From NCBI RefSeq assembly GCF_000188055.2, contig NZ_AEUZ02000001.1, positions 820,001-884,000 on the forward strand: DNA of 64,000 nt, written 5' to 3'. Under the pieces are notes generated by a model that saw only the letters and a list, made by a program, of their open reading frames with translations, made no database searches and was not told the DNA's origin. Made by a program: the position numbers and the translations under genes. This DNA is from Streptococcus urinalis 2285-97. GTDB lineage: Bacteria; Bacillota; Bacilli; Lactobacillales; Streptococcaceae. This document shows positions 1 through 64,000 of the stretch, piece by piece (the stretch's first letter is position 1; every line of letters starts with the position of its first letter).

Positions 1-310
1 TGATAAGGTAGACAAAGAAACAGGTAATATTACGATTAAACCAATCCCAATTAGTCCAAATAAAACTATTATTGGTACACAAAATGGCCAATTAATCGTA
101 CAAGACTATTTAGGAAAACAATCCGTTGAATCAGCTGAAAATTATGGTGGACGTGTTAACGATGATGGAACGGTCACCATTAAAGATGTTGAAGGCAAAG
201 AAAAGACATTACCACATACTGGTGACAACAAGGGGACTTTAAGTATCATTGGAGCAATGTTCCTTTCCTTAACGCCTTTCTTATTCAAAAAGAAAGCATT
301 GTTTAACTAA
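1..310 (+). CDS. LPXTG-anchored surface protein, C-terminal 102 residues (5' end outside window)
   Basis: Only the end of the gene is present, open from base 2 to a TAA at 308-310. It shows a complete cell-wall sorting signal: LPHTG (about residues 70-74 of the fragment), a hydrophobic stretch containing SIIGAMFLSLTPFLF, and a positively charged tail with KKK. Sortase A would cut between T and G and link the protein to peptidoglycan. Nothing about its binding function can be said from this piece. The antigen I/II-like gene starts 63 bp downstream on the same strand, so the two probably form a surface-protein pair at this end of the element's cargo. Confidence 0.8.
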   Translation, partial: DKVDKETGNITIKPIPISPNKTIIGTQNGQLIVQDYLGKQSVESAENYGGRVNDDGTVTIKDVEGKEKTLPHTGDNKGTLSIIGAMFLSLTPFLFKKKALFN

Positions 311-373
311 AAAACTAACTTTTTAGACTTGGAATGTCGAAAAACTTATCCTAGAAAAATATATTGGAGAAAA

Positions 374-2962
374 ATGATGAGAGAAACAAAAGGACATGGC
401 TATTTTAGAAAATCAAAAGCATACGGTTTAGTATGTGGAATCGCACTAGCAGGCGCTTTTGCTTTTAGTAGCGGTAATGTATCGGCAGATGAAGTAACTG
501 CTCCAGCAACACCACCTCAAACCGTTGTAACAACTTTAACAGAGCCAACTAATAATCAATCTCAGCCAGTAACTTCACCTTCTCTTGATAAGGCAGTTGA
601 CACGGCTAAAGAAGCAGGAGTAACTGTTAATACAACATCAACAGTAAGTCATACAGATGTACCAAGTGCTCAAGCTGACTTAGATAAGCAAACCCAAGCT
701 GTTAAAGATGCAACGGCAAAAGCCCAAGCTAATACCCAAGCTATTAAAGATGCTACCGCAAAAAATGCACAAATTGATGCTCAAAATAAAGCTGAAGCAG
801 AACGTGTTGCCCAAGAAAATAAAGCTGGTCAATTAGCAGTTGATCAACAAAATGCGGAAGCACAAGCTAAAGCAGATGCTACCAATGCTCAATTAAAAGC
901 AGATTATGAAGCTAAATTAGCTGAAATTAAAACTATTGAAGATTATAACCAAGCAGTTGCTGAACGTAATGCTTTAGCTAAAGCACAAGCAGATGCTACC
1001 AATGCTCAATTAAAAGCTGATTATCAAGTTAAATTAGATGCTTATAACAAAGCACTAGCTGACCGTGCCAACTTAGTCGCAAATGATGTCAGCTTTGAAG
1101 GATATGGCAAATCAGAAACTCTGAATGGCTATGGGCAAGTAACCAGTGATGTTGTAACAGTTGATAAAAATGGTAATTTTATAATTAAAGAACCACAAGT
1201 CGATACAGATGGTACTTTTGGAAATACCAAGGTTACAGGTAAGTTCATTTATACTGTAACTTATGATGAAGCTACTAACAAAGCTATTATTAAAATTACA
1301 GGTATCAGTCTTAATACTTGGCAGTTAGATTTAACACGCCAAACAACAGCAGTTAACCGTAATATTTCTGCATCCTATAAAGACTTAGCAGGTAATGTTC
1401 TTTACACTCGTAATTTTGATGGACTCTCTTCAATTGGTGTACAAACCATTAATAAGAGTTTTGCTTTAGATAAAGAAATTATTTTATCAGACGGCGAAAC
1501 TTCTGCAGAAGTGATGTTCCTTAAGACAGAACCAAAATGGATTATCTCAGCACCATCAACACTCTTTGCTAAACTGACTTATGATACAGCTGATATTCCA
1601 TCAAAACCAATCCCACCAACATTAGTTACTGTTACTCCAGAAGCAGAAAAACCAGTCCCTAATACCCCACCAACACCAAATTATGTAACTCCAGTTTTAG
1701 TAACATTCACACCACAAACACCAACTATTAAACCTCACGTGTCTGTTCCTGAAAAGCTAGTAGTAACTGTTTCAGTACATCCCGTTATGGTACCAGTCGC
1801 AAATCCTTCCAAAGATGTTGTAGATGAAGCAGGAAAAACCATTAATGGATTATCAGTATTACCTAATTCTGAGTTAAATTATGTGGCTAAACAAGACTTT
1901 AGTCAATATAAGGGTATGACAGCGTCAAATGATAAAATCGCAAAAAACTTTATCTTTATTGATGACTATAAGGATGAAGCTCTAGATGGTAAATCAATGA
2001 CTGTTAACTCCATAACGGCATCAAATGGGGAAGATGTAACACAATTGTTAGAAATGCGTCATGTCTTATCTAAAGAAGCTTTAGATGCTAAACTACAAGC
2101 TATTATTGCACAAAGCGGACTTTCTCCAGTTGGTGAGTTTTATGTGTGGGTTGCTAAAGATTCACAAGCCTTTTATAAAGCCTATGTGCAAAAAGGCTTA
2201 GATATTACCTATAACTTATCTTTTAAAGTCAACCAAAGCTTCACAGAAGGCGATATTGTCAATGGTGTGGCACAAATTGACTTTGGAAATGGGTATCTTG
2301 GAAATCTAGTTGTTAATGATCTTCCAAAACCAGAAGTACATAAAGACGTACTAGACAAAGAAGACGGCAAGTCTATCAATAATGGCACAGTTAAACTTGG
2401 TGATGAAGTGACCTACAAACTTGAAGGTTGGGTAGTACCTGCAGATCGAAGCTATGACTTATTTGAATATAAATTTGTCGATCAATTACAACAAACACAT
2501 GATCTTTACTTGAAAGATAGTGTTGTTGCAAAAGTTGATATTACCTTATCAGATGGCACTGTAATTGCTAAAGGATCAAACCTAGCGCAGTACACTGAGA
2601 CAGTCTACAACAAAGAAACTGGGCGCTATGAGTTAGCCTTTAAGAAAGATTTCTTAGCTAAAGTCGTTCGTTCAAGTGAATTTGGAGCAGATGCTTTCTT
2701 AGTTGTGAAGCGTATTAAAGCAGGTGATGTCTATAATACAACTGATTTATTTGTCAATGGATATAAAGTGAAATCTGAAACTGTGGTAACACATACACCA
2801 GAAACACCAAAACCAGTTGAGCCACAAAAAGCAACTCCAAAAGCTCCAGCTAAAGGATTACCTCAAACTGGTGAAGCCAGTGTTGCCCCTCTTACAGCAA
2901 TTGGAGCAATCATCTTGTCAGCTCTCGGACTACTAGGATTCAAAAAACGTAAAGAAAACTAA
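374..2962 (+). CDS. Short antigen I/II-family (Bsp-like) LPXTG adhesin
   Basis: The protein has 862 residues from ATG 374, which follows a GGAGA at 366-370; an upstream in-frame TTG at 329 has no such site. Order: signal peptide with a GYFRKSK start and cleavage near VSADE (about residue 37); an alanine-rich coiled-coil region (about 70-235) with two copies of the ADATNAQLKADY unit; a variable domain (about 235-410); a short proline-rich stretch; two antigen I/II C-terminal domains (about 470-625 with YKG..FIDDY, and 635-810 with KLGDEVTYKLEG); then LPQTG, a hydrophobic stretch and KKRKEN. Antigen I/II proteins bind salivary and host glycoproteins and other bacteria. It is much shorter than the usual family length of about 1,500. 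Adhesins of this type occur in group B streptococcal elements. The call is firm; the ligand is unknown. Confidence 0.85.
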   Translation: MMRETKGHGYFRKSKAYGLVCGIALAGAFAFSSGNVSADEVTAPATPPQTVVTTLTEPTNNQSQPVTSPSLDKAVDTAKEAGVTVNTTSTVSHTDVPSAQADLDKQTQAVKDATAKAQANTQAIKDATAKNAQIDAQNKAEAERVAQENKAGQLAVDQQNAEAQAKADATNAQLKADYEAKLAEIKTIEDYNQAVAERNALAKAQADATNAQLKADYQVKLDAYNKALADRANLVANDVSFEGYGKSETLNGYGQVTSDVVTVDKNGNFIIKEPQVDTDGTFGNTKVTGKFIYTVTYDEATNKAIIKITGISLNTWQLDLTRQTTAVNRNISASYKDLAGNVLYTRNFDGLSSIGVQTINKSFALDKEIILSDGETSAEVMFLKTEPKWIISAPSTLFAKLTYDTADIPSKPIPPTLVTVTPEAEKPVPNTPPTPNYVTPVLVTFTPQTPTIKPHVSVPEKLVVTVSVHPVMVPVANPSKDVVDEAGKTINGLSVLPNSELNYVAKQDFSQYKGMTASNDKIAKNFIFIDDYKDEALDGKSMTVNSITASNGEDVTQLLEMRHVLSKEALDAKLQAIIAQSGLSPVGEFYVWVAKDSQAFYKAYVQKGLDITYNLSFKVNQSFTEGDIVNGVAQIDFGNGYLGNLVVNDLPKPEVHKDVLDKEDGKSINNGTVKLGDEVTYKLEGWVVPADRSYDLFEYKFVDQLQQTHDLYLKDSVVAKVDITLSDGTVIAKGSNLAQYTETVYNKETGRYELAFKKDFLAKVVRSSEFGADAFLVVKRIKAGDVYNTTDLFVNGYKVKSETVVTHTPETPKPVEPQKATPKAPAKGLPQTGEASVAPLTAIGAIILSALGLLGFKKRKEN
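871..1017 (+). repeat. Two-copy direct repeat in the adhesin A region
   Basis: A 30-base stretch at 871-900 recurs without change at 988-1017, 117 bases (39 codons) apart. It encodes the repeated ADATNAQLKA unit of the coiled-coil region. Antigen I/II A regions normally have several longer repeats, so this is a minimal version. Confidence 0.85.
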
Positions 2963-2975
2963 GAAATAAACAACT

Positions 2976-3014
2976 GGCCACAGGAAGGAACTGAAAAGAC
3001 ACTTGTGGCCTTTT
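2976..3014 (+). terminator. Rho-independent terminator after the adhesin gene
   Basis: The arms GGCCACA (2976-2982) and TGTGGCC (3004-3010) pair exactly and are followed by TTTT. It separates the adhesin from ssb. Confidence 0.8.
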
Positions 3015-3040
3015 GTTCCTAGGAATGAAAGGAATAGACT

Positions 3041-3475
3041 ATGCAAGTTTTTATCGCAAATGGTCGAGTAGCCTCAGATATAGAGACTAAAAAAACAACT
3101 AATGGAAAAAATAGTTGTCAGTTTGATTTTGTTTGTAATTCAAGTCAATTAGATGAGAAAAATAAGCTAATCCCAACCTTTTTTAAAGTTCAAATATATG
3201 GTAAACAAGTGGAGACTATAGCTAAAAATTTATCTAAAGGGTCTCCAATAATCATAGAAGGTGAAATTATCAAAAGGCCTTACACTGATAAACAGGGAAA
3301 TAAGAAGACTTTTGAATATATTGCACCATCATTATATAAAGGAATTACTTTCTTAGAGAATAAATCAGAAAGTCAGAAGCGTCAGGATAAACAAGGTAGT
3401 AATAATATTAATCTAGAACAAAATCAGTTTCCAAAGGATTCTTTCTCTCCAGTTGATGCGGAATCTCCATTTTAG
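3041..3475 (+). CDS. ssb: Single-stranded DNA-binding protein of the element
   Basis: The 144-residue protein has the SSB OB-fold layout: an N-terminal MQVFIANGRVASDIE strand, a central FFKVQIYGKQVETIAKNL segment, and the acidic C-terminal tip DAESPF that in SSBs recruits replication and repair partners. SSB coats single-stranded DNA. In a conjugative element it probably protects the transferred strand after entry or serves rolling-circle-type replication. It lies between the adhesin terminator and a strong terminator at 3561, so it looks like a single-gene unit. The ribosome site GAAAGGA lies before ATG 3041. Plasmid and ICE SSBs of this length are common. The call is confident; the exact role in transfer is inferred. 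Confidence 0.9.
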   Translation: MQVFIANGRVASDIETKKTTNGKNSCQFDFVCNSSQLDEKNKLIPTFFKVQIYGKQVETIAKNLSKGSPIIIEGEIIKRPYTDKQGNKKTFEYIAPSLYKGITFLENKSESQKRQDKQGSNNINLEQNQFPKDSFSPVDAESPF

Positions 3476-3478
3476 TAA

Positions 3479-3593
3479 TTGTCATTCATAATTAAGTGTG
3501 TTACACTATACATGCGATGATTAAAGATGATATCACTTTGCTAGTCAAGATAGCATTAAGTCCTCAGTATATTAGTATACTGAGGAGTTTTTT
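3479..3593 (+). ncRNA. Candidate small RNA or terminator-only unit after ssb
   Basis: TTGTCA (3479-3484) and TACACT (3502-3507), 17 bp apart, form a plausible promoter starting right after the ssb stop codon. About 50 bases downstream is an exact 11-bp hairpin (3561-3571 with 3576-3586, loop TTAG) followed by TTTTTT. No open reading frame with a ribosome site lies between. The transcript would be about 80 nt. It may simply be the ssb terminator with a chance promoter. Confidence 0.35.
3561..3593 (+). terminator. Strong Rho-independent terminator
   Basis: An 11-bp perfect stem (3561-3571/3576-3586) with a 4-base loop is followed by six T residues. It ends ssb transcription and any small RNA from 3479. 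Confidence 0.9.
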
Positions 3594-3638
3594 ATTTATT
3601 TCAAAACAGGTATAATATTGGTAAAAGGAGTACATAAT

Positions 3639-4676
3639 TTGAGTAAGAATAGATTACATTTAAATGTAGAGCCATTTTTCACAGAAAAACTTTATCAATA
3701 TATTTTTGAAATGGATCAATGGTCAGCAATTAATTTATCTTTTTATATCGATAATACCGCTGTTTCTCGTATAAAATTAAATAAGTCCTCATTATGTCCA
3801 GATGCTGATAATGGTTCTTTTTACAATAAAGTACATAATATTTCCAGAGACTTCAAAGTTATTCATTTAAATAAGATAAATATCTTAAATGAGGACTATT
3901 ATCACCAAGGGATAATGACCTCAATGGTTTCTTTTCTATTTCTTAAATTATTGACGTGTACAGAATTTATAGATATAGATTTTGAAGTACAGCTAGTAAA
4001 TATCTCAGATTTATCAAAGTTAAGTGAGCCATACGGAATTTATAATAAATTTAAAAACAACGTGTATAGTAGGGTATTAAGAAAAAATCAAGGGAACTTG
4101 TATTATCAGCCATTGCTGAAAGAAAATCGGTTGGAAGATATTAAGTATTATACGGAATTGTTTTTGGAAAAGGGAAATATTATTTATGAACGAATGCCTA
4201 AAGATTTCTTTGAGAAATACAAAAATAAAACTGCTAAACTTGAAGAAATAGAAAGAAACTTTCTTAATCTCGAAACTTATTTTTTCCAAGTAAAAGAACA
4301 GTCCTTAAAAGTTAAGCTTAGGTTAATGGTTAGAAAGAGTTACTTAAATACGGTAAGTCAAATTTTTCCAAATAAGAAAGCAATAACATTTGGAAATAAA
4401 ACTTTTTTTAAAATCAAAACTATTAATGATGGTAGAAAATTTATCTCAGAAGTTTTATTAACTTATTTAAGAAATAATTACGAATATGAATCTAATTATT
4501 CCATGTTTGATGAAGATGACTATAGGTATGATATTAATATCTTCAGAGGAGATTTTTATAAGGGTTATTATGGTTATGATGAATTCAGGATTAATATTGG
4601 AAGCGATAGACTTATAGGGAAGTTTATTTGCTGCGATACAACCAATTTAAAACCTAAAAAAATCGCTTTTAGATAA
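3639..4676 (+). CDS. Unknown protein of the element, about 345 residues
   Basis: I do not recognise the family. The reading frame opens further upstream (TTG 3618), but AAAGGAG at 3624-3630 points to TTG 3639 as the start, giving MSKNRLHLNVEPFF. A TATAAT at 3611-3616 just upstream may drive it. The protein looks soluble, with no signal peptide or clear membrane segment. It is rich in Lys, Asn, Tyr and Phe, has a charged, probably helical middle (about residues 190-235), and ends in a Tyr- and Asp-rich part (about 290-330). The coding sequence is more AT-rich than the chromosomal genes of the window, in keeping with the accessory region. It stands alone between two terminators and may be cargo. 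Confidence 0.7.
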   Translation: MSKNRLHLNVEPFFTEKLYQYIFEMDQWSAINLSFYIDNTAVSRIKLNKSSLCPDADNGSFYNKVHNISRDFKVIHLNKINILNEDYYHQGIMTSMVSFLFLKLLTCTEFIDIDFEVQLVNISDLSKLSEPYGIYNKFKNNVYSRVLRKNQGNLYYQPLLKENRLEDIKYYTELFLEKGNIIYERMPKDFFEKYKNKTAKLEEIERNFLNLETYFFQVKEQSLKVKLRLMVRKSYLNTVSQIFPNKKAITFGNKTFFKIKTINDGRKFISEVLLTYLRNNYEYESNYSMFDEDDYRYDINIFRGDFYKGYYGYDEFRINIGSDRLIGKFICCDTTNLKPKKIAFR

Positions 4677-4700
4677 AAACGATTTAATGTTAAAGCATTG

Positions 4701-4730
4701 CTATGGCGTATATTATACCATAGTTTTTTT
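4701..4730 (+). terminator. Terminator after the unknown gene
   Basis: CTATGG (4701-4706) pairs with CCATAG (4718-4723), followed by seven T residues. It lies just before the first CCCTTTAATGC box. Confidence 0.75.
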
Positions 4731-4735
4731 ATTTT

Positions 4736-4771
4736 CCCTTTAATGCATTGTCGTTTTTTATCCTTTAAACT
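4736..4771 (+). promoter_or_regulatory. Conjugation box 1 (CCCTTTAATGC) with -10 for the coupling-protein operon
   Basis: CCCTTTAATGC at 4736-4746 is followed exactly 30 nt from its first base by TAAACT (4766-4771), a weak -10. The same box and spacing recur at 8553 and 10979. There is no consensus -35, so the box sits where an activator or an alternative -35 contact would lie. It also shares TTATCC just before the -10 with box 2. Confidence 0.6.
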
Positions 4772-4794
4772 TGATAAAAAGAAAGGAAAGAAAT

Positions 4795-5073
4795 ATGACG
4801 AAAACTATTGATCCAGATGAATTAATTGCAGAATCTTTTCAAATGGAAAATTATATCATGCAAAGATCTCATTATAAACATAACTATTCCCCGATTTTAA
4901 GAGATATTGATACTCAACTATCACATTATCTTTCTTACTATAGGGATATCTCAGTACAACTACAGTTTCAAATATTCTTGTATTCACGTTTTTTTGCTAA
5001 AAAACTAACTTTAAAAGGGATAGATATAAAAAAGCATGATGATGGAGGGGGATATGAAAAAAATACAGCATAA
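4795..5073 (+). CDS. Small unknown protein before the coupling protein
   Basis: The 92-residue protein starts at ATG 4795, preceded by AGAAAGGAAAG. It is polar, with an N-terminal acidic part (TIDPDELIAESFQ) and a Tyr/His/Gln-rich middle; a short hydrophobic patch (LQFQIFLYSRFF, about 65-76) might touch a membrane but is too polar for a clear transmembrane segment. Its last 20 bases overlap the start of the coupling-protein gene, so the two are translationally coupled and probably work together. I do not recognise the family. A small partner of the coupling protein or of the relaxosome is a guess from position only. Confidence 0.65.
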   Translation: MTKTIDPDELIAESFQMENYIMQRSHYKHNYSPILRDIDTQLSHYLSYYRDISVQLQFQIFLYSRFFAKKLTLKGIDIKKHDDGGGYEKNTA

Positions 5074-7948
5074 GCATAATGACTACTTTAATTGGTTATT
5101 GAATTTACTTAAAAAGCTTTGCTCTATAGTTTTCCTTATTTTATCAAATATAGTGATAAGGCTTGTTCATTTATTGCCATGGGTATCAAGAGGCCGAGTT
5201 CGTTTTGAAAAAGAGGCAGAGCCTATATTCTATTTCAAAACCTATAAAAGTTTTACGGTAATGGGATTATTATTTAGCTTGATTGCATTTTCTCTAACAA
5301 ACTATCTAGTTACCATTTTAAGAGATTCTATTAATTATTGTTACTTAACCATTACTTCGCAAAACTTGATTTCATTTCCTTTTGAGAGTTTATTGTTAAA
5401 AAATCTCTTTAACTATCATGTATTTAGTATAGCTCCAATCTTTGCTTGGCCAATATTCTTTATAGGTCTATTCATTGCCTGGCGTTCAGCCTGGGTTAAT
5501 TTTGAGCAATACCGAAATTATAATTTTAATGAAGAAGGTGATGATCGTTTTGCGACTGTGAAAGAAATTCACCAGCAATATAAAAAGGTTGCTAACAAAC
5601 AAAAAGTGTTTCCAGGCGATGGTGGAATTCCTGTTTTACATGAGACAAAATCTAATTTAGTAGGCTTCACTCTGGAAACACAGATTTTGTGGCAAAATAG
5701 GAAATACAGTCATCTTGTCACAAATGCTCAAAAAGTGTTAGGAATGCAATCAACTCCTTCAGGATATTATTATATTGAAGATGCTGCTACTAACACATTA
5801 GGTATTGGTATGACCCGTTCTGGTAAAGGCGAAGGGTTTATCACTGAGACCATAGACATTAATAGTCGTGCTGAAAATCAACCTTCAATGATTATTGGTG
5901 ATCCCAAAGGAGAACATTACCAATCTTCTTACAAGACTATGCGAAAAAGAGGAATGGACGTAGAAGTACTATCTTTTCAAAATATGGATTGGTCCATGTC
6001 CTACGATCCACTTGCACTAGCAATAGATTCTGCTAGACGTGGCTACTATGAAAAGACTCAAACTCGAATAAATGCAGTATCTGAAGCTATCTATCGAAAA
6101 ACAAAACCTGGACAAGGTAATGGAACTGCCATTTATTTTGAGAATAGCTCGATTTCTCTTTTTAATGCCATTGCAATGGCTTTAGTAGACCGTGCAAATG
6201 AAGCTTTTCAAAATGGTGAAGAAGATGCTTGGGATACAGTTACCGTGAGAAATATTGCTAAATTCTTAACAGATTTAGGTTCTGAAGAAGTTTTTGTGGA
6301 TGAGTTAGGCGAGGTTGTCGAAGCCCCTGAAAAAGATGATAGAATTAAAGTTAAATCTAAGCTTACTGTTTATTTTGATAATTTACGAAAAATTAATCAA
6401 GAACAATTTTCAAAATTTAGGGAAATGGCAGATATCAATTTTAGGGCCTCTGATTTTGCATCAGAAGAAACTAAAGGGAATGTCTATTCATCTATGATGA
6501 CAGGTATTAATCTGTTCTTACAAGACAATATCGCTAAATTAACATCTAAAAATTCAATTGATTTAGAGTCAGTTGGTTTTCCACGCCGATTGTCAATCAA
6601 ATTTCGTTCAAATAGTCATGTTCAGCTACAAAATGATTTTGCTCACAGAACCGCTAAGGTAAGTATATTTAGTGAAAGAAAGTGGGGTAAGACATCTAAA
6701 AAAGTCACTCATGTTAAAGAAGCAACGGCTTTAATTGATGCAGAAGGGTATTTGACTTATGTTATTGAACCTAAGTTACCAAATGAATTTACGATTATCA
6801 TTGATTTTAATCATCCGAATAATGATAACTTTGCATTAAGTGGAGTTAAATACACTCTTCAGGGGAAGAAAATTTATAGAAAAAATAATGATATGATAAT
6901 TCTTGATCAGTACACAAATAAAGCAATATTAGATTATGTTGATATTCAAATAATTGATAAACCTCAGACTAGTTTATTACAAGAATCCGATATTGAAATG
7001 ATCTATTCGGATAATCCCAAAATTATTTACCTGGTAACACCACCAAACCGAACAGAGTATAATGCTTTGATTTCCTTGTTTTTGGATCAACTCTTTAATG
7101 CTAATTATGAATTGGCTTTGTCGAATGGACGAAAATGTGTCAATAGAATTCTGCATGTTTTGGATGAGTTTACTAATATTCCTGAGGTTCCTCATATGGA
7201 TACTAAGATTTCAATAGGTTTGGGTCAAAACATTTTATATTGTCTTTGGATTCAAAACTTAGAACAGTTAACCGAAAAGTATGGGAAAAATACAAGTGCG
7301 ACAATTAAAGATAACTGTTCCTTAAAAGTTTATATTAAGTCGACGTCACCTGAAACAAATAAGAGTATTAGTGGGGACTTGGGTACTAGAACGATTACGA
7401 AACGACGAAAATCTGGTAATATACTTGATGAAGCCAATCCAAATGTTTCATTTGAGGGTAAACGTCAAGAATTACTGACCCCAACACAACTAGGAAAACT
7501 TCAAGAAGGTGAGGCTGTTATTCTAAGAGGGGTAAAAGGAAGAGACCTATCTGGCCATAAAATCACAACAGACCCTATATTCCTTCATGAGAAGACAAGT
7601 CTTCCCTATCGATATATGTTCTTACAAGAAGAATTTGACCATAGTATGACACTTGCGGATATTCCAGTTGACAGTCCACATCGAAATCTTGATTTACAAG
7701 ATATTGCCGTGGAAGCAAAAAGTACATTTGATAATATTATTGATTGGCGAAGACGACTGACAAGTAAGATAGCTACAAGTTCTGGTCGACCAAAATTAGC
7801 AGTACGTATGAAACCTAATCAATTAAAGACTGCAGCTCCCTTTGATTCTCCAGAAGAAGTCATAAAAGCTACTGTGAATGCTACTTTGAACCCCTATGAT
7901 AATGTAATAGATTATGATGAGGACCTTTTTGTAGATGATGTAATTTAG
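5054..7948 (+). CDS. VirD4/TraG-type conjugative coupling ATPase
   Basis: The 964-residue protein starts at ATG 5054 after GGAGGGGG; an earlier ATG at 5036 is less likely. The N-terminus carries two or three membrane segments (about residues 20-40, 65-90, 115-145). The NTPase domain shows Walker A GMTRSGKGE (lysine 258) and Walker B VLDEF (D704, E705), with the intervening DPKGEHY typical of VirD4 proteins. Such proteins form a hexamer at the inner side of the membrane and pass the relaxase-DNA complex to the secretion channel. At 964 residues it is longer than the usual 550-750; an insertion between about 520 and 660 of unknown role accounts for this. It is first of the secretion genes and probably shares a promoter with the small gene before it. 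Confidence 0.92.
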   Translation: MKKIQHKHNDYFNWLLNLLKKLCSIVFLILSNIVIRLVHLLPWVSRGRVRFEKEAEPIFYFKTYKSFTVMGLLFSLIAFSLTNYLVTILRDSINYCYLTITSQNLISFPFESLLLKNLFNYHVFSIAPIFAWPIFFIGLFIAWRSAWVNFEQYRNYNFNEEGDDRFATVKEIHQQYKKVANKQKVFPGDGGIPVLHETKSNLVGFTLETQILWQNRKYSHLVTNAQKVLGMQSTPSGYYYIEDAATNTLGIGMTRSGKGEGFITETIDINSRAENQPSMIIGDPKGEHYQSSYKTMRKRGMDVEVLSFQNMDWSMSYDPLALAIDSARRGYYEKTQTRINAVSEAIYRKTKPGQGNGTAIYFENSSISLFNAIAMALVDRANEAFQNGEEDAWDTVTVRNIAKFLTDLGSEEVFVDELGEVVEAPEKDDRIKVKSKLTVYFDNLRKINQEQFSKFREMADINFRASDFASEETKGNVYSSMMTGINLFLQDNIAKLTSKNSIDLESVGFPRRLSIKFRSNSHVQLQNDFAHRTAKVSIFSERKWGKTSKKVTHVKEATALIDAEGYLTYVIEPKLPNEFTIIIDFNHPNNDNFALSGVKYTLQGKKIYRKNNDMIILDQYTNKAILDYVDIQIIDKPQTSLLQESDIEMIYSDNPKIIYLVTPPNRTEYNALISLFLDQLFNANYELALSNGRKCVNRILHVLDEFTNIPEVPHMDTKISIGLGQNILYCLWIQNLEQLTEKYGKNTSATIKDNCSLKVYIKSTSPETNKSISGDLGTRTITKRRKSGNILDEANPNVSFEGKRQELLTPTQLGKLQEGEAVILRGVKGRDLSGHKITTDPIFLHEKTSLPYRYMFLQEEFDHSMTLADIPVDSPHRNLDLQDIAVEAKSTFDNIIDWRRRLTSKIATSSGRPKLAVRMKPNQLKTAAPFDSPEEVIKATVNATLNPYDNVIDYDEDLFVDDVI

Positions 7949-7953
7949 AGTAA

Positions 7954-7987
7954 ATACATAAACATGTATATAAACATGTTTATGTAT
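7954..7987. promoter_or_regulatory. Perfect 14-bp inverted repeat, candidate operator of the lipoprotein gene
   Basis: ATACATAAACATGT (7954-7967) and its exact reverse complement (7974-7987) flank a 6-base spacer. The right arm ends on the first base of TTGCTT (7987-7992), the -35 box of the lipoprotein promoter. The word ACATAAACATGTATATA (7956-7972) is found again, base for base, at 17134-17150 in the partition cassette. A DNA-binding dimer here would block RNA polymerase. It may also act as a weak terminator for the coupling-protein gene. Confidence 0.65.
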
Positions 7988-8015
7988 TGCTTTTAGAACT
8001 GTTATTTGTTATAAT
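7987..8015 (+). promoter_or_regulatory. Promoter of the lipoprotein gene
   Basis: TTGCTT (7987-7992) and TATAAT (8010-8015) are 17 bp apart, and an AAGGAGAAG ribosome site precedes ATG 8040. The -35 box touches the inverted repeat. Confidence 0.75.
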
Positions 8016-8039
8016 AAGCTCAAGAAAAGGAGAAGCCAT

Positions 8040-8516
8040 ATGAAATTCAAAAAAATATTAGGGATAACTATTCTATCAGTACTCAGTATCTTCTTAGTAG
8101 CTTGTGGTCAAAAAACTCCAGAAAACGTCGAAAAAACAGAATTAAAAAAAGAATATATCGGAACTTCTAATCATTCAGGATATGATAATCCATTTGATGA
8201 AGGAACTTATACTTTAACTTTTAATAAATCTGAAAAAACTGTCTCAAACTCTAATAGGGACGAAAAGGTTTATTATGAAATAGTTCCTGACAAAAAGGTC
8301 CCCAAAAAATATCTTTCAATATATGAAGATAAAGCTAAGGGAAAAGATCACTTCTTTATCAACGTTGGTTATCAAAAAGATAAAATATGGGGGAAAGTTG
8401 GCGATCAAATGTATTGCGTAATATTAACTGAAGGTGGTAAAAAGATTCAAATTTTGGAATTTGAAACGGGCTATTCATCTGATGGATATTATAATTTTAT
8501 TGGGAAAGCAGAATAA
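8040..8516 (+). CDS. Small lipoprotein inside the conjugation region
   Basis: The 158-residue protein has a lipoprotein signal peptide: KFKK, a hydrophobic core, and the lipobox LVAC with cysteine 22. The mature part is Lys- and Tyr-rich, lacks further membrane segments and looks like a small beta-rich extracellular domain; I do not recognise a family. It has its own promoter, candidate operator and terminator, so it is a separate unit between the coupling protein and the VirB6-like gene. Lipoproteins in this setting can be channel parts or entry-exclusion proteins that stop redundant transfer. That role is inference from position only. Confidence 0.8.
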   Translation: MKFKKILGITILSVLSIFLVACGQKTPENVEKTELKKEYIGTSNHSGYDNPFDEGTYTLTFNKSEKTVSNSNRDEKVYYEIVPDKKVPKKYLSIYEDKAKGKDHFFINVGYQKDKIWGKVGDQMYCVILTEGGKKIQILEFETGYSSDGYYNFIGKAE

Positions 8517-8523
8517 ATAATTA

Positions 8524-8548
8524 AAGCCTCTACTGTAGAGGCTTTTTT
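8524..8548 (+). terminator. Terminator after the lipoprotein gene
   Basis: AAGCCTCT (8524-8531) pairs with AGAGGCTT (8537-8544), followed by a T run. Confidence 0.9.
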
Positions 8549-8552
8549 CTTA

Positions 8553-8588
8553 CCCTTTAATGCACCTAATTAAATTATCCCTTATAGT
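8553..8588 (+). promoter_or_regulatory. Conjugation box 2 (CCCTTTAATGC) with -10 for the VirB6-like gene
   Basis: The box lies at 8553-8563 and TATAGT at 8583-8588, again 30 nt from box start to -10 start. It follows the lipoprotein terminator by 4 bases and precedes TTG 8618. Confidence 0.65.
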
Positions 8589-8617
8589 GATGAAAATAAG
8601 GAAAGCAGGTGTAATTA

Positions 8618-10666
8618 TTGGAATTTAATACATATTCTGATGTTGTCAAAAGTATCACAAAAGAATTTTGGGATCTTAATGGCGCTACGAATGGAAATAT
8701 AACCGGGGATAACGGAAAAAAGCTAGCCGATTTTTATTTATATTGGGGAAACTATCTTGAACCAACTCCGGCATTTTTAGCTTACCTCATGCAGCTTGTA
8801 GGAGGTATCGTTAAGGCCTTATATCTAATTTGTGTAAGTTTGGAACATGTTTTTAATAATATGTTTAAAGCATTTGGGTTATTTGGCTATTTAGGAGATC
8901 AGACAACTCTTTTTGGAAAATTGTTTTTTGGTTTTCAAGTTTTAGGAACAACTCTTTTTACGCTCATATTAGTAGTTAGTGCTATTACGGGTGTATTTTC
9001 AAAACCAGTAAAATATAAACATGTCATCACTAATTTTTTATTAGTAACTCTTGTGACCGCTGTTTTGCCTCTGGCCCTAACGACTATTTCTCAAACAGTC
9101 GCTCAAGATGCCCAATCAATTCAGACAATGTCAACTGGTGACTCAAAAGAAAATTATTCCTCCTTGGCAATACAACCAATGAAAAATAATGTGGTTGATG
9201 TCAAAGTATTAATGGACAATGACTTTAATAAAGAGTTATTCCCGTTGGATAGTTTTGGTTTTATTAAACCATTAAAAGAAGGTTCTACTGCAGTCAATAA
9301 TATAACGGATGATACGAAAAAAAGAGATACAACAAACTTTGCAACTAAAATAGATTTTTCTGCAATGTATGGAGTATCTAATGAACAGTTATTAAAAGAT
9401 TTGGAAAAGAAAAAGGAAGGTACGAAAGGACTTTTCCTTCATAAGCTAAATACAAATCAGGATGGTGTTGAAACAATAAATACTCATCGAGTAGTCGGTG
9501 GGCTAAATGCCTTTGAACCTGTTTATCTTCGTTATAAAGTTAACTGGATAGGTATGATTGCTCAGTACCTTATCTTGATATCACTATTCATTGTCATGTC
9601 AATTAAGTTTGTTAAATCCGTTTTTGATATTTTTATTGAATCACTTATATCTCCCATTCAAGGGTATAGTTCCCTCAACTCAAAAAAATACAAGGAATTA
9701 TTACGAACAATAGGAGGAGGTCTTGCAGGTATTTTCTTTGAAATCGTCATTATGCGAATTACTTTGGAAATTTGTAGGGATCTCCCAACCTTATCTGTAA
9801 CAGGTATTTCAAAACTTTCTGGAGGCTTCTTTGATGGTCTCAACATGTGGGAACAATGTATTGCTGCATGTGTTGTCTATATTGCTTTATTTTTATCTGC
9901 AATGCAAGGTGTAACTATGATTGAACGTTGGCTTGGGGTTTCAACTGGTCATAACGAGACTGCACAACAATTGATAGGTGCTATGATGATGGGAAATGCT
10001 TTTGCGACAGGAGCTGGAGCTCTTGGCTCTGGGGCTTTGGCTCTTGCGACAGGAGGAACATCATTAGCTGCACAAGCTCCAGGAGCTATTGCAAGTGCTG
10101 GTAAACATGTTGCTAATAGTTTTGCGAATACTGCTGGTGGACTAAAAGGTATCTCTGACTCTATTAAAGATCAAGGCTTTGGCAATACTGTAAAAGGTGG
10201 GGTATCAAATGCTGTTGATCTTGCGACACTTATGGGTAATAAAGCTGGAGATAAAGTCGGCGGTGCAATGGATTCCTTAGATCAGAAAGCACAAGATGCT
10301 CATAGCTCGACCTATAATGCTTTGAAAAATAATGCTACAGTACCTGAGCCTGGCTGGGAGTCAGAAAACTTTGGACTAACTGGAGGAGAATATACACTTA
10401 ATCCGAGTCATAATAATTATGGTGAAGATTTCTTCCCATCAGGAGGTGTTAGCGACCCTTCAGAGACTACAAGTCACTCAGTGGATACTACAGCACCAAA
10501 AGCACCAAAAATCGAACAGAAACAATCTCATCAGTCTACAAGTGGTTCCGAAATCAAGCGTTCCTTACAACAAATGAATTACATGCAACAACAAAGTCAA
10601 CAGGCTGCTCAAAGAATGCAACAACCAAGTAGTGTAAAAGGAGTGGAAATTGATGAGGAAGAGTAG
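8618..10666 (+). CDS. VirB6/TrbL-like polytopic membrane protein of the secretion channel
   Basis: The 682-residue protein starts at TTG 8618 with AGGTG before it. Hydrophobic segments are seen at about 60-85, 105-130, 140-155, 310-335, 365-385 and 425-445, with a large outward or inward loop between about 160 and 300. The C-terminal third (about 450-682) is soluble, first Ala/Gly-rich, then Pro/Ser/Thr- and Gln-rich (MQQQSQQAAQRMQQ). This layout fits VirB6-type proteins of Gram-positive type IV systems, which line the DNA path in the membrane. The family call rests on topology and neighbours rather than a diagnostic motif. The BRCT gene follows 9 bp later in the same unit. Confidence 0.75.
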   Translation: MEFNTYSDVVKSITKEFWDLNGATNGNITGDNGKKLADFYLYWGNYLEPTPAFLAYLMQLVGGIVKALYLICVSLEHVFNNMFKAFGLFGYLGDQTTLFGKLFFGFQVLGTTLFTLILVVSAITGVFSKPVKYKHVITNFLLVTLVTAVLPLALTTISQTVAQDAQSIQTMSTGDSKENYSSLAIQPMKNNVVDVKVLMDNDFNKELFPLDSFGFIKPLKEGSTAVNNITDDTKKRDTTNFATKIDFSAMYGVSNEQLLKDLEKKKEGTKGLFLHKLNTNQDGVETINTHRVVGGLNAFEPVYLRYKVNWIGMIAQYLILISLFIVMSIKFVKSVFDIFIESLISPIQGYSSLNSKKYKELLRTIGGGLAGIFFEIVIMRITLEICRDLPTLSVTGISKLSGGFFDGLNMWEQCIAACVVYIALFLSAMQGVTMIERWLGVSTGHNETAQQLIGAMMMGNAFATGAGALGSGALALATGGTSLAAQAPGAIASAGKHVANSFANTAGGLKGISDSIKDQGFGNTVKGGVSNAVDLATLMGNKAGDKVGGAMDSLDQKAQDAHSSTYNALKNNATVPEPGWESENFGLTGGEYTLNPSHNNYGEDFFPSGGVSDPSETTSHSVDTTAPKAPKIEQKQSHQSTSGSEIKRSLQQMNYMQQQSQQAAQRMQQPSSVKGVEIDEEE

Positions 10667-10675
10667 GTCATTATC

Positions 10676-10954
10676 ATGGATTTTCAAGGAAAAGTAGTGG
10701 CAATAACTGGGAGCCTCAGACCCTTAGAAAGGTCAGAAGTTATTGAATTCATTAACGTGAAAGGTGGAACCTATCAAAACTATGTTTCTTCTCAGACAGA
10801 TGTATTAATAATTGGCCACAGACAATTGACACTTTTTGAATTAGATCACTACTCAAAAAAATATGAAAAAGCAAAAATGTTAATCAATAATGGTCAGAAC
10901 ATTACCCTTATCGGTGAAGAAGACTTCTTTACATTTTTTCAAGAGTCCCTTTAG
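10676..10954 (+). CDS. Free-standing BRCT-domain protein
   Basis: The 92 residues are essentially one BRCT domain. FQGKVVAITGSL, the following amphipathic helix, GGTYQNYVSSQTDVLIIG and the end segment line up with the C-terminal BRCT of LigA in this same window ([25 protein letters not shown]). Bacterial BRCT domains occur mostly in NAD-dependent ligase and RFC- or exonuclease-like proteins and bind DNA ends or phosphorylated partners. There is no catalytic domain attached. It follows the VirB6-like gene with a 9-bp gap and its stop codon lies inside the terminator hairpin. Its job in conjugation is unknown; handling of nicked or incoming DNA is a guess. Confidence 0.85.
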   Translation: MDFQGKVVAITGSLRPLERSEVIEFINVKGGTYQNYVSSQTDVLIIGHRQLTLFELDHYSKKYEKAKMLINNGQNITLIGEEDFFTFFQESL

Positions 10955-10967
10955 GGGACTCTTTTTT
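10941..10967 (+). terminator. Terminator overlapping the BRCT stop codon
   Basis: AGAGTCCC (10942-10949) pairs with GGGACTCT (10955-10962), then a T run. The TAG stop is in the loop. Confidence 0.9.
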
Positions 10968-10978
10968 ATGTCAACTTA

Positions 10979-11014
10979 CCCTTTAATGCGGTCCTACAAT
11001 CTATATCATAGAAT
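10979..11014 (+). promoter_or_regulatory. Conjugation box 3 (CCCTTTAATGC) with -10 for the main secretion operon
   Basis: The box lies at 10979-10989 and TAGAAT at 11009-11014, 30 nt from start to start as in boxes 1 and 2. It heads the six-gene unit 11045-16161. Confidence 0.65.
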
Positions 11015-11044
11015 AGATTTACTAACATAAAGGAGAAAAAACAT

Positions 11045-11347
11045 ATGAATGAAAAGTATGGTGTTCCAAGAGATATCTACGCTAAGGTAAAGATCATTGG
11101 TTTGTTTATTTCAGATATCGTATTAATTGGTGGTTCAGCTCTAATTGGAATAACTATAGCGCCAAAAATATTTCCGACGGATATGTGGCTTCAGATGTTC
11201 GCTTTTATTATATTGACTCCCATAATCACTTTGTTTTTGGTCTTGCCTAACAATGGTGGCAAGAGGAACTGGCAATGTATGTATCTTTATTTTCGCAGAA
11301 AAAGAAGACGATATATCAGTATTAATCCTAAATATGGAGGAAACTAA
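11045..11347 (+). CDS. VirB3/PrgI-like small membrane protein
   Basis: The 100-residue protein begins YGVPRDIYAKVKI, typical of the PrgI-type start, and has two membrane segments (about 17-38 and 48-68) with a basic C-terminus (FRRKRRRY). It comes directly before the TrsD-like and VirB4-like genes, the usual place of the VirB3-type subunit, which anchors the VirB4 ATPase at the membrane. AAAGGAG precedes ATG 11045. The family placement rests on size, topology and position. Confidence 0.7.
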   Translation: MNEKYGVPRDIYAKVKIIGLFISDIVLIGGSALIGITIAPKIFPTDMWLQMFAFIILTPIITLFLVLPNNGGKRNWQCMYLYFRRKRRRYISINPKYGGN

Positions 11348-11349
11348 TA

Positions 11350-11997
11350 ATGGCATTTAAACGAAAAGAAACAGTAATCCCCAGTAGCACACTTCGTATT
11401 TCAAAAGAAAAGAAGAAGTTATATAATCAAGACTTTTTTGATCTGACGTCAAGTGTTGAATTACTTGATGTAAAATCTATTCTAAATACGAAGGATGAAC
11501 ATATCTCACTTGTAGATTATGGTTATCTTCAGTTGTTAGAAATACCAGGAAAAGACTTGGGTTCACTAAGCCATAATGAAATCTTACGAACCATTTATAA
11601 TTTTGAAAAATGGCTCACAGATTTTAATAGTAATATCCAAATTGAGACAACCACATTACCAACCAACACTGATAGTCAGATTGCTGACATGAAACGTTGG
11701 CTGTCAATCGTACGAGAAAAGAAATCTTTAGCTGAGATTGGAAGTCGTTATTATAATCAATTAGATGATAGAGAAGCACGTTTATTGGATAGTATTCAAA
11801 CGGAAGAAAATATCCAAAAAGAGATCTATAATGCTGAGTTTATTCTTTGGCTCTTTGCGCCAACGACAACGGAGTTGGATGACCTTGTGAGAAGGGCTCA
11901 AAGCTATGGTAATAATGATTTTGTCCCACAAAAGATTTCAAGGCGTAAAAAAGAACAAATTCTTAAGCAATATAACAACATGAATGAAAAAATTTAG
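11350..11997 (+). CDS. TrsD/TraD-like conjugation protein
   Basis: The 215-residue soluble protein has a segment HISLVDYGYLQLLEIPG (about 57-73) like the start of VirB4 N-terminal domains, then a long helical, charged part and a basic end (SRRKKEQILKQ). In staphylococcal pGO1 and enterococcal pIP501 systems a protein of about 210-230 residues (TrsD/TraD) sits directly before the VirB4-type TrsE/TraE, exactly as here. The start lies 2 bp after the previous stop, with GGAGG just upstream. Its mechanism is not known to me. An alternative reading is a detached VirB4 N-terminal domain. Confidence 0.7.
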   Translation: MAFKRKETVIPSSTLRISKEKKKLYNQDFFDLTSSVELLDVKSILNTKDEHISLVDYGYLQLLEIPGKDLGSLSHNEILRTIYNFEKWLTDFNSNIQIETTTLPTNTDSQIADMKRWLSIVREKKSLAEIGSRYYNQLDDREARLLDSIQTEENIQKEIYNAEFILWLFAPTTTELDDLVRRAQSYGNNDFVPQKISRRKKEQILKQYNNMNEKI

Positions 11998-12005
11998 GAG
12001 ATAAT

Positions 12006-13955
12006 ATGCCAGATTTATCAAAGAAAAAGCAACGTCAATTAAGAGCTGACGGTTACGACTTAGAATTTATTAGTAAAATACAACCACAAGGGAATGTTGA
12101 TTTTGAAAAGCATGATCGTTATTGGACAAGCGGTGATGGGTACCATACAGTGCTTCACTATTATGAATACCCTTCCAAAGATTTAGATCGTTTTTGGTTA
12201 TCCGACTTACTACAAATACCAGGAACTAGGGCTTTCTTAGCCAGTTATCGGGAAAACAATTCGGTTTTAAAAAGTGTTATTGCTGACTCCATTGAGGAGA
12301 AGTCTACACGTATAACAGGTAATAGTAAAATTACTGCTAACCAAAAAGAACTTGATGAGATTCAAGATCTCCAAGAATTAAATAGAGATATTACCAAAAA
12401 GAATATTACGATGCTTGGCTTCTATATTCGAGTCTTTGTCTCTGCATCAACCAAAGAGCAATTATTCAAAAAAGTTGATGAAATAAAGGATAAAACATCA
12501 AGCTATAAATCAACAATTCTTTCAGGTGAATTAGATTTTGAGTATCACTCTACCTTTATCCCCGCAGAGTATCAAGTTGATCAGTTAAATCATCGACGTG
12601 GGATGCCTATAAGAGCTCATGATCTAGCAGGAGGATATTTCTTTAATCATACTAAATTGGAAGATGAAAGAGGCTCCTACATGGGGTGGACGCCCACTGG
12701 AGGTGCTGTTAATTTCAATTTTCTTGAAAGAGATGATCGACGTACACGTTCTTTTATGCTTTTGTCCGGAAATCCGAAAATGGGGCAAAGAACATTTCTC
12801 TTAAAGCATACAGATGCCCTTTATGCTAAAGGAAATTTTATACGTAATTTTGATGCAAACGGAAGTTTTACAAATCAGACCAATCAACAATTTGGCCAAG
12901 TGTTAGACCTTTCAGGTGGTAATAATAGGATTAATATCTTACAGATTTTTCCTACAGTAACAGAACAAAACGGAATAGATGTTGATGAAGAGAAATCTTA
13001 TAAACTTCATATTCAAAAGTTAAAAAACTTCCTAAAACTTTTGAATGAAGATATCACTAGCGATGACTTAACAACCTTTGGTCGAGTTCTCAATGAATTT
13101 TATATTGAGAATGATTTATGGTTTAGAAATCCTACTCTACATAAACATGAGTTAAGAGCAACAAAATTAAACAGGGAAGAATATCCAATTATTTCAGATT
13201 TGGTTCTTTATTTAGCAGATTGGAAAGGACGCCTGGAGAGACAGAAAACTCCAAATAAAATTGAGCTAAAAGCTATTAACCGTATTTATAATACTTTTGA
13301 TGAACTAATTACCTCTAATGGAGATATGTTTGAAGGGACGACTGAATTCAAAGACATCTCTTCAGAACAGGTCGTTACTTTTAATTTTGCGGGTCTAAAA
13401 TCTTCCCCAAATCTCCTTAACGCTCAGATATTATCTGTTTTATCACTTGTTTCAGCTGATATTTTAAATAACAGTAAAAAATGTCAACAACTTCGACGAG
13501 AAAATCCATCTCTTTCTGAAATGGATATGTTGCATTATATCGTTAATATCAGTGATGCTCAAACACTTATCAATCCAAAGTTTGAAAGTAGTGTTACATT
13601 ACTTGCTGATATCATCGACTCAATGGGGGATAACTATGCAGGTGTTGTACTATCTGTTAATTCTTTACAAGGATTATTGTTTGAAGAAGGAGCAGGTTCC
13701 CATAAAGACCCCTATATTTTAGCTGTGAAGCGAATATTCGGATTGATGCAGTATCGTGTTTTTGCTCAAACCGACGAAACGAGTATTCCTTTACTAGCAA
13801 ATGCTTTAGCAGGATCAATGAATCAATCAGAATTGGAGACATTACCTAGATTATCTCGTGGTCAACTTTTTATGAATATCGCAGGTGTCGGTAATATTGT
13901 TTTTAATCAACAGCTACTTCAGAGTGAAAATGTACGTTATGGTGGAATAGAATAG
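12006..13955 (+). CDS. VirB4-like ATPase homologue with degenerate nucleotide-binding motifs
   Basis: The 649 residues match VirB4/TrsE proteins in length and order: an N-terminal domain with GDGYHTVLHYYEYP, a central CagE/TrbE-like region, and a C-terminal RecA-like domain. Where Walker A should read GxxGxGKT, the sequence is GNPKMGQRT (255-263), so the catalytic lysine is Gln 261 and the next residue Arg 262. Where Walker B should read DE, it reads SDAQ (D517, A518). VirB4 normally powers channel assembly; this copy probably does not hydrolyse ATP. No other VirB4 is in the window. The gene lies in the six-gene operon, 8 bp after its neighbour. Confidence 0.85.
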   Translation: MPDLSKKKQRQLRADGYDLEFISKIQPQGNVDFEKHDRYWTSGDGYHTVLHYYEYPSKDLDRFWLSDLLQIPGTRAFLASYRENNSVLKSVIADSIEEKSTRITGNSKITANQKELDEIQDLQELNRDITKKNITMLGFYIRVFVSASTKEQLFKKVDEIKDKTSSYKSTILSGELDFEYHSTFIPAEYQVDQLNHRRGMPIRAHDLAGGYFFNHTKLEDERGSYMGWTPTGGAVNFNFLERDDRRTRSFMLLSGNPKMGQRTFLLKHTDALYAKGNFIRNFDANGSFTNQTNQQFGQVLDLSGGNNRINILQIFPTVTEQNGIDVDEEKSYKLHIQKLKNFLKLLNEDITSDDLTTFGRVLNEFYIENDLWFRNPTLHKHELRATKLNREEYPIISDLVLYLADWKGRLERQKTPNKIELKAINRIYNTFDELITSNGDMFEGTTEFKDISSEQVVTFNFAGLKSSPNLLNAQILSVLSLVSADILNNSKKCQQLRRENPSLSEMDMLHYIVNISDAQTLINPKFESSVTLLADIIDSMGDNYAGVVLSVNSLQGLLFEEGAGSHKDPYILAVKRIFGLMQYRVFAQTDETSIPLLANALAGSMNQSELETLPRLSRGQLFMNIAGVGNIVFNQQLLQSENVRYGGIE

Positions 13956-13967
13956 TGGAGAAAAAAC

Positions 13968-14234
13968 ATGAAAAATCAAAATTTAAATGATAACAAGTTA
14001 GGCTACTTCGAGAGAAAAAAACAAGCGGTTAAGGAATATATTCTAATCCGAAAAATACGTGCTAAACAAGAACGTGAGTACTTTGCTTCTGAAGGAGATT
14101 CTGATCCTAAAAGGTTAGAGGCTCAGCGACAACGTGACATTGAGTTTCTTCAGAGCTTAAAAAAACTAGGTGTTTGTGTGATTATCTCCTTAATATTTTA
14201 TGCTATTTTAAGAACCATCCTCGGCCTTTGGTAG
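13968..14234 (+). CDS. Small bitopic membrane protein of the secretion operon
   Basis: The 88-residue protein is highly charged for its first 65 residues (many Lys, Arg, Glu and Gln) and ends with one hydrophobic segment (LGVCVIISLIFYAILRTILGLW). A tail-anchored protein with a cytoplasmic helical domain is the simplest topology. It sits between the VirB4-like and wall-hydrolase genes, the place of TraF in pIP501-type operons, but no family motif is visible. GTGGAGAA precedes ATG 13968. Confidence 0.7.
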   Translation: MKNQNLNDNKLGYFERKKQAVKEYILIRKIRAKQEREYFASEGDSDPKRLEAQRQRDIEFLQSLKKLGVCVIISLIFYAILRTILGLW

Positions 14235-14248
14235 AAGAGAGGTAGCAA

Positions 14249-15571
14249 GTGAAAAAAGTTAGTCAGTTTAAACTTTTTCTTGGACTCTCTGGCATTTTCT
14301 CAATTTTTGTTGTCATAGTGATGTTAGGAGCTGCATTAACAGGGGCAATATCCAATAAGCCTAAAAGTGATTGTACGCCTGAAACAGCTGTTACAGCCCC
14401 TTCAAACGGTTCTGTCTCTTCAGCTAATACTTCGATAGATTCGTTTGTAAAAGAACATCAAGATGCTTATATTAAGTCCTGGAAGGTAGGAGGATTTTTA
14501 CCTTCAGCATCAATTGCTCAAACGATGATTGAAGTCTCATTTTCATCAAGTGTTCCTTCATTTGCACAAGCTCATAATATGGGTGGTGTTAAATGGTCTG
14601 GAGTAAGTTCATATACTAAGACTATTGAACTTTTTGGATCTGATGCTGTTAAAAGTAGTGGACCTGGAACTAGTGTTGGAGACAATACTGGAGGGGGATA
14701 TACTTGGTTTAGAGATTTTGATGCAGGAATAGTCGGTAAAGCTGAATTTATGAGCCGTCAATCTCTCTACAATAAAGCAATTAATAATATTGATGGTGTC
14801 AGCACTCTAAGTGCGATTGCAGATGGTGGATGGGCAACTGATCCAAGTTATAAAGTCAAACTCATTGAGATCTATAATTCTTTAGGAAAGAAATATAAAT
14901 GGTTAGATGAAAAGGCCATTGCGGAATATGGTGAGAAACCAGTAGATATAAATAAGTTAGATAAACCATCAAGTCAAACGTCAAGTGAAGATTCTATTTC
15001 TACTGTTAATGAAGTTGATCAAGAATGTAATGAAGAGAGTAGTACAGAGTCTGCTAGCGACGGAACGGGCTTAGTACCTTCAGATGCTAAAGCATGGGGT
15101 TATAAACCTGATGAACTACCAGCTAGTTTAAAAAAATATGCTATTGATCCAACAAAACTTGGACTTAATTATGGTGGCGGAGCAGGCTGGGTTGAACACT
15201 CAGGACAATGTGTTGATTTAACTGAGAGTCTAGGTAATAAAATTTGGGGAGGAAGTGGCATTACTGTAGCGGATGGTTGGCAACAAGCTTATGCCTGGGC
15301 CAGAAAGTTTGGGAATGATGTTAAACACAAAGCTAAGGCAGGAGCAATTTTTTCTACGGGTATCTCAGCACCAGGTCATACAGGAATCGTATGTCATGTT
15401 TTCCAAGATGGTTCAGTTCTTGTTATTGAACAAAACACTCCATTATCAGGAATTACTTATTATGGTAAAAGAGATACTTGGAATTATAGAATATTTTCTG
15501 TATCACAGCAAAAAGCGGATAATATGAAGTTTGCCTATCCTGATAATAAAAATCCTAAACTCGGTAATTAG
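14249..15571 (+). CDS. VirB1-like bifunctional peptidoglycan hydrolase (glucosaminidase + CHAP)
   Basis: The 440-residue protein starts at GTG 14249 after AGAGAGG. An N-terminal membrane segment (about 8-32) anchors it outside the cell. Residues about 65-220 resemble the glucosaminidase/FlgJ fold (PSASIAQTMIE, NMGGVKW, YTWFRDFDAG). A Ser/Glu-rich linker leads to a C-terminal CHAP amidase/endopeptidase with cysteine 321 (GQCVDL), histidine 377 (PGHTGIV) and VIEQN. It cuts both glycan and peptide bonds to open the wall for the channel, as TraG of pIP501 and TcpG-type proteins do. It stays in the secretion operon with short gaps. Confidence 0.9.
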   Translation: MKKVSQFKLFLGLSGIFSIFVVIVMLGAALTGAISNKPKSDCTPETAVTAPSNGSVSSANTSIDSFVKEHQDAYIKSWKVGGFLPSASIAQTMIEVSFSSSVPSFAQAHNMGGVKWSGVSSYTKTIELFGSDAVKSSGPGTSVGDNTGGGYTWFRDFDAGIVGKAEFMSRQSLYNKAINNIDGVSTLSAIADGGWATDPSYKVKLIEIYNSLGKKYKWLDEKAIAEYGEKPVDINKLDKPSSQTSSEDSISTVNEVDQECNEESSTESASDGTGLVPSDAKAWGYKPDELPASLKKYAIDPTKLGLNYGGGAGWVEHSGQCVDLTESLGNKIWGGSGITVADGWQQAYAWARKFGNDVKHKAKAGAIFSTGISAPGHTGIVCHVFQDGSVLVIEQNTPLSGITYYGKRDTWNYRIFSVSQQKADNMKFAYPDNKNPKLGN

Positions 15572-15582
15572 AAAGGTAAAGC

Positions 15583-16161
15583 ATGTTAAATTGGATTAAA
15601 CAAAATAAAATTTTAACATTATTAACTCTTTTCTTGTTAGTAGCATCATTCTATGCTGTTTACAAGCAAATAGATAATTATAATCCACAAAGTAAAAAGC
15701 CAAAACACTTAGTGGTCAGAAAAAAAGGAGAAGATATGAAAGAGGAAACAACAAATGAAAAGAATTATCGTAAGGCAAAACTTAAACTAGAGCATCCTTA
15801 TAGCCCTGTAAAAGAAGATATAAGAGCTTCAGCCTTGCCGATTGTTGAGAGTGCACTAAGTACCATTCAGAAGTCTAAAAAGGTAACTGACACTACAGGG
15901 ACTTATGATAATCATTTATCGATGACTGATAATCCAATGATTCAAACAGTTGCAATTGCAATGCTTATTAACCACTATACTTACCAGGCAGATCGAATTG
16001 AGATTTTAGAATCAGATAGTGATGATGTGGTACAGGTTCTAATACCACTAACAAAACAAGGTGCTGATAATGTTTACTTTGTTGCAAATTATAATTTGAC
16101 TGTTCAGCAGTTACAGATTGCCGATTATGTCGGTGGACCTATTGGTGGTACATTTGGATAA
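15583..16161 (+). CDS. VirB8-like candidate, bitopic secretion protein
   Basis: The 192-residue protein has a short cytoplasmic start, one membrane segment (about 10-29) and an extracellular part of about 150 residues. The C-terminal half (IVESALSTIQ, then beta-rich YQADRIEILES and NVYFVANYNLTVQQLQI) could be the NTF2-like fold of VirB8/TcpC proteins, but this is a pattern judgement. It is the last gene before a terminator in the secretion operon. A VirB8-type scaffold is otherwise missing from the window, which supports the idea. Confidence 0.6.
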   Translation: MLNWIKQNKILTLLTLFLLVASFYAVYKQIDNYNPQSKKPKHLVVRKKGEDMKEETTNEKNYRKAKLKLEHPYSPVKEDIRASALPIVESALSTIQKSKKVTDTTGTYDNHLSMTDNPMIQTVAIAMLINHYTYQADRIEILESDSDDVVQVLIPLTKQGADNVYFVANYNLTVQQLQIADYVGGPIGGTFG

Positions 16162-16178
16162 TAAAAGGAGATGGAGAA

Positions 16179-16208
16179 TAGCTAGTTATTGAACTGGCTA
16201 TTTATTTT
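16179..16208 (+). terminator. Terminator of the secretion operon
   Basis: TAGCTAGTT (16179-16187) pairs with AACTGGCTA (16192-16200, one G-U), then TTTATTTT. Confidence 0.75.
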
Positions 16209-16212
16209 ATGA

Positions 16213-16290
16213 ATATATACATATACATGTTTACAAACATATTTAATTGTGTTATCATGTATATAGATATAAACATATACATGTATATAA
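16213..16290. promoter_or_regulatory. Repeated ACATGTATAT-type sites and promoter in front of parA
   Basis: The stretch is packed with related words: ATACATGTTTACAAACAT, ATCATGTATATAG, ATAAACATATACATGTATAT. TTTACA (16230-16235) and TATCAT (16253-16258) form a 17-bp-spaced promoter inside it. Such arrays in front of parA genes are usually operator and centromere sites bound by the small partner protein. The same words recur at 17130-17151, within parA near 16602-16620, and at 7954-7987. Confidence 0.6.
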
Positions 16291-16309
16291 AATAGAAAGA
16301 GGATCTGCT

Positions 16310-17107
16310 ATGAAGATTATGAGTTTTGAAGCAATCAAAGGTGGTGTTGGTAAAACAACTTTAGCCTATAATTACGGTGAGTGGTTAGCTAGTCAAGGAA
16401 AGAAAGTATTATTCATTGATTTTGACTTTCAATGTAACCTGACTCAAACGTATAGAATTTATCAATCAGAAAATACAGTAGCTAATATCTTTGTAGGAGG
16501 TAAGGTGGATATTATTTCAATTAAAGAAAATATTGATCTAATACCTGGTTATATGAAATTAGATCGTATTGAAAAAGATCTTAGTCAAGATGAAAACAAA
16601 AACATGTATATGTATATGTGGTTAGATGATAACTATTACTCTCGTGATCTCGAAGCCTACGACTATATTATTTTTGATTGTAGACCAGATTTTTCAGTTG
16701 CGACAAAGAATGCGACTATTGTAAGTCACATAGTATGGAGCCCACTAACACCTAGTAAGTACGGATATGAAGCAAAATACAATATTGAAACACAGATGAA
16801 TGACTTAAAGGTAAAGGCCATTAATTTTTCAACTCGACAGAGTTATGTGACAGCAAAGTTAGTCTTTATTGCAAATATGGTTAAGCATAATACTAAATCA
16901 TCTCGTGAACTAATCAAAATTTTAGAAGAAGATGAAAATATTGATTTGATTATTCCCTACAAGGAACTATTTAATACGTCGACACTTGAATATTTACCAA
17001 TTTCGGATATGATGACTCTGAAGAAATACTCAGAGCATAAGAGTTTCTTTGATAAAATCAATAAAGTCTTTTCTCAGATGACTTCAACAATAGATAGATT
17101 AGTTTAA
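16310..17107 (+). CDS. ParA-type partition ATPase
   Basis: The 265-residue protein starts at ATG 16310 (AAAGAGG before it); the frame also opens upstream at 16247 without support. It shows the deviant Walker A of ParA/MinD proteins, KGGVGKTT (10-17), a Walker A' IDFDFQCNLTQ, and a Walker B YIIFDCRPD. ParA ATPases move or position plasmid-like DNA with a centromere-binding partner, here probably the 75-residue RHH protein 62 bp downstream. TnGBS elements carry plasmid-type maintenance genes because they replicate outside the chromosome during transfer. Confidence 0.9.
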   Translation: MKIMSFEAIKGGVGKTTLAYNYGEWLASQGKKVLFIDFDFQCNLTQTYRIYQSENTVANIFVGGKVDIISIKENIDLIPGYMKLDRIEKDLSQDENKNMYMYMWLDDNYYSRDLEAYDYIIFDCRPDFSVATKNATIVSHIVWSPLTPSKYGYEAKYNIETQMNDLKVKAINFSTRQSYVTAKLVFIANMVKHNTKSSRELIKILEEDENIDLIIPYKELFNTSTLEYLPISDMMTLKKYSEHKSFFDKINKVFSQMTSTIDRLV

Positions 17108-17117
17108 GGATTTGTGA

Positions 17118-17151
17118 TATAATATATTCATAAACATAAACATGTATATAT
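17118..17151 (+). promoter_or_regulatory. Extended -10 and operator-like site before the RHH gene
   Basis: TGATATAAT (TATAAT 17118-17123) is an extended -10. Directly downstream lies ATAAACATAAACATGTATATAT (within 17130-17151). Its 17-base part at 17134-17150 equals the site at 7956-7972. A protein bound here would sit at the start of transcription, as expected for autoregulation. Confidence 0.6.
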
Positions 17152-17169
17152 CTATGAAAGGAATTTAGT

Positions 17170-17397
17170 ATGGCTTTTATAAAAGATCAAAGTGAAATGA
17201 CCAAAACATTGAGAGAAACTCTCAATAAAGAAAATAAAACAAAAATTCAAAATGATGAAGAGGCATTATTTGAGAGAAAGAAAAATTATCAATTTATGTT
17301 GAAACCATCAAATAGGGAAAAGCTACGACAATTGGCGACTGAATCAGGTAAACGTTCAGACTCTGCATTCTTAGATGATTTAATTGAAAATCTATAA
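17170..17397 (+). CDS. Ribbon-helix-helix (CopG-like) DNA-binding protein, candidate ParB partner
   Basis: The 75-residue protein has a flexible charged N-terminus and a C-terminal KNYQFMLKPSNREKLRQLA...SDSAFLDDLIENL that fits a beta strand followed by two helices, the RHH layout. Such dimers bind short AT-rich repeats in the major groove. Its place directly after parA and the repeats around both genes suggest that it is the centromere-binding protein and repressor of the cassette. The RHH call comes from pattern and context; no close family is recognised. Confidence 0.65.
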   Translation: MAFIKDQSEMTKTLRETLNKENKTKIQNDEEALFERKKNYQFMLKPSNREKLRQLATESGKRSDSAFLDDLIENL

Positions 17398-17426
17398 GTT
17401 TTAGTCATAAAGGAAGAAGGTTCGAA

Positions 17427-17735
17427 ATGGTTATTATTAATTTCAAAACGTTATGGCGTTTAGTCGGTATTTTCTTAGCTTTAATGAGCTACCAATTGTT
17501 TTATGACAAATTTGGAATTGCTTTATCATTTATGTTAGTGTTAGGGGTATTAAGTTTAGTCTTCTATCCAAAAGCTTTAATTATTATTGGAGTATTTAGT
17601 ACAGGAGTTTATTTCAGTAGAGGATTTTCATTTATTCCCGAGCTACTCATTAATGGTGTGCTATTGTTGCCAATTACAGTACTTGCTTATGGATTCCTTC
17701 AAACAGAGATATCTAGATATAAAAAAAATCGTTGA
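17427..17735 (+). CDS. Small membrane protein of the maintenance region
   Basis: The 102-residue protein has three or four hydrophobic segments (about 9-25, 31-46, 48-63, 70-92) and a basic C-terminus. ATG 17427 follows AAGGAAGAAGG by 6 bases. It sits 29 bp after the RHH gene, probably cotranscribed with it, and ends at a terminator before the transposase. I do not recognise the family. Confidence 0.65.
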   Translation: MVIINFKTLWRLVGIFLALMSYQLFYDKFGIALSFMLVLGVLSLVFYPKALIIIGVFSTGVYFSRGFSFIPELLINGVLLLPITVLAYGFLQTEISRYKKNR

Positions 17736-17736
17736 A

Positions 17737-17762
17737 AAAGAGCTAATATTTAGTTCTTTTTT
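17737..17762 (+). terminator. Terminator of the partition unit
   Basis: AAAGAGCTAA (17737-17746) pairs with TTAGTTCTTT (17750-17759, one G-U), then T residues. Confidence 0.75.
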
Positions 17763-17834
17763 CTGCATTGAAATCTATTTCATTTCTTTATAGAATAACT
17801 ATTATCGATTAAAAAATGAAATTAGAGGAATAAC

Positions 17835-19151
17835 ATGGAAGTCATTCAAGAGTCATCTATTCGGGAACAATTTAAGTCTAATAACAATACCTGGTTTCAA
17901 AATTTCATTAATGAGTATGATAATAAGATGGAAGCAACAATGAAAAACAAAGGCTATAGATGCATTCATTCCATGGAACGAACTGTCATTTTCACATTTG
18001 GAGAATTTACATTCAGACGTAAGCGCTGGAAAAAAGGAAGTAAGTGGGTAGTTCCTGTTGATACTATGTTAGGTCTCGAGAAAAATACACGTTACTCACT
18101 TGAATTTATGTACCAAGTAGCTTGCCTATCTACGCTAATGTCCTATGATATGGTTGTCAAAGCAATTGATTTAGTTTACCAAGTATCAATAACAAAGCCT
18201 TCAGTAGTTAAAGCAGTTAAAATGTGTGGAGAGTTGATCAATGAAAAAAATAATTATCGCTACTTTAATGAGTACAAACCTAAAGAGTCAATTGATATCC
18301 TGTATATTGAGGGAGACGGTGTAATGGTCAAGGCTCGAGAAAATGGTAGTGATAATAAAAATTTTGATTTGTCTCATTTCGTTTTACACACTGGTAGTTA
18401 TGAAGAATATAAAAATAGATACAAATTAGATAATAAAAAAGAGTTTATTTCTATGAAGAATTCCTCAGCAAGGGAACAGTTAATTGATTATATCTACAAT
18501 ACTTATCAAATAACTACAAAGACAATTTTAGTGACAAATTCAGACGGTGGTCATGGTTATACTCCGTACATTTTTAAAGAGCTTGCGAAAGACTTGAATG
18601 TGAAGTATCATGAGCACTTCTGGGACGAATACCATGTTAATAAATTAGTCAAAGAATACTATAAAGAAATGCCTATCACCCTTCTTGAAAAAGTTTTTAA
18701 GGCCTTAAAAAAACACTCTAAGAGTGAGTTAGAGATGGTCCTAGATACTACAGAAAGCATTCTTACAAGTGAAGTCGAGGAAGAAAAATTTTCGATATTC
18801 AAAAGAAAACTCCTAAATAACTTTCAATATCTTAAGCCTGCTAAGTTTAGAGGATTAAAGCCACAAGGAATTGGCATTATGGAAAGTCAGCATCGAAAAG
18901 TAACCTATAGAATGAAAAAACGGGGGATGTACTGGAGCAAGAGGGGAGCTAGTACAATGAGTCAAATGATTGTGTTGTCTTACGAAGGAAAACTTCATGA
19001 TCTTTTTTTTGGTCCTTGGAGAAAAGAATATGAGCCGTATAAAGAAATTACTAATTTTTCAGCTGCGGATATTTTTAATTATTCTTCAGATGAAAGAAAT
19101 TATCAATTGCCTAAGTTAGCTTTAAATGCGACATATCGATATAAAAAGTAA
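17835..19151 (+). CDS. ISLre2-like (UPF0236) DDE transposase of the element
   Basis: The 438-residue protein has the UPF0236/ISLre2 pattern: an N-terminal region with GEFTFRRKRW, then IEGDG with aspartate 161, TNSDGGHGY with aspartate 237, and a late glutamate, probably E350 in GIMESQHRK, followed by SKRGASTMSQM. These fit the DDE triad of the Mutator superfamily (IS256, ISLre2). TnGBS elements use such a transposase in place of an integrase. It is full length for the family and uninterrupted, so it may be active. It is the last gene of the element. The assignment of E350 is tentative. Confidence 0.85.
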   Translation: MEVIQESSIREQFKSNNNTWFQNFINEYDNKMEATMKNKGYRCIHSMERTVIFTFGEFTFRRKRWKKGSKWVVPVDTMLGLEKNTRYSLEFMYQVACLSTLMSYDMVVKAIDLVYQVSITKPSVVKAVKMCGELINEKNNYRYFNEYKPKESIDILYIEGDGVMVKARENGSDNKNFDLSHFVLHTGSYEEYKNRYKLDNKKEFISMKNSSAREQLIDYIYNTYQITTKTILVTNSDGGHGYTPYIFKELAKDLNVKYHEHFWDEYHVNKLVKEYYKEMPITLLEKVFKALKKHSKSELEMVLDTTESILTSEVEEEKFSIFKRKLLNNFQYLKPAKFRGLKPQGIGIMESQHRKVTYRMKKRGMYWSKRGASTMSQMIVLSYEGKLHDLFFGPWRKEYEPYKEITNFSAADIFNYSSDERNYQLPKLALNATYRYKK

Positions 19152-19172
19152 CATCTTTTAAGTAAAATAAAA

Positions 19173-19196
19173 AAGCGCCATTAAAAGGGCTTATTT
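19173..19196 (+). terminator. Weak terminator after the transposase
   Basis: AAGCGCC (19173-19179) pairs with GGGCTT (19187-19192) with one bulged G, followed by TTATTT without a clean T run. Confidence 0.4.
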
Positions 19197-19220
19197 GTCT
19201 TACATTTTTCTTAAAAAAGC

Positions 19221-19410
19221 TTGTTATTCCTATACTAGTGTGCTATAATTAAGGAAATTTAATCGAATAAAAGAAGCGCAGTGGCGGTAACCACTACGCT
19301 TTACCGAGTAAGACCTATTTCAACGCCCCTTACTCAGTCTTTATCATATGATACAGGATAACACCGAATCTGTCAAGACTGAGCAAAGGAAAATTTGTTC
19401 AGTCTTTTTT
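19221..19410 (+). ncRNA. Candidate small RNA, sense member of a convergent pair
   Basis: TTGTTA (19221-19226) and TATAAT (19244-19249), 17 bp apart, predict a start near 19256. A forward terminator follows: AAGACTGAGC (19375-19384) with GTTCAGTCTT (19397-19406, one G-U) and a T run. The transcript of about 150 nt holds no frame with a ribosome site; a 26-codon GTG frame and a 33-codon ATG frame are not convincing. The reverse RNA at 19262-19341 is fully complementary to part of it. Confidence 0.5.
19262..19376 (-). ncRNA. Candidate antisense RNA resembling a type I antitoxin RNA
   Basis: On the minus strand, TTGACA (19376-19371) and TATCAT (19353-19348) are 17 bp apart and predict a start near 19341. 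The transcript of about 80 nt ends in a hairpin (19301-19291 with 19284-19274) that pairs fully, with one G-U, only when read on this strand, followed by TTCTTTTATT. Size, strong promoter and shared hairpin recall RNA II of Fst/par addiction modules. No Fst-like toxin frame is seen, so the toxin is missing or the system is different. Confidence 0.5.
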
Positions 19411-19491
19411 AAAAAGAAACTCGGTAGGTTCTCCTTAATAGATAATTGACGATTCTAAAAAATTCTTCCACATACCGTTTAAAATTAAGAG

Positions 19492-19585
19492 TTGAACTAT
19501 TCTGAACTATATTGTACAATTATAGAATATTTCGGCAGGTGGACATCGATTGTACACCGAAAGCCTTGTTAAGCAGGGCTTTTTT
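19492..19585 (+). ncRNA. Second candidate small RNA before rodA
   Basis: TTGAAC (19492-19497) and TACAAT (19515-19520), 17 bp apart, are followed by a hairpin with TTTCGG/CCGAAA arms. A terminator then follows: AAGCCTTG (19561-19568) with CAGGGCTT (19574-19581, one G-U) and six T residues. The transcript would be about 60 nt with no coding capacity. A CiaR-type TTTAAG direct repeat is not present in the right place. Confidence 0.45.
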
Positions 19586-19726
19586 GTATTGTTTTTGTTT
19601 TCAAGTTCCATATTGGGATGAATATAGTTTTTTTTATCAAATTGGTTGATACTATAAAAAGTCAAATATACCAGAGTTTACAGACAATATTTATTAAAGA
19701 TCTTTCAATACTTAATAACCTTATTT
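19586..19726. other. Gene-free stretch between the second small RNA and the rodA promoter
   Basis: No gene is seen. An interrupted inverted repeat lies at 19623-19656 (TATAGT + ATCAA against TTGAT + ACTATA, with a T-run bulge). The right end of the element could fall here if the insertion targeted the rodA promoter. Confidence 0.4.
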
Positions 19727-19747
19727 TTCAAAAATTATGATTAAAAG

Positions 19748-19756
19748 TGTTATAAT
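19748..19756 (+). promoter_or_regulatory. Extended -10 promoter of rodA
   Basis: TGTTATAAT with TATAAT at 19751-19756; a weak -35 (TTCAAA, 19727-19732) is 18 bp upstream. Confidence 0.65.
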
Positions 19757-19791
19757 AGTACCTATCAATTTCGAGGAGTTTTTTTCAAAAA

Positions 19792-21000
19792 ATGAGTGAC
19801 AAAAGTAAGGGTATTGACTTCTGGTTGATTACACCTGTTTTAATTTTACTAGCGACTGGTTTACTTTCTATATATATTGCTTCATCACATGATTATCCTA
19901 AAGAAGTGGTTTCAATTATGTCTCAGCAAGCATTGTGGCTAGTTATTGGGTGTTTGATTGCAGCAGTGGTAATGCTTTTTAGTACGGAATTTCTTTGGAA
20001 GGTAACTCCGTTTTTATATGCTTTTGGATTGATTCTTATGGTATTGCCGATTTTTTACTATAGTCCAACCCTCTATCAGGCAACGGGTGCAAAAAACTGG
20101 ATAAACATCCAGGGTGTTACCTTATTTCAACCATCAGAATTTATGAAAATTGCTTATATTTTAATGTTAGCAAGATTATCAATTTGGTTTAAGCAAAAAG
20201 AAAAACAGCCAAGTTTCAAAAATGATTGGAAAGTTATTGGCTTATATACTCTCGTAACGATACCTGTGTTAGCATTATTAGCCTTACAAAAAGATTTCGG
20301 GACTGCATTAGTCTTTATGGCTATATATGCAGGAATGTTGATTTTGGCTGGTATTTCCTGGTGGATTATCCTACCAACAGTCTTACTTGTTGTTGTGTTT
20401 ATTATTTCATTTATTGTTTTGTTTAGTTTTGAGCAAGGAAAAGAATTCTTATTTAATATTGGAATGGACACATACCAAATTAATCGGATTTCTGCTTGGC
20501 TGAATCCTTTTGATTTTGCAGAATCAATTGCCTATCAACAAACTCAAGGTATGATTGCCATTGGAAGTGGTGGTATTCATGGATCTGGTTTTGATGTTGC
20601 CAATTTAGCCGTTCCTGTCAGAGAAAGTGACATGATTTTTACAGTTATAGCTGAAAATTTTGGCTTCTTAGGATCTGCTTTTATTTTGGCATTATATCTT
20701 CTCATTATTTACCGAATGATTCGTGTCACATTTGCTTCTAATAATAAATTTTATACTTATATTTCTACTGGCTTTATCATGATGATTCTATTTCATATTT
20801 TCGAAAATATCGGTGCATCATTAGGTATTTTACCTTTGACAGGTATTCCTTTACCTTTTATCTCTCAAGGAGGAAGTTCACTTGTTTCAAATTTAATTGG
20901 TGTTGGTTTAGTACTGTCAATGTATCATCAAAATTATTATCAAGATAATCCGCAAACACTTGTTTACAAAAGACGTAAAAGTAAAAAGAAGAGCCACTGA
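19792..21000 (+). CDS. rodA: RodA/FtsW-family peptidoglycan glycosyltransferase
   Basis: The 402-residue integral membrane protein has about ten membrane segments and SEDS-family marks: TGAKNWI (about residue 100), FQPSEFMKI and LQKDFGTAL, and near the end GIPLPFISQGGSSL. SEDS proteins polymerise lipid II into glycan strands with a partner penicillin-binding protein. The basic tail (RRKSKKKSH) is typical. In streptococci the copy next to gyrB is the RodA type for peripheral growth, so RodA is preferred over FtsW. GAGGAG lies 14 bases before ATG 19792, which is long. The stop is inside the terminator. Confidence 0.85.
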   Translation: MSDKSKGIDFWLITPVLILLATGLLSIYIASSHDYPKEVVSIMSQQALWLVIGCLIAAVVMLFSTEFLWKVTPFLYAFGLILMVLPIFYYSPTLYQATGAKNWINIQGVTLFQPSEFMKIAYILMLARLSIWFKQKEKQPSFKNDWKVIGLYTLVTIPVLALLALQKDFGTALVFMAIYAGMLILAGISWWIILPTVLLVVVFIISFIVLFSFEQGKEFLFNIGMDTYQINRISAWLNPFDFAESIAYQQTQGMIAIGSGGIHGSGFDVANLAVPVRESDMIFTVIAENFGFLGSAFILALYLLIIYRMIRVTFASNNKFYTYISTGFIMMILFHIFENIGASLGILPLTGIPLPFISQGGSSLVSNLIGVGLVLSMYHQNYYQDNPQTLVYKRRKSKKKSH

Positions 21001-21015
21001 AAACTCTTCTTTTTT
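20984..21015 (+). terminator. Terminator of rodA
   Basis: AAAAGAAGAG (20984-20993) pairs with CTCTTCTTTT (21004-21013). The rodA stop codon lies in the loop. Confidence 0.85.
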
Positions 21016-21048
21016 AGTGATTTCTAACTATATAATATTGCTAAATTA

Positions 21049-21064
21049 TGATATAATGTTAGCA
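21049..21064 (+). promoter_or_regulatory. Extended -10 giving a leaderless start for the HAD gene
   Basis: TGATATAAT (TATAAT 21052-21057) ends 6 nt before ATG 21064. The expected transcription start coincides with the A of the start codon and no ribosome site is present. Confidence 0.65.
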
Positions 21065-21624
21065 TGAGATACCGTGATTATATATGGGACTTAGGTGGAA
21101 CTTTACTTGATAATTATGAAGTTTCAACTCAAGCTTTTATTGAAACATTAGACCAGTATGGTAAAGTTGCAAATCATGACCAAGTCTATTCAAAATTAAA
21201 AGAATCCACTGCAATTGCAATTGAAACTTTTGCAAGTGATATTCCACATTTTTTAAAAGCTTATAAAGACAGAGAAGCTCAGCATTTAGAGTTGCCACAG
21301 TTAGTTCTTGGTGCTAAAGAAATTTTAGCTAAGATTGTGAGAGAAGATTCGAGAAATTTTTTAGTCTCTCATAGAGATAGACAAGTTTTGAGCCTATTAA
21401 AGGCAACCGATATTGAGTCTTATTTTGTTGAAGTTGTCACATCAGAATCAGGTTTTAAACGAAAACCAAGTCCAGAGAGTTTCATCTATTTAAAAGACAA
21501 ATATCATATTGATAATGCCTTAGTTATTGGCGATAGAGAAATTGATAGTTTGGCAGGAAAGAGCGCAGGTTTTGATACCTTATTAGTAGACGGAAAAACG
21601 TCTTTGTTGGAGATTGTAAAATAA
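21064..21624 (+). CDS. HAD-superfamily hydrolase with altered motif I
   Basis: The 186-residue protein has the HAD layout: motif I IWDLGGTLLDN near the start, motif II LVSHRD, a lysine in KRKPSPESF, and the motif IV acidic pair in VIGDREIDSLAG. It resembles phosphoglycolate-phosphatase-like proteins that precede gyrB in streptococci. In motif I the second aspartate of DxD is Gly (DLGGT); that residue is the general acid in phosphatases, so activity may be weak or different. It probably shares a transcript with gyrB, which starts directly after its stop codon. Confidence 0.8.
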   Translation: MRYRDYIWDLGGTLLDNYEVSTQAFIETLDQYGKVANHDQVYSKLKESTAIAIETFASDIPHFLKAYKDREAQHLELPQLVLGAKEILAKIVREDSRNFLVSHRDRQVLSLLKATDIESYFVEVVTSESGFKRKPSPESFIYLKDKYHIDNALVIGDREIDSLAGKSAGFDTLLVDGKTSLLEIVK

Positions 21625-23577
21625 ATGACAGAAGAAAATAGAAATTTAGAAGAATTAGCAAAAGAATATGATGCTAGCCAGATTCAAGTTTTAGAAGGAC
21701 TAGAAGCTGTTCGAATGAGACCAGGGATGTATATTGGGTCTACCTCTAAAGAAGGGCTACATCACTTAGTTTGGGAAATTGTTGATAACTCTATTGATGA
21801 AGCTTTGGCAGGGTTTGCTAGTCATATTGAAGTGTTTATTGAACAAGATAACTCAATTACCGTAGTTGATGATGGACGAGGAATCCCAGTCGATATTCAA
21901 GAAAAAACAGGTCGACCTGCTGTAGAAACTGTTTTTACAGTACTCCATGCTGGTGGTAAATTTGGAGGTGGCGGTTATAAAGTTTCAGGTGGGCTTCATG
22001 GTGTCGGTTCTTCTGTAGTAAACGCTTTATCAACACAACTGGATGTTAAAGTCTATAAAAATGGTTCAATTCATTATCAAGAGTATCACCGAGGTGTTGT
22101 TGTGGCTGATTTACAAATCATTGGTGAAACAGATTTAACGGGAACCACTGTTCATTTTACACCAGATGATACAATCTTTACGGAAACTACAGAATATGAT
22201 TTTGAAAAATTAGCTAAACGTATTCAAGAACTAGCTTTCTTAAATCGAGGACTTCGCATCTCAATTACTGACAAACGTGAAGGTAAAGAACAAGAAAGAC
22301 ACTTCCATTATGAAGGTGGGATAGCTAGTTATGTTGAGTATATCAATGAAAATAAAGATGTTATCTTTGAGAATCCAATTTACACAGATGGTGAACTAGA
22401 GGGCATAACTGTTGAAGTTGCTATGCAATACACATCAGGTTACCATGAAAATGTTATGAGTTTTGCTAATAATATTCATACTCATGAAGGTGGTACACAT
22501 GAACAAGGCTTTAGAACTGCATTAACACGTGTCATTAATGATTATGCTAAGAAAAATAAAATTCTTAAAGAAAATGATGATAATTTATCTGGTGAGGATG
22601 TGAGAGAAGGACTAACTGCAGTTATTTCTGTTAAACATCCAAATCCACAGTTCGAAGGTCAAACGAAAACAAAACTTGGAAATTCTGAAGTGGTTAAAAT
22701 CACAAATAGACTTTTTAGTGATGCTTTTAATCGTTTCTTACTTGAAAATCCTCAGGTAGCTCGTAAAATCGTCGAAAAAGGAATTTTGGCATCAAAAGCG
22801 AGAATTGCTGCAAAACGAGCCCGTGAAGTAACACGTAAAAAGTCTGGTTTAGAAATTTCAAATCTTCCTGGTAAATTAGCAGATTGTTCATCAAATAACG
22901 CTGAGATGAACGAATTGTTTATTGTCGAAGGTGACTCAGCAGGTGGTTCAGCTAAATCTGGTCGTAATCGTGAGTTTCAAGCTATATTACCAATTCGTGG
23001 GAAAATCCTTAATGTTGAAAAAGCAACAATGGATAAGATTTTAGCTAATGAAGAAATCAGATCACTTTTTACAGCAATGGGAACTGGTTTTGGTGCTGAT
23101 TTTGATGTGACAAAATCAAGATATCAAAAACTTGTTATTATGACAGATGCAGATGTTGATGGAGCCCATATCAGAACATTACTTCTAACACTTATTTATC
23201 GTTTTATGCGTCCAGTACTTGAAGCTGGTTATGTTTATATTGCACAACCACCAATCTATGGTGTTAAAGTTGGAAGTGAAGTAAAAGCTTATATTCAACC
23301 AGGAAATAATCAAGAAGAAGAACTAAAATTAGCTCTTGAAAAATATAGTTCAGGTCGTTCAAAACCATCAGTTCAACGCTATAAAGGTTTGGGTGAGATG
23401 GATGATCACCAGTTATGGGAAACAACAATGGATCCTGAAAATCGTCTAATGGCACGTGTAAGTGTTGATGACGCTGCTGAAGCTGACAAAATTTTTGACA
23501 TGTTGATGGGTGATCGTGTAGAGCCACGACGTGAATTTATTGAAGAAAATGCTGTTTACAGTACGCTTGATATTTAA
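21625..23577 (+). CDS. gyrB: DNA gyrase subunit B
   Basis: The 650-residue protein shows the GHKL ATPase domain ([26 protein letters not shown]), the transducer, and the TOPRIM domain with EGDSAGG and the acidic pair of [10 protein letters not shown], then the C-terminal QRYKGLGEM. With GyrA it puts negative supercoils into DNA using ATP and is the target of coumarins. ATG follows the HAD stop directly, with GGAG 12 bases upstream, so translation is coupled. Length is normal for the family. Confidence 0.97.
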
Positions 23578-23589
23578 TCTGATATTATT

Positions 23590-23618
23590 TTGAAAAGCAT
23601 TTTATAATATGCTATAAT
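23590..23618 (+). promoter_or_regulatory. Promoter of ezrA
   Basis: TTGAAA (23590-23595) and TATAAT (23613-23618) with a 17-bp spacer; AAGGAG precedes ATG 23674. Confidence 0.75.
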
Positions 23619-23673
23619 CTTAATGTTATAGTGTATTTTTACGTTAAAAGAATCATGTGTTAAGGAGATTAAG

Positions 23674-25398
23674 ATGTCTAGCGGAGTTATATTGCTGATT
23701 GTAGCGATAGTCTTATTAGTGATTATTGCCTATTTGATCGGTGTTATTATAAGAAAACGAAATGATTCGTTGATTGCAAGTCTAGAAGAAAGAAAGCAAA
23801 AATTATTTGAACTGCCTGTAAATGATGAGATTGAAGAAGTAAAGGCACTTCATTTAATTGGACAAAGTCAAGTCGCTTTTCGTGAATGGAATCAAAAATG
23901 GGTTGATTTATCCTTAAATTCATTTTCTGATATTGAACATCATATTTATGAAGCCGAAAGTTTAAATGACACTTTTAATTTTATTCGTGCAAAACATGAA
24001 ATAAAAAATGTTGAAAGCCAATTAAACTTAGTTGAAGAAGATATCACTTCTATTAGAGATGCACTTGCTATCTTAAAAGAACAGGAAGAAAAAAATAGTG
24101 CGAGAGTTACACATGCGCTAGACTTATACGAGACACTACAAGCTTCCATTGAAGAAAATGAAGATAATTTTGGGTCAACGATGCCTGAGATCGATAAGCA
24201 AATGAAAAATATTGAAGCTGAATTTTCTCAATTTGTTGCTCTTAACTCTTCTGGTGACCCTGTTGAAGCTTCTAAAGTATTAGACAAAGCTGAAGAACAT
24301 ACTATTGCTTTAGGTCAAATTAGTGAACAAATACCAGCTATTGTGGCAAAATTAGAAGATGACTTTCCAGATCAACTTGATGACCTAGAAAATGGTTATC
24401 GTCGCCTTCTAGAAGAAAACTACTATTTCCCTGAAAAAAATATCGAAACGAGATTCCAAGAGATTCGTGAATCTATCCGAGCAAATTCTTCTGAGTTAGT
24501 CACACTTGATTTGGATCGAGCTCGTGAAGAAAATAGTCATATTCAAGAAAAAATTGATCTTTTATATGATATTTTTGAAAGAGAAATTGCAGCTTATAAA
24601 GTAGTTGTTAAGAATAGTAAAATTTTACCAAAATATCTTGAACATGCGAAACAAAATAATAAACAGCTTGAAAGCGAAATTAAGCGTTTATCACATAAAT
24701 ATATCCTAAATGAAAATGAAGGACTAAATGTCAAATTATTTAATAAACAATTAGTTGAAATTGAAGAAACTTCATTACCGCTAGCAAAAGAATATAAAGA
24801 AAAACCAAAACCTTATTCAGATATAATGGTAACATTAGATAAAAGTATTGACTCCTTATCAACAATTGAAGAAGGTCAAATGTGTGTTTTCAATGAAGTA
24901 AAAGATATCGAACATATTGAAACAGTTGCTAGACAAAAATTAGATCAATATGTTAATCAACTTCATATGATTAAACGCTTTATGGAAAAACGTAATTTAC
25001 CAGGTATACCTCAAGATTTTCTTACAATTTTCTTCACAACAAGTTCTCAATTAGAAGCTTTAATGGATGAATTAAGTAAAGGACGTATTAATATTGAGTC
25101 TGTTTCAAGATTGACAGAAGTTGCTTCATCAGCGATAGATAATTTAGAAGAAACGACTTATCAAGTTGTTCAAAATGCTACATTAACGGAACAATTGTTA
25201 CAATATTCAAATCGCTACCGTAGTTTCGAAGCTGGTGTTCAACATAGCTTCGAACAAGCTTTGAAATTATTTGAAGTCGATTATGATTACAGAGCTTCAT
25301 TTGAAGAGATTTCTTATGCTTTAGAAACAGTTGAACCTGGTGTAACAGATCGATTTGTTTCATCATATGAGAAAACAAGAGAACAAATGAGATTTTAA
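23674..25398 (+). CDS. ezrA: Septation ring formation regulator EzrA
   Basis: The 574-residue protein has one N-terminal membrane segment (about 4-26) and an almost wholly helical cytoplasmic part with spectrin-like coiled-coil repeats. This is the EzrA layout, with usual streptococcal length. It binds FtsZ at midcell and links it to wall synthesis. Its place after gyrB is the common streptococcal one. It has its own promoter and a terminator at 25408. Confidence 0.92.
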
Positions 25399-25407
25399 AT
25401 TAAAATG

Positions 25408-25439
25408 GTTAGTTTTCAATTGAAGACTAACTTTTTTTT
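25408..25439 (+). terminator. Terminator of ezrA
   Basis: GTTAGTTTTC (25408-25417) pairs with GAAGACTAAC (25422-25431, one G-U), then eight T residues. Confidence 0.88.
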
Positions 25440-25463
25440 GAAACTTAAAAAGAAGGTGATTTA

Positions 25464-26111
25464 ATGGTTAAAGGGTTATTAGTCATGGATGTTGATTCAA
25501 CATTAATAAAAGAAGAAGTTATCGATCTCCTGGGTGAGACCTATGGGGTAGGTCAAGAAATTGCAAATATTACAGAATTGGCGATGCAAGGTCATTTAAA
25601 CTTTGAACAATCTTTAAAAGAACGTGTAAAATTATTGAAAGGAATGTCTACGTCATCATTTGATCATATCTTATCTCATATCCACTTAAATGATGGTGCC
25701 AAAGAATTAATTGATTACTTACATGAAAATGATTATAAAGTAGGTCTTGTATCAGGCGGTTTTCATGAAATAGTTAATATTATTGCAAGAAATTTGAAAA
25801 TTGATTTTGTAAAAGCAAATCACCTTGAAATTGCAAACGGAAAATTAACTGGAAATCTTGAAGGTGAAATTGTCACGCCAAATCTTAAAAAAACTATGTT
25901 AATAAAGTGGAGAGACAGTTTGTCGATTGATAAAGAAAAGACAGTTGCAATGGGTGATGGGGCTAATGATATCTTAATGATAAAAGAAGCTGGTACTGGA
26001 ATAGCCTTTATGGCAAAGCCAGCATTGAAAGAAGTTGCGGACACTGAGATTAATTCTGGTAAATTGAGTGACTTGATTCCTATAATAAAAAAGAAAATTG
26101 ACGATGACTAA
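25464..26111 (+). CDS. serB: Phosphoserine phosphatase
   Basis: The 215-residue HAD protein has motif I MDVDSTLI (with both aspartates and the following E-E-V cap start), motif II LVSGGF, the lysine in TPNLKK, and motif III GDGANDILM, all typical for SerB. It removes phosphate from L-phosphoserine in the last step of serine synthesis. The next gene overlaps its end by 8 bases. It starts at ATG 25464 after AAGAAGGTGA. Confidence 0.88.
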   Translation: MVKGLLVMDVDSTLIKEEVIDLLGETYGVGQEIANITELAMQGHLNFEQSLKERVKLLKGMSTSSFDHILSHIHLNDGAKELIDYLHENDYKVGLVSGGFHEIVNIIARNLKIDFVKANHLEIANGKLTGNLEGEIVTPNLKKTMLIKWRDSLSIDKEKTVAMGDGANDILMIKEAGTGIAFMAKPALKEVADTEINSGKLSDLIPIIKKKIDDD

Positions 26112-26661
26112 AGACTATTTGTTGCTCCTAAGAGGAGTTAATGTGGGTGGAAAACATCCTGTAAGAATGGCTACTTTAAAGGATGATTTAGAAAAATTAA
26201 ATTATTCTAAAGTGAGGTCATACATTAATAGCGGAAATATTATTTTTTCATCAGTGGTTGAAAAAAATAAAATAGAAGAACAATTAAAAACTTATTTTAA
26301 TCAACATTATCCATTTTCAATCCCATTTATTTTATTAGAAAAAAATGAACTCGAAAGTGATTTTAGAAGCTTACCCGTATGGTGGCAAAATCAGTATTAT
26401 CGAAAAAATGTTCTTTTTTATCTACAGGATGTCACTAAAGCTATTAAGTTAGGATTAATTGAACAGATTAGTAATAATGGTAATGAAAAGATTCATTTTG
26501 GAAAGAATGCTCTTTTCTGGGCGGTGTTAAATGAAGAAGATTATCAAAAATCTTTTTATCATAAAACATTATTAACGTTACCAATATACAAAAATGTAAC
26601 GGTCAGAAATGAGAAAACCTATCAAAAACTAATCAGTATGTTGACAATAAAAAAAGACTAG
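26104..26661 (+). CDS. DUF1697-family protein
   Basis: The 185-residue protein begins YLLLLRGVNVGGKHPVRM and continues SYINSGNIIF, the hallmark of DUF1697 proteins. Their function is not known. ATG 26104 overlaps the serB stop, so it is translated by coupling; a TTG six bases earlier is less likely. Its stop codon lies in the arm of a bidirectional terminator shared with the opposite gene. Confidence 0.8.
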   Translation: MTKDYLLLLRGVNVGGKHPVRMATLKDDLEKLNYSKVRSYINSGNIIFSSVVEKNKIEEQLKTYFNQHYPFSIPFILLEKNELESDFRSLPVWWQNQYYRKNVLFYLQDVTKAIKLGLIEQISNNGNEKIHFGKNALFWAVLNEEDYQKSFYHKTLLTLPIYKNVTVRNEKTYQKLISMLTIKKD

Positions 26662-26678
26662 TTTGCCTAGTCTTTTTT
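26651..26678. terminator. Bidirectional terminator between DUF1697 and DUF1694 genes
   Basis: GACTAG (26656-26661) pairs with CTAGTC (26667-26672), with A and T runs on the two sides. The stop codons of both convergent genes are within the stem. Confidence 0.88.
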
Positions 26679-27134
26679 GTTTTTATGAAATAAACCTGAC
26701 CAAAAAGATTTCTTTTCTTCTAAAGATGATGACTCTTTTTCTTTTGTTTTTTCAAAAAAGTCGTTTAAAGAAAAAATTGACTCTTTTGAAATTGCATGAT
26801 TGGTGTGAATGACAAGTCCATAAGGTGATTGGGAAGATGATTCTGTTACTATTGTTGCAGCAATACCTTTAGACTGAGCAATTTTCATCAATTGAACTTG
26901 TTGGGAATTTGATAGTTTAGATGCTATTTTAACAAAAAGTGGCTTTTCTTTTTGCATGATACCATCTAAAATAGTATCAAATCGTTTAAGCAGTTGAGCT
27001 TGTTCTGCATCATCGATTGTCAAATATAATAAGACTCTCTCTTCAAAAGTTCCTAAATATTGTCTTTGCTGGTCAGGATCTAGACGTTTTTCGCCTGAAG
27101 CAGCTCTCATTAATTTATCATCTAAATTTGTCAT
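26667..27134 (-). CDS. DUF1694/YueI-family protein
   Basis: The 155-residue protein starts at the ATG ending at 27134, which follows GAAAGGAG on the minus strand; the frame extends to a TTG at 27149 that lies within this ribosome site. MTNLDDKLMRAASGEKRLDPDQQRQYLGTF is partly shown here as NLDDKLMRA and LDPDQQRQYLGTF, matching the YueI family; the fold is related to ribosomal L7Ae-type proteins by sequence pattern. Function is unknown. It is the only minus-strand gene in the first 56 kb. Confidence 0.78.
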   Translation of the reverse strand: MTNLDDKLMRAASGEKRLDPDQQRQYLGTFEERVLLYLTIDDAEQAQLLKRFDTILDGIMQKEKPLFVKIASKLSNSQQVQLMKIAQSKGIAATIVTESSSQSPYGLVIHTNHAISKESIFSLNDFFEKTKEKESSSLEEKKSFWSGLFHKNKKD

Positions 27135-27309
27135 TAAAACTCCTTTCAATCTTTCTTTTTACCATTATAACTTAAAATATCAAGAAAAACATAAATCTTT
27201 AGTTTTCCTGTTTATTTTCAAAATTACAGAAAATAATGATCTTTTCAAAATCTCAAATTTAGTGTAATAATCGTTAAATTAGGATTTCTAGGGCTTTTCA
27301 TTTTCATAA

Positions 27310-28698
<1,389 letters not shown>

Positions 28699-28732
28699 TT
28701 TTTAAGAGATAATGAGTAGAATTTAATTTTGG

Positions 28733-28763
28733 AAAAGCACTAGAAAGAAATTCTAGTGCTTTT
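28733..28763 (+). terminator. Terminator of eno
   Basis: A 13-bp perfect stem (28733-28745 with 28751-28763) flanked by a T-rich end. Confidence 0.92.
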
Positions 28764-28815
28764 TCATTTTTCTCTCATTACCTTACCAAACGACCTTTAA
28801 TTTAGCTGATTACTG

Positions 28816-28824
28816 TGGTATAAT
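28816..28824 (+). promoter_or_regulatory. Extended -10 promoter of queT
   Basis: TGGTATAAT with TATAAT at 28819-28824; TTTAAT lies 17 bp upstream. Confidence 0.65.
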
Positions 28825-28831
28825 GTAAACT

Positions 28832-28920
28832 GTCGTAAAACGACCCTTGGTGCTTAGTTCCCTTTCACCAAGCATATTAGAAACGTAAATGATCCTTAGA
28901 TTATTTGGCGTTAAAGGAGA
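28832..28920 (+). promoter_or_regulatory. preQ1-II riboswitch of queT
   Basis: A short hairpin GTCGT/ACGAC (28832-28844) is followed by the conserved CTTGGTGCTTAG (28846-28857), the closing arm CACCAAGCATATTA (28866-28879), and a 3' part ending in TTAAAGGAG (28912-28920). This matches the streptococcal preQ1-II class, in which ligand binding folds the ribosome site of the downstream transporter gene into a pseudoknot and turns translation off. Confidence 0.9.
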
Positions 28921-28924
28921 AAAA

Positions 28925-29431
28925 ATGAAACAATTTTCAGTTAAAGATTTAGTTCAAATCGCGCTAGTAGCAGCAATCTATGTTGCTTTGACCTTGACAC
29001 CTCCATTAAATGCAATTTCATATGGAATGTATCAGTTTAGAATAGCAGAGATGCTAAACTTCTTAGCATTTTATAATAAAAAATATATTGTTGCAGTGAC
29101 TATTGGGTGTATGATTGCTAACTTTTATAGTTTTTCAATGGTTGATGTCATTGTTGGTGGTGGCTCTACACTAGTGTTTGTAACCTTAGGTGTATACCTT
29201 TTTAAACGTTACCAAAATAGTAAACCAATTCTTGGAATATTCAATAAAGCATTCTTTTATTTTTCTTTCTTTTTTGCAACAAGTATGATTACAGTTGCAG
29301 TTGAGTTAAATTTCTTTGGAATGCCATTCTTATTAACTTGGTTTACAACAGCTGTAGGAGAATTAGCTTCTCTATTAGTTGGTTCACTTATCATTGAAAA
29401 ATTGGCCAAACGCATTGATTTTAAAGCCTAA
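28925..29431 (+). CDS. queT: QueT, queuosine precursor ECF transporter S component
   Basis: The 168-residue protein has five or six membrane segments and the family marks FSVKDLVQIALVAAIYVALT and YQFRIAEMLNFLAF. QueT (COG4708) binds a queuosine precursor such as preQ1 and works with a shared ECF module encoded elsewhere. Start ATG 28925 follows the riboswitch-controlled AAAGGAG. The regulation and the transporter support each other. Confidence 0.92.
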   Translation: MKQFSVKDLVQIALVAAIYVALTLTPPLNAISYGMYQFRIAEMLNFLAFYNKKYIVAVTIGCMIANFYSFSMVDVIVGGGSTLVFVTLGVYLFKRYQNSKPILGIFNKAFFYFSFFFATSMITVAVELNFFGMPFLLTWFTTAVGELASLLVGSLIIEKLAKRIDFKA

Positions 29432-29456
29432 GAACGATGTAATATCGTTCTTTTTT
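29431..29456 (+). terminator. Terminator of queT
   Basis: AGAACGAT (29431-29438) pairs with ATCGTTCT (29444-29451), then T residues. Confidence 0.9.
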
Positions 29457-29499
29457 AGTTGTTTTTAGTCTATGATTTTGGGTAAAAAAGAGTTAAGTG

Positions 29500-31473
<1,974 letters not shown>

Positions 31474-31486
31474 ATAAGGGGTAGTC

Positions 31487-32509
31487 ATGAAAAAACAATT
31501 AAAGGCACGTTTGATTTATAATCCAACATCTGGCCAAGAAATCATGAAGAAAAATGTTGCAGAGGTCTTAAATATTCTGGAAAGCTATGGCTATGAAACT
31601 TCTGCTTTTCAAACAACGCCTGAAGAAAATTCTGCAAAAAATGAAGCAGCTAGAGCTGCAAAAGCAGGTTTTGATTTAGTTATTGCAGCTGGTGGTGATG
31701 GGACAATTAATGAAGTTGTGAATGGCATTGCACCTCTTCCTAAAAGACCTAAAATGGCAATTATTCCAACTGGAACAACTAATGACTTTGCTAGAGCTTT
31801 AAAAATTCCACGTGGAAATCCTATTGAAGCTGCAAAAATTATTGGTAAAAACCAGGTCATTGCGATGGATATAGGTAGAGCTTATGAAAAAACTTACTTT
31901 ATCAATATTGCTGCAGCAGGTTCTTTAACAGAATTGACATACAGTGTACCTAGTCAATTAAAAACGATGTTTGGATACTTGGCATATCTGGCGAAAGGTG
32001 TGGAATTACTACCACGAATAAAAAATGTTCCCTTGAAAATCACTCATGATAATGGTGTTTTTGAAGGAAAAGTTTCTATGATTTTTGCAGCAATCACAAA
32101 TTCAGTTGGTGGGTTTGAACAAATTGCACCTGATGCTAAATTAGATGATGGTCTTTTTACATTAATTTTGGTTAAAACAGCCAACCTTTTTGAAATCGTT
32201 CATCTGATTCGACTAGTGTTAGATGGTGGTAAGCACATTAATGATAGAAGAATTGAATACATTAAAACAAGTAAGATTGAAATAGAACCAAAATCAAAAC
32301 AACGAATGATGATTAATTTGGATGGTGAATATGGTGGCGATGCACCTGTTAAGCTAGAAAATTTTAAGAATCATATTCGTTTCTTTGCTGATACAGATGA
32401 AATTTCAGATGATGCTTTAGTACTTGATACAGAAGATTTAGCACTGGAAGCAATAGCCCAAAAATTTACACATGAAGTAGAAGATTTGGACCAAAACTTG
32501 GAGGAATAG
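31487..32509 (+). CDS. Diacylglycerol/lipid kinase of the DagK family
   Basis: The 340-residue soluble protein has ARLIYNPTSGQ at the start, the catalytic glycine-rich loop AAGGDGTINEVVNG (about 67-80) and PTGTTNDFARAL, all typical of the diacylglycerol kinase catalytic domain (DgkB/YegS/BmrU). It phosphorylates diacylglycerol or related lipids, recycling membrane lipid precursors. It follows ligA by 13 bp with AAGGGG before the ATG. The long acidic C-terminal tail (about 310-340) has no clear function. Confidence 0.85.
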   Translation: MKKQLKARLIYNPTSGQEIMKKNVAEVLNILESYGYETSAFQTTPEENSAKNEAARAAKAGFDLVIAAGGDGTINEVVNGIAPLPKRPKMAIIPTGTTNDFARALKIPRGNPIEAAKIIGKNQVIAMDIGRAYEKTYFINIAAAGSLTELTYSVPSQLKTMFGYLAYLAKGVELLPRIKNVPLKITHDNGVFEGKVSMIFAAITNSVGGFEQIAPDAKLDDGLFTLILVKTANLFEIVHLIRLVLDGGKHINDRRIEYIKTSKIEIEPKSKQRMMINLDGEYGGDAPVKLENFKNHIRFFADTDEISDDALVLDTEDLALEAIAQKFTHEVEDLDQNLEE

Positions 32510-32511
32510 TG

Positions 32512-34836
32512 ATGTTTGATAATACAGTGATTGTGCATTTTCATAGTCAGCACTCAAATTATTTTGACATGAGCATATGGAAGTGGCGTGATGGTAAGAT
32601 GGGAAAGGATGCTTATTTTTCAAGATTTGATAGTTTTGGAGCAGTAGCCAATCTCCAATTTCCCGCTCATTTTACTCTAAGCTATGCCTACCTAATCATC
32701 AAAAATAAAGACTGGTCATTTAAAACCAAAGATTTTAAAGTGAATCGTAACAGCAACCCGATAAAAACGGAAGTTTGGATTGTAGAAGGAGATGAAACAC
32801 TTTATTATTCAAGACAAGCAGCAGTTGCTAGTAAATATTATTCAAGATTTGATAGTACAGCTTTTGACATGGCTGTTAACTCAAAAACATTTGATAAAAA
32901 ATGGGGCTTTGATGGCTGGCTAGGTTTTTCTTATAGTGAAAACGAAACCCAATTTCGATTATGGGCACCTAGAGCTGAACGAGTTGAACTACTTTTTTAC
33001 CATTCAACAAATGAAGAAGCAAGTATCTCTCAAGTTATACCAATGGCTAGAGGAGATCAGTATACACCTGAAAATCACAAAACAAATACTCATGGGGTAT
33101 GGTCTATCAATATTTCAGGTGATATAAACTATCAAGCTTATGCTTATCGCGTTTATCATCGTAAGAGAACATTTATTGAATCCAGAGACCCATATGCTAT
33201 TGCAACCACTGCTAATGGTAGAAGGTCAGTCGTTATTGACAAAAGTCATCTTATTCCTGAAGGGTTTAGTATTAAACACGGAAAAGAAGCTAATTGGAGA
33301 CTTTCAAATCCAAATAAAGCAGTTATCTATGAAATGCAAGTTCGCGATTTTTCAAAATCAAAATCTTCAGGTGTCTCTCCAGAAAACCGTGGAAAATATC
33401 TAGGCGCTATTGAAGAAGGAACGAGAAATGAATTTGGTGATGTGACTTGTTTTGATTATGTTAAAGACTTAGGAATAACTCATATTCAATTACAGCCTGT
33501 CTTTGACCATCATCAAATTTTAACCGAACATGGTGACTATGCTTACAACTGGGGATATGATCCTGAGAATTACAATGTTCCAGATGCCACTTTTTCAAGT
33601 AATCCGCATGAACCCGCTACCAGAATTTTAGAATTAAAACAGTTAGTTCAAGCTTATCACGATGCTGGAATTGGGGTCATCATGGACGTTGTTTACAATC
33701 ATACCTATTCAAACATTGACTCAGCATTTCAATTAATAGTGCCAGATTATTATTACCGCATGAACCCAGATGGTTCATTTCAAAATGGTACTGGTGTTGG
33801 GAATGAAACAGCTAGTGAAAAAGAAATGTTTCGTAAATACATGATTGATTCCCTAAAATACTGGGTTAATGAATACAATATTGATGGATTTCGATTTGAT
33901 TTGATGGGGATTCATGATGTTGAGACAATGAATCTTATCCGTCAAGAAATGGACAAAATTGACCCTAATATTCTTCTTTATGGAGAAGGTTGGGATATGG
34001 GTGTGGGTCTACGTCCAGAAGATAAAGCCAAAAAAGACAACGCCTGGAAAATGCCTAGAATTGGTTTCTTTAATGATGATCAACGTAATGCCATTAAAGG
34101 TGCAGAAGTCTTTGGAGAATTGAAAGTTGGTTTTGTTTCTGGCGCCTCTACAGAAAGTATTGTAGCTAAAGCCATCTTAGGTAGTGATGAGTTGTGCTCT
34201 TACCAAACCCCTTCTCAAGTGTTAAATTATGTTGAAGCACATGATAATTATAATCTCAACGATCTTCTTTGGGAATTGCATCCCAATGATTCTAATCAAG
34301 ACCACCAAAAACGCGTTGAATTGGCAACTGGTATGAATTTGTTGATGCAAGGAATGTCTTTTATGGAACTTGGACAAGAATTTTTAAGAACAAAATGCTA
34401 TCCAACTGGAAAAAACGGACATCTGACACATGAAGATAAAGAAAGAGCCATGAATTCTTACAATGCGCCTGATTTAGTGAATCAAGTTGACTGGAATAAT
34501 GTAACCACTTATCAATCATCAGTAGACTTTGTCAAAAACGTTATCGAAATTAAGTCTAAGACGAATCTTTTTTCAATAGAAGATTATCAAACCATCAGAG
34601 AACGTGTTTATATTGAATCAGCAAAAGAAGGATCTGGTATTATATCTTGGAAAATTTTTGATGGTGATAATACCCATTTTCATTTCACAATTGATGGAAA
34701 AAATATGAAAATTAACATGACAGCAGAAGTAGAATATGATATAATGAATTCAAAAATAAAGCGTTTACATAAACAAGGGTCAACTCTTGAAAATGAATCA
34801 ACGTTGATCCTTGAAAGAAAAAATAATCCAATGTAA
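32512..34836 (+). CDS. pulA: Type I pullulanase, probably cytoplasmic
   Basis: The 774-residue enzyme cuts alpha-1,6 branch bonds in glycogen-like glucans. It has an N-terminal starch-binding part (VIVHFHSQ...SIWKW), a CBM48-like domain (FRLWAPRAERVELLFY), and a GH13 barrel with the pullulanase mark YNWGYDPENYNVP, nucleophile in GFRFDLMG, acid/base in LYGEGWD and third aspartate in VEAHDN. There is no signal peptide or sortase signal, so it acts inside the cell. ATG 32512 follows GGAGGAA and almost touches the lipid kinase stop. A terminator follows, yet its neighbours are the glycogen genes. Confidence 0.92.
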   Translation: MFDNTVIVHFHSQHSNYFDMSIWKWRDGKMGKDAYFSRFDSFGAVANLQFPAHFTLSYAYLIIKNKDWSFKTKDFKVNRNSNPIKTEVWIVEGDETLYYSRQAAVASKYYSRFDSTAFDMAVNSKTFDKKWGFDGWLGFSYSENETQFRLWAPRAERVELLFYHSTNEEASISQVIPMARGDQYTPENHKTNTHGVWSINISGDINYQAYAYRVYHRKRTFIESRDPYAIATTANGRRSVVIDKSHLIPEGFSIKHGKEANWRLSNPNKAVIYEMQVRDFSKSKSSGVSPENRGKYLGAIEEGTRNEFGDVTCFDYVKDLGITHIQLQPVFDHHQILTEHGDYAYNWGYDPENYNVPDATFSSNPHEPATRILELKQLVQAYHDAGIGVIMDVVYNHTYSNIDSAFQLIVPDYYYRMNPDGSFQNGTGVGNETASEKEMFRKYMIDSLKYWVNEYNIDGFRFDLMGIHDVETMNLIRQEMDKIDPNILLYGEGWDMGVGLRPEDKAKKDNAWKMPRIGFFNDDQRNAIKGAEVFGELKVGFVSGASTESIVAKAILGSDELCSYQTPSQVLNYVEAHDNYNLNDLLWELHPNDSNQDHQKRVELATGMNLLMQGMSFMELGQEFLRTKCYPTGKNGHLTHEDKERAMNSYNAPDLVNQVDWNNVTTYQSSVDFVKNVIEIKSKTNLFSIEDYQTIRERVYIESAKEGSGIISWKIFDGDNTHFHFTIDGKNMKINMTAEVEYDIMNSKIKRLHKQGSTLENESTLILERKNNPM

Positions 34837-34852
34837 TTGGATTATTTTTTTT
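34821..34852 (+). terminator. Terminator of pulA
   Basis: A 12-bp perfect stem (34821-34832 with 34836-34847) and a T run; its first arm overlaps the end of the coding sequence. Confidence 0.9.
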
Positions 34853-34899
34853 AGTTTTATAGTTTAAAATTCGAATAGAAGTAAAGAAGGGATGATGCC

Positions 34900-36792
34900 A
34901 TGGATATAAAAAGTCAGGAATACACCTTTGGCATTGGTGAAAATTATCATTTACAAGATTTATTAGGATCACATATTGATGAAGACGGTGGTGCTCATTT
35001 CAGAGTTTGGGCTCCAAATGCTTTAAACGTTGAAATTATTGGTGATTTTACTGATTGGCAAAGTCAACCAATTACTATGACAAAAAATGAATCTGGTATT
35101 TGGTATGGTTATTCAGAAAAAGCAAAATGCCAAGATTTTTATAAATATTTGGTAACTCGAGAAAATGGTCAAAAAATCGAGAAGATTGACCCTATGGCTA
35201 CTTACTTTGAAGCTAGACCAGGTACTTGTGCTATTCTTGAAAAGAATAAAAAATTCAAGTGGCAAGATAGTTTGTGGATGGGTAGACGAAAACGTTTTGG
35301 TTTTAAGGAAAGACCAGTCTCTATATATGAAGTTCATGCGGGATCATGGAAACGGCATTCTGATGGGCGTTCATTTACTTTCACTGATTTAAGAAATAGC
35401 CTGATTCCTTATCTTAAAAAAATGAATTATACCCATATCGAATTTATGCCTCTAATGGCACATCCTTTAGGCCTTAGTTGGGGATACCAATTAATGGGTT
35501 ATTTTGGATTTGAACATACCTATGGGCATCCTGATGAATTTAAAGCATTTGTTGATGAGTGTCATAAAGCGAATATTGGTATACTAGTTGATTGGGTTCC
35601 AGGTCATTTTACTCAAAATGATGATGCTTTAGCTTATTATGATGGAACACCAACATATGAGTATCAAGATCCAAATAGAGCTCATAATATCGGTTGGGGA
35701 GCATTTAACTTTGATTTAGGGAAAAATCAAGTGCAATCTTTTCTCATTTCCAGTGCCTTATATTGGATAGAAAACTTTCATATAGATGGTCTAAGAGTAG
35801 ATGCTGTTAGTAATATGCTCTATCTTGATTATGATCAAGGACCTTGGACGCCAAATAAAAATGGAGAACACACCAATTTAGAAGGAATCGCTTTTCTTCA
35901 AAAGTTAAACTCTGTTATAAAAACCTATCATCCAGATGTTATGATGATTGCTGAAGAGGCAACTTCAGAAATTCCTATTACTAAAGCAATTACTGACAAC
36001 GGTTTAGGTTTTGATTATAAGTGGAATATGGGCTGGATGAATGATATTTTGAGATTTTATCAATATGACCCTTATTATAAGCAATTTGATTATTATTTGT
36101 TAACCTTTAGTTTTATGTATTGTTTCAATGAAAATTATATTTTACCTTTTTCTCATGATGAAGTGGTTCATGGGAAAAAAAGTATGATGCATAAAATGTG
36201 GGGAGATCGTTATAATCAATTTTCTGGACTTCGTAATTTATATGCTTATCAGATATGTCACCCTGGTAAAAAATTATTATTTATGGGTTCTGAGTATGGT
36301 CAATTTCTGGAATGGAAAAGTGAAGAACAGTTAGAATGGTCTAATTTAGAAGATGACTTAAATGCCAAGATGCAGTATTTTACCTCTTATATAAATCAAT
36401 TTTATAAAGATAATAAGCCATTATGGCAAATTGATGATTCTTATGATGGTATTGAAATCATTGATGCTGATAATAAAGAAGAGAGTGTTCTATCTTTTAC
36501 ACGTAAAGATAAAAATGGAAACTTTTTATTATGTATCTTTAATATGACCCCAGTGGAACGAAACCATTTTACAATTGGTGTCCCTGAAGCTGGTATTTAT
36601 GAAGAACTGATTAATACAGAAATGAAAGAATTTGGAGGTGTTTGGACACAACATAATCCAAAAACAAAAACAAGAGAACAATCATGGCGTAACTATGATC
36701 AGACCCTTAGTTTTACACTTCCAGCTATGGGAGCAAGTATTTGGAAATTAAAAAGGCGACTAAAAAAGAAAACAATAAAGTCAACAAAATAA
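34900..36792 (+). CDS. glgB: 1,4-alpha-glucan branching enzyme
   Basis: The 630-residue enzyme makes alpha-1,6 branches in glycogen. It has a CBM48 ([18 protein letters not shown]), then a GH13 barrel with the family marks [24 protein letters not shown], nucleophile in [11 protein letters not shown], acid/base in IAEEATS and SHDEVVHGK, and a C-terminal beta domain. ATG 34900 follows GAAGGGATGATG. First gene of glgBCDA; no strong promoter is seen between the pulA terminator and its start, so some readthrough from pulA is likely. Confidence 0.95.
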
Positions 36793-36841
36793 ACAAAATA
36801 AACTTTTAGTTTGTCTAGGGTTATTTGGAAAGGAATTCTAA

Positions 36842-37981
36842 ATGAAAAATGAAATGTTAGCGCTAATCCTTGCAGGTGGACAAGGAACACGTCTTGGAAA
36901 ATTGACTCAATCTATCGCAAAACCTGCTGTCCAATTTGGTGGACGTTATCGGATTATTGATTTTGCACTCTCTAATTGTACCAATTCAGGTATACACAAT
37001 GTTGGCGTGATTACACAATATGAACCTCTTGCCCTAAATAGTCATATTGGAAATGGCTCATCTTGGGGTTTTGATGGTATTGATGCTGGAGCAACAGTAT
37101 TGCAACCTTACTCAGCTACAGGTGGAAATAAGTGGTTTCAAGGAACAAGTCATGCTATTTATCAAAATATAGATTATATTGATTCAATTAATCCAGAATA
37201 CGTGTTAATTCTTTCAGGTGATCATATATACAAAATGGATTACGATGAAATGCTTCAGACTCATAAAGATAATTTAGCCAGTTTAACAGTAGCAGTTTTA
37301 GATGTTCCACTAAAAGATGCTAGCCGTTTTGGGATTATGAATACTGACTCTAACGACCGTATTGTTGAATTTGAAGAAAAGCCAGAACATCCAAAATCAA
37401 CAAAAGCTTCTATGGGAATTTATATCTTTAACTGGAGTCGCTTAAGAAGTATGTTACTTGATGCAGAAAAAAATAACATTGATATGTCTGATTTTGGTAA
37501 AAATGTGATACCAGCATATTTAGAATCAGGTGAAAGGGTTTATACTTATAATTTTGACGGCTATTGGAAAGATGTTGGTACGATTGAATCACTTTGGGAA
37601 GCCAATATGGAATATATAGGGGAGAACAATGCTCTAGATAGTCGAGATCTATCTTGGAAAATTTATTCCAAAAATCATATTGCACCACCAAACTTTATTG
37701 CAGAAAATGCGGTCGTCAAAGATTCATTGGTTGTTGATGGTTGTTTTGTTTCAGGAAATGTAGATCACTCTATATTATCAACAGATGTTCAAGTAAAAAA
37801 AGATGCTCATATTAAGGATTCCTTTATTATGAGTGGTGTAACAATTGGTGAAGGAGCAAAAATCACGCGTGCTATCATTGGCGAAGGTGCGGTCATTGGT
37901 GATAATGTTGTCATCGATGGAACAGATGAAGTACAAGTTGTTGGCTACAATGAAGTAGTGGGGGTGCCAAATGAAGATTGA
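36842..37981 (+). CDS. glgC: Glucose-1-phosphate adenylyltransferase, catalytic subunit
   Basis: The 379-residue enzyme makes ADP-glucose from ATP and glucose-1-phosphate, the committed step of glycogen synthesis. The nucleotide loop [34 protein letters not shown] and [10 protein letters not shown] are intact, with a left-handed beta helix at the C-terminus (hexapeptide repeats about 285-365). It overlaps glgD by 11 bases. In Firmicutes GlgC and GlgD form a mixed tetramer. Confidence 0.95.
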
Positions 37982-39104
37982 TAAATATACAGCAATTTTA
38001 GGAAGTTCAATTGGTTCTTCAGAAATTGAAGGTTTAACGAAAAACCGTCCATTAGCTAGCTTACCTTTTGATGGGAAATACCGCTTAATAGACTTTAATC
38101 TGTCAAACTTAGCAAATGCTGGTGTAAGAAGCATATACGGTATCTTTAGAGGTCAAAATATTCGTTCTGTTTTTGACCATATGCGTAGTGGTCGTGAATG
38201 GGGATTGAGTACAATATTGAGTCACTATTTCTTAGGCTTTTATAACACAAGTGATGACACAACAGAAGCAGATCAAGATTACTATGAACAAATTCTTACT
38301 TATCTACGTCGTTCTAATTCAGATCAAACCATTTACATGAGTTGTGATATTTTATGTAATATTGATTTAGAGCAAGTTATCCATTTACATAATGCAAATA
38401 ACCGACGGATGACAGTTGTTTATAAAAAGATGTTGCCACACTCTGTTTCAAAATCAAATGATATTTTAGATTTAGATGAGTCAGATACTGTTGTTGGACG
38501 TAGACAAGCAAAACCTGAAGATGGCATTGAAAAAATGTCAGCAGGTATTTATATAGTCAACACTCCTTGGTTGATCAAAGAAATGGAAAAAGAAGCACAG
38601 ATGGAAAAGCCACGTAAGCTTCGTTATCTATTAAGAGACTTATGTGTTGAAGAAGGTGCACTTGGCTTTGAATACACTGGTTATCTAGCCAACATCCATT
38701 CTGTAAAAACCTATTTTGATGCAAATATGGACATGTTGGACCACCAAAAATTCTATTCTTTATTGTATTCTAATCAAAAAATATATACAAAAGTCAAAAA
38801 TGAAGAAGCCACTTATTTTTCTAATGATTCCACTGTAACAAATTCACAATTTGCGTCTGGTAGTATCATAAAAGGTCAAGTAGATTATTCTATTATTTCT
38901 CGGAATTCAATAATTAATCAAGGTGCAAAAGTCAATCATAGTATTTTGTTTCCAAAATCAAAAATTGGTGAAAATGCCACTGTTGAATATGCAATTATTG
39001 ATAAAAGTGTAGAAATTGCTCCAGGTGTCACAGTAAAAGGAACCAAAGAAAATCCAATAGTCATTCAAAAAGGCTCAAAAATTACAGAGGATGTGATTAA
39101 ATGA
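37971..39104 (+). CDS. glgD: GlgD, regulatory paralogue of ADP-glucose pyrophosphorylase
   Basis: The 377-residue protein is related to GlgC over its length but lacks the GGxGTRL nucleotide loop ([13 protein letters not shown] instead). It keeps [10 protein letters not shown] and the C-terminal hexapeptide helix. GlgD of Firmicutes has little activity alone but makes the GlgCD enzyme more active. Its ATG lies inside the glgC end, so the two subunits are translated together. Confidence 0.93.
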
Positions 39105-40528
39105 AAATACTCTTTGTCGCTGCAGAAGGAGCACCATTTGCAAAAACTGGAGGTTTAGGCGATGTCATTGGTGCACTTCCAAAAAATTTAGTAAAACATG
39201 GTCATGATGTTTCAGTTATACTACCTTATTATGATATGATTGAAGCCAAATTTGGTTCACAAGTAGAGGATCTTTTCTATTTTTATACTAATGTGGGTTG
39301 GCGTCATCAATATGTCGGTATAAAAAAAATAAAAAAAGATGGTGTCAATTTCTATTTTATTGATAATCAATATTACTTTTTTAGAGGTCATTTATATGGT
39401 GATTTTGATGACGGTGAAAGATTTGCCTTCTTTCAATTAGCAGCACTAGAAGCCATGGAAAAAATTGACTTTATTCCCGATGTACTACATGTACATGATT
39501 ATCATACTGCAATGATTCCATTCTTGTTAAAGGAAAAATACCATTGGGTTCAAGCTTATCAAAATATAAAAACTGTTTTTACAATTCATAATATCGAATT
39601 TCAAGGTCAATTTGACCCTTCGATGTTGGGGGACTTGTTTGGTGTCGGTTTTGAGAGGTATGCCGATGGAACCTTAAGATGGCATGACTGCTTAAATTGG
39701 ATGAAGTCAGCAGTATTGTATGCTGATAGAGTAACAACCGTCTCTCCTAGCTATGCTGAAGAAATAAAAACGGCTGCATTTGGTAAGGGTTTAGACCAGA
39801 TCATGCGAATGGAATCTGGAAAACTATCCGGTATTGTTAACGGTATTGATACTGACCTGTTTAACCCAAAAACTGATGAACAGCTTGATTATCACTTTGC
39901 CTTTAATGATATGGAAGGCAAAGTACCTAATAAAAAAGCTCTTCAAGAAAAATTAGGATTACCAGTCTCTGAAACAGTACCCATGATTGGTATTGTCTCA
40001 CGATTGACAGATCAAAAAGGCTTTGATTTAGTCGTAGATGAATTAGACTATTTACTACAAAAAGATATACAGATTGTCTTATTAGGAACAGGATACCAAG
40101 ACTATGAAGCTACATTTTCTTGGTTTGCTAGTCAATATCCGCATAAATTATCTGCCAATATTACATTTGATCTTAAATTAGCTCAAGAGATTTATGCATC
40201 TTCTGATTTGTTTTTAATGCCAAGTGCATTTGAACCATGTGGGTTATCTCAAATGATGGCTATGCGTTATGGTTCTTTACCTATTGTTCATGAAGTTGGT
40301 GGTTTAAAAGATACTGTCATTGCTTATAATGAGTTTGATGGATCTGGTACTGGATTTAGTTTTAATACTTTCTCTGGATTTTGGATGACAAAAACAATTG
40401 AAAAAGCTCTTGAATGTTATCAAAACAAATCCATTTGGCAATCGTTACAATTACAAGCTATGACTAAAGATTTTTCTTGGGAAACAGCAAGTAGAGCTTA
40501 TGTAGCTCTATATCAAACATTAAAGTGA
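39101..40528 (+). CDS. glgA: Glycogen synthase (ADP-glucose type)
   Basis: The 475-residue GT5 enzyme extends alpha-1,4-glucan from ADP-glucose. Seen: the N-terminal [14 protein letters not shown] loop, [23 protein letters not shown], and the C-terminal [14 protein letters not shown]. It overlaps the glgD stop by 4 bases and is the last gene of the operon. A glycogen phosphorylase gene does not follow, unlike in some related operons. Confidence 0.95.
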
Positions 40529-40572
40529 CATCAATAGTTTATATATGAATATTTTCTTGAAATTCACAGAAA

Positions 40573-40598
40573 AAAGGCTCACAACTTGTGAGTCTTTT
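40573..40598 (+). terminator. Terminator of the glycogen operon
   Basis: AAAGGCTCAC (40573-40582) pairs with GTGAGTCTTT (40588-40597, one G-U), then TTTT overlap. Confidence 0.8.
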
Positions 40599-40652
40599 AA
40601 AATGTCAAAGCTAATTAACATGATTGGTTAGTAAAGGTTAAAAAAGGTAAAA

Positions 40653-40666
40653 TGAAAACGTCAACA
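40653..40666 (+). promoter_or_regulatory. cre-like CcpA site upstream of the ATP synthase promoter
   Basis: TGAAAACGTCAACA agrees with the catabolite-response consensus TGWAANCGNTNWCA at every defined base except one. It ends 14 bases before the -35 box, the place where CcpA usually activates rather than blocks. Confidence 0.5.
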
Positions 40667-40680
40667 AAATTTAAAATTCG

Positions 40681-40709
40681 TTGACTTTCAAATAAAATAG
40701 GACTACTAT
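40681..40709 (+). promoter_or_regulatory. Promoter of the ATP synthase operon
   Basis: TTGACT (40681-40686) and TACTAT (40704-40709) with a 17-bp spacer; AAAGGAG precedes atpE. Confidence 0.75.
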
Positions 40710-40743
40710 AGTAAAGTAAATTTTAATAAAGGAGAATTCAATC

Positions 40744-40944
40744 ATGAATTTAGCTATTTTAGCACTTGGTATCGCCGTTCTTGGTGTAAGTATCGGTGAA
40801 GGCATTTTAGTTGCAAATATTGCAAAATCTGCAGCACGTCAACCAGAAATGTATAGTAAATTACAAACTCTCATGATCATGGGTGTTGCGTTTATGGAAG
40901 GTACTTTCTTCGTCCTACTTGCTTCAACATTCTTTGTAAAATAA
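40744..40944 (+). CDS. atpE: ATP synthase F0 subunit c
   Basis: The 66-residue proteolipid has two membrane helices and a polar loop (ARQPEM). Its proton-binding glutamate lies in the second helix (FMEGTFFVLL). The c ring turns as protons pass. Streptococcal c subunits are shorter than most, as here. It is first in the operon, again a streptococcal trait. The enzyme mainly pumps protons out for acid tolerance in these fermenters. Confidence 0.95.
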   Translation: MNLAILALGIAVLGVSIGEGILVANIAKSAARQPEMYSKLQTLMIMGVAFMEGTFFVLLASTFFVK

Positions 40945-40977
40945 TTAGCAATTGCATTGAAGTAAGGAGGGATTCAG

Positions 40978-41691
40978 TTGGAAACTACACAAAATCCAAC
41001 GGTACAACTCTTTGGAATTCACTTTGACTTGACAATTTTAACCATGTCGTTACTGACTGTTTTAATTGTTTTTGCTTTTATTTTTTGGGCTACTCGTCAA
41101 ATGACTATCAAACCTAAAGGAAAACAAAATGTTATTGAGTGGTTTTTTGAGTTTGTACAAGGTATTATAAAACCTAATTTAGGTAAATATACAAGTAACT
41201 ATAGTCTTCTTGCTTTTACCCTTTTCTTTTTCGTATTAGTTGCTAATAATGTTGGTTTAATGACAAAACTTGAAGCTAATGAATATAATTTTTGGACATC
41301 ACCGACTGCCAATGCTGCTGTTGACTTTGGTCTTGCATTAATGGTAGCCATCATATCACATGTTGAGGGTGTTCGGAAATCAGGCTGGAAAGAATACTTT
41401 AAAGAGTATGTTTCTCCAACACCTGCAATGTTACCAATGAATATTTTGGAAGAAATAACAAATGTTGTTTCATTGTCACTACGGTTGTTTGGTAATATTT
41501 TTGCCGGTGAAATTGTGTTGAACCTCTTGGTTCAATTTTCTCATCTTAATATTTTTGTAGCTCCTGTTGCATTTATACTTAATATGATTTGGACAGCATT
41601 TTCAATCTTTATTTCATCAATCCAAGCTTATGTTTTTGTAATGTTAACATCAACATATATAGGGAAAAAAGTTAATCATGAAGAAGAATAA
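40978..41691 (+). CDS. atpB: ATP synthase F0 subunit a
   Basis: The 237-residue membrane protein carries five or six helices and the essential arginine in [14 protein letters not shown]. With the c ring it forms the proton channel. The start is TTG 40978, placed 7 bases after GGAGG; the start [11 protein letters not shown] matches streptococcal homologues. Confidence 0.95.
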
Positions 41692-41709
41692 GAAAGGAGT
41701 GAAGAACTA

Positions 41710-42207
41710 ATGTCGTTACTTATTAACAGTTCAAGCTTAGGTAATATCATTATCGTAACTGGCTCTTTTATTCTTTTACTTGTTCTCATTAAAGTATTTG
41801 CATGGGAACAAATGACAGGAATTTTTGCAGCACGTGAAACAAAAATTGCGTCTGATATTGATAATGCTGAGAAAGCTAGAAAATCTGCAGAAGACTTAGA
41901 AGCTAAACGTCAAGTTGAATTATCATCTGCTAAAGATGAAGCAAATCAAATTATTGATAATGCTAAGCAAATTGGTCAAGCAAAAGGTGATCAAATGATT
42001 ACTGATGCTAAAGATGAGATAGGACGTTTAAAAGCTAAGGCAAATCAAGATATTGAACAAAGTAAAACTGAAGCTCTTTCAAGTGTAAAAGGGGAAGTTG
42101 CTGATTTAACAGTTTTATTAGCTGAAAAAATTATGTCAACTAATCTTGATAAAGAAGCACAATCTAACTTAATTGACAATTACATTGATAAGTTAGGAGA
42201 AGCTTAA
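41710..42207 (+). CDS. atpF: ATP synthase F0 subunit b
   Basis: The 165-residue protein has one N-terminal membrane segment and a long charged coiled coil (about 40-150) that forms the outer stalk holding F1. AAAGGAGTG precedes the ATG. It shares one base with atpH. Confidence 0.95.
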   Translation: MSLLINSSSLGNIIIVTGSFILLLVLIKVFAWEQMTGIFAARETKIASDIDNAEKARKSAEDLEAKRQVELSSAKDEANQIIDNAKQIGQAKGDQMITDAKDEIGRLKAKANQDIEQSKTEALSSVKGEVADLTVLLAEKIMSTNLDKEAQSNLIDNYIDKLGEA

Positions 42208-42743
42208 TGGATAAAAAAACACAAGCTCTTGTTGAGCAATATGCAAAGAGTCTTGTTGAAGTTGCAGTTGAACATAACTGTGTATCCGAGCTTAAGTCAG
42301 AAGTAACTGAGTTAATTTCTGTTTTTGAGACAACTGAACTTGATCAACAATTATCAAGTTTAGCAATTTCACATGACAATAAAGAAAAATTAGTTAGATT
42401 ACTTCAAGAGTCTTGTTCTAGATTTATGAACAATTTTCTTGAGGTTATTTTACAAAATGAGCGTGAAGCATATCTCTATCAAATTCTGAAGTTAAGTTTG
42501 ACTTTATTTGCAGAAGTAACCAAATCTTTTGATGTTAAAGTGACTACAGCTGTTCCCCTTAATGAGGATCAGAAATCTCGATTATTAAAAGTTGTGGCTC
42601 AAAAGTTCAACTTTAAATCGAATTATTTGATTGAAGAAATTGATCCTTCAATAATTGGTGGATTTGTGTTGTCAGCAAATAATCAAATTATTGATACAAG
42701 CATTCGCACTCAATTACAACAATTAAAAACAAATTTAAAATAG
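42207..42743 (+). CDS. atpH: ATP synthase F1 subunit delta
   Basis: The 178-residue protein joins the b stalk to the top of F1. It shows the family end IDPSIIGGFVLSANNQIIDTSIRTQLQQL (partly). Start ATG overlaps the last base of the atpF stop. Confidence 0.93.
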   Translation: MDKKTQALVEQYAKSLVEVAVEHNCVSELKSEVTELISVFETTELDQQLSSLAISHDNKEKLVRLLQESCSRFMNNFLEVILQNEREAYLYQILKLSLTLFAEVTKSFDVKVTTAVPLNEDQKSRLLKVVAQKFNFKSNYLIEEIDPSIIGGFVLSANNQIIDTSIRTQLQQLKTNLK

Positions 42744-42755
42744 AAAGTGGTGTGA

Positions 42756-44264
<1,509 letters not shown>

Positions 44265-44281
44265 CAAAGGAGGATACTAAT

Positions 44282-45157
44282 ATGGTAGGCTCCCTAAGTG
44301 AAATTAAAGGAAAAATCCTTTCAACAGAAAAAACAAGTAAAATAACAAGTGCTATGCGTATGGTTTCATCAGCAAAACTAGTGAAATCTGAGCAATCAGC
44401 ACGTGACTTTCAAACTTATGCTTCTAAAATTCGTCAAATTACTACAGACTTGTTAGAATCTGAATTAACACAAGGCTCTGATAATCCAATGTTGGCTTCA
44501 AGACCAGTGAAGAAAACTGGTTATATTGTCATCACTTCTGATAAAGGATTAGTAGGAGGCTATAATTCAAAGATTTTGAAGGCTGTCATGGATATGATTG
44601 ATGAATATCATAGTAGTGAGGACTACGCTATCATTTCAATAGGTGGGGTTGGTTCTGACTTTTTCAAAGCACGTCATATTAATGTTGCTTATGAATTACG
44701 TGGATTAGAAGATCAACCTAGTTTTGAGCAAGTTGGTCAAATTATTTTACAATCTGTTGAAATGTATAAAAATGAATTATTTGATGAGCTATATGTCTGT
44801 TATAACCATCATGTAAATAGCATTACAAGTCAAGTTCGTGTTCAACAAATGCTTCCAATTACTGAATTAGATGCTAATGAAGCTTCTGATGAAGGCGTGA
44901 CAGGATTTGAATTAGAGCCAAATCGTGATCAAATCCTTGAACAACTTTTACCTCAGTATACAGAAAGCTTAATCTATGGAGCTATTATTGATGCAAAAAC
45001 TGCTGAACACGCTGCGGGTATGACAGCAATGCAAACAGCTACTGACAATGCCAAAAATGTTATCAATGATTTAACAATCCAGTATAACCGTGCGCGTCAA
45101 GCTGCCATTACGCAAGAAATTACCGAAATTGTTGCTGGTGCCAATGCGCTAGAATAA
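44282..45157 (+). CDS. atpG: ATP synthase F1 subunit gamma
   Basis: The 291-residue central stalk has long N- and C-terminal helices ([14 protein letters not shown] and [22 protein letters not shown], partly) that form the rotor coiled coil. AAAGGAGG precedes ATG 44282. Confidence 0.96.
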
Positions 45158-45180
45158 TAAAGTAACTTGATAAAAAATAA

Positions 45181-46608
<1,428 letters not shown>

Positions 46609-46620
46609 TGAGGTGATATC

Positions 46621-47037
46621 ATGACCTATATGACTGTTCAGGTGGTAACTCCTGATGGTATCAGATATGACCACCATGCTAATTTTATTTCAATACGGAC
46701 ACCAGATGGCGAAATGGGAATTTTACCAGATCATATCAATACGATAGCACCTCTTGATGTTCACGAAATGAAGATTCGACGTGTTGATGATGATAATCAT
46801 GTGGATTGGGTTGCTATAAATGGTGGAATTCTTGAAGTTAAAGATAATTTGGTTACCATTGTAGCTGATTCTGCTGAAAGGGAACGTGATATTGACGTTT
46901 CTAGAGCAGAGCGCGCTAAACAACGAGCTGAAAGAGCTATTCAAGAAGCTGAAACGAAACACAATATTGATGAAGTAAAACGAGCAAAAGTTGCTTTACA
47001 AAGAGCTATTAATCGTATTAGTGTTGGAACAAAATAG
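46621..47037 (+). CDS. atpC: ATP synthase F1 subunit epsilon
   Basis: The 138-residue protein has the N-terminal beta domain ([23 protein letters not shown]) and a C-terminal pair of helices ([17 protein letters not shown]). It brakes ATP hydrolysis and closes the operon before a terminator. Confidence 0.95.
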
Positions 47038-47042
47038 ATGAT

Positions 47043-47068
47043 AAAAAAAGAGGGGAACCTCTTTTTTT
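47043..47068 (+). terminator. Terminator of the ATP synthase operon
   Basis: An A-run plus GAGG pairs with CCTC plus a T-run around the loop GGAA. Confidence 0.88.
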
Positions 47069-47089
47069 ATTTTATGACAAAATAGAATT

Positions 47090-47105
47090 TGTTATAATGG
47101 CATTA
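47090..47105 (+). promoter_or_regulatory. Extended -10 giving a leaderless start for the DUF1146 gene
   Basis: TGTTATAAT (TATAAT 47093-47098) ends 6 nt before ATG 47105; no ribosome site is present. Confidence 0.65.
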
Positions 47106-47329
47106 TGAAAGATTTTACACCATTAGTTACCCTTCTAAGTCATTTAGGATTTATTTGGATTAGTCATAATTTATTAATTTCTCTTGTCAATTGGAATAGG
47201 ATTATCAAAGAAACTCCTGATAACGCGAAGCAAATTAGACTCTTAATTGTTTTTATTAGTATTGCCATTGGTTATTCAGTTAGTCATTTCTTCCTTGAAT
47301 GTTTCCAATTAACTCAGATTTTTTATTAG
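47105..47329 (+). CDS. DUF1146/YwzB-family membrane protein
   Basis: The 74-residue protein has two membrane segments (about 7-28 and 46-66) joined by a charged loop (NWNRIIKETPDNAKQIR). This is the DUF1146 layout, and members often lie between the ATP synthase operon and murA in Firmicutes. Function is unknown. The start codon is unusual in lying 6 nt past the -10 box. Confidence 0.8.
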   Translation: MKDFTPLVTLLSHLGFIWISHNLLISLVNWNRIIKETPDNAKQIRLLIVFISIAIGYSVSHFFLECFQLTQIFY

Positions 47330-47360
47330 GATATCTGATAAGGTAATATCCTTAAAACTG

Positions 47361-47369
47361 TGATATAAT
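47361..47369 (+). promoter_or_regulatory. Extended -10 promoter of murA
   Basis: TGATATAAT with TATAAT at 47364-47369, followed by TTGGAGAA before GTG 47401. Confidence 0.65.
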
Positions 47370-47400
47370 CATAGTATTACTTAAGATATTGGAGAAAATT

Positions 47401-48672
47401 GTGGATAAATTTATTATTGAAGGTGGCCAAACGCGTCTTGAGGGGGACGTTGTTATTGAAGGTGCCAAAAATGCTGTTTTACCGTTATTAGCAGCAACGA
47501 TTTTACCTAAAAATGGTAAAAGTGTCTTAAAAAATGTTCCAATTTTATTAGATGTTTTTACCATGAACAATGTGGTTAGAGGCTTAGATATTGAAGTTGA
47601 TTTTGATCAAGATAATAATCAAGTAACAGTAGATGCTTCTAAACCAATAAAAGATATTGCACCTTATGAATATGTCAGCCAGATGAGAGCTTCGATTGTC
47701 GTGTTAGGGCCTATCTTAGCCCGTAATGGACATGCCAAAGTTTCTATGCCAGGTGGATGTACAATTGGAAGTAGACCCATTGATCTTCATCTAAAAGGGT
47801 TAGAAGCAATGGGAGCTAAAATCAGTCAAAGTGGTGGGGACATTACTGCAACTGCTGAACACTTAAAAGGTGCTAAGATTTATATGGATTTTCCATCAGT
47901 TGGAGCAACTCAAAATCTTATGATGGCTGCAACACTTGCTGATGGTATGACAACTATTGAGAACGCAGCTAGAGAACCTGAAATTGTTGATTTAGCTCAG
48001 TTTCTAAATAAGATGGGAGCTGATGTCAGAGGTGCTGGTACTGAAACATTAACTATTTATGGCGTTAGTGAACTTAAAGGTGCAGAACATGATGTCGTAC
48101 AAGATAGAATTGAAGCTGGTACCTTTATGGTTGCTGCTGCAATGACATCTGGTAATGTATTAATTAAAGATGCTGTTTGGGAACATAATAGACCATTAAT
48201 TTCTAAGTTACTAGAAATGGGTGTTTCAGTAACAGAAGAAGACAAGGGTATTCGTGTTCAATCTGATGTTAGTCAGTTAAAACCTGTCTTAGTTAAGACT
48301 TTACCACATCCTGGTTTTCCAACTGATATGCAAGCTCAATTTACAGCATTGATGGCAGTCGTAAATGGTGAATCAACGATGATTGAAACGGTCTTCGAAA
48401 ATCGTTTCCAACATTTAGAAGAGATGAGAAGAATGGGTCTTCAAACTGAAATCTTACGTGAAACAGCTATTATCCATGGTGGTAAAGAACTTCAGGGTGC
48501 CCCAGTTATGTCTACAGATTTACGTGCAAGTGCCGCTTTAATTTTGACAGGAATGGTTGCCAATGGTGAAACTGTCGTTGGTAAATTAAGTCATCTGGAT
48601 CGTGGTTATTATCATTTTCATCATAAATTAGCATCATTAGGTGCTTCGATCAAACGCTTTAGTGAGGATTAA
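47401..48672 (+). CDS. murA: UDP-N-acetylglucosamine 1-carboxyvinyltransferase
   Basis: The 423-residue enzyme adds enolpyruvate to UDP-GlcNAc, the first step of peptidoglycan synthesis, and is the fosfomycin target. The reactive cysteine is in [15 protein letters not shown]. Also seen are the start [14 protein letters not shown] and [12 protein letters not shown] 47401 after GGAGAA matches streptococcal starts; the upstream TTG at 47389 is unlikely. epuA follows after one base. Confidence 0.95.
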
Positions 48673-48673
48673 G

Positions 48674-48862
48674 ATGTCAAGTGGTTGGAAATATGTCACA
48701 AAACAACTATTACTTATTTTATTTATTGTGGTAATGTGTTTAATCTTTTTAGCAGTAGGTTTAGTTCTAGGTTATAGTGTAATGGGAGACGGATCGCATC
48801 CACTAGCAATCTTATCACCTGATAAGTGGCATTCTATCATTAGTAAATTTAGTGGAAAGTAG
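48674..48862 (+). CDS. epuA: EpuA-like small membrane protein
   Basis: The 62-residue protein has one membrane segment (about 10-35) and a short outer tail ending DKWHSIISKF. A gene of this kind stands between murA and endA in pneumococcus (EpuA), often labelled RNA polymerase subunit beta-related by family name. ATG 48674 follows the murA stop (TAA 48670-48672) by one base. Its stop codon lies in a terminator hairpin. Confidence 0.8.
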   Translation: MSSGWKYVTKQLLLILFIVVMCLIFLAVGLVLGYSVMGDGSHPLAILSPDKWHSIISKFSGK

Positions 48863-48878
48863 GGTAAACCTACTTTTT
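48856..48878 (+). terminator. Terminator between epuA and endA
   Basis: AAAGTAGG (48856-48863) pairs with CCTACTTT (48869-48876), then TTA. It is short, so endA may depend on readthrough. Confidence 0.7.
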
Positions 48879-48900
48879 ATTTCAACAAAAAGTGAGTAAA

Positions 48901-49773
48901 ATGGCTTTTAATAAAAAACAACAAAAATCTATCATATCATTAATTGTTGTTATCGTTTCAGTAATTTTTATTGTCTTATCAAATGGTAACACCAATTCTA
49001 ATAACTCAACTTTAACACAAATCTTATCATCTTATTTAGGTTTTAATCAGAGTCATTACAAACAAAATAATTCTTCAAGTCAAGAAGATACTCCAAGTCA
49101 AGCATTAGCTGAATCTGTCTTAACTAGCTCTGTTAAGCAATCACTTGGTAAAAACATTAAATGGAATGGCTATGGAGCATTTATTATTAATAATAATCAA
49201 ACAGACTTGAATGCAAGTGTTTCAAGTCAACCTTATGCAGAAAACAAAACAAAAGTTGTTAATCATCAGATTGTCCCAACTGTTGCCAATGCATTACTTT
49301 CAAGAGCGACAAGACAATACAGAAATCGTTATGAAACAGAATCAAGACGAAGTAACTGGAAACCTGCAGGTTGGCATCAGGTTTATAACTTAAAAGGAGA
49401 ATATGATCATGCTGTAGATAGAGGTCATCTCATAGGTTATGCACTTGTTGGAAATCTAAAAGGATTTGATGCTTCTATGACAAATGTTAATAATATTGCA
49501 ACACAACTAGCTTGGGCAAACCAATCAAATAATCGCTATTCAACTGGTCAAAATTATTACGAAAGTATGGTTAGACGAGCACTTGATAGCAACAAACGAG
49601 TTCGTTACAGAGTGACTTTAATTTATGATGGCGATAATATATTGTCAAGTGGCTCTCATATAGAAGCTAAATCAGATGATGGTTCTTTGGAATTTAATGT
49701 GTTTGTTCCAAATGTTCAACCCGGTCTATCGGTTGATTACGCAACTGGTTACATTAAAGCTAATCATTCTTAA
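48901..49773 (+). CDS. endA: EndA-like membrane-anchored DNA/RNA non-specific nuclease
   Basis: The 290-residue protein has an N-terminal membrane anchor (about 10-30), a Ser/Gln-rich linker, and the NUC1 nuclease domain: ALAESVL, WNGYGAF, then the active-site DRGH (D173, H176), and the metal-binding asparagines near [12 protein letters not shown]. Pneumococcal EndA degrades one strand during DNA uptake and also breaks neutrophil traps. The start could also be GTG 48892. It follows murA-epuA as in pneumococcus. Confidence 0.9.
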
Positions 49774-49793
49774 TTGTCAGAATCGTTAGGATA

Positions 49794-49822
49794 TTGTCAA
49801 ATAGCTTTATTTTTGATAAAAT
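49794..49822 (+). promoter_or_regulatory. Promoter of the pheS leader
   Basis: TTGTCA (49794-49799) and TAAAAT (49817-49822) with a 17-bp spacer. Confidence 0.7.
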
Positions 49823-49829
49823 AAATATA

Positions 49830-50038
49830 ATTGAATAGACTTTTATAGAGACTAGTAACATTGTAGAAACTAGACAGGGAATGAGGATTATAACTGGAAG
49901 TCCTCTTAGCGAAAACATTGTGAATTCACTCAACTAATTAAAAGAAAGTAAATTAAGATCTGAAATATCAGATAAAAAACGGATGGTACCGCGTGTCAAC
50001 GCTCCGATATTGGAGTTTTGACACGCGTTTTCTTTTTT
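49830..50038 (+). promoter_or_regulatory. T-box riboswitch (Phe) of pheS-pheT
   Basis: Stem I shows AGAGAC and AGGGAATGAGG. The specifier codon is TTC at 49925-49927 in GTGAATTCAC, matching tRNA-Phe. The T-box GGATGGTACCGCG starts at 49981; its TGGT bulge pairs with the ACCA end of uncharged tRNA. The terminator is a 10-bp stem (49990-49999 with 50018-50027) plus an inner CTCC/GGAG and a T run. Uncharged tRNA-Phe would favour the antiterminator. Confidence 0.93.
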
Positions 50039-50105
50039 AGTGATGAATTGCTCAAACGTTTTATAAAAGTTATCATCTTGATAGATGTTTTAAGAGAGGA
50101 AAAAA

Positions 50106-51152
50106 ATGGATTTACAAGCAAAATTAGAAGAGTTAAAAAAAACAACTCAGCTAAAGTTAAAAGAAATGACAGGCCCACAAGCTAAAGAACTTCAAGATTT
50201 AAAAGTTTCTGTCTTAGGGAAAAAAGGATCATTGACCGAATTGTTAAAAGGCCTTAAAGACCTTTCAGCAGATATGCGTCCAGTTGTGGGGAAACAAGTA
50301 AATGAAGTAAGAGATGTTTTGACAAATGCTTTTGAAGAACAAGCAAAGATTGTAGAAGCAGCTAAAATCAAAGCACAATTAGATTCTGAAACACTAGATG
50401 TAACATTACCAGGACGTCAACAACATCTTGGTAATCGACATGTTTTAACTCAAATCAATGAAGAAATTGAAGATATCTTTTTGGGAATGGGCTTCCAAAT
50501 TGTTGACGGTTACGAAGTAGAAAGAGATTACTATAACTTTGAGCGGATGAATTTACCAAAAGATCATCCAGCGCGTGATATGCAAGATACTTTTTACATT
50601 ACTGAAGAAATTTTGCTGAGAACACACACTAGTCCAGTTCAGGCTAGAACTTTAGATAAGCATGACTTTTCAAAAGGTTCCTTAAAAATGATTTCACCTG
50701 GTCGTGTTTTTCGTCGTGACACAGATGATGCAACACACTCTCATCAATTCCATCAAATAGAAGGTCTAGTTGTTGGTGAAAATATTTCAATGGGTGATCT
50801 AAAAGGAACACTTGAAATGATTATCAAAAAAATGTTTGGTGAAGACCGTAAAATTCGATTAAGACCTTCTTATTTTCCATTTACAGAACCATCAGTAGAA
50901 GTCGATGTTTCTTGCTTCAAATGTGGTGGAAAAGGATGTAATGTATGTAAAGGAACTGGCTGGATAGAAATCCTTGGAGCAGGTATGGTTCACCCAAGTG
51001 TTCTCGAAATGTCTGGTGTAGATTCAGAAAAATACTCTGGTTTTGCATTTGGATTAGGTCAAGAACGTATTGCTATGCTTCGTTATGGAATCAATGACAT
51101 CCGTGGTTTCTATCAAGGTGATGTCCGTTTTTCACAACAATTTAATAACTAA
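50106..51152 (+). CDS. pheS: Phenylalanyl-tRNA synthetase alpha subunit
   Basis: The 348-residue subunit has an N-terminal coiled coil that binds tRNA-Phe and a class II core: [20 protein letters not shown] (motif region), [21 protein letters not shown] and the last motif [14 protein letters not shown]. The cysteine cluster [14 protein letters not shown] is family-typical. With PheT it forms an alpha2beta2 enzyme that charges tRNA-Phe. Confidence 0.97.
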
Positions 51153-51239
51153 AACTTAAGAGTTAATAGTTAGTCAAAAAACGAATTTGTCATCAACTAA
51201 GTAAATAGGCAACTAATAGGTCTCAAAAGGAGATAAGAT

Positions 51240-51764
51240 ATGACACAAACTATTGAAATTGTACCTGTAAAGTTGGAAGAACTACCTCAATTAAGTGAAC
51301 TAGCTAAAGTAACTTATACTGAAACATTTGGCGATCACATGACAAAAAAACAACTAGATGATTTTTTTGAAGAATCTTATTCATTATCTGTTTTAGAAAA
51401 AGTATTAAATGATTCTGAATCGATTGTGCGTTTTTTAAAAGTCAATGGTGACATTGCTGGGTATTTAAAACTTAATTGGGGAAAATCACAGACAGAACAC
51501 GAACTAGAAGATGCATTTGAAATTCAACGAATTTACATTTTACGCCAATACCAAGGACATGGATTAGGGAATAAACTTTTTCAATATGCTATGGAAAAAG
51601 CCTATGAATCCAAAAAATCTTGGGCTTGGCTTGGTGTTTGGGAGCATAATATTAAAGCACAAGGCCTTTATCGTAAAAATGGTTTTGAGCGGTTTTCAGA
51701 GCATCATTTTATAACTGGTGATTTAGTTGAGACTGATTGGTTAATGAAAAAATCATTGAAGTAA
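51240..51764 (+). CDS. GNAT-family N-acetyltransferase
   Basis: The 174-residue protein has the GNAT pattern with the acetyl-CoA loop [14 protein letters not shown] (about 102-115) and the C-terminal [18 protein letters not shown]. The substrate is unknown. It lies between pheS and pheT, a placement found in other streptococci, and is probably on the same transcript. AAGGAG precedes ATG 51240. Confidence 0.85.
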
Positions 51765-51778
51765 AAAAGGAAAAAATA

Positions 51779-54184
51779 ATGTTAGTATCATATAAATGGT
51801 TAAAAGAACTTGTAGATGTCACTGTTGATCCATCTGAATTAGCAGAAAAAATGTCAACTACAGGAATTGAAGTAGAAGGTGTTGAATCACCCTCAGAAGG
51901 ATTATCTAAATTAGTAGTAGGTCATGTTGTTTCATGCCAACCTGTACCAGAAACACATCTAAATTTATGTCAGGTCGATACAGGTGATGACGATTTAAGA
52001 CAAATTGTCTGTGGCGCACCCAATGTCAAAGAAGGTATCAAAGTTATTGTTGCCTTACCAGGTGCAAGAATTGCTGATAATTATAAAATCAAAAAGGGAA
52101 AAATCAGAGGCTTAGAGTCTTTAGGGATGATATGCTCTTTACAAGAACTAGGATTATCAGATTCTATCATTCCAAAAGAATTTTCTGATGGTATTCAAAT
52201 TTTACCAGAAGACGCTATTCCAGGTGAGAGTATTTTTCCATATTTGGATTTGGATGACGAAATTATTGAATTAGCCATTACTCCTAATCGTGCAGATGCT
52301 TTATCAATGCGTGGTGTTGCTTATGAAGTAGCAGCAATCTATGATAAGAAAGTTCATTTTCCATCTAAAACCTTAAAAGAAGTTGATAAAAAAGCACATG
52401 ATTTGATAGAAGTCACAATTGAAAGTGAAAAGGTGCCATTTTATGCCAGTCGCATTGTTGAAAATGTCACTGTAAAACCAAGTCCTCAATGGTTGCAAAA
52501 TCTTTTGATGAATGCTGGTATAAGACCGATCAATAATGTTGTTGATGTCACCAATTATATTCTTCTTTATTTTGGTCAACCTATGCATGCTTTTGATTAT
52601 GATAAATTTGAAGCTAAAGTAATCAAACCAAGAGATGCCAGAGAAGGTGAATCTTTAGTTACACTTGATGGTGAAGAAAGACAATTAACAAGTGAAGATG
52701 TTGTTATCACGATTGCTGATAAACCAGTTGCAGTGGCTGGTGTTATGGGTGGACAATCAACTGAGATTGATGAACAATCAAAAACAGTTGTCCTTGAGGC
52801 TGCTTTATTTAATGGGAAGTCAGTTCGTAAAACAAGTAGTCGACTCAATTTACGTTCTGAATCCTCTTCACGATTTGAAAAAGGGATTAACACAGATACT
52901 GTTTTAGAAGCATTAGACTACGCAGCTGCTTTATTGACTGAATTAGCAGATGGTCAAGTTTTATCTGGCATCATTTCTGATGGGAAATTGCCTGATCAAG
53001 ATGTTAAAGTATCTTTAAGTTTAGATTATGTTAATGTTCGTTTAGGTACTCAGTTGACATACGCAGATATTGAAAAAGTATTCCAACAACTTGGATTTGA
53101 TATTGAAGGTAATGATCAACATTTTACAGTTACAGTTCCAAAAAGACGTTGGGATATTAGTATACAAGCTGATTTAGTTGAAGAAATTGCACGTATATAT
53201 GGATACGATAATTTACCAACAACACTTCCAGAAGCAGGTGGAACTGCAGGGGCATTAACAAAAGCACAGCAATTAAAACGTCAAGTGCGCCGTATTGCTG
53301 AAGGAACAGGATTAACTGAGATTATCTCTTATGCTTTAACAACACCAGAGAAAGCGACTGCATTTACAGTCAAGCCTAGTCATTTAACTGAGTTAATGTG
53401 GTCAATGTCTGTAGAACGTTCTGTTTTAAGACAAAATATGGTTTCTGGTATGTTAGATACTGTTGCTTATAATGTTGCTCGAAAACATAAAAATGTCGCT
53501 ATTTATGAGATTGGAAAAGTATTTGAGCAAGAACATAATCCAAAAGAAGACTTACCAAATGAATTAACACATTTCGCTTTTGCTTTGACAGGATTAATTT
53601 CTGAAAAAGATTTCCAAACAAGTGCTATTGCAGTTGATTTCTTCTATGCTAAAGGAATTGTTGAAGCTTTATTTGATAAATTACAGTTATCAGTAACCTT
53701 CACACCATCTTCTGAATTGGCAGACATGCATCCTGGACGCACAGCTTTAATTCAACTAGACAATCAAATAATTGGTTTTATTGGACAAGTGCATCCTCAA
53801 ACTGCAAAAGCTTATGATATTGCTGAAACCTATGTTGCAGAAATTGATTTGACAGCAGTTGAGAATACTTTAAGACCTGCAAAAACTTTTGAAGAAATCA
53901 CAAAATACCCTTCTGTTTCAAGAGATATTGCTTTGCTAATTGATCAAGAAATTAGTCATCAAGATATCACGACAGTCATTCATGAAGTTGGGATTAACTC
54001 TTTAAATTCAATTAAATTATTTGATATTTATCAGGGTCAATCCATTGAAAATGGTAAAAAGTCAGTAGCATATAGTTTGACATTCCAAAAATCTGATAGT
54101 AATTTGACAGATGAAGAAGTTGCACGTTATATGGGAAAAATAACCAAAGCACTAAGTGAAAAACTAAATGCACAAATCAGATAA
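51779..54184 (+). CDS. pheT: Phenylalanyl-tRNA synthetase beta subunit
   Basis: The 801-residue subunit starts [13 protein letters not shown] at ATG 51779 after AAAAAGGAAAAA. It has the tRNA-binding OB domain ([24 protein letters not shown], partly), the B3/B4 editing domain, B5, the inactive synthetase-like core and the C-terminal FDX-ACB anticodon-binding domain ([11 protein letters not shown]). It edits mischarged Tyr-tRNA-Phe. Confidence 0.97.
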
Positions 54185-54189
54185 AGGTT

Positions 54190-54216
54190 AGAATCTAGAA
54201 TTTCTAGATTCTTTTG
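54190..54216 (+). terminator. Terminator of pheT
   Basis: AGAATCTAG (54190-54198) pairs with CTAGATTCT (54204-54212), then TTTT. Confidence 0.8.
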
Positions 54217-54241
54217 CTCATTATCGAAAGGAAGTACAAAA

Positions 54242-54604
54242 ATGTATCAAACAAAAATTTCAGGTGACACTTATTTTCATGCACAATCTGAAGGATATGG
54301 TAAATCTATTGAATTATTTTGGGAAACAAAAGATGGCGATACACCAATGAGTTTGATGACTATTGCATTAGGATCTTGCGTTACCATGTGTCTACAAAGC
54401 TATTTTAAAAAGAAAAAAGGACTTGATACATTAGATATCATTGTTGAAACAACTTATGAGGATAGACATTTTGATTTAAAGATAGATTTACCTGATTTGG
54501 TAAAGGATACCAATCAAGATGAATTGACTAATTTTATCAATAATTATTGTCGGGTCAAAAAAGTGTTAGCTGATGATATTACCTTTAGTCTAAAATACCT
54601 ATAA
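54242..54604 (+). CDS. OsmC-family protein
   Basis: The 120-residue protein has the OsmC/Ohr fold pattern with two cysteines, one in ALGSCVTMCLQSY and one in NNYCRVKKVL. OsmC proteins reduce organic hydroperoxides, but many short members have unknown substrates. AAAGGAAG precedes ATG 54242. It lies between two terminators and so is a single-gene unit. Confidence 0.75.
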   Translation: MYQTKISGDTYFHAQSEGYGKSIELFWETKDGDTPMSLMTIALGSCVTMCLQSYFKKKKGLDTLDIIVETTYEDRHFDLKIDLPDLVKDTNQDELTNFINNYCRVKKVLADDITFSLKYL

Positions 54605-54606
54605 TA

Positions 54607-54630
54607 AAAAGATACCCTTGGGTATCTTTT
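54607..54630 (+). terminator. Terminator of the OsmC-like gene
   Basis: AAAAGATACC (54607-54616) pairs with GGTATCTTTT (54621-54630). Confidence 0.88.
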
Positions 54631-54687
54631 TATTATTAATTGCCTCAACACTATGTTATAATTGTTTGATAATTAAAAGGAGATTTT

Positions 54688-55764
54688 ATGTTTTTAGCAC
54701 TTAATGAAATGCGTCATTCAAAATTACGCTACAGCTTAATCTTTGGTTTGCTCTTCTTGGTAGCTTACTTAATGTTCTTTCTAACAGGTTTAGCTTATGG
54801 CTTGATGCAAGAAAATCGATCTGCTGTTGATAAATGGGAAGCAAGTTCTGTTTTATTAACTAGGGATTCAAATAGTACTTTGACTTTATCAATGTTTGAT
54901 GAGTCATTAATCAAAAAAGTTGATGCTGATAAAAAAGCACCTTTAGCTCAATTAAGTACGGTATCTTGGACTAAGAAAGATCCTAAAGACAGTGATAAAG
55001 CTAAAGTTAGTTTTTTTGGTATCGATAAATCCAGTTTCTTAGCACCACATATTGAAAAAGGGAGAATGTTTAAGTCTGAGCATGAAGCAGTTATTGATAA
55101 GACTTTAGCTGATGAATATGATTTTAAAATTGGTGATAAGATATCTTCAACAAATTCTAGCAAAACGTTTAAAATAGTAGGGTATACTTCTGGTGCTAAA
55201 TTTAGTGTTTCACCAGTTATTTATACATCTCTAAAAGGTTTTGAATCTTTAAAATTTAATGCTATGTCTAAAAAACCTGGCTCTAGTATTAATGCTTTAG
55301 TGATAAAAGGTAAGCTGAAGGACTACCCAAAAGATGATTTACAAGAGTTTCCAATTAAAACCTTTATTAATAAACTACCAGGCTATAATGCACAAGTCAT
55401 GACCTTTGGCTTTATGATTGTTTTCTTAATTGTCATTTCTGCAATTATTATTGGTATTTTTATGTATGTTTTAACCATTCAAAAAGCTCCTATTTTTGGT
55501 GTTATGAAAGCTCAAGGAATTGCTAATAAAACAATTGCCAGCGCTGTTTTGATGCAAACATTCATTTTGAGTGCACTTGGTAGTGCTATAGGATTACTTG
55601 GAACATGGTTAACCTCATTAGGATTGCCAAGTGCAGTTCCATTCCAAAGTAATTGGCTATATTATGGTGTTATTTTTGTAGCTATGGTTGGATTTGCTTT
55701 ATTAGGAACACTTTTCTCAATTATTGCAATTATTAAAATTGATCCATTGAAATCAATAGGTTAG
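54688..55764 (+). CDS. ABC transporter permease, HrtB/FtsX-like
   Basis: The 358-residue protein has one N-terminal membrane segment (about 15-40), an extracellular domain of about 190 residues, and three C-terminal segments (about 230-260, 280-305, 325-350). This is the MacB/FtsX topology, in which outside-facing domains move compounds from the membrane. The start NEMRHSKLRYSLIFG and GLAYGLMQENRSAVDKWEA resemble HrtB heme exporters of lactic acid bacteria. No regulator is next to it, so the substrate stays open. An extended -10 lies at 54657. Confidence 0.78.
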   Translation: MFLALNEMRHSKLRYSLIFGLLFLVAYLMFFLTGLAYGLMQENRSAVDKWEASSVLLTRDSNSTLTLSMFDESLIKKVDADKKAPLAQLSTVSWTKKDPKDSDKAKVSFFGIDKSSFLAPHIEKGRMFKSEHEAVIDKTLADEYDFKIGDKISSTNSSKTFKIVGYTSGAKFSVSPVIYTSLKGFESLKFNAMSKKPGSSINALVIKGKLKDYPKDDLQEFPIKTFINKLPGYNAQVMTFGFMIVFLIVISAIIIGIFMYVLTIQKAPIFGVMKAQGIANKTIASAVLMQTFILSALGSAIGLLGTWLTSLGLPSAVPFQSNWLYYGVIFVAMVGFALLGTLFSIIAIIKIDPLKSIG

Positions 55765-55770
55765 GGGGAT

Positions 55771-56460
55771 ATGATGACAGTATTAGAATTTAAAAATGTT
55801 GAAAAAACCTTTAAAGATGGTGATCAAGTCATTAAAGCCTTAAAACCAACTAACTTCAGTATTGAAGAAGGTGAATTTGTTGCCATCATTGGACCATCTG
55901 GTTCTGGAAAATCAACCTTTTTAACTATTGCGGGTGGGTTACAGACACCTTCTAAAGGTCAACTTTTTGTTAATGAAAAAGATTATTCAAACTTATCAGA
56001 GAAGAAAAGGTCGTCCCTTAGATTTAAAGATATTGGCTTTATTTTACAAGCATCAAATCTAATTCCATTTTTATCCGTTAAACAACAATTAGAGTTAATT
56101 GATCGTCTGAATAAACAGGAAAATAAAGAAAAACGTCATAAACTTTTTGAAGAACTAGGAATTTCGTCATTACAAAATAAATTACCTCAAGACTTATCTG
56201 GTGGAGAGAGACAAAGAGTTGCTATTGCTAGAGCGCTTTATAATGAGCCATCTCTTATATTGGCAGATGAGCCAACAGCAAGTTTGGATACAGATCGTGC
56301 CCTTGAAGTTGTTGATTTGCTAGCAAAAGAAAGTAAGGACTACAAAAAAGCTATCATTATGGTAACACATGATTTACGCATGATAAAAAAATGCGATAAG
56401 GTTTATACCATTAAAGATGGTCAATTAAACTTGGAAGAAAACCAACATAAAAAAGCATAA
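55771..56460 (+). CDS. ABC transporter ATP-binding protein, HrtA-like
   Basis: The 229-residue ATPase has Walker A GPSGSGKS, Q-loop FILQASNLIPFL, signature LSGGERQR, Walker B LILADEPTASLD and the H-loop VTHDLRM. It is of the LolD/MacB class that pairs with FtsX-like permeases and follows its permease by 6 bp. GGGGGAT precedes ATG 55771; ATG 55774 is possible. Confidence 0.88.
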   Translation: MMTVLEFKNVEKTFKDGDQVIKALKPTNFSIEEGEFVAIIGPSGSGKSTFLTIAGGLQTPSKGQLFVNEKDYSNLSEKKRSSLRFKDIGFILQASNLIPFLSVKQQLELIDRLNKQENKEKRHKLFEELGISSLQNKLPQDLSGGERQRVAIARALYNEPSLILADEPTASLDTDRALEVVDLLAKESKDYKKAIIMVTHDLRMIKKCDKVYTIKDGQLNLEENQHKKA

Positions 56461-56477
56461 CCATGTTATGCTTTTTT
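56451..56477. terminator. Bidirectional terminator between the ABC and metallopeptidase genes
   Basis: AAAAGCATAAC (56451-56461) pairs with GTTATGCTTTT (56465-56475). It contains the ABC stop and borders the stop of the opposite gene. Confidence 0.88.
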
Positions 56478-57390
56478 ATAATTTACCATAATCAAGTGCA
56501 AATGTGTCTCCATGATTGATATCGCCATATTGGAAACCACGATCAAACCATCTTTGCCGCTGTTCAGAAGTACCATGAGTAAAACTATCAGGAACACTTT
56601 TGCCATAAGCTTCTTTTTGAAGAGTATCATCGCCAACAGCATGTGCTGCTTGCATTGCTTCGTTGATATCACCTTTTTCAAGGAGATTCTGTCCCTGTAC
56701 ATAATTTGCCCAAACACCAGCATAATAATCAGCCTGTAGCTCTAATTTAACATTTAATTGATTTGCTTGAGCTTCTGATTTTCTTTGACGTGCTTTAGCA
56801 TAATCAGTCATTGTACCCAACTCATTTTGAACATGATGTCCTACTTCATGAGCAATGACATATGCCATAGCAAAGTCACCTTTAGCTCCGTACTTTTGAG
56901 ATAATTCATCGTAAAAAGAAATGTCAAGATAAACCTTTTGATCGGCGGAACAATAAAATGGTCCTGCAGAAGCTTGTCCAATTCCACAACCAGTTTGAAT
57001 ACTATCAGTATATAAGACTAATTTAGGGTCATGATAGTTTAGACCTTCTTTTTTAAATTCTGATGTCCAAAAATCTTCGGTAGAAGCAAAGACCTTACTG
57101 ACAAATTGTATTTGCTCATTACTTGCATCAGCATTATTGGTCTGTGTTACTTGTGTAGATTGATAAGAGCTACTGTTACTGGAAGATTGGTCTCCAGTAA
57201 AAATACCACTCAATCCACCACCTCCAAATACTAAAAGTAGTAGAAGTAAAACTAATTTTGTTTTCCAGCCACCTCTTGAAAAGAGTAATTGAAGTAATAA
57301 ATTGGAGCTACCTCCACCAGTACTATAATTTGAAGATTGTCCTCTACGATCTTCAACATTTTGACTTTCTCTTAATTTATCTGTCTTCAT
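56476..57390 (-). CDS. Neutral zinc metallopeptidase, membrane anchored (YpfJ-like)
   Basis: The 304-residue protein has a polar N-terminus with DRRGQSSN, one membrane segment (about 40-60), and a C-terminal peptidase domain with HEVGHHVQNELG (the HExxH zinc site), an upstream CGxG..GPFYCSADQKVYLD, and ELQADYYAGVWA with the third ligand. This is the PF04228 neutral zinc metallopeptidase family; substrates are unknown. The gene is convergent with the ABC pair and divergent from rexB. ATTATA-type -10 on its strand is at 57424-57419. Confidence 0.88.
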   Translation of the reverse strand: MKTDKLRESQNVEDRRGQSSNYSTGGGSSNLLLQLLFSRGGWKTKLVLLLLLLVFGGGGLSGIFTGDQSSSNSSSYQSTQVTQTNNADASNEQIQFVSKVFASTEDFWTSEFKKEGLNYHDPKLVLYTDSIQTGCGIGQASAGPFYCSADQKVYLDISFYDELSQKYGAKGDFAMAYVIAHEVGHHVQNELGTMTDYAKARQRKSEAQANQLNVKLELQADYYAGVWANYVQGQNLLEKGDINEAMQAAHAVGDDTLQKEAYGKSVPDSFTHGTSEQRQRWFDRGFQYGDINHGDTFALDYGKL

Positions 57391-57502
57391 CCAAAAACCT
57401 CATTCTTTTTCTAAATCTATTATACTCAATTATTATTAGAAATGCTTAAAAATGTAATTGAAACCGCTTGAAATTTTACTAAGAAACAAAAAGACGTAGA
57501 TT

Positions 57503-57511
57503 TGATATAAT
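57503..57511 (+). promoter_or_regulatory. Extended -10 promoter of rexB
   Basis: TGATATAAT with TATAAT at 57506-57511, 35 bases before ATG 57546. Confidence 0.6.
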
Positions 57512-57545
57512 AGGAATAAGTTACAAGGATAAGAAAAGAGATAAG

Positions 57546-60500
57546 ATGAGATTAATTTATACCGATATTAACAATGATTTAACTCATATTTTAACTGACA
57601 TTGCCTATCATAATGCAAAAGCAGGTCAGCGTGTTTTTTATATTGCACCTAACTCACTTTCTTTTGAAAAAGAAAGACAAGTTCTAGAACATTTACCTGA
57701 AAAAGCATCATTTCAAATAACGGTTACGAGATTTGCCCAATTGGCTAGGTACCTAGTTTTAAATAGACCTGTTCAAAAAACGTCATTAGATGATACGGGA
57801 TTATCGATGGTATTTTATAAAGCATTGAGTCAACTAAATGACTCACATTTGAAATTGTATGGCAAACTAAAACAAGATGCTGGATTTATAAAACAATTAG
57901 TAGAACTGTATAAAGATTTACAAAGTTCCAATGCTCAAATTTCAGATTTGGAGACCTTAGAAAATAAAAGTAAATTTGAAGATTTACAACTGATATTTGC
58001 CGAAGTTAATCAGATCTTGTTAGACGGTAATTTTGATAATCAATCAGCTATTGATTATTTAATTGAGTCTTTAGAGACTCAAAAATTAAGTCTGTCTTAT
58101 TCAGATGTAACTCTTGTTATTGATGGTTTTACTCGTTTTTCAGCCGAAGAAGAAAGGCTTGTTTCATATTTGCATTATCATGGGGTATCGATCATTATTG
58201 GTACTTATATGACTGAAAAAGCCTATAAATTATCATTTTATGGAGGTAATATTTTTGAAACTTCAATCTCATTTATGAGATCATTGTCAAGCCGTTTTCA
58301 AACTAAAGTTGAATACATTAATGATCATCACAAAACAGCTAATGCCTTTTTTCATTTTTCAAAGACTTTTGAAGCTTTACATGACTTCTCAGAAATAGAT
58401 GTTGTCAATAACCAAAAAGATGATGCTGTTTTAATTTGGCAAACCATTAATCAAAAAGATGAAATAGAACAAGTAGCTAAAGCAATTCGTGAAAAGCTTT
58501 ATCAGGGATATCGCTATAAAGATATATTAGTTCTTCTTGGTGATGTAGAAGCTTACGAATTACAAGTGAAAGTTATTTTTGATAAATATGATATTCCTTA
58601 TTATATTGGCAAATCAGAAAGCATGTCACAACATTCTTTGATTCAATTCTTTGAATCCTTAGAGCGTCTTAAAAAATATAATTGGCGTCGTGAAGATATC
58701 ATGACACTTTTGAAATCACAATTATCAACTCATTTTGATCAAGAATTAATTGATAAATTCAATCAGTACTTACAATATGCTGATATTAATGGTTTTACCA
58801 AATTTAACCGCACATTTAGCTATCAAAATCAAAATAAATATGATTTAGAAGAGTTAAATCGCGTTCGTCAGGCCGTTGTAGAGCCGCTTTCAAAATTATT
58901 AAAAGTTAAGGCTCAAAAAGGAAGTTCACTCCTTAAAAAATTGTTGAACTACTTAGAAACGATTCAATTTGCGGAACATTTTCAATCACTTAGTCAAGAA
59001 CTAAATGAAATTGAATTAGAAAAACAAGAACAAGTTTGGAAAGTTTTTACGACCGTTATTTCAGAATTTAACCTTCTTTTCAGTGATGATACATTATCAA
59101 TTGAAAAGGCATTATCATTAATAAAAAATGGTATGTTAGCAGGCAATTACAGAGTTGTACCTGCAACTATTGATGTGGTTAATGTTAAATCTTATGATTT
59201 GGTGGAGCCACATACTAATAAATTTGTATTTGCTATTGGTTTAACTGCTAGTCATTTTCCTAAACAAGTGACTCAACATTCTTTACTTAGTGATGAAGAA
59301 AGAATAAAGCTAAATGAAAATCTGATTGAGACATCAGATACACATTTTGACGTTGCAAGTATTGAGAATACAAAGAAAAGTCATTTTACAGCAGTTTCAC
59401 TTTTTCATAGTGCAAGTCAAAATCTTATTTTGAGTTCACCAACAGTAGTAAATGAATCACAAGATGATATGTCGCCTTACTTGAAGGAACTTACTGACAT
59501 CGGAGTCCCTGTGAGTGACAAAAAAGCTAGTCTTCAAGCTATAAATGTTGAAGATATTGGAAATGATAAAGCTTTATTATCGCGAATCATCTCCATTAAT
59601 CAGGATAAGGATACTTTTTTAGGTGATCATGAAAGAACTTTTTGGGCAGCAGCCAGTCGTTATTTACGACATAAACTAGAAGAAGAAAACCTTTATATTC
59701 TAAACAGACCAAATCATTTAGCAACAAAACCCTTATCTAAAGAAGTTTTAGATATTAAATTTCCTAAAAATGAGCCCCTAAACTTATCGTCATCTGCTTT
59801 AACAACATTTCATAATAATCAATATTTGTATTACTTACAAAATGTTTTAGCATTACAGGAACAAGAAAGTATTCATCCTGATGCACGAAATCATGGTACC
59901 TATCTTCATTTTATCTTTGAAAATGTAATGAAAGACCATTCGACGTTAACTTTTGATCAAAAACTAGAAAATTCAATTGAGAAAGCTAATACTGATGTGC
60001 GATTTTTCCAACAATATCAAGAGGATGCTGCTGGTCGTTATTCATTGAGTGTTTTAGAGGATATTGCTCGTAGCACTGCTAGTATCTTAAGGCATCATCA
60101 AGGTTTAAAAGTGCTTAAGCAAGAAAAACCATTTTCTTATACCATTAAGCAAAAAGTTAAGGTTAATGGCTATATTGATAGAATTGACCAATTAGATGAT
60201 GGTAGTTATGGCGTGGTAGATTATAAGTCAAGTAAAAATACATTTGATATTGGGCGTTTTTATAATGGTCTCAGTCCACAATTAGTCACCTATTTATCAG
60301 CAATTAAAAAAGATACCGAACTCAATCAGTCTAACAGACTTTTTGGTGCCATGTATCTTCATATGCTAGAACCTAGATTAGAGTTAGCAAAAATAAAAGA
60401 AGTTAGTGTTCAAATGATAGCATCACTCTATCAAGACCTAACTTATAAAGGTATTTTTCTTGAAAAAGAAAAAGAACACCTCGCAGGTGGAACCTATCAA

Positions 60501-60785
60501 ATCAAAAATGCTTTATATAGTGATGAAGAATTAGAAATACTTCTGAATTACAATAATTTTCTTTTTGAAAAAGCTGCAAAAACCATACAAAGTGGTAAGT
60601 TTTTGATAAACCCTTATACAGAAGATGGAAAATCTGTCGCAGGCAATCAGCTGAAATCAATAACGCGGTTTGAAGCTGATTTAGACTTTGGACAGGCTAG
60701 ACAATTAATCAAATTACCAAGAACACAAAAAAAAGAAAACTTTTTGAAGAAAATGCAAGAAGTTGAGGTCGATGATGAACTATGA
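57546..60785 (+). CDS. rexB: RexB/AddB-type subunit of the double-strand break repair nuclease
   Basis: The 1,079-residue protein has an N-terminal helicase-like region with a degenerate nucleotide site (GQRVFYIAPNSLSFEKER), and a C-terminal RecB-type nuclease: ARNHGTYLHFIFENVM, then YIDRIDQLDDGSYGVVDYKSSKN (partly) with the acidic residues and lysine of the active site. RexAB resects DNA ends for RecA loading and is the Gram-positive counterpart of RecBCD. Its last 11 bases overlap rexA. Confidence 0.93.
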   Translation: MRLIYTDINNDLTHILTDIAYHNAKAGQRVFYIAPNSLSFEKERQVLEHLPEKASFQITVTRFAQLARYLVLNRPVQKTSLDDTGLSMVFYKALSQLNDSHLKLYGKLKQDAGFIKQLVELYKDLQSSNAQISDLETLENKSKFEDLQLIFAEVNQILLDGNFDNQSAIDYLIESLETQKLSLSYSDVTLVIDGFTRFSAEEERLVSYLHYHGVSIIIGTYMTEKAYKLSFYGGNIFETSISFMRSLSSRFQTKVEYINDHHKTANAFFHFSKTFEALHDFSEIDVVNNQKDDAVLIWQTINQKDEIEQVAKAIREKLYQGYRYKDILVLLGDVEAYELQVKVIFDKYDIPYYIGKSESMSQHSLIQFFESLERLKKYNWRREDIMTLLKSQLSTHFDQELIDKFNQYLQYADINGFTKFNRTFSYQNQNKYDLEELNRVRQAVVEPLSKLLKVKAQKGSSLLKKLLNYLETIQFAEHFQSLSQELNEIELEKQEQVWKVFTTVISEFNLLFSDDTLSIEKALSLIKNGMLAGNYRVVPATIDVVNVKSYDLVEPHTNKFVFAIGLTASHFPKQVTQHSLLSDEERIKLNENLIETSDTHFDVASIENTKKSHFTAVSLFHSASQNLILSSPTVVNESQDDMSPYLKELTDIGVPVSDKKASLQAINVEDIGNDKALLSRIISINQDKDTFLGDHERTFWAAASRYLRHKLEEENLYILNRPNHLATKPLSKEVLDIKFPKNEPLNLSSSALTTFHNNQYLYYLQNVLALQEQESIHPDARNHGTYLHFIFENVMKDHSTLTFDQKLENSIEKANTDVRFFQQYQEDAAGRYSLSVLEDIARSTASILRHHQGLKVLKQEKPFSYTIKQKVKVNGYIDRIDQLDDGSYGVVDYKSSKNTFDIGRFYNGLSPQLVTYLSAIKKDTELNQSNRLFGAMYLHMLEPRLELAKIKEVSVQMIASLYQDLTYKGIFLEKEKEHLAGGTYQIKNALYSDEELEILLNYNNFLFEKAAKTIQSGKFLINPYTEDGKSVAGNQLKSITRFEADLDFGQARQLIKLPRTQKKENFLKKMQEVEVDDEL

Positions 60786-63700
60786 ACCTTTTTTAGATAA
60801 AGAAGCTATTGAAAAGTTAAAGATTGAGGAATTATCCTCAGATAAGCAACAAAAAAGAACATCAGAACAGATTGAAGCTATCTATAGTAGTGGCCAAAAT
60901 ATTTTAATTTCAGCGTCTGCAGGATCTGGAAAAACCTTTGTCATGGTTGAGAGAATAATGGATATGATTAAACGAGGTGTTTCGATAGACCGACTTTTCA
61001 TATCAACTTTTACTGTAAAGGCGGCAGGTGAATTAAAAGATCGTTTAAGAACAAAACTTCAAACAGCAATTAAAGAAGAAACTTCTCCTCAAGAAAAAAA
61101 TCGCTTAAATGATCAGATTAACGCGATTTCACTAGCTGATATTGGGACTATGGATGCTTTTACACAAAAGTTGGTTAATCAATATGGTTATCTTATCGGA
61201 GTTTCTCCACAATTTAGAATACTTCAGGATGTGACTGAACAGGATATTTTTAAAAATACCATTTTCACTGAATTATTTGAATCTTATTTAAATGGAAAAG
61301 ATGCTAAACTATTTAGACAATTGGTTCGAAATTTTTCAGGAAATCGAAAAGACAACTATGCTTTCAAACAATTGGTTTATGCTATTTATCAATTTAGCCA
61401 ATCAACAGAAAATCCAAAAGAATGGTTAGAAACAACATTTTTAAAAGCCAGTTTAGACTTACAATCTTTTGATGCCATTTCAAATCAACGTATCAATCAA
61501 TTTTTAGAAATAATGCACCAAACTGCTGATTCTCTAAAAGATTTAACAGATTTAGAAGAGTATCCACGTTTTAAGAAAGATGGTAAACCCACAAAAAAAT
61601 ACACTCAACATTTAGCATTAATCGAGAAATTACATGAGAGTGCACTACACTTTGAAACTGATTATGGTAAAGAAAAACTGAGTCAACTAGCAAAAGAATT
61701 GGCTGCATTATTACCATCAGGAACGGATATTACTATTGCAAAGGTTTCTTATTCCGTTTTTAAGGCTATTCAAAATGAAATTCAATATTTTAGACACTTA
61801 GAGACTATTTTTCAATACCAGCCTGAAACAATTCTTTTACTTGAACTATTGCAGTCCTTTGTATTGACTTTTTCACAACAGTATTTAGCTTTGAAGAAAG
61901 AAGAAAATTGTTTTGAGTTTGGGGATATTGCACATTTTGCAATTCAGATTTTAGAAGAAAATCAAGTGATTAGACAAACTTTTCAAGAGAAATATCATGA
62001 AGTTATGGTCGATGAGTATCAGGATAATAACCATACTCAAGAAAGATTATTAGAGCTATTATCAAATGGTCATAATCGCTTTATGGTAGGTGATATTAAA
62101 CAATCAATTTATAGGTTTAGACAAGCAGATCCAGCTATTTTTAATGCTAAATTTCAAGACTATTTAAACCATCCCCAACATGGCAAACTAATTATTTTAA
62201 AAGAAAATTTTAGAAGTCAAAATGAAGTGATTTCAGTAACAAATCAGGTGTTTAAACACTTAATGGATGTCCAAATAGGTGATATCGATTATGATGACAA
62301 TCATTCTTTAAAAGCTGGAAGTGAAAGGCAATTAATTGCAAAACCAGAAAATAAAGCTCAGATTTTACTTTATGACAATAGTCTTCAAGATAATTCTGAA
62401 TATAAAGAAGAATCAGCTAATCCTATAGATCCAGGTGAAGTTAAGATAATTGCCAAAGAAATTATCAGATTGCATAATCATGAGAATGTTGCATTTAATG
62501 AAATCACCTTGTTAGTCTCCTCTAGAACAAGAAATGATAGTATAATTAGACTGTTTAATCAGTATGGCATTCCTTTAGCTGCTGATGGAGGAGAGCAAAA
62601 TTACCTTCAGTCGGTTGAAGTAATGGTCATGCTTGAAACACTAAGAACAATTGATAATCCTTTGAATGATTATGCATTAATTGCTTTACTTCGTTCGCCA
62701 ATGTTCTTTTTTGATGAAGATGATTTAGCTAGAATTTCTCTTCAAGGTAAAAAGGATAAGAAAAAAGAAAATTTCTATGAAAAACTAAAAAATGCCAAGG
62801 CTCATTCAGGAGAACATCCTGAACTAATAACAGCTGACCTTTCACAAAAAATAGTTACTTTTGAAACCTATTTAGATAAATGGAGAACATTATCTAGAAA
62901 TACAGCACTTTATGAATTAATTTGGACCATTTACAACGACCGATTTTATTTTGATTATGTTGGAGATAGCCCCAAAGCAGAACAAGCACAAGCTAATCTT
63001 TATGCATTAGCACTTAGGGCCAACCAATTTGAAAAGAATGGTTTTAGAGGTTTATCACGATTTATTAATATGATTGATCATATTATTGAAGCAGAAAATG
63101 ATTTAGCTTCTGTTGAAGCGGTTGTTCCAAAAGATGCAGTTAGTTTAATGACAATTCATAAATCAAAAGGGCTTGAATTTCCATATGTGTTTATTTTGAA
63201 TATTGACAAAAAATTTAGTTTCACTGATGTCAATGCTCAAGCAATATTAAGTCGAAAAAATGGAATTGGAATAAAGTACACTGCAGATTTTAAAGAAGCT
63301 CTACAAGAGACAATTCTTCCTAGTGTCCCTGTAGTATTAGAAACACTTCCTTATCAGGTCAATCGTGCTGAACTAAAATTAGCAACCCTATCAGAACAAA
63401 TGAGATTACTCTATGTTGCGATGACAAGAGCAGAAAAGAAACTTTATCTTGTTGGTAAAGCAAATCAAGATAAATGGGAAACTAAATTTCAGATGGAGTC
63501 TGAAAACCAAAAAATCCCTCTTATCGAGAGACAATCAATGTCAAGTTTTATGGAATGGTTATTAGCGATTGATCACATATTTAAAGATACCAAAGAATAT
63601 ATGGAGATCACTTATATTTCTGATCATGAGTTATCAGATGACAAAATAGGCCAGCTAAAACAAACTGATAAGATTAGAGCAAATGTAGTCTTAAAAGAGA

Positions 63701-64000
63701 GACAGAGTCAAGAGATTGTTGATGCCCTAAAACGACTTGAAGCTGTTCAAATCTTAAACAAGCAATATGAACCAGCTATCAATCAACCAGCTGTTAGAAC
63801 GCCAAGTCAAGTCAAGAAACTATACGAGCCAGTACAAGATACAGAAGGCGTTGATATTGAAAAGGACTCTTACTCAAAATCAAGACAATTTGAATTACCA
63901 AGTTTAGACAAAAGGTTAGATATCAAAGCGACACAAATCGGATCTAGTATTCATGAATTAATGCAAAGACTCCCACTAGAAGCTGAAATAACAGAATCTG
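60775..64000 (+). CDS. rexA: RexA/AddA helicase-nuclease subunit, 3' end outside the window
   Basis: About 1,075 residues are present of a usual 1,210 or so. The frame is open to the window edge. Motifs: Walker A ISASAGSGKT, motif II VMVDEYQDNNHTQ, motif III/IV VGDIKQSIYRFRQAD, motif V-region TIHKSKGLEFPYVF and motif VI LLYVAMTRAEKKLYL. The nuclease domain is just starting (GSSIHELMQRL). GAGG at 60765 fits ATG 60775 better than ATG 60772. It overlaps the end of rexB and works with it. Confidence 0.95.
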   Translation, partial: MNYEPFLDKEAIEKLKIEELSSDKQQKRTSEQIEAIYSSGQNILISASAGSGKTFVMVERIMDMIKRGVSIDRLFISTFTVKAAGELKDRLRTKLQTAIKEETSPQEKNRLNDQINAISLADIGTMDAFTQKLVNQYGYLIGVSPQFRILQDVTEQDIFKNTIFTELFESYLNGKDAKLFRQLVRNFSGNRKDNYAFKQLVYAIYQFSQSTENPKEWLETTFLKASLDLQSFDAISNQRINQFLEIMHQTADSLKDLTDLEEYPRFKKDGKPTKKYTQHLALIEKLHESALHFETDYGKEKLSQLAKELAALLPSGTDITIAKVSYSVFKAIQNEIQYFRHLETIFQYQPETILLLELLQSFVLTFSQQYLALKKEENCFEFGDIAHFAIQILEENQVIRQTFQEKYHEVMVDEYQDNNHTQERLLELLSNGHNRFMVGDIKQSIYRFRQADPAIFNAKFQDYLNHPQHGKLIILKENFRSQNEVISVTNQVFKHLMDVQIGDIDYDDNHSLKAGSERQLIAKPENKAQILLYDNSLQDNSEYKEESANPIDPGEVKIIAKEIIRLHNHENVAFNEITLLVSSRTRNDSIIRLFNQYGIPLAADGGEQNYLQSVEVMVMLETLRTIDNPLNDYALIALLRSPMFFFDEDDLARISLQGKKDKKKENFYEKLKNAKAHSGEHPELITADLSQKIVTFETYLDKWRTLSRNTALYELIWTIYNDRFYFDYVGDSPKAEQAQANLYALALRANQFEKNGFRGLSRFINMIDHIIEAENDLASVEAVVPKDAVSLMTIHKSKGLEFPYVFILNIDKKFSFTDVNAQAILSRKNGIGIKYTADFKEALQETILPSVPVVLETLPYQVNRAELKLATLSEQMRLLYVAMTRAEKKLYLVGKANQDKWETKFQMESENQKIPLIERQSMSSFMEWLLAIDHIFKDTKEYMEITYISDHELSDDKIGQLKQTDKIRANVVLKERQSQEIVDALKRLEAVQILNKQYEPAINQPAVRTPSQVKKLYEPVQDTEGVDIEKDSYSKSRQFELPSLDKRLDIKATQIGSSIHELMQRLPLEAEITES

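Follow-up and report, generated by a model that had tools for sequence, protein, structure and literature searches.

As regards the coordinated control of conjugation, AcaCD of IncC plasmids represents a case of one element-encoded activator for many transfer promoters, which is hijacked by the satellite SGI1, itself exhibiting activator-responsive T4SS genes, including the VirB6 homolog TraG, together with its own related activator (PMC7826253, PMC5704250, available parts). Islands of the GISul2 type are relaxase-less and carry TrbK (exclusion) and TrbL (VirB6) (PMC5704250, available parts). In streptococci, the ICEs of the TnGBS family are described as possessing (i) a PF06782 transposase, (ii) an insertion site lying 16 bp ahead of a sigma-A -35, and (iii) conjugation and replication modules (PMC3942029, PMC4701971, available parts). 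The portions of this TnGBS literature examined describe no transfer regulon or regulator, and no account of how transfer is turned on in TnGBS elements was found in the literature searched.

The window, i.e., the whole stretch of 64,000 nucleotides of Streptococcus urinalis 2285-97 analysed here, comprises the right-hand part of a 44-kb element belonging to the TnGBS family, with which it has in common, as far as the available parts of these papers go (PMC3942029, PMC4701971), the PF06782 transposase, the 16-bp insertion distance, and the conjugation and replication modules. Besides a Mutator-type DDE transposase, the element encodes the MobL relaxase, the VirD4 coupling protein, a VirB2-type pilin and a conserved replication-type protein. 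As regards the RepA_N replication protein, a further trait by which the family is recognised, the match obtained for the replication-type protein among those genes left of the window that were scanned is to PriCT_1 (Pfam). At the insertion site, 16 bp separate window position 19475 from TTGAAC (19492), followed by 17 nt to TACAAT (19515), which falls inside the range of 15-17 bp to a downstream sigma-A -35 by which the family is recognised, and the 9-bp direct repeat CGTTTAAAA lies outside both element ends. The features considered are as follows:

4732..4771, + strand: boxed promoter P5 (box CCCTTTAATGC, 4736-4746; TTATC, 4758-4762; -10-like TAAACT, 4766-4771)
4795..5073, + strand: leading gene of the P5 operon (product of 92 aa without Pfam match; family in 36/37 elements)
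5036..7948, + strand: coupling protein of VirD4/TraG type, P5 operon (Pfam PF02534, PF12696)
8040..8516, + strand: small lipoprotein-like gene, unit without box (name from the original prediction; N-terminus)
8549..8588, + strand: boxed promoter P6 (box, 8553-8563; TTATC, 8575-8579; -10-like TATAGT, 8583-8588)
8618..10666, + strand: VirB6-like protein, P6 operon (name from the original prediction and position; no Pfam match)
10676..10954, + strand: BRCT-domain protein, P6 operon (PF00533)
10975..11014, + strand: boxed promoter P7 (box, 10979-10989; CTATA, 11001-11005, replacing TTATC; -10-like TAGAAT, 11009-11014)
11045..11347, + strand: leading gene of the P7 operon (DUF5592, PF17332; VirB3-like by position)
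11350..16161, + strand: remaining P7 operon genes (Pfam, size, order)
within 11350..16161, + strand: 215-aa product
within 11350..16161, + strand: 649-aa product (without Pfam match; VirB4-like in size and order)
within 11350..16161, + strand: 88-aa product
within 11350..16161, + strand: glucosaminidase/CHAP hydrolase (VirB1-like)
within 11350..16161, + strand: 192-aa product (VirB8-like by position)
16247..17397, + strand: ParA (PF13614) with a small partner gene, unit without box
17835..19151, + strand: Mutator-type transposase (UPF0236), unit without box (PF06782, E 2e-26)
19451..19475, - strand: right terminal inverted repeat (partner at G000:C1:795321)

As originally predicted, CCCTTTAATGC is present at 4736, 8553 and 10979, all on the + strand and with no further exact copies in the window, for a chance expectation of 0.03 on both strands (first-order Markov); among the ten 11-mers with at least three occurrences in window positions 1-19475, it is the only one in which each of the four bases occurs and G+C number four or more. 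The hexamers TAAACT (4766), TATAGT (8583) and TAGAAT (11009) each begin at exactly 30 nt from the box start, TTATCC is common to sites 1 and 2, and the distance from the box end to the start codon (4795, 8618, 11045) is 48, 54 and 55 nt, within the 48-56 bases announced. No consensus -35 was found either, the best match to TTGACA with a spacing of 16-18 nt being 2/6, 3/6 and 2/6 at sites 1, 2 and 3, respectively. Of the terminators said to precede each box, those of sites 2 and 3 were recovered as terminator-like structures by a hairpin scan (8523-8545, 10941-10963), that of site 1, by reading a hairpin rich in A+T and with a run of T, being absent from the scan list. In the whole genome, CCCTTTAATGC has five exact copies, namely the three in the window, one at G000:812095, where TAGACT again stands at +30, and one at 512105, which is intragenic and elsewhere in the genome. 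Together with the first four of these, the variant boxes of the same +30 spacing at G000:802884, 808121 and 815743 make seven promoters in all, of which four lie to the left of the window, heading the mobilization, primase, topoisomerase, VirB2, coupling-protein, VirB6 and VirB3 operons. When the element was scanned, no box was found on the partition and lipoprotein units, as expected, nor on the transposase unit. As such, a private regulon that would span transfer and DNA-processing operons is supported, also by the comparison below, its size being seven promoters and not the three operons first proposed.

The conservation in related elements on which the prediction had been made to depend was found, since an architecture composed of TTGT, a 12-nt box, 10 nt and TTATCNNTTANNNT recurs with near-fixed spacing in 35/36 of them, the 36th being a short fragment; what is conserved is the position of the box and the -10 module, whereas the box letters change from element to element. 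Among 197 promoter slots in 36 elements, own included, 186 passed the filter on -10 and distance, two of these being wrong picks. Searching ten elements for the box only returned 55 matches on the transfer strand and none on the opposite strand, with the -10 module at exactly +22 in 52/55 and ATATC there in the remaining three. The strict composite motif yielded 66 matches in 29/284 genomes of the genus (reversed control, 0), and in S. sobrinus the box reads CGGTAAATTTT, with a divergent helix-turn-helix (HTH) in the candidate reader described below and unchanged spacing. The extended -10 TGn is found in 0/106 promoters, and their -35 is no better than random (mean best match 2.43/6 vs 2.50 at 1080 random TANNNT sites). 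Phage middle-promoter activators, e.g., MotA of phage T4, act at promoters with a box in the -35 region and a -10 without working -35. The present promoters are alike in both respects, although their box centre lies farther upstream and no sequence relation is shown.

Box mismatch averages 0.146 within an element and 0.344 between elements, and none of 1000 shuffles (mean 0.329 +/- 0.010) was as low as 0.146. Because the letters vary between elements and agree within one, the box is most likely read by an element-encoded factor, and a candidate for the factor postulated behind the regulon can now be named, i.e., a protein of ~165 aa whose gene is the first large one from the left end of the element (G000:C1:795562-796074, outside the window), which would be the best candidate. 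It occurs in 42/284 genomes of the genus, once as a 30-residue fragment, and in 28/29 genomes with the strict motif, the exception, G213, being a draft; genome G126 has type-A boxes, the type-A factor being absent from its 83%-complete assembly. The C-terminus appears HTH-like, as read by eye and from predicted helices, given that AlphaFold is of moderate confidence (pLDDT 78.6, pTM 0.45), that a PDB search gave no significant match, and that neither Pfam nor NCBIfam gave a match. At E up to 1, Pfam revealed no FlhD/FlhC membership and no Sigma70 region 2 or 4, the latter also lacking in NCBIfam (19 members, E up to 1), and PHROGs returned no activator family, with phrog_11084 (unknown function, E 0.2) as the sole match.

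Natural changes in the HTH and the box coincide. In G156, G277 and G136, the HTH is altered to PLSYKQLIRGRKRSD, and G at box position -1 and C at +1 each fall from 63/63 to 4/16 (Fisher value 3.6e-11, uncorrected for descent, as the three genomes may be a single event); the VirB6 of G136 is nearest to those of G277 and G156 (95 and 90%, vs 83-89%), and two more G136 sites, returned by a search pattern requiring C at +1, have that C and stand outside the count of 16. The HTH of G136 was predicted from its box, and the prediction held in 3/3 copies. Likewise, TTAGAGC boxes occurred in exactly the 2/6 tested genomes with the SYKKLRSDW HTH, and the two elements of genome G030 have different boxes and two different HTHs. 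Across elements, the box is tracked better by the N-terminal part of the ~165-aa protein (0.89) than by the HTH (0.67), and once VirB4 distance was removed the partial correlation of HTH distance with box distance was r 0.15, not significant (557/2000 permutations as high).

It is considered probable, from sequence comparison, that the boxes are binding sites of this ~165-aa factor, which would turn on the TnGBS transfer operons together. That the same regulon has another reader, be it some other protein of the element or a host factor partnered by an element protein, appears unlikely. VirB2, VirB6 and VirB3 do track box distance (r 0.93, 0.87 and 0.86) above the whole ~165-aa protein (0.84), correlations that also gauge what common descent alone yields, and the elements encode several further conserved small proteins without assigned function. 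Yet the sole other regulator-type Pfam match among the element proteins scanned is a weak Rrf2 in Rep, Rep itself (0.32), ParA (0.41) and the ribbon-helix-helix-like accessory proteins (0.16) track the box poorly, and the different boxes on two elements of one host genome argue against a host factor alone. Small sigma factors have a size near that of the ~165-aa protein. With its C-terminal HTH-like segment, the protein could then replace the housekeeping sigma, the box being its -35 and TTATCNNTTANNNT its -10, in line with the missing sigma-A -35 and extended -10 and with a constant TTATC, itself unusual, ahead of the -10; this is improbable, however, as sigma regions 2 and 4 were not detected in Pfam at E up to 1, the ~27 nt between the centres of box and -10 exceed the usual -35/-10 distance, and the -10 resembles the sigma-A hexamer.

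About as improbable is that a repressor uses the boxes as operators and so holds the transfer operons off. Repressors can keep elements of this general type silent, as exemplified by ImmR in ICEBs1 (PMC9956884, available parts), and the sign of regulation does not follow from sequence conservation alone; still, the promoters are without both parts needed for unaided strength, and the box lies upstream of the -10 and not over it. From the weak -35 and the missing extended -10, we infer that the factor would activate rather than repress.

In the favoured reading, activation by the ~165-aa protein, the transfer genes would be silent until the protein is made. Binding the boxes at about -46 to -31, it would read them through its HTH-like C-terminus, its conserved N-terminal part contacting either RNA polymerase or the TTATC module, which is constant, and would open to the housekeeping sigma factor promoters that are too weak by themselves. 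Coupling protein, channel, topoisomerase, primase and relaxosome parts would then be produced at once, the partition, transposase and lipoprotein units running from other promoters, and the private box alphabet would stop two elements in one cell from activating each other.

The ~165-aa protein and one boxed VirB6 are also carried by relaxase-less satellites of 10 kb, in which homologs of the lipoprotein adjoin VirB6; the lipoprotein-like gene at 8040..8516 is a possible exclusion protein. Within what the available parts of the sources cited above describe, the likeness to AcaCD/SGI1 is that of one element-encoded activator, here a candidate, for many transfer promoters, with which the sequence pattern agrees, and of a satellite with VirB6 and a related activator, again a candidate here. 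The differences are the streptococcal host, the Mutator-type transposase, the element-specific box alphabet, and the factor itself, AcaCD being of the FlhDC family whereas the ~165-aa protein matches no family searched. GISul2-type islands, on the same basis, are likewise relaxase-less with an exclusion-type protein, a role putative here, and VirB6; unlike them, the present satellites bring a candidate regulator, a Rep and a Mutator-type transposase of their own.

More tentatively, with the chances slightly against it, the ~165-aa protein may be the founding member of a novel family of master activators of conjugation, with co-evolution of the DNA-reading segment and the promoter boxes and with a private code insulating co-resident TnGBS elements, and the satellites, with related regulator, lipoprotein and one boxed VirB6, may tap this code to ride a full element, perhaps changing exclusion specificity, as a streptococcal counterpart of SGI1/IncC. 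If the favoured reading is correct, one small protein would control conjugation in a family whose strict motif is present in 29/284 sampled genomes of the genus, the natural box/HTH pairs would form a ready data set on the joint change of a transcription factor and its sites, and it could be predicted which elements and satellites communicate within one cell.

The element to which the putative promoter word belongs spans 44 kb of the S. urinalis genome (G000:C1:795321-839475), with the window beginning inside it and its right end at window 19475. Its borders were drawn from the terminal inverted repeats and from comparison with the copy in genome G164 (aligned blocks 96-100% identical), it is flanked by the direct repeat CGTTTAAAA, and its gene content comprises a PF06782 transposase, a MobL relaxase, a VirD4 coupling protein, a topoisomerase, a PriCT_1 replication-type protein, ParA and T4SS genes. 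Its insertion point lies 16 bp ahead of a sigma-A -35, a feature shared with known TnGBS, for which such insertion has already been described (PMC3942029, PMC4701971).

As predicted, the 11-base box was located by sequence search at window 4736, 8553 and 10979, and in every case a TANNNT hexamer begins precisely 30 nt after the box start. Three copies are thus seen in one window, where chance would give one exact copy per about thirty such windows; ten 11-mers are present three times or more within the element's share of the window, and of these the box alone combines all four bases with a G+C count of four or higher. Exact copies in the whole genome amount to five, namely the three in the window, a fourth at G000:812095 and, elsewhere, one that lies within a gene. 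The original prediction named three boxed operons; these do carry it, and the element has seven boxed promoters in all. Its proposal that the lipoprotein and partition units lack the box held, i.e., no box-type site was found at the lipoprotein, ParA or transposase units of the S. urinalis element.

Boxed promoters of the S. urinalis element, all with the +30 spacing, and candidate box reader
G000:802884, box-type site before genes adjoining the relaxase, taken as mobilization-accessory
G000:808121, box-type site before the 86-aa/primase operon
G000:812095, box before the topoisomerase and ClpB-like ATPase
G000:815743, box-type site before VirB2
Window 4736, box before the coupling-protein operon
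Window 8553, box before VirB6/BRCT
Window 10979, box before the main channel operon
G000:C1:795562-796074 (= L006:15562-16074), first large gene of the element, ~165-aa protein, candidate box reader

Of note, an Antigen I/II-type adhesin and an LPXTG-anchored protein (window 329-2962 and G000:C1:817310-819571) separate the VirB2 operon from the coupling operon. Between SSB and the latter, a 352-aa gene (window 3618-4676) has no Pfam match and no tblastn match at E 1e-3 in 36 other elements, and looks like an accessory insert. A small BRCT-domain protein (window 10676-10954) adjoins VirB6 and is present in 34/37 elements.

Relatives were gathered by a coupling-protein search of 284 genomes of the genus, 141 of which gave any match, mostly just a short ATPase segment; long matches occurred at 36 other places, one of them (G126) merely a fragment. 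In these related TnGBS elements, box-type sites recur at orthologous operons, with at least two filtered sites in 35/36 and zero in the G126 fragment. In 106 promoters pooled from 18 non-redundant elements, the most constant parts are TTGT, then CC at 1-2, TTA at 5-7 and TTATCNNTTANNNT at 23-36, the constancy of the -10 module being partly by construction since it belonged to the picking pattern. When this module was not demanded, a box-only search of ten elements returned 55 matches, every one of them read in the transfer direction; the module lies at +22 in 52, and the remaining three have it there with a single mismatch. The strict composite motif gave 66 matches in 29 of the 284 genomes and, reversed as a control, none.

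The box of the S. urinalis element reads CCCTTTAATGC; boxes of other elements read CCGCTTAACGC, CCTCTTAACGC, TCCCTTAACGC, CCCTTTAACAAA, CCCATTAACAC, CCCGTTAGAGC and CATTTAAGCAC, and that of S. sobrinus (G200) CGGTAAATTTT. Over 12 positions, mean mismatch is 0.146 within elements (282 pairs), far under the values between elements, be it at the same promoter (0.344, 771 pairs) or at different promoters (0.342, 4512 pairs), and under that of boxes reshuffled among elements (0.329 +/- 0.010; 0/1000 shuffles as low as 0.146); the box is therefore set by element rather than operon identity. Nor is it set by the host, since S. danieliae G030 has two elements with different boxes, the assignment of contigs to each being partly inferred.

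The 165-aa protein is present in 18/20 elements having enough left sequence, and lies further away in the genomes of the remaining two (G122, G128); it occurs in 42/284 genomes (one a fragment), covering 28/29 of those with the strict motif. It has no match in Pfam or NCBIfam and only a weak one, of unknown function, in PHROGs; the name "modification methylase Sau96I", carried by some relatives in public records, has no support here, and no methylase signature was found. Outside Streptococcus, relatives adjoin a relaxase-sized gene in Ligilactobacillus salivarius (L182) and L. murinus (L183). The predicted structure of the protein has a long helix that leads into two short ones (residues 114-120 and 125-131), a helix-turn-helix-like (HTH) segment that varies among elements.

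Its correlation with the box is 0.84, left-module neighbours being poor (Rep r 0.32); transfer proteins also track the box, three of them better, and a matrix test of the HTH alone against the box was not significant after removal of VirB4 distance. The sharpest evidence for a role as box reader comes from the sequences of G156, G277 and G136, where the HTH is unlike that of ten otherwise similar elements. Two box positions have fixed letters in 63/63 in the ten vs 4/16 each in these three, other positions shifting less. In none of the coupling protein, VirB4, VirB6, VirB2, VirB3, topoisomerase and relaxase do G156 and G277 stand apart from the ten; the G136 comparison covers the coupling protein and VirB6, the latter leaning to G277/G156 (95 and 90% vs 83-89%). 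The G136 HTH was predicted from the box before being known and confirmed in 3/3 copies; two extra G136 sites from the strict search have C at +1, which the strict pattern itself demands. G126 (type-A boxes, G196-type HTH) appeared at first to be a counterexample; TTAGAGC boxes were then located on another contig, as the G196-type HTH predicts, while a reader for its type-A element was not found in that 83%-complete assembly.

The predicted lack of a consensus -35 extends to the pooled promoters, the best TTGACA match being at most 3/6 in 103/106, which does not exceed the level seen at randomly taken TANNNT sites, and an extended -10 (TGn) occurs in 0/106. As such, they should be weak unaided, and we infer that a factor at the box activates them. 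Class II activators are positioned at about -46 to -31. The box site would span this interval if transcription starts ~6-7 nt past the hexamer, the average in S. agalactiae being six (PMC4448216), and a second contact may be provided by the constant TTATC near -20. In none of 37 loci scanned, some with little upstream sequence, does a boxed site directly precede the 165-aa gene, so control of the switch gene itself seems to lie elsewhere.

Satellites of about 9.5-10.5 kb, bounded by TnGBS-kind inverted repeats (GTAAGTGGTA-type), were found in three genomes.

Satellites
G060:C1 from 407598 (+), first copy
G060:C1 from 843382 (-), second copy
G047:C1 from 1705471 (-)
G114:C1 from 531739 (+)

They encode the 165-aa protein, Rep, two accessory proteins resembling relaxase neighbours, a lipoprotein, VirB6 and a Mutator-type transposase, with no match to relaxase, coupling protein or VirB4. 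The VirB6 promoter is the only boxed one found in each, and in G060 its box, CCCCTTACTGC, is identical to those of the fourth and sixth promoters (P4 and P6) in the full element that G060 also carries. In S. urinalis, the unboxed lipoprotein (window 8040-8516) directly precedes the boxed VirB6 (8618-10666), a pair retained in satellites. By analogy, the two could possibly form an entry-exclusion pair, which is put forward as a proposal only. YddJ and ConG of ICEBs1 are such an exclusion pair. GISul2 carries the exclusion-type pair TrbK and TrbL (PMC5704250), and the satellites' pairing recalls both systems.

The titles, abstracts and passages screened on TnGBS, its promoters and conjugation, most subscription papers (e.g., Guerillot et al. 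2013) lying outside the search, contain no description of the regulon, the regulator or the satellites. Master-activator regulons of conjugative elements are already known, e.g., AcaCD, and the boxed TnGBS regulon counts as one of the same general kind.
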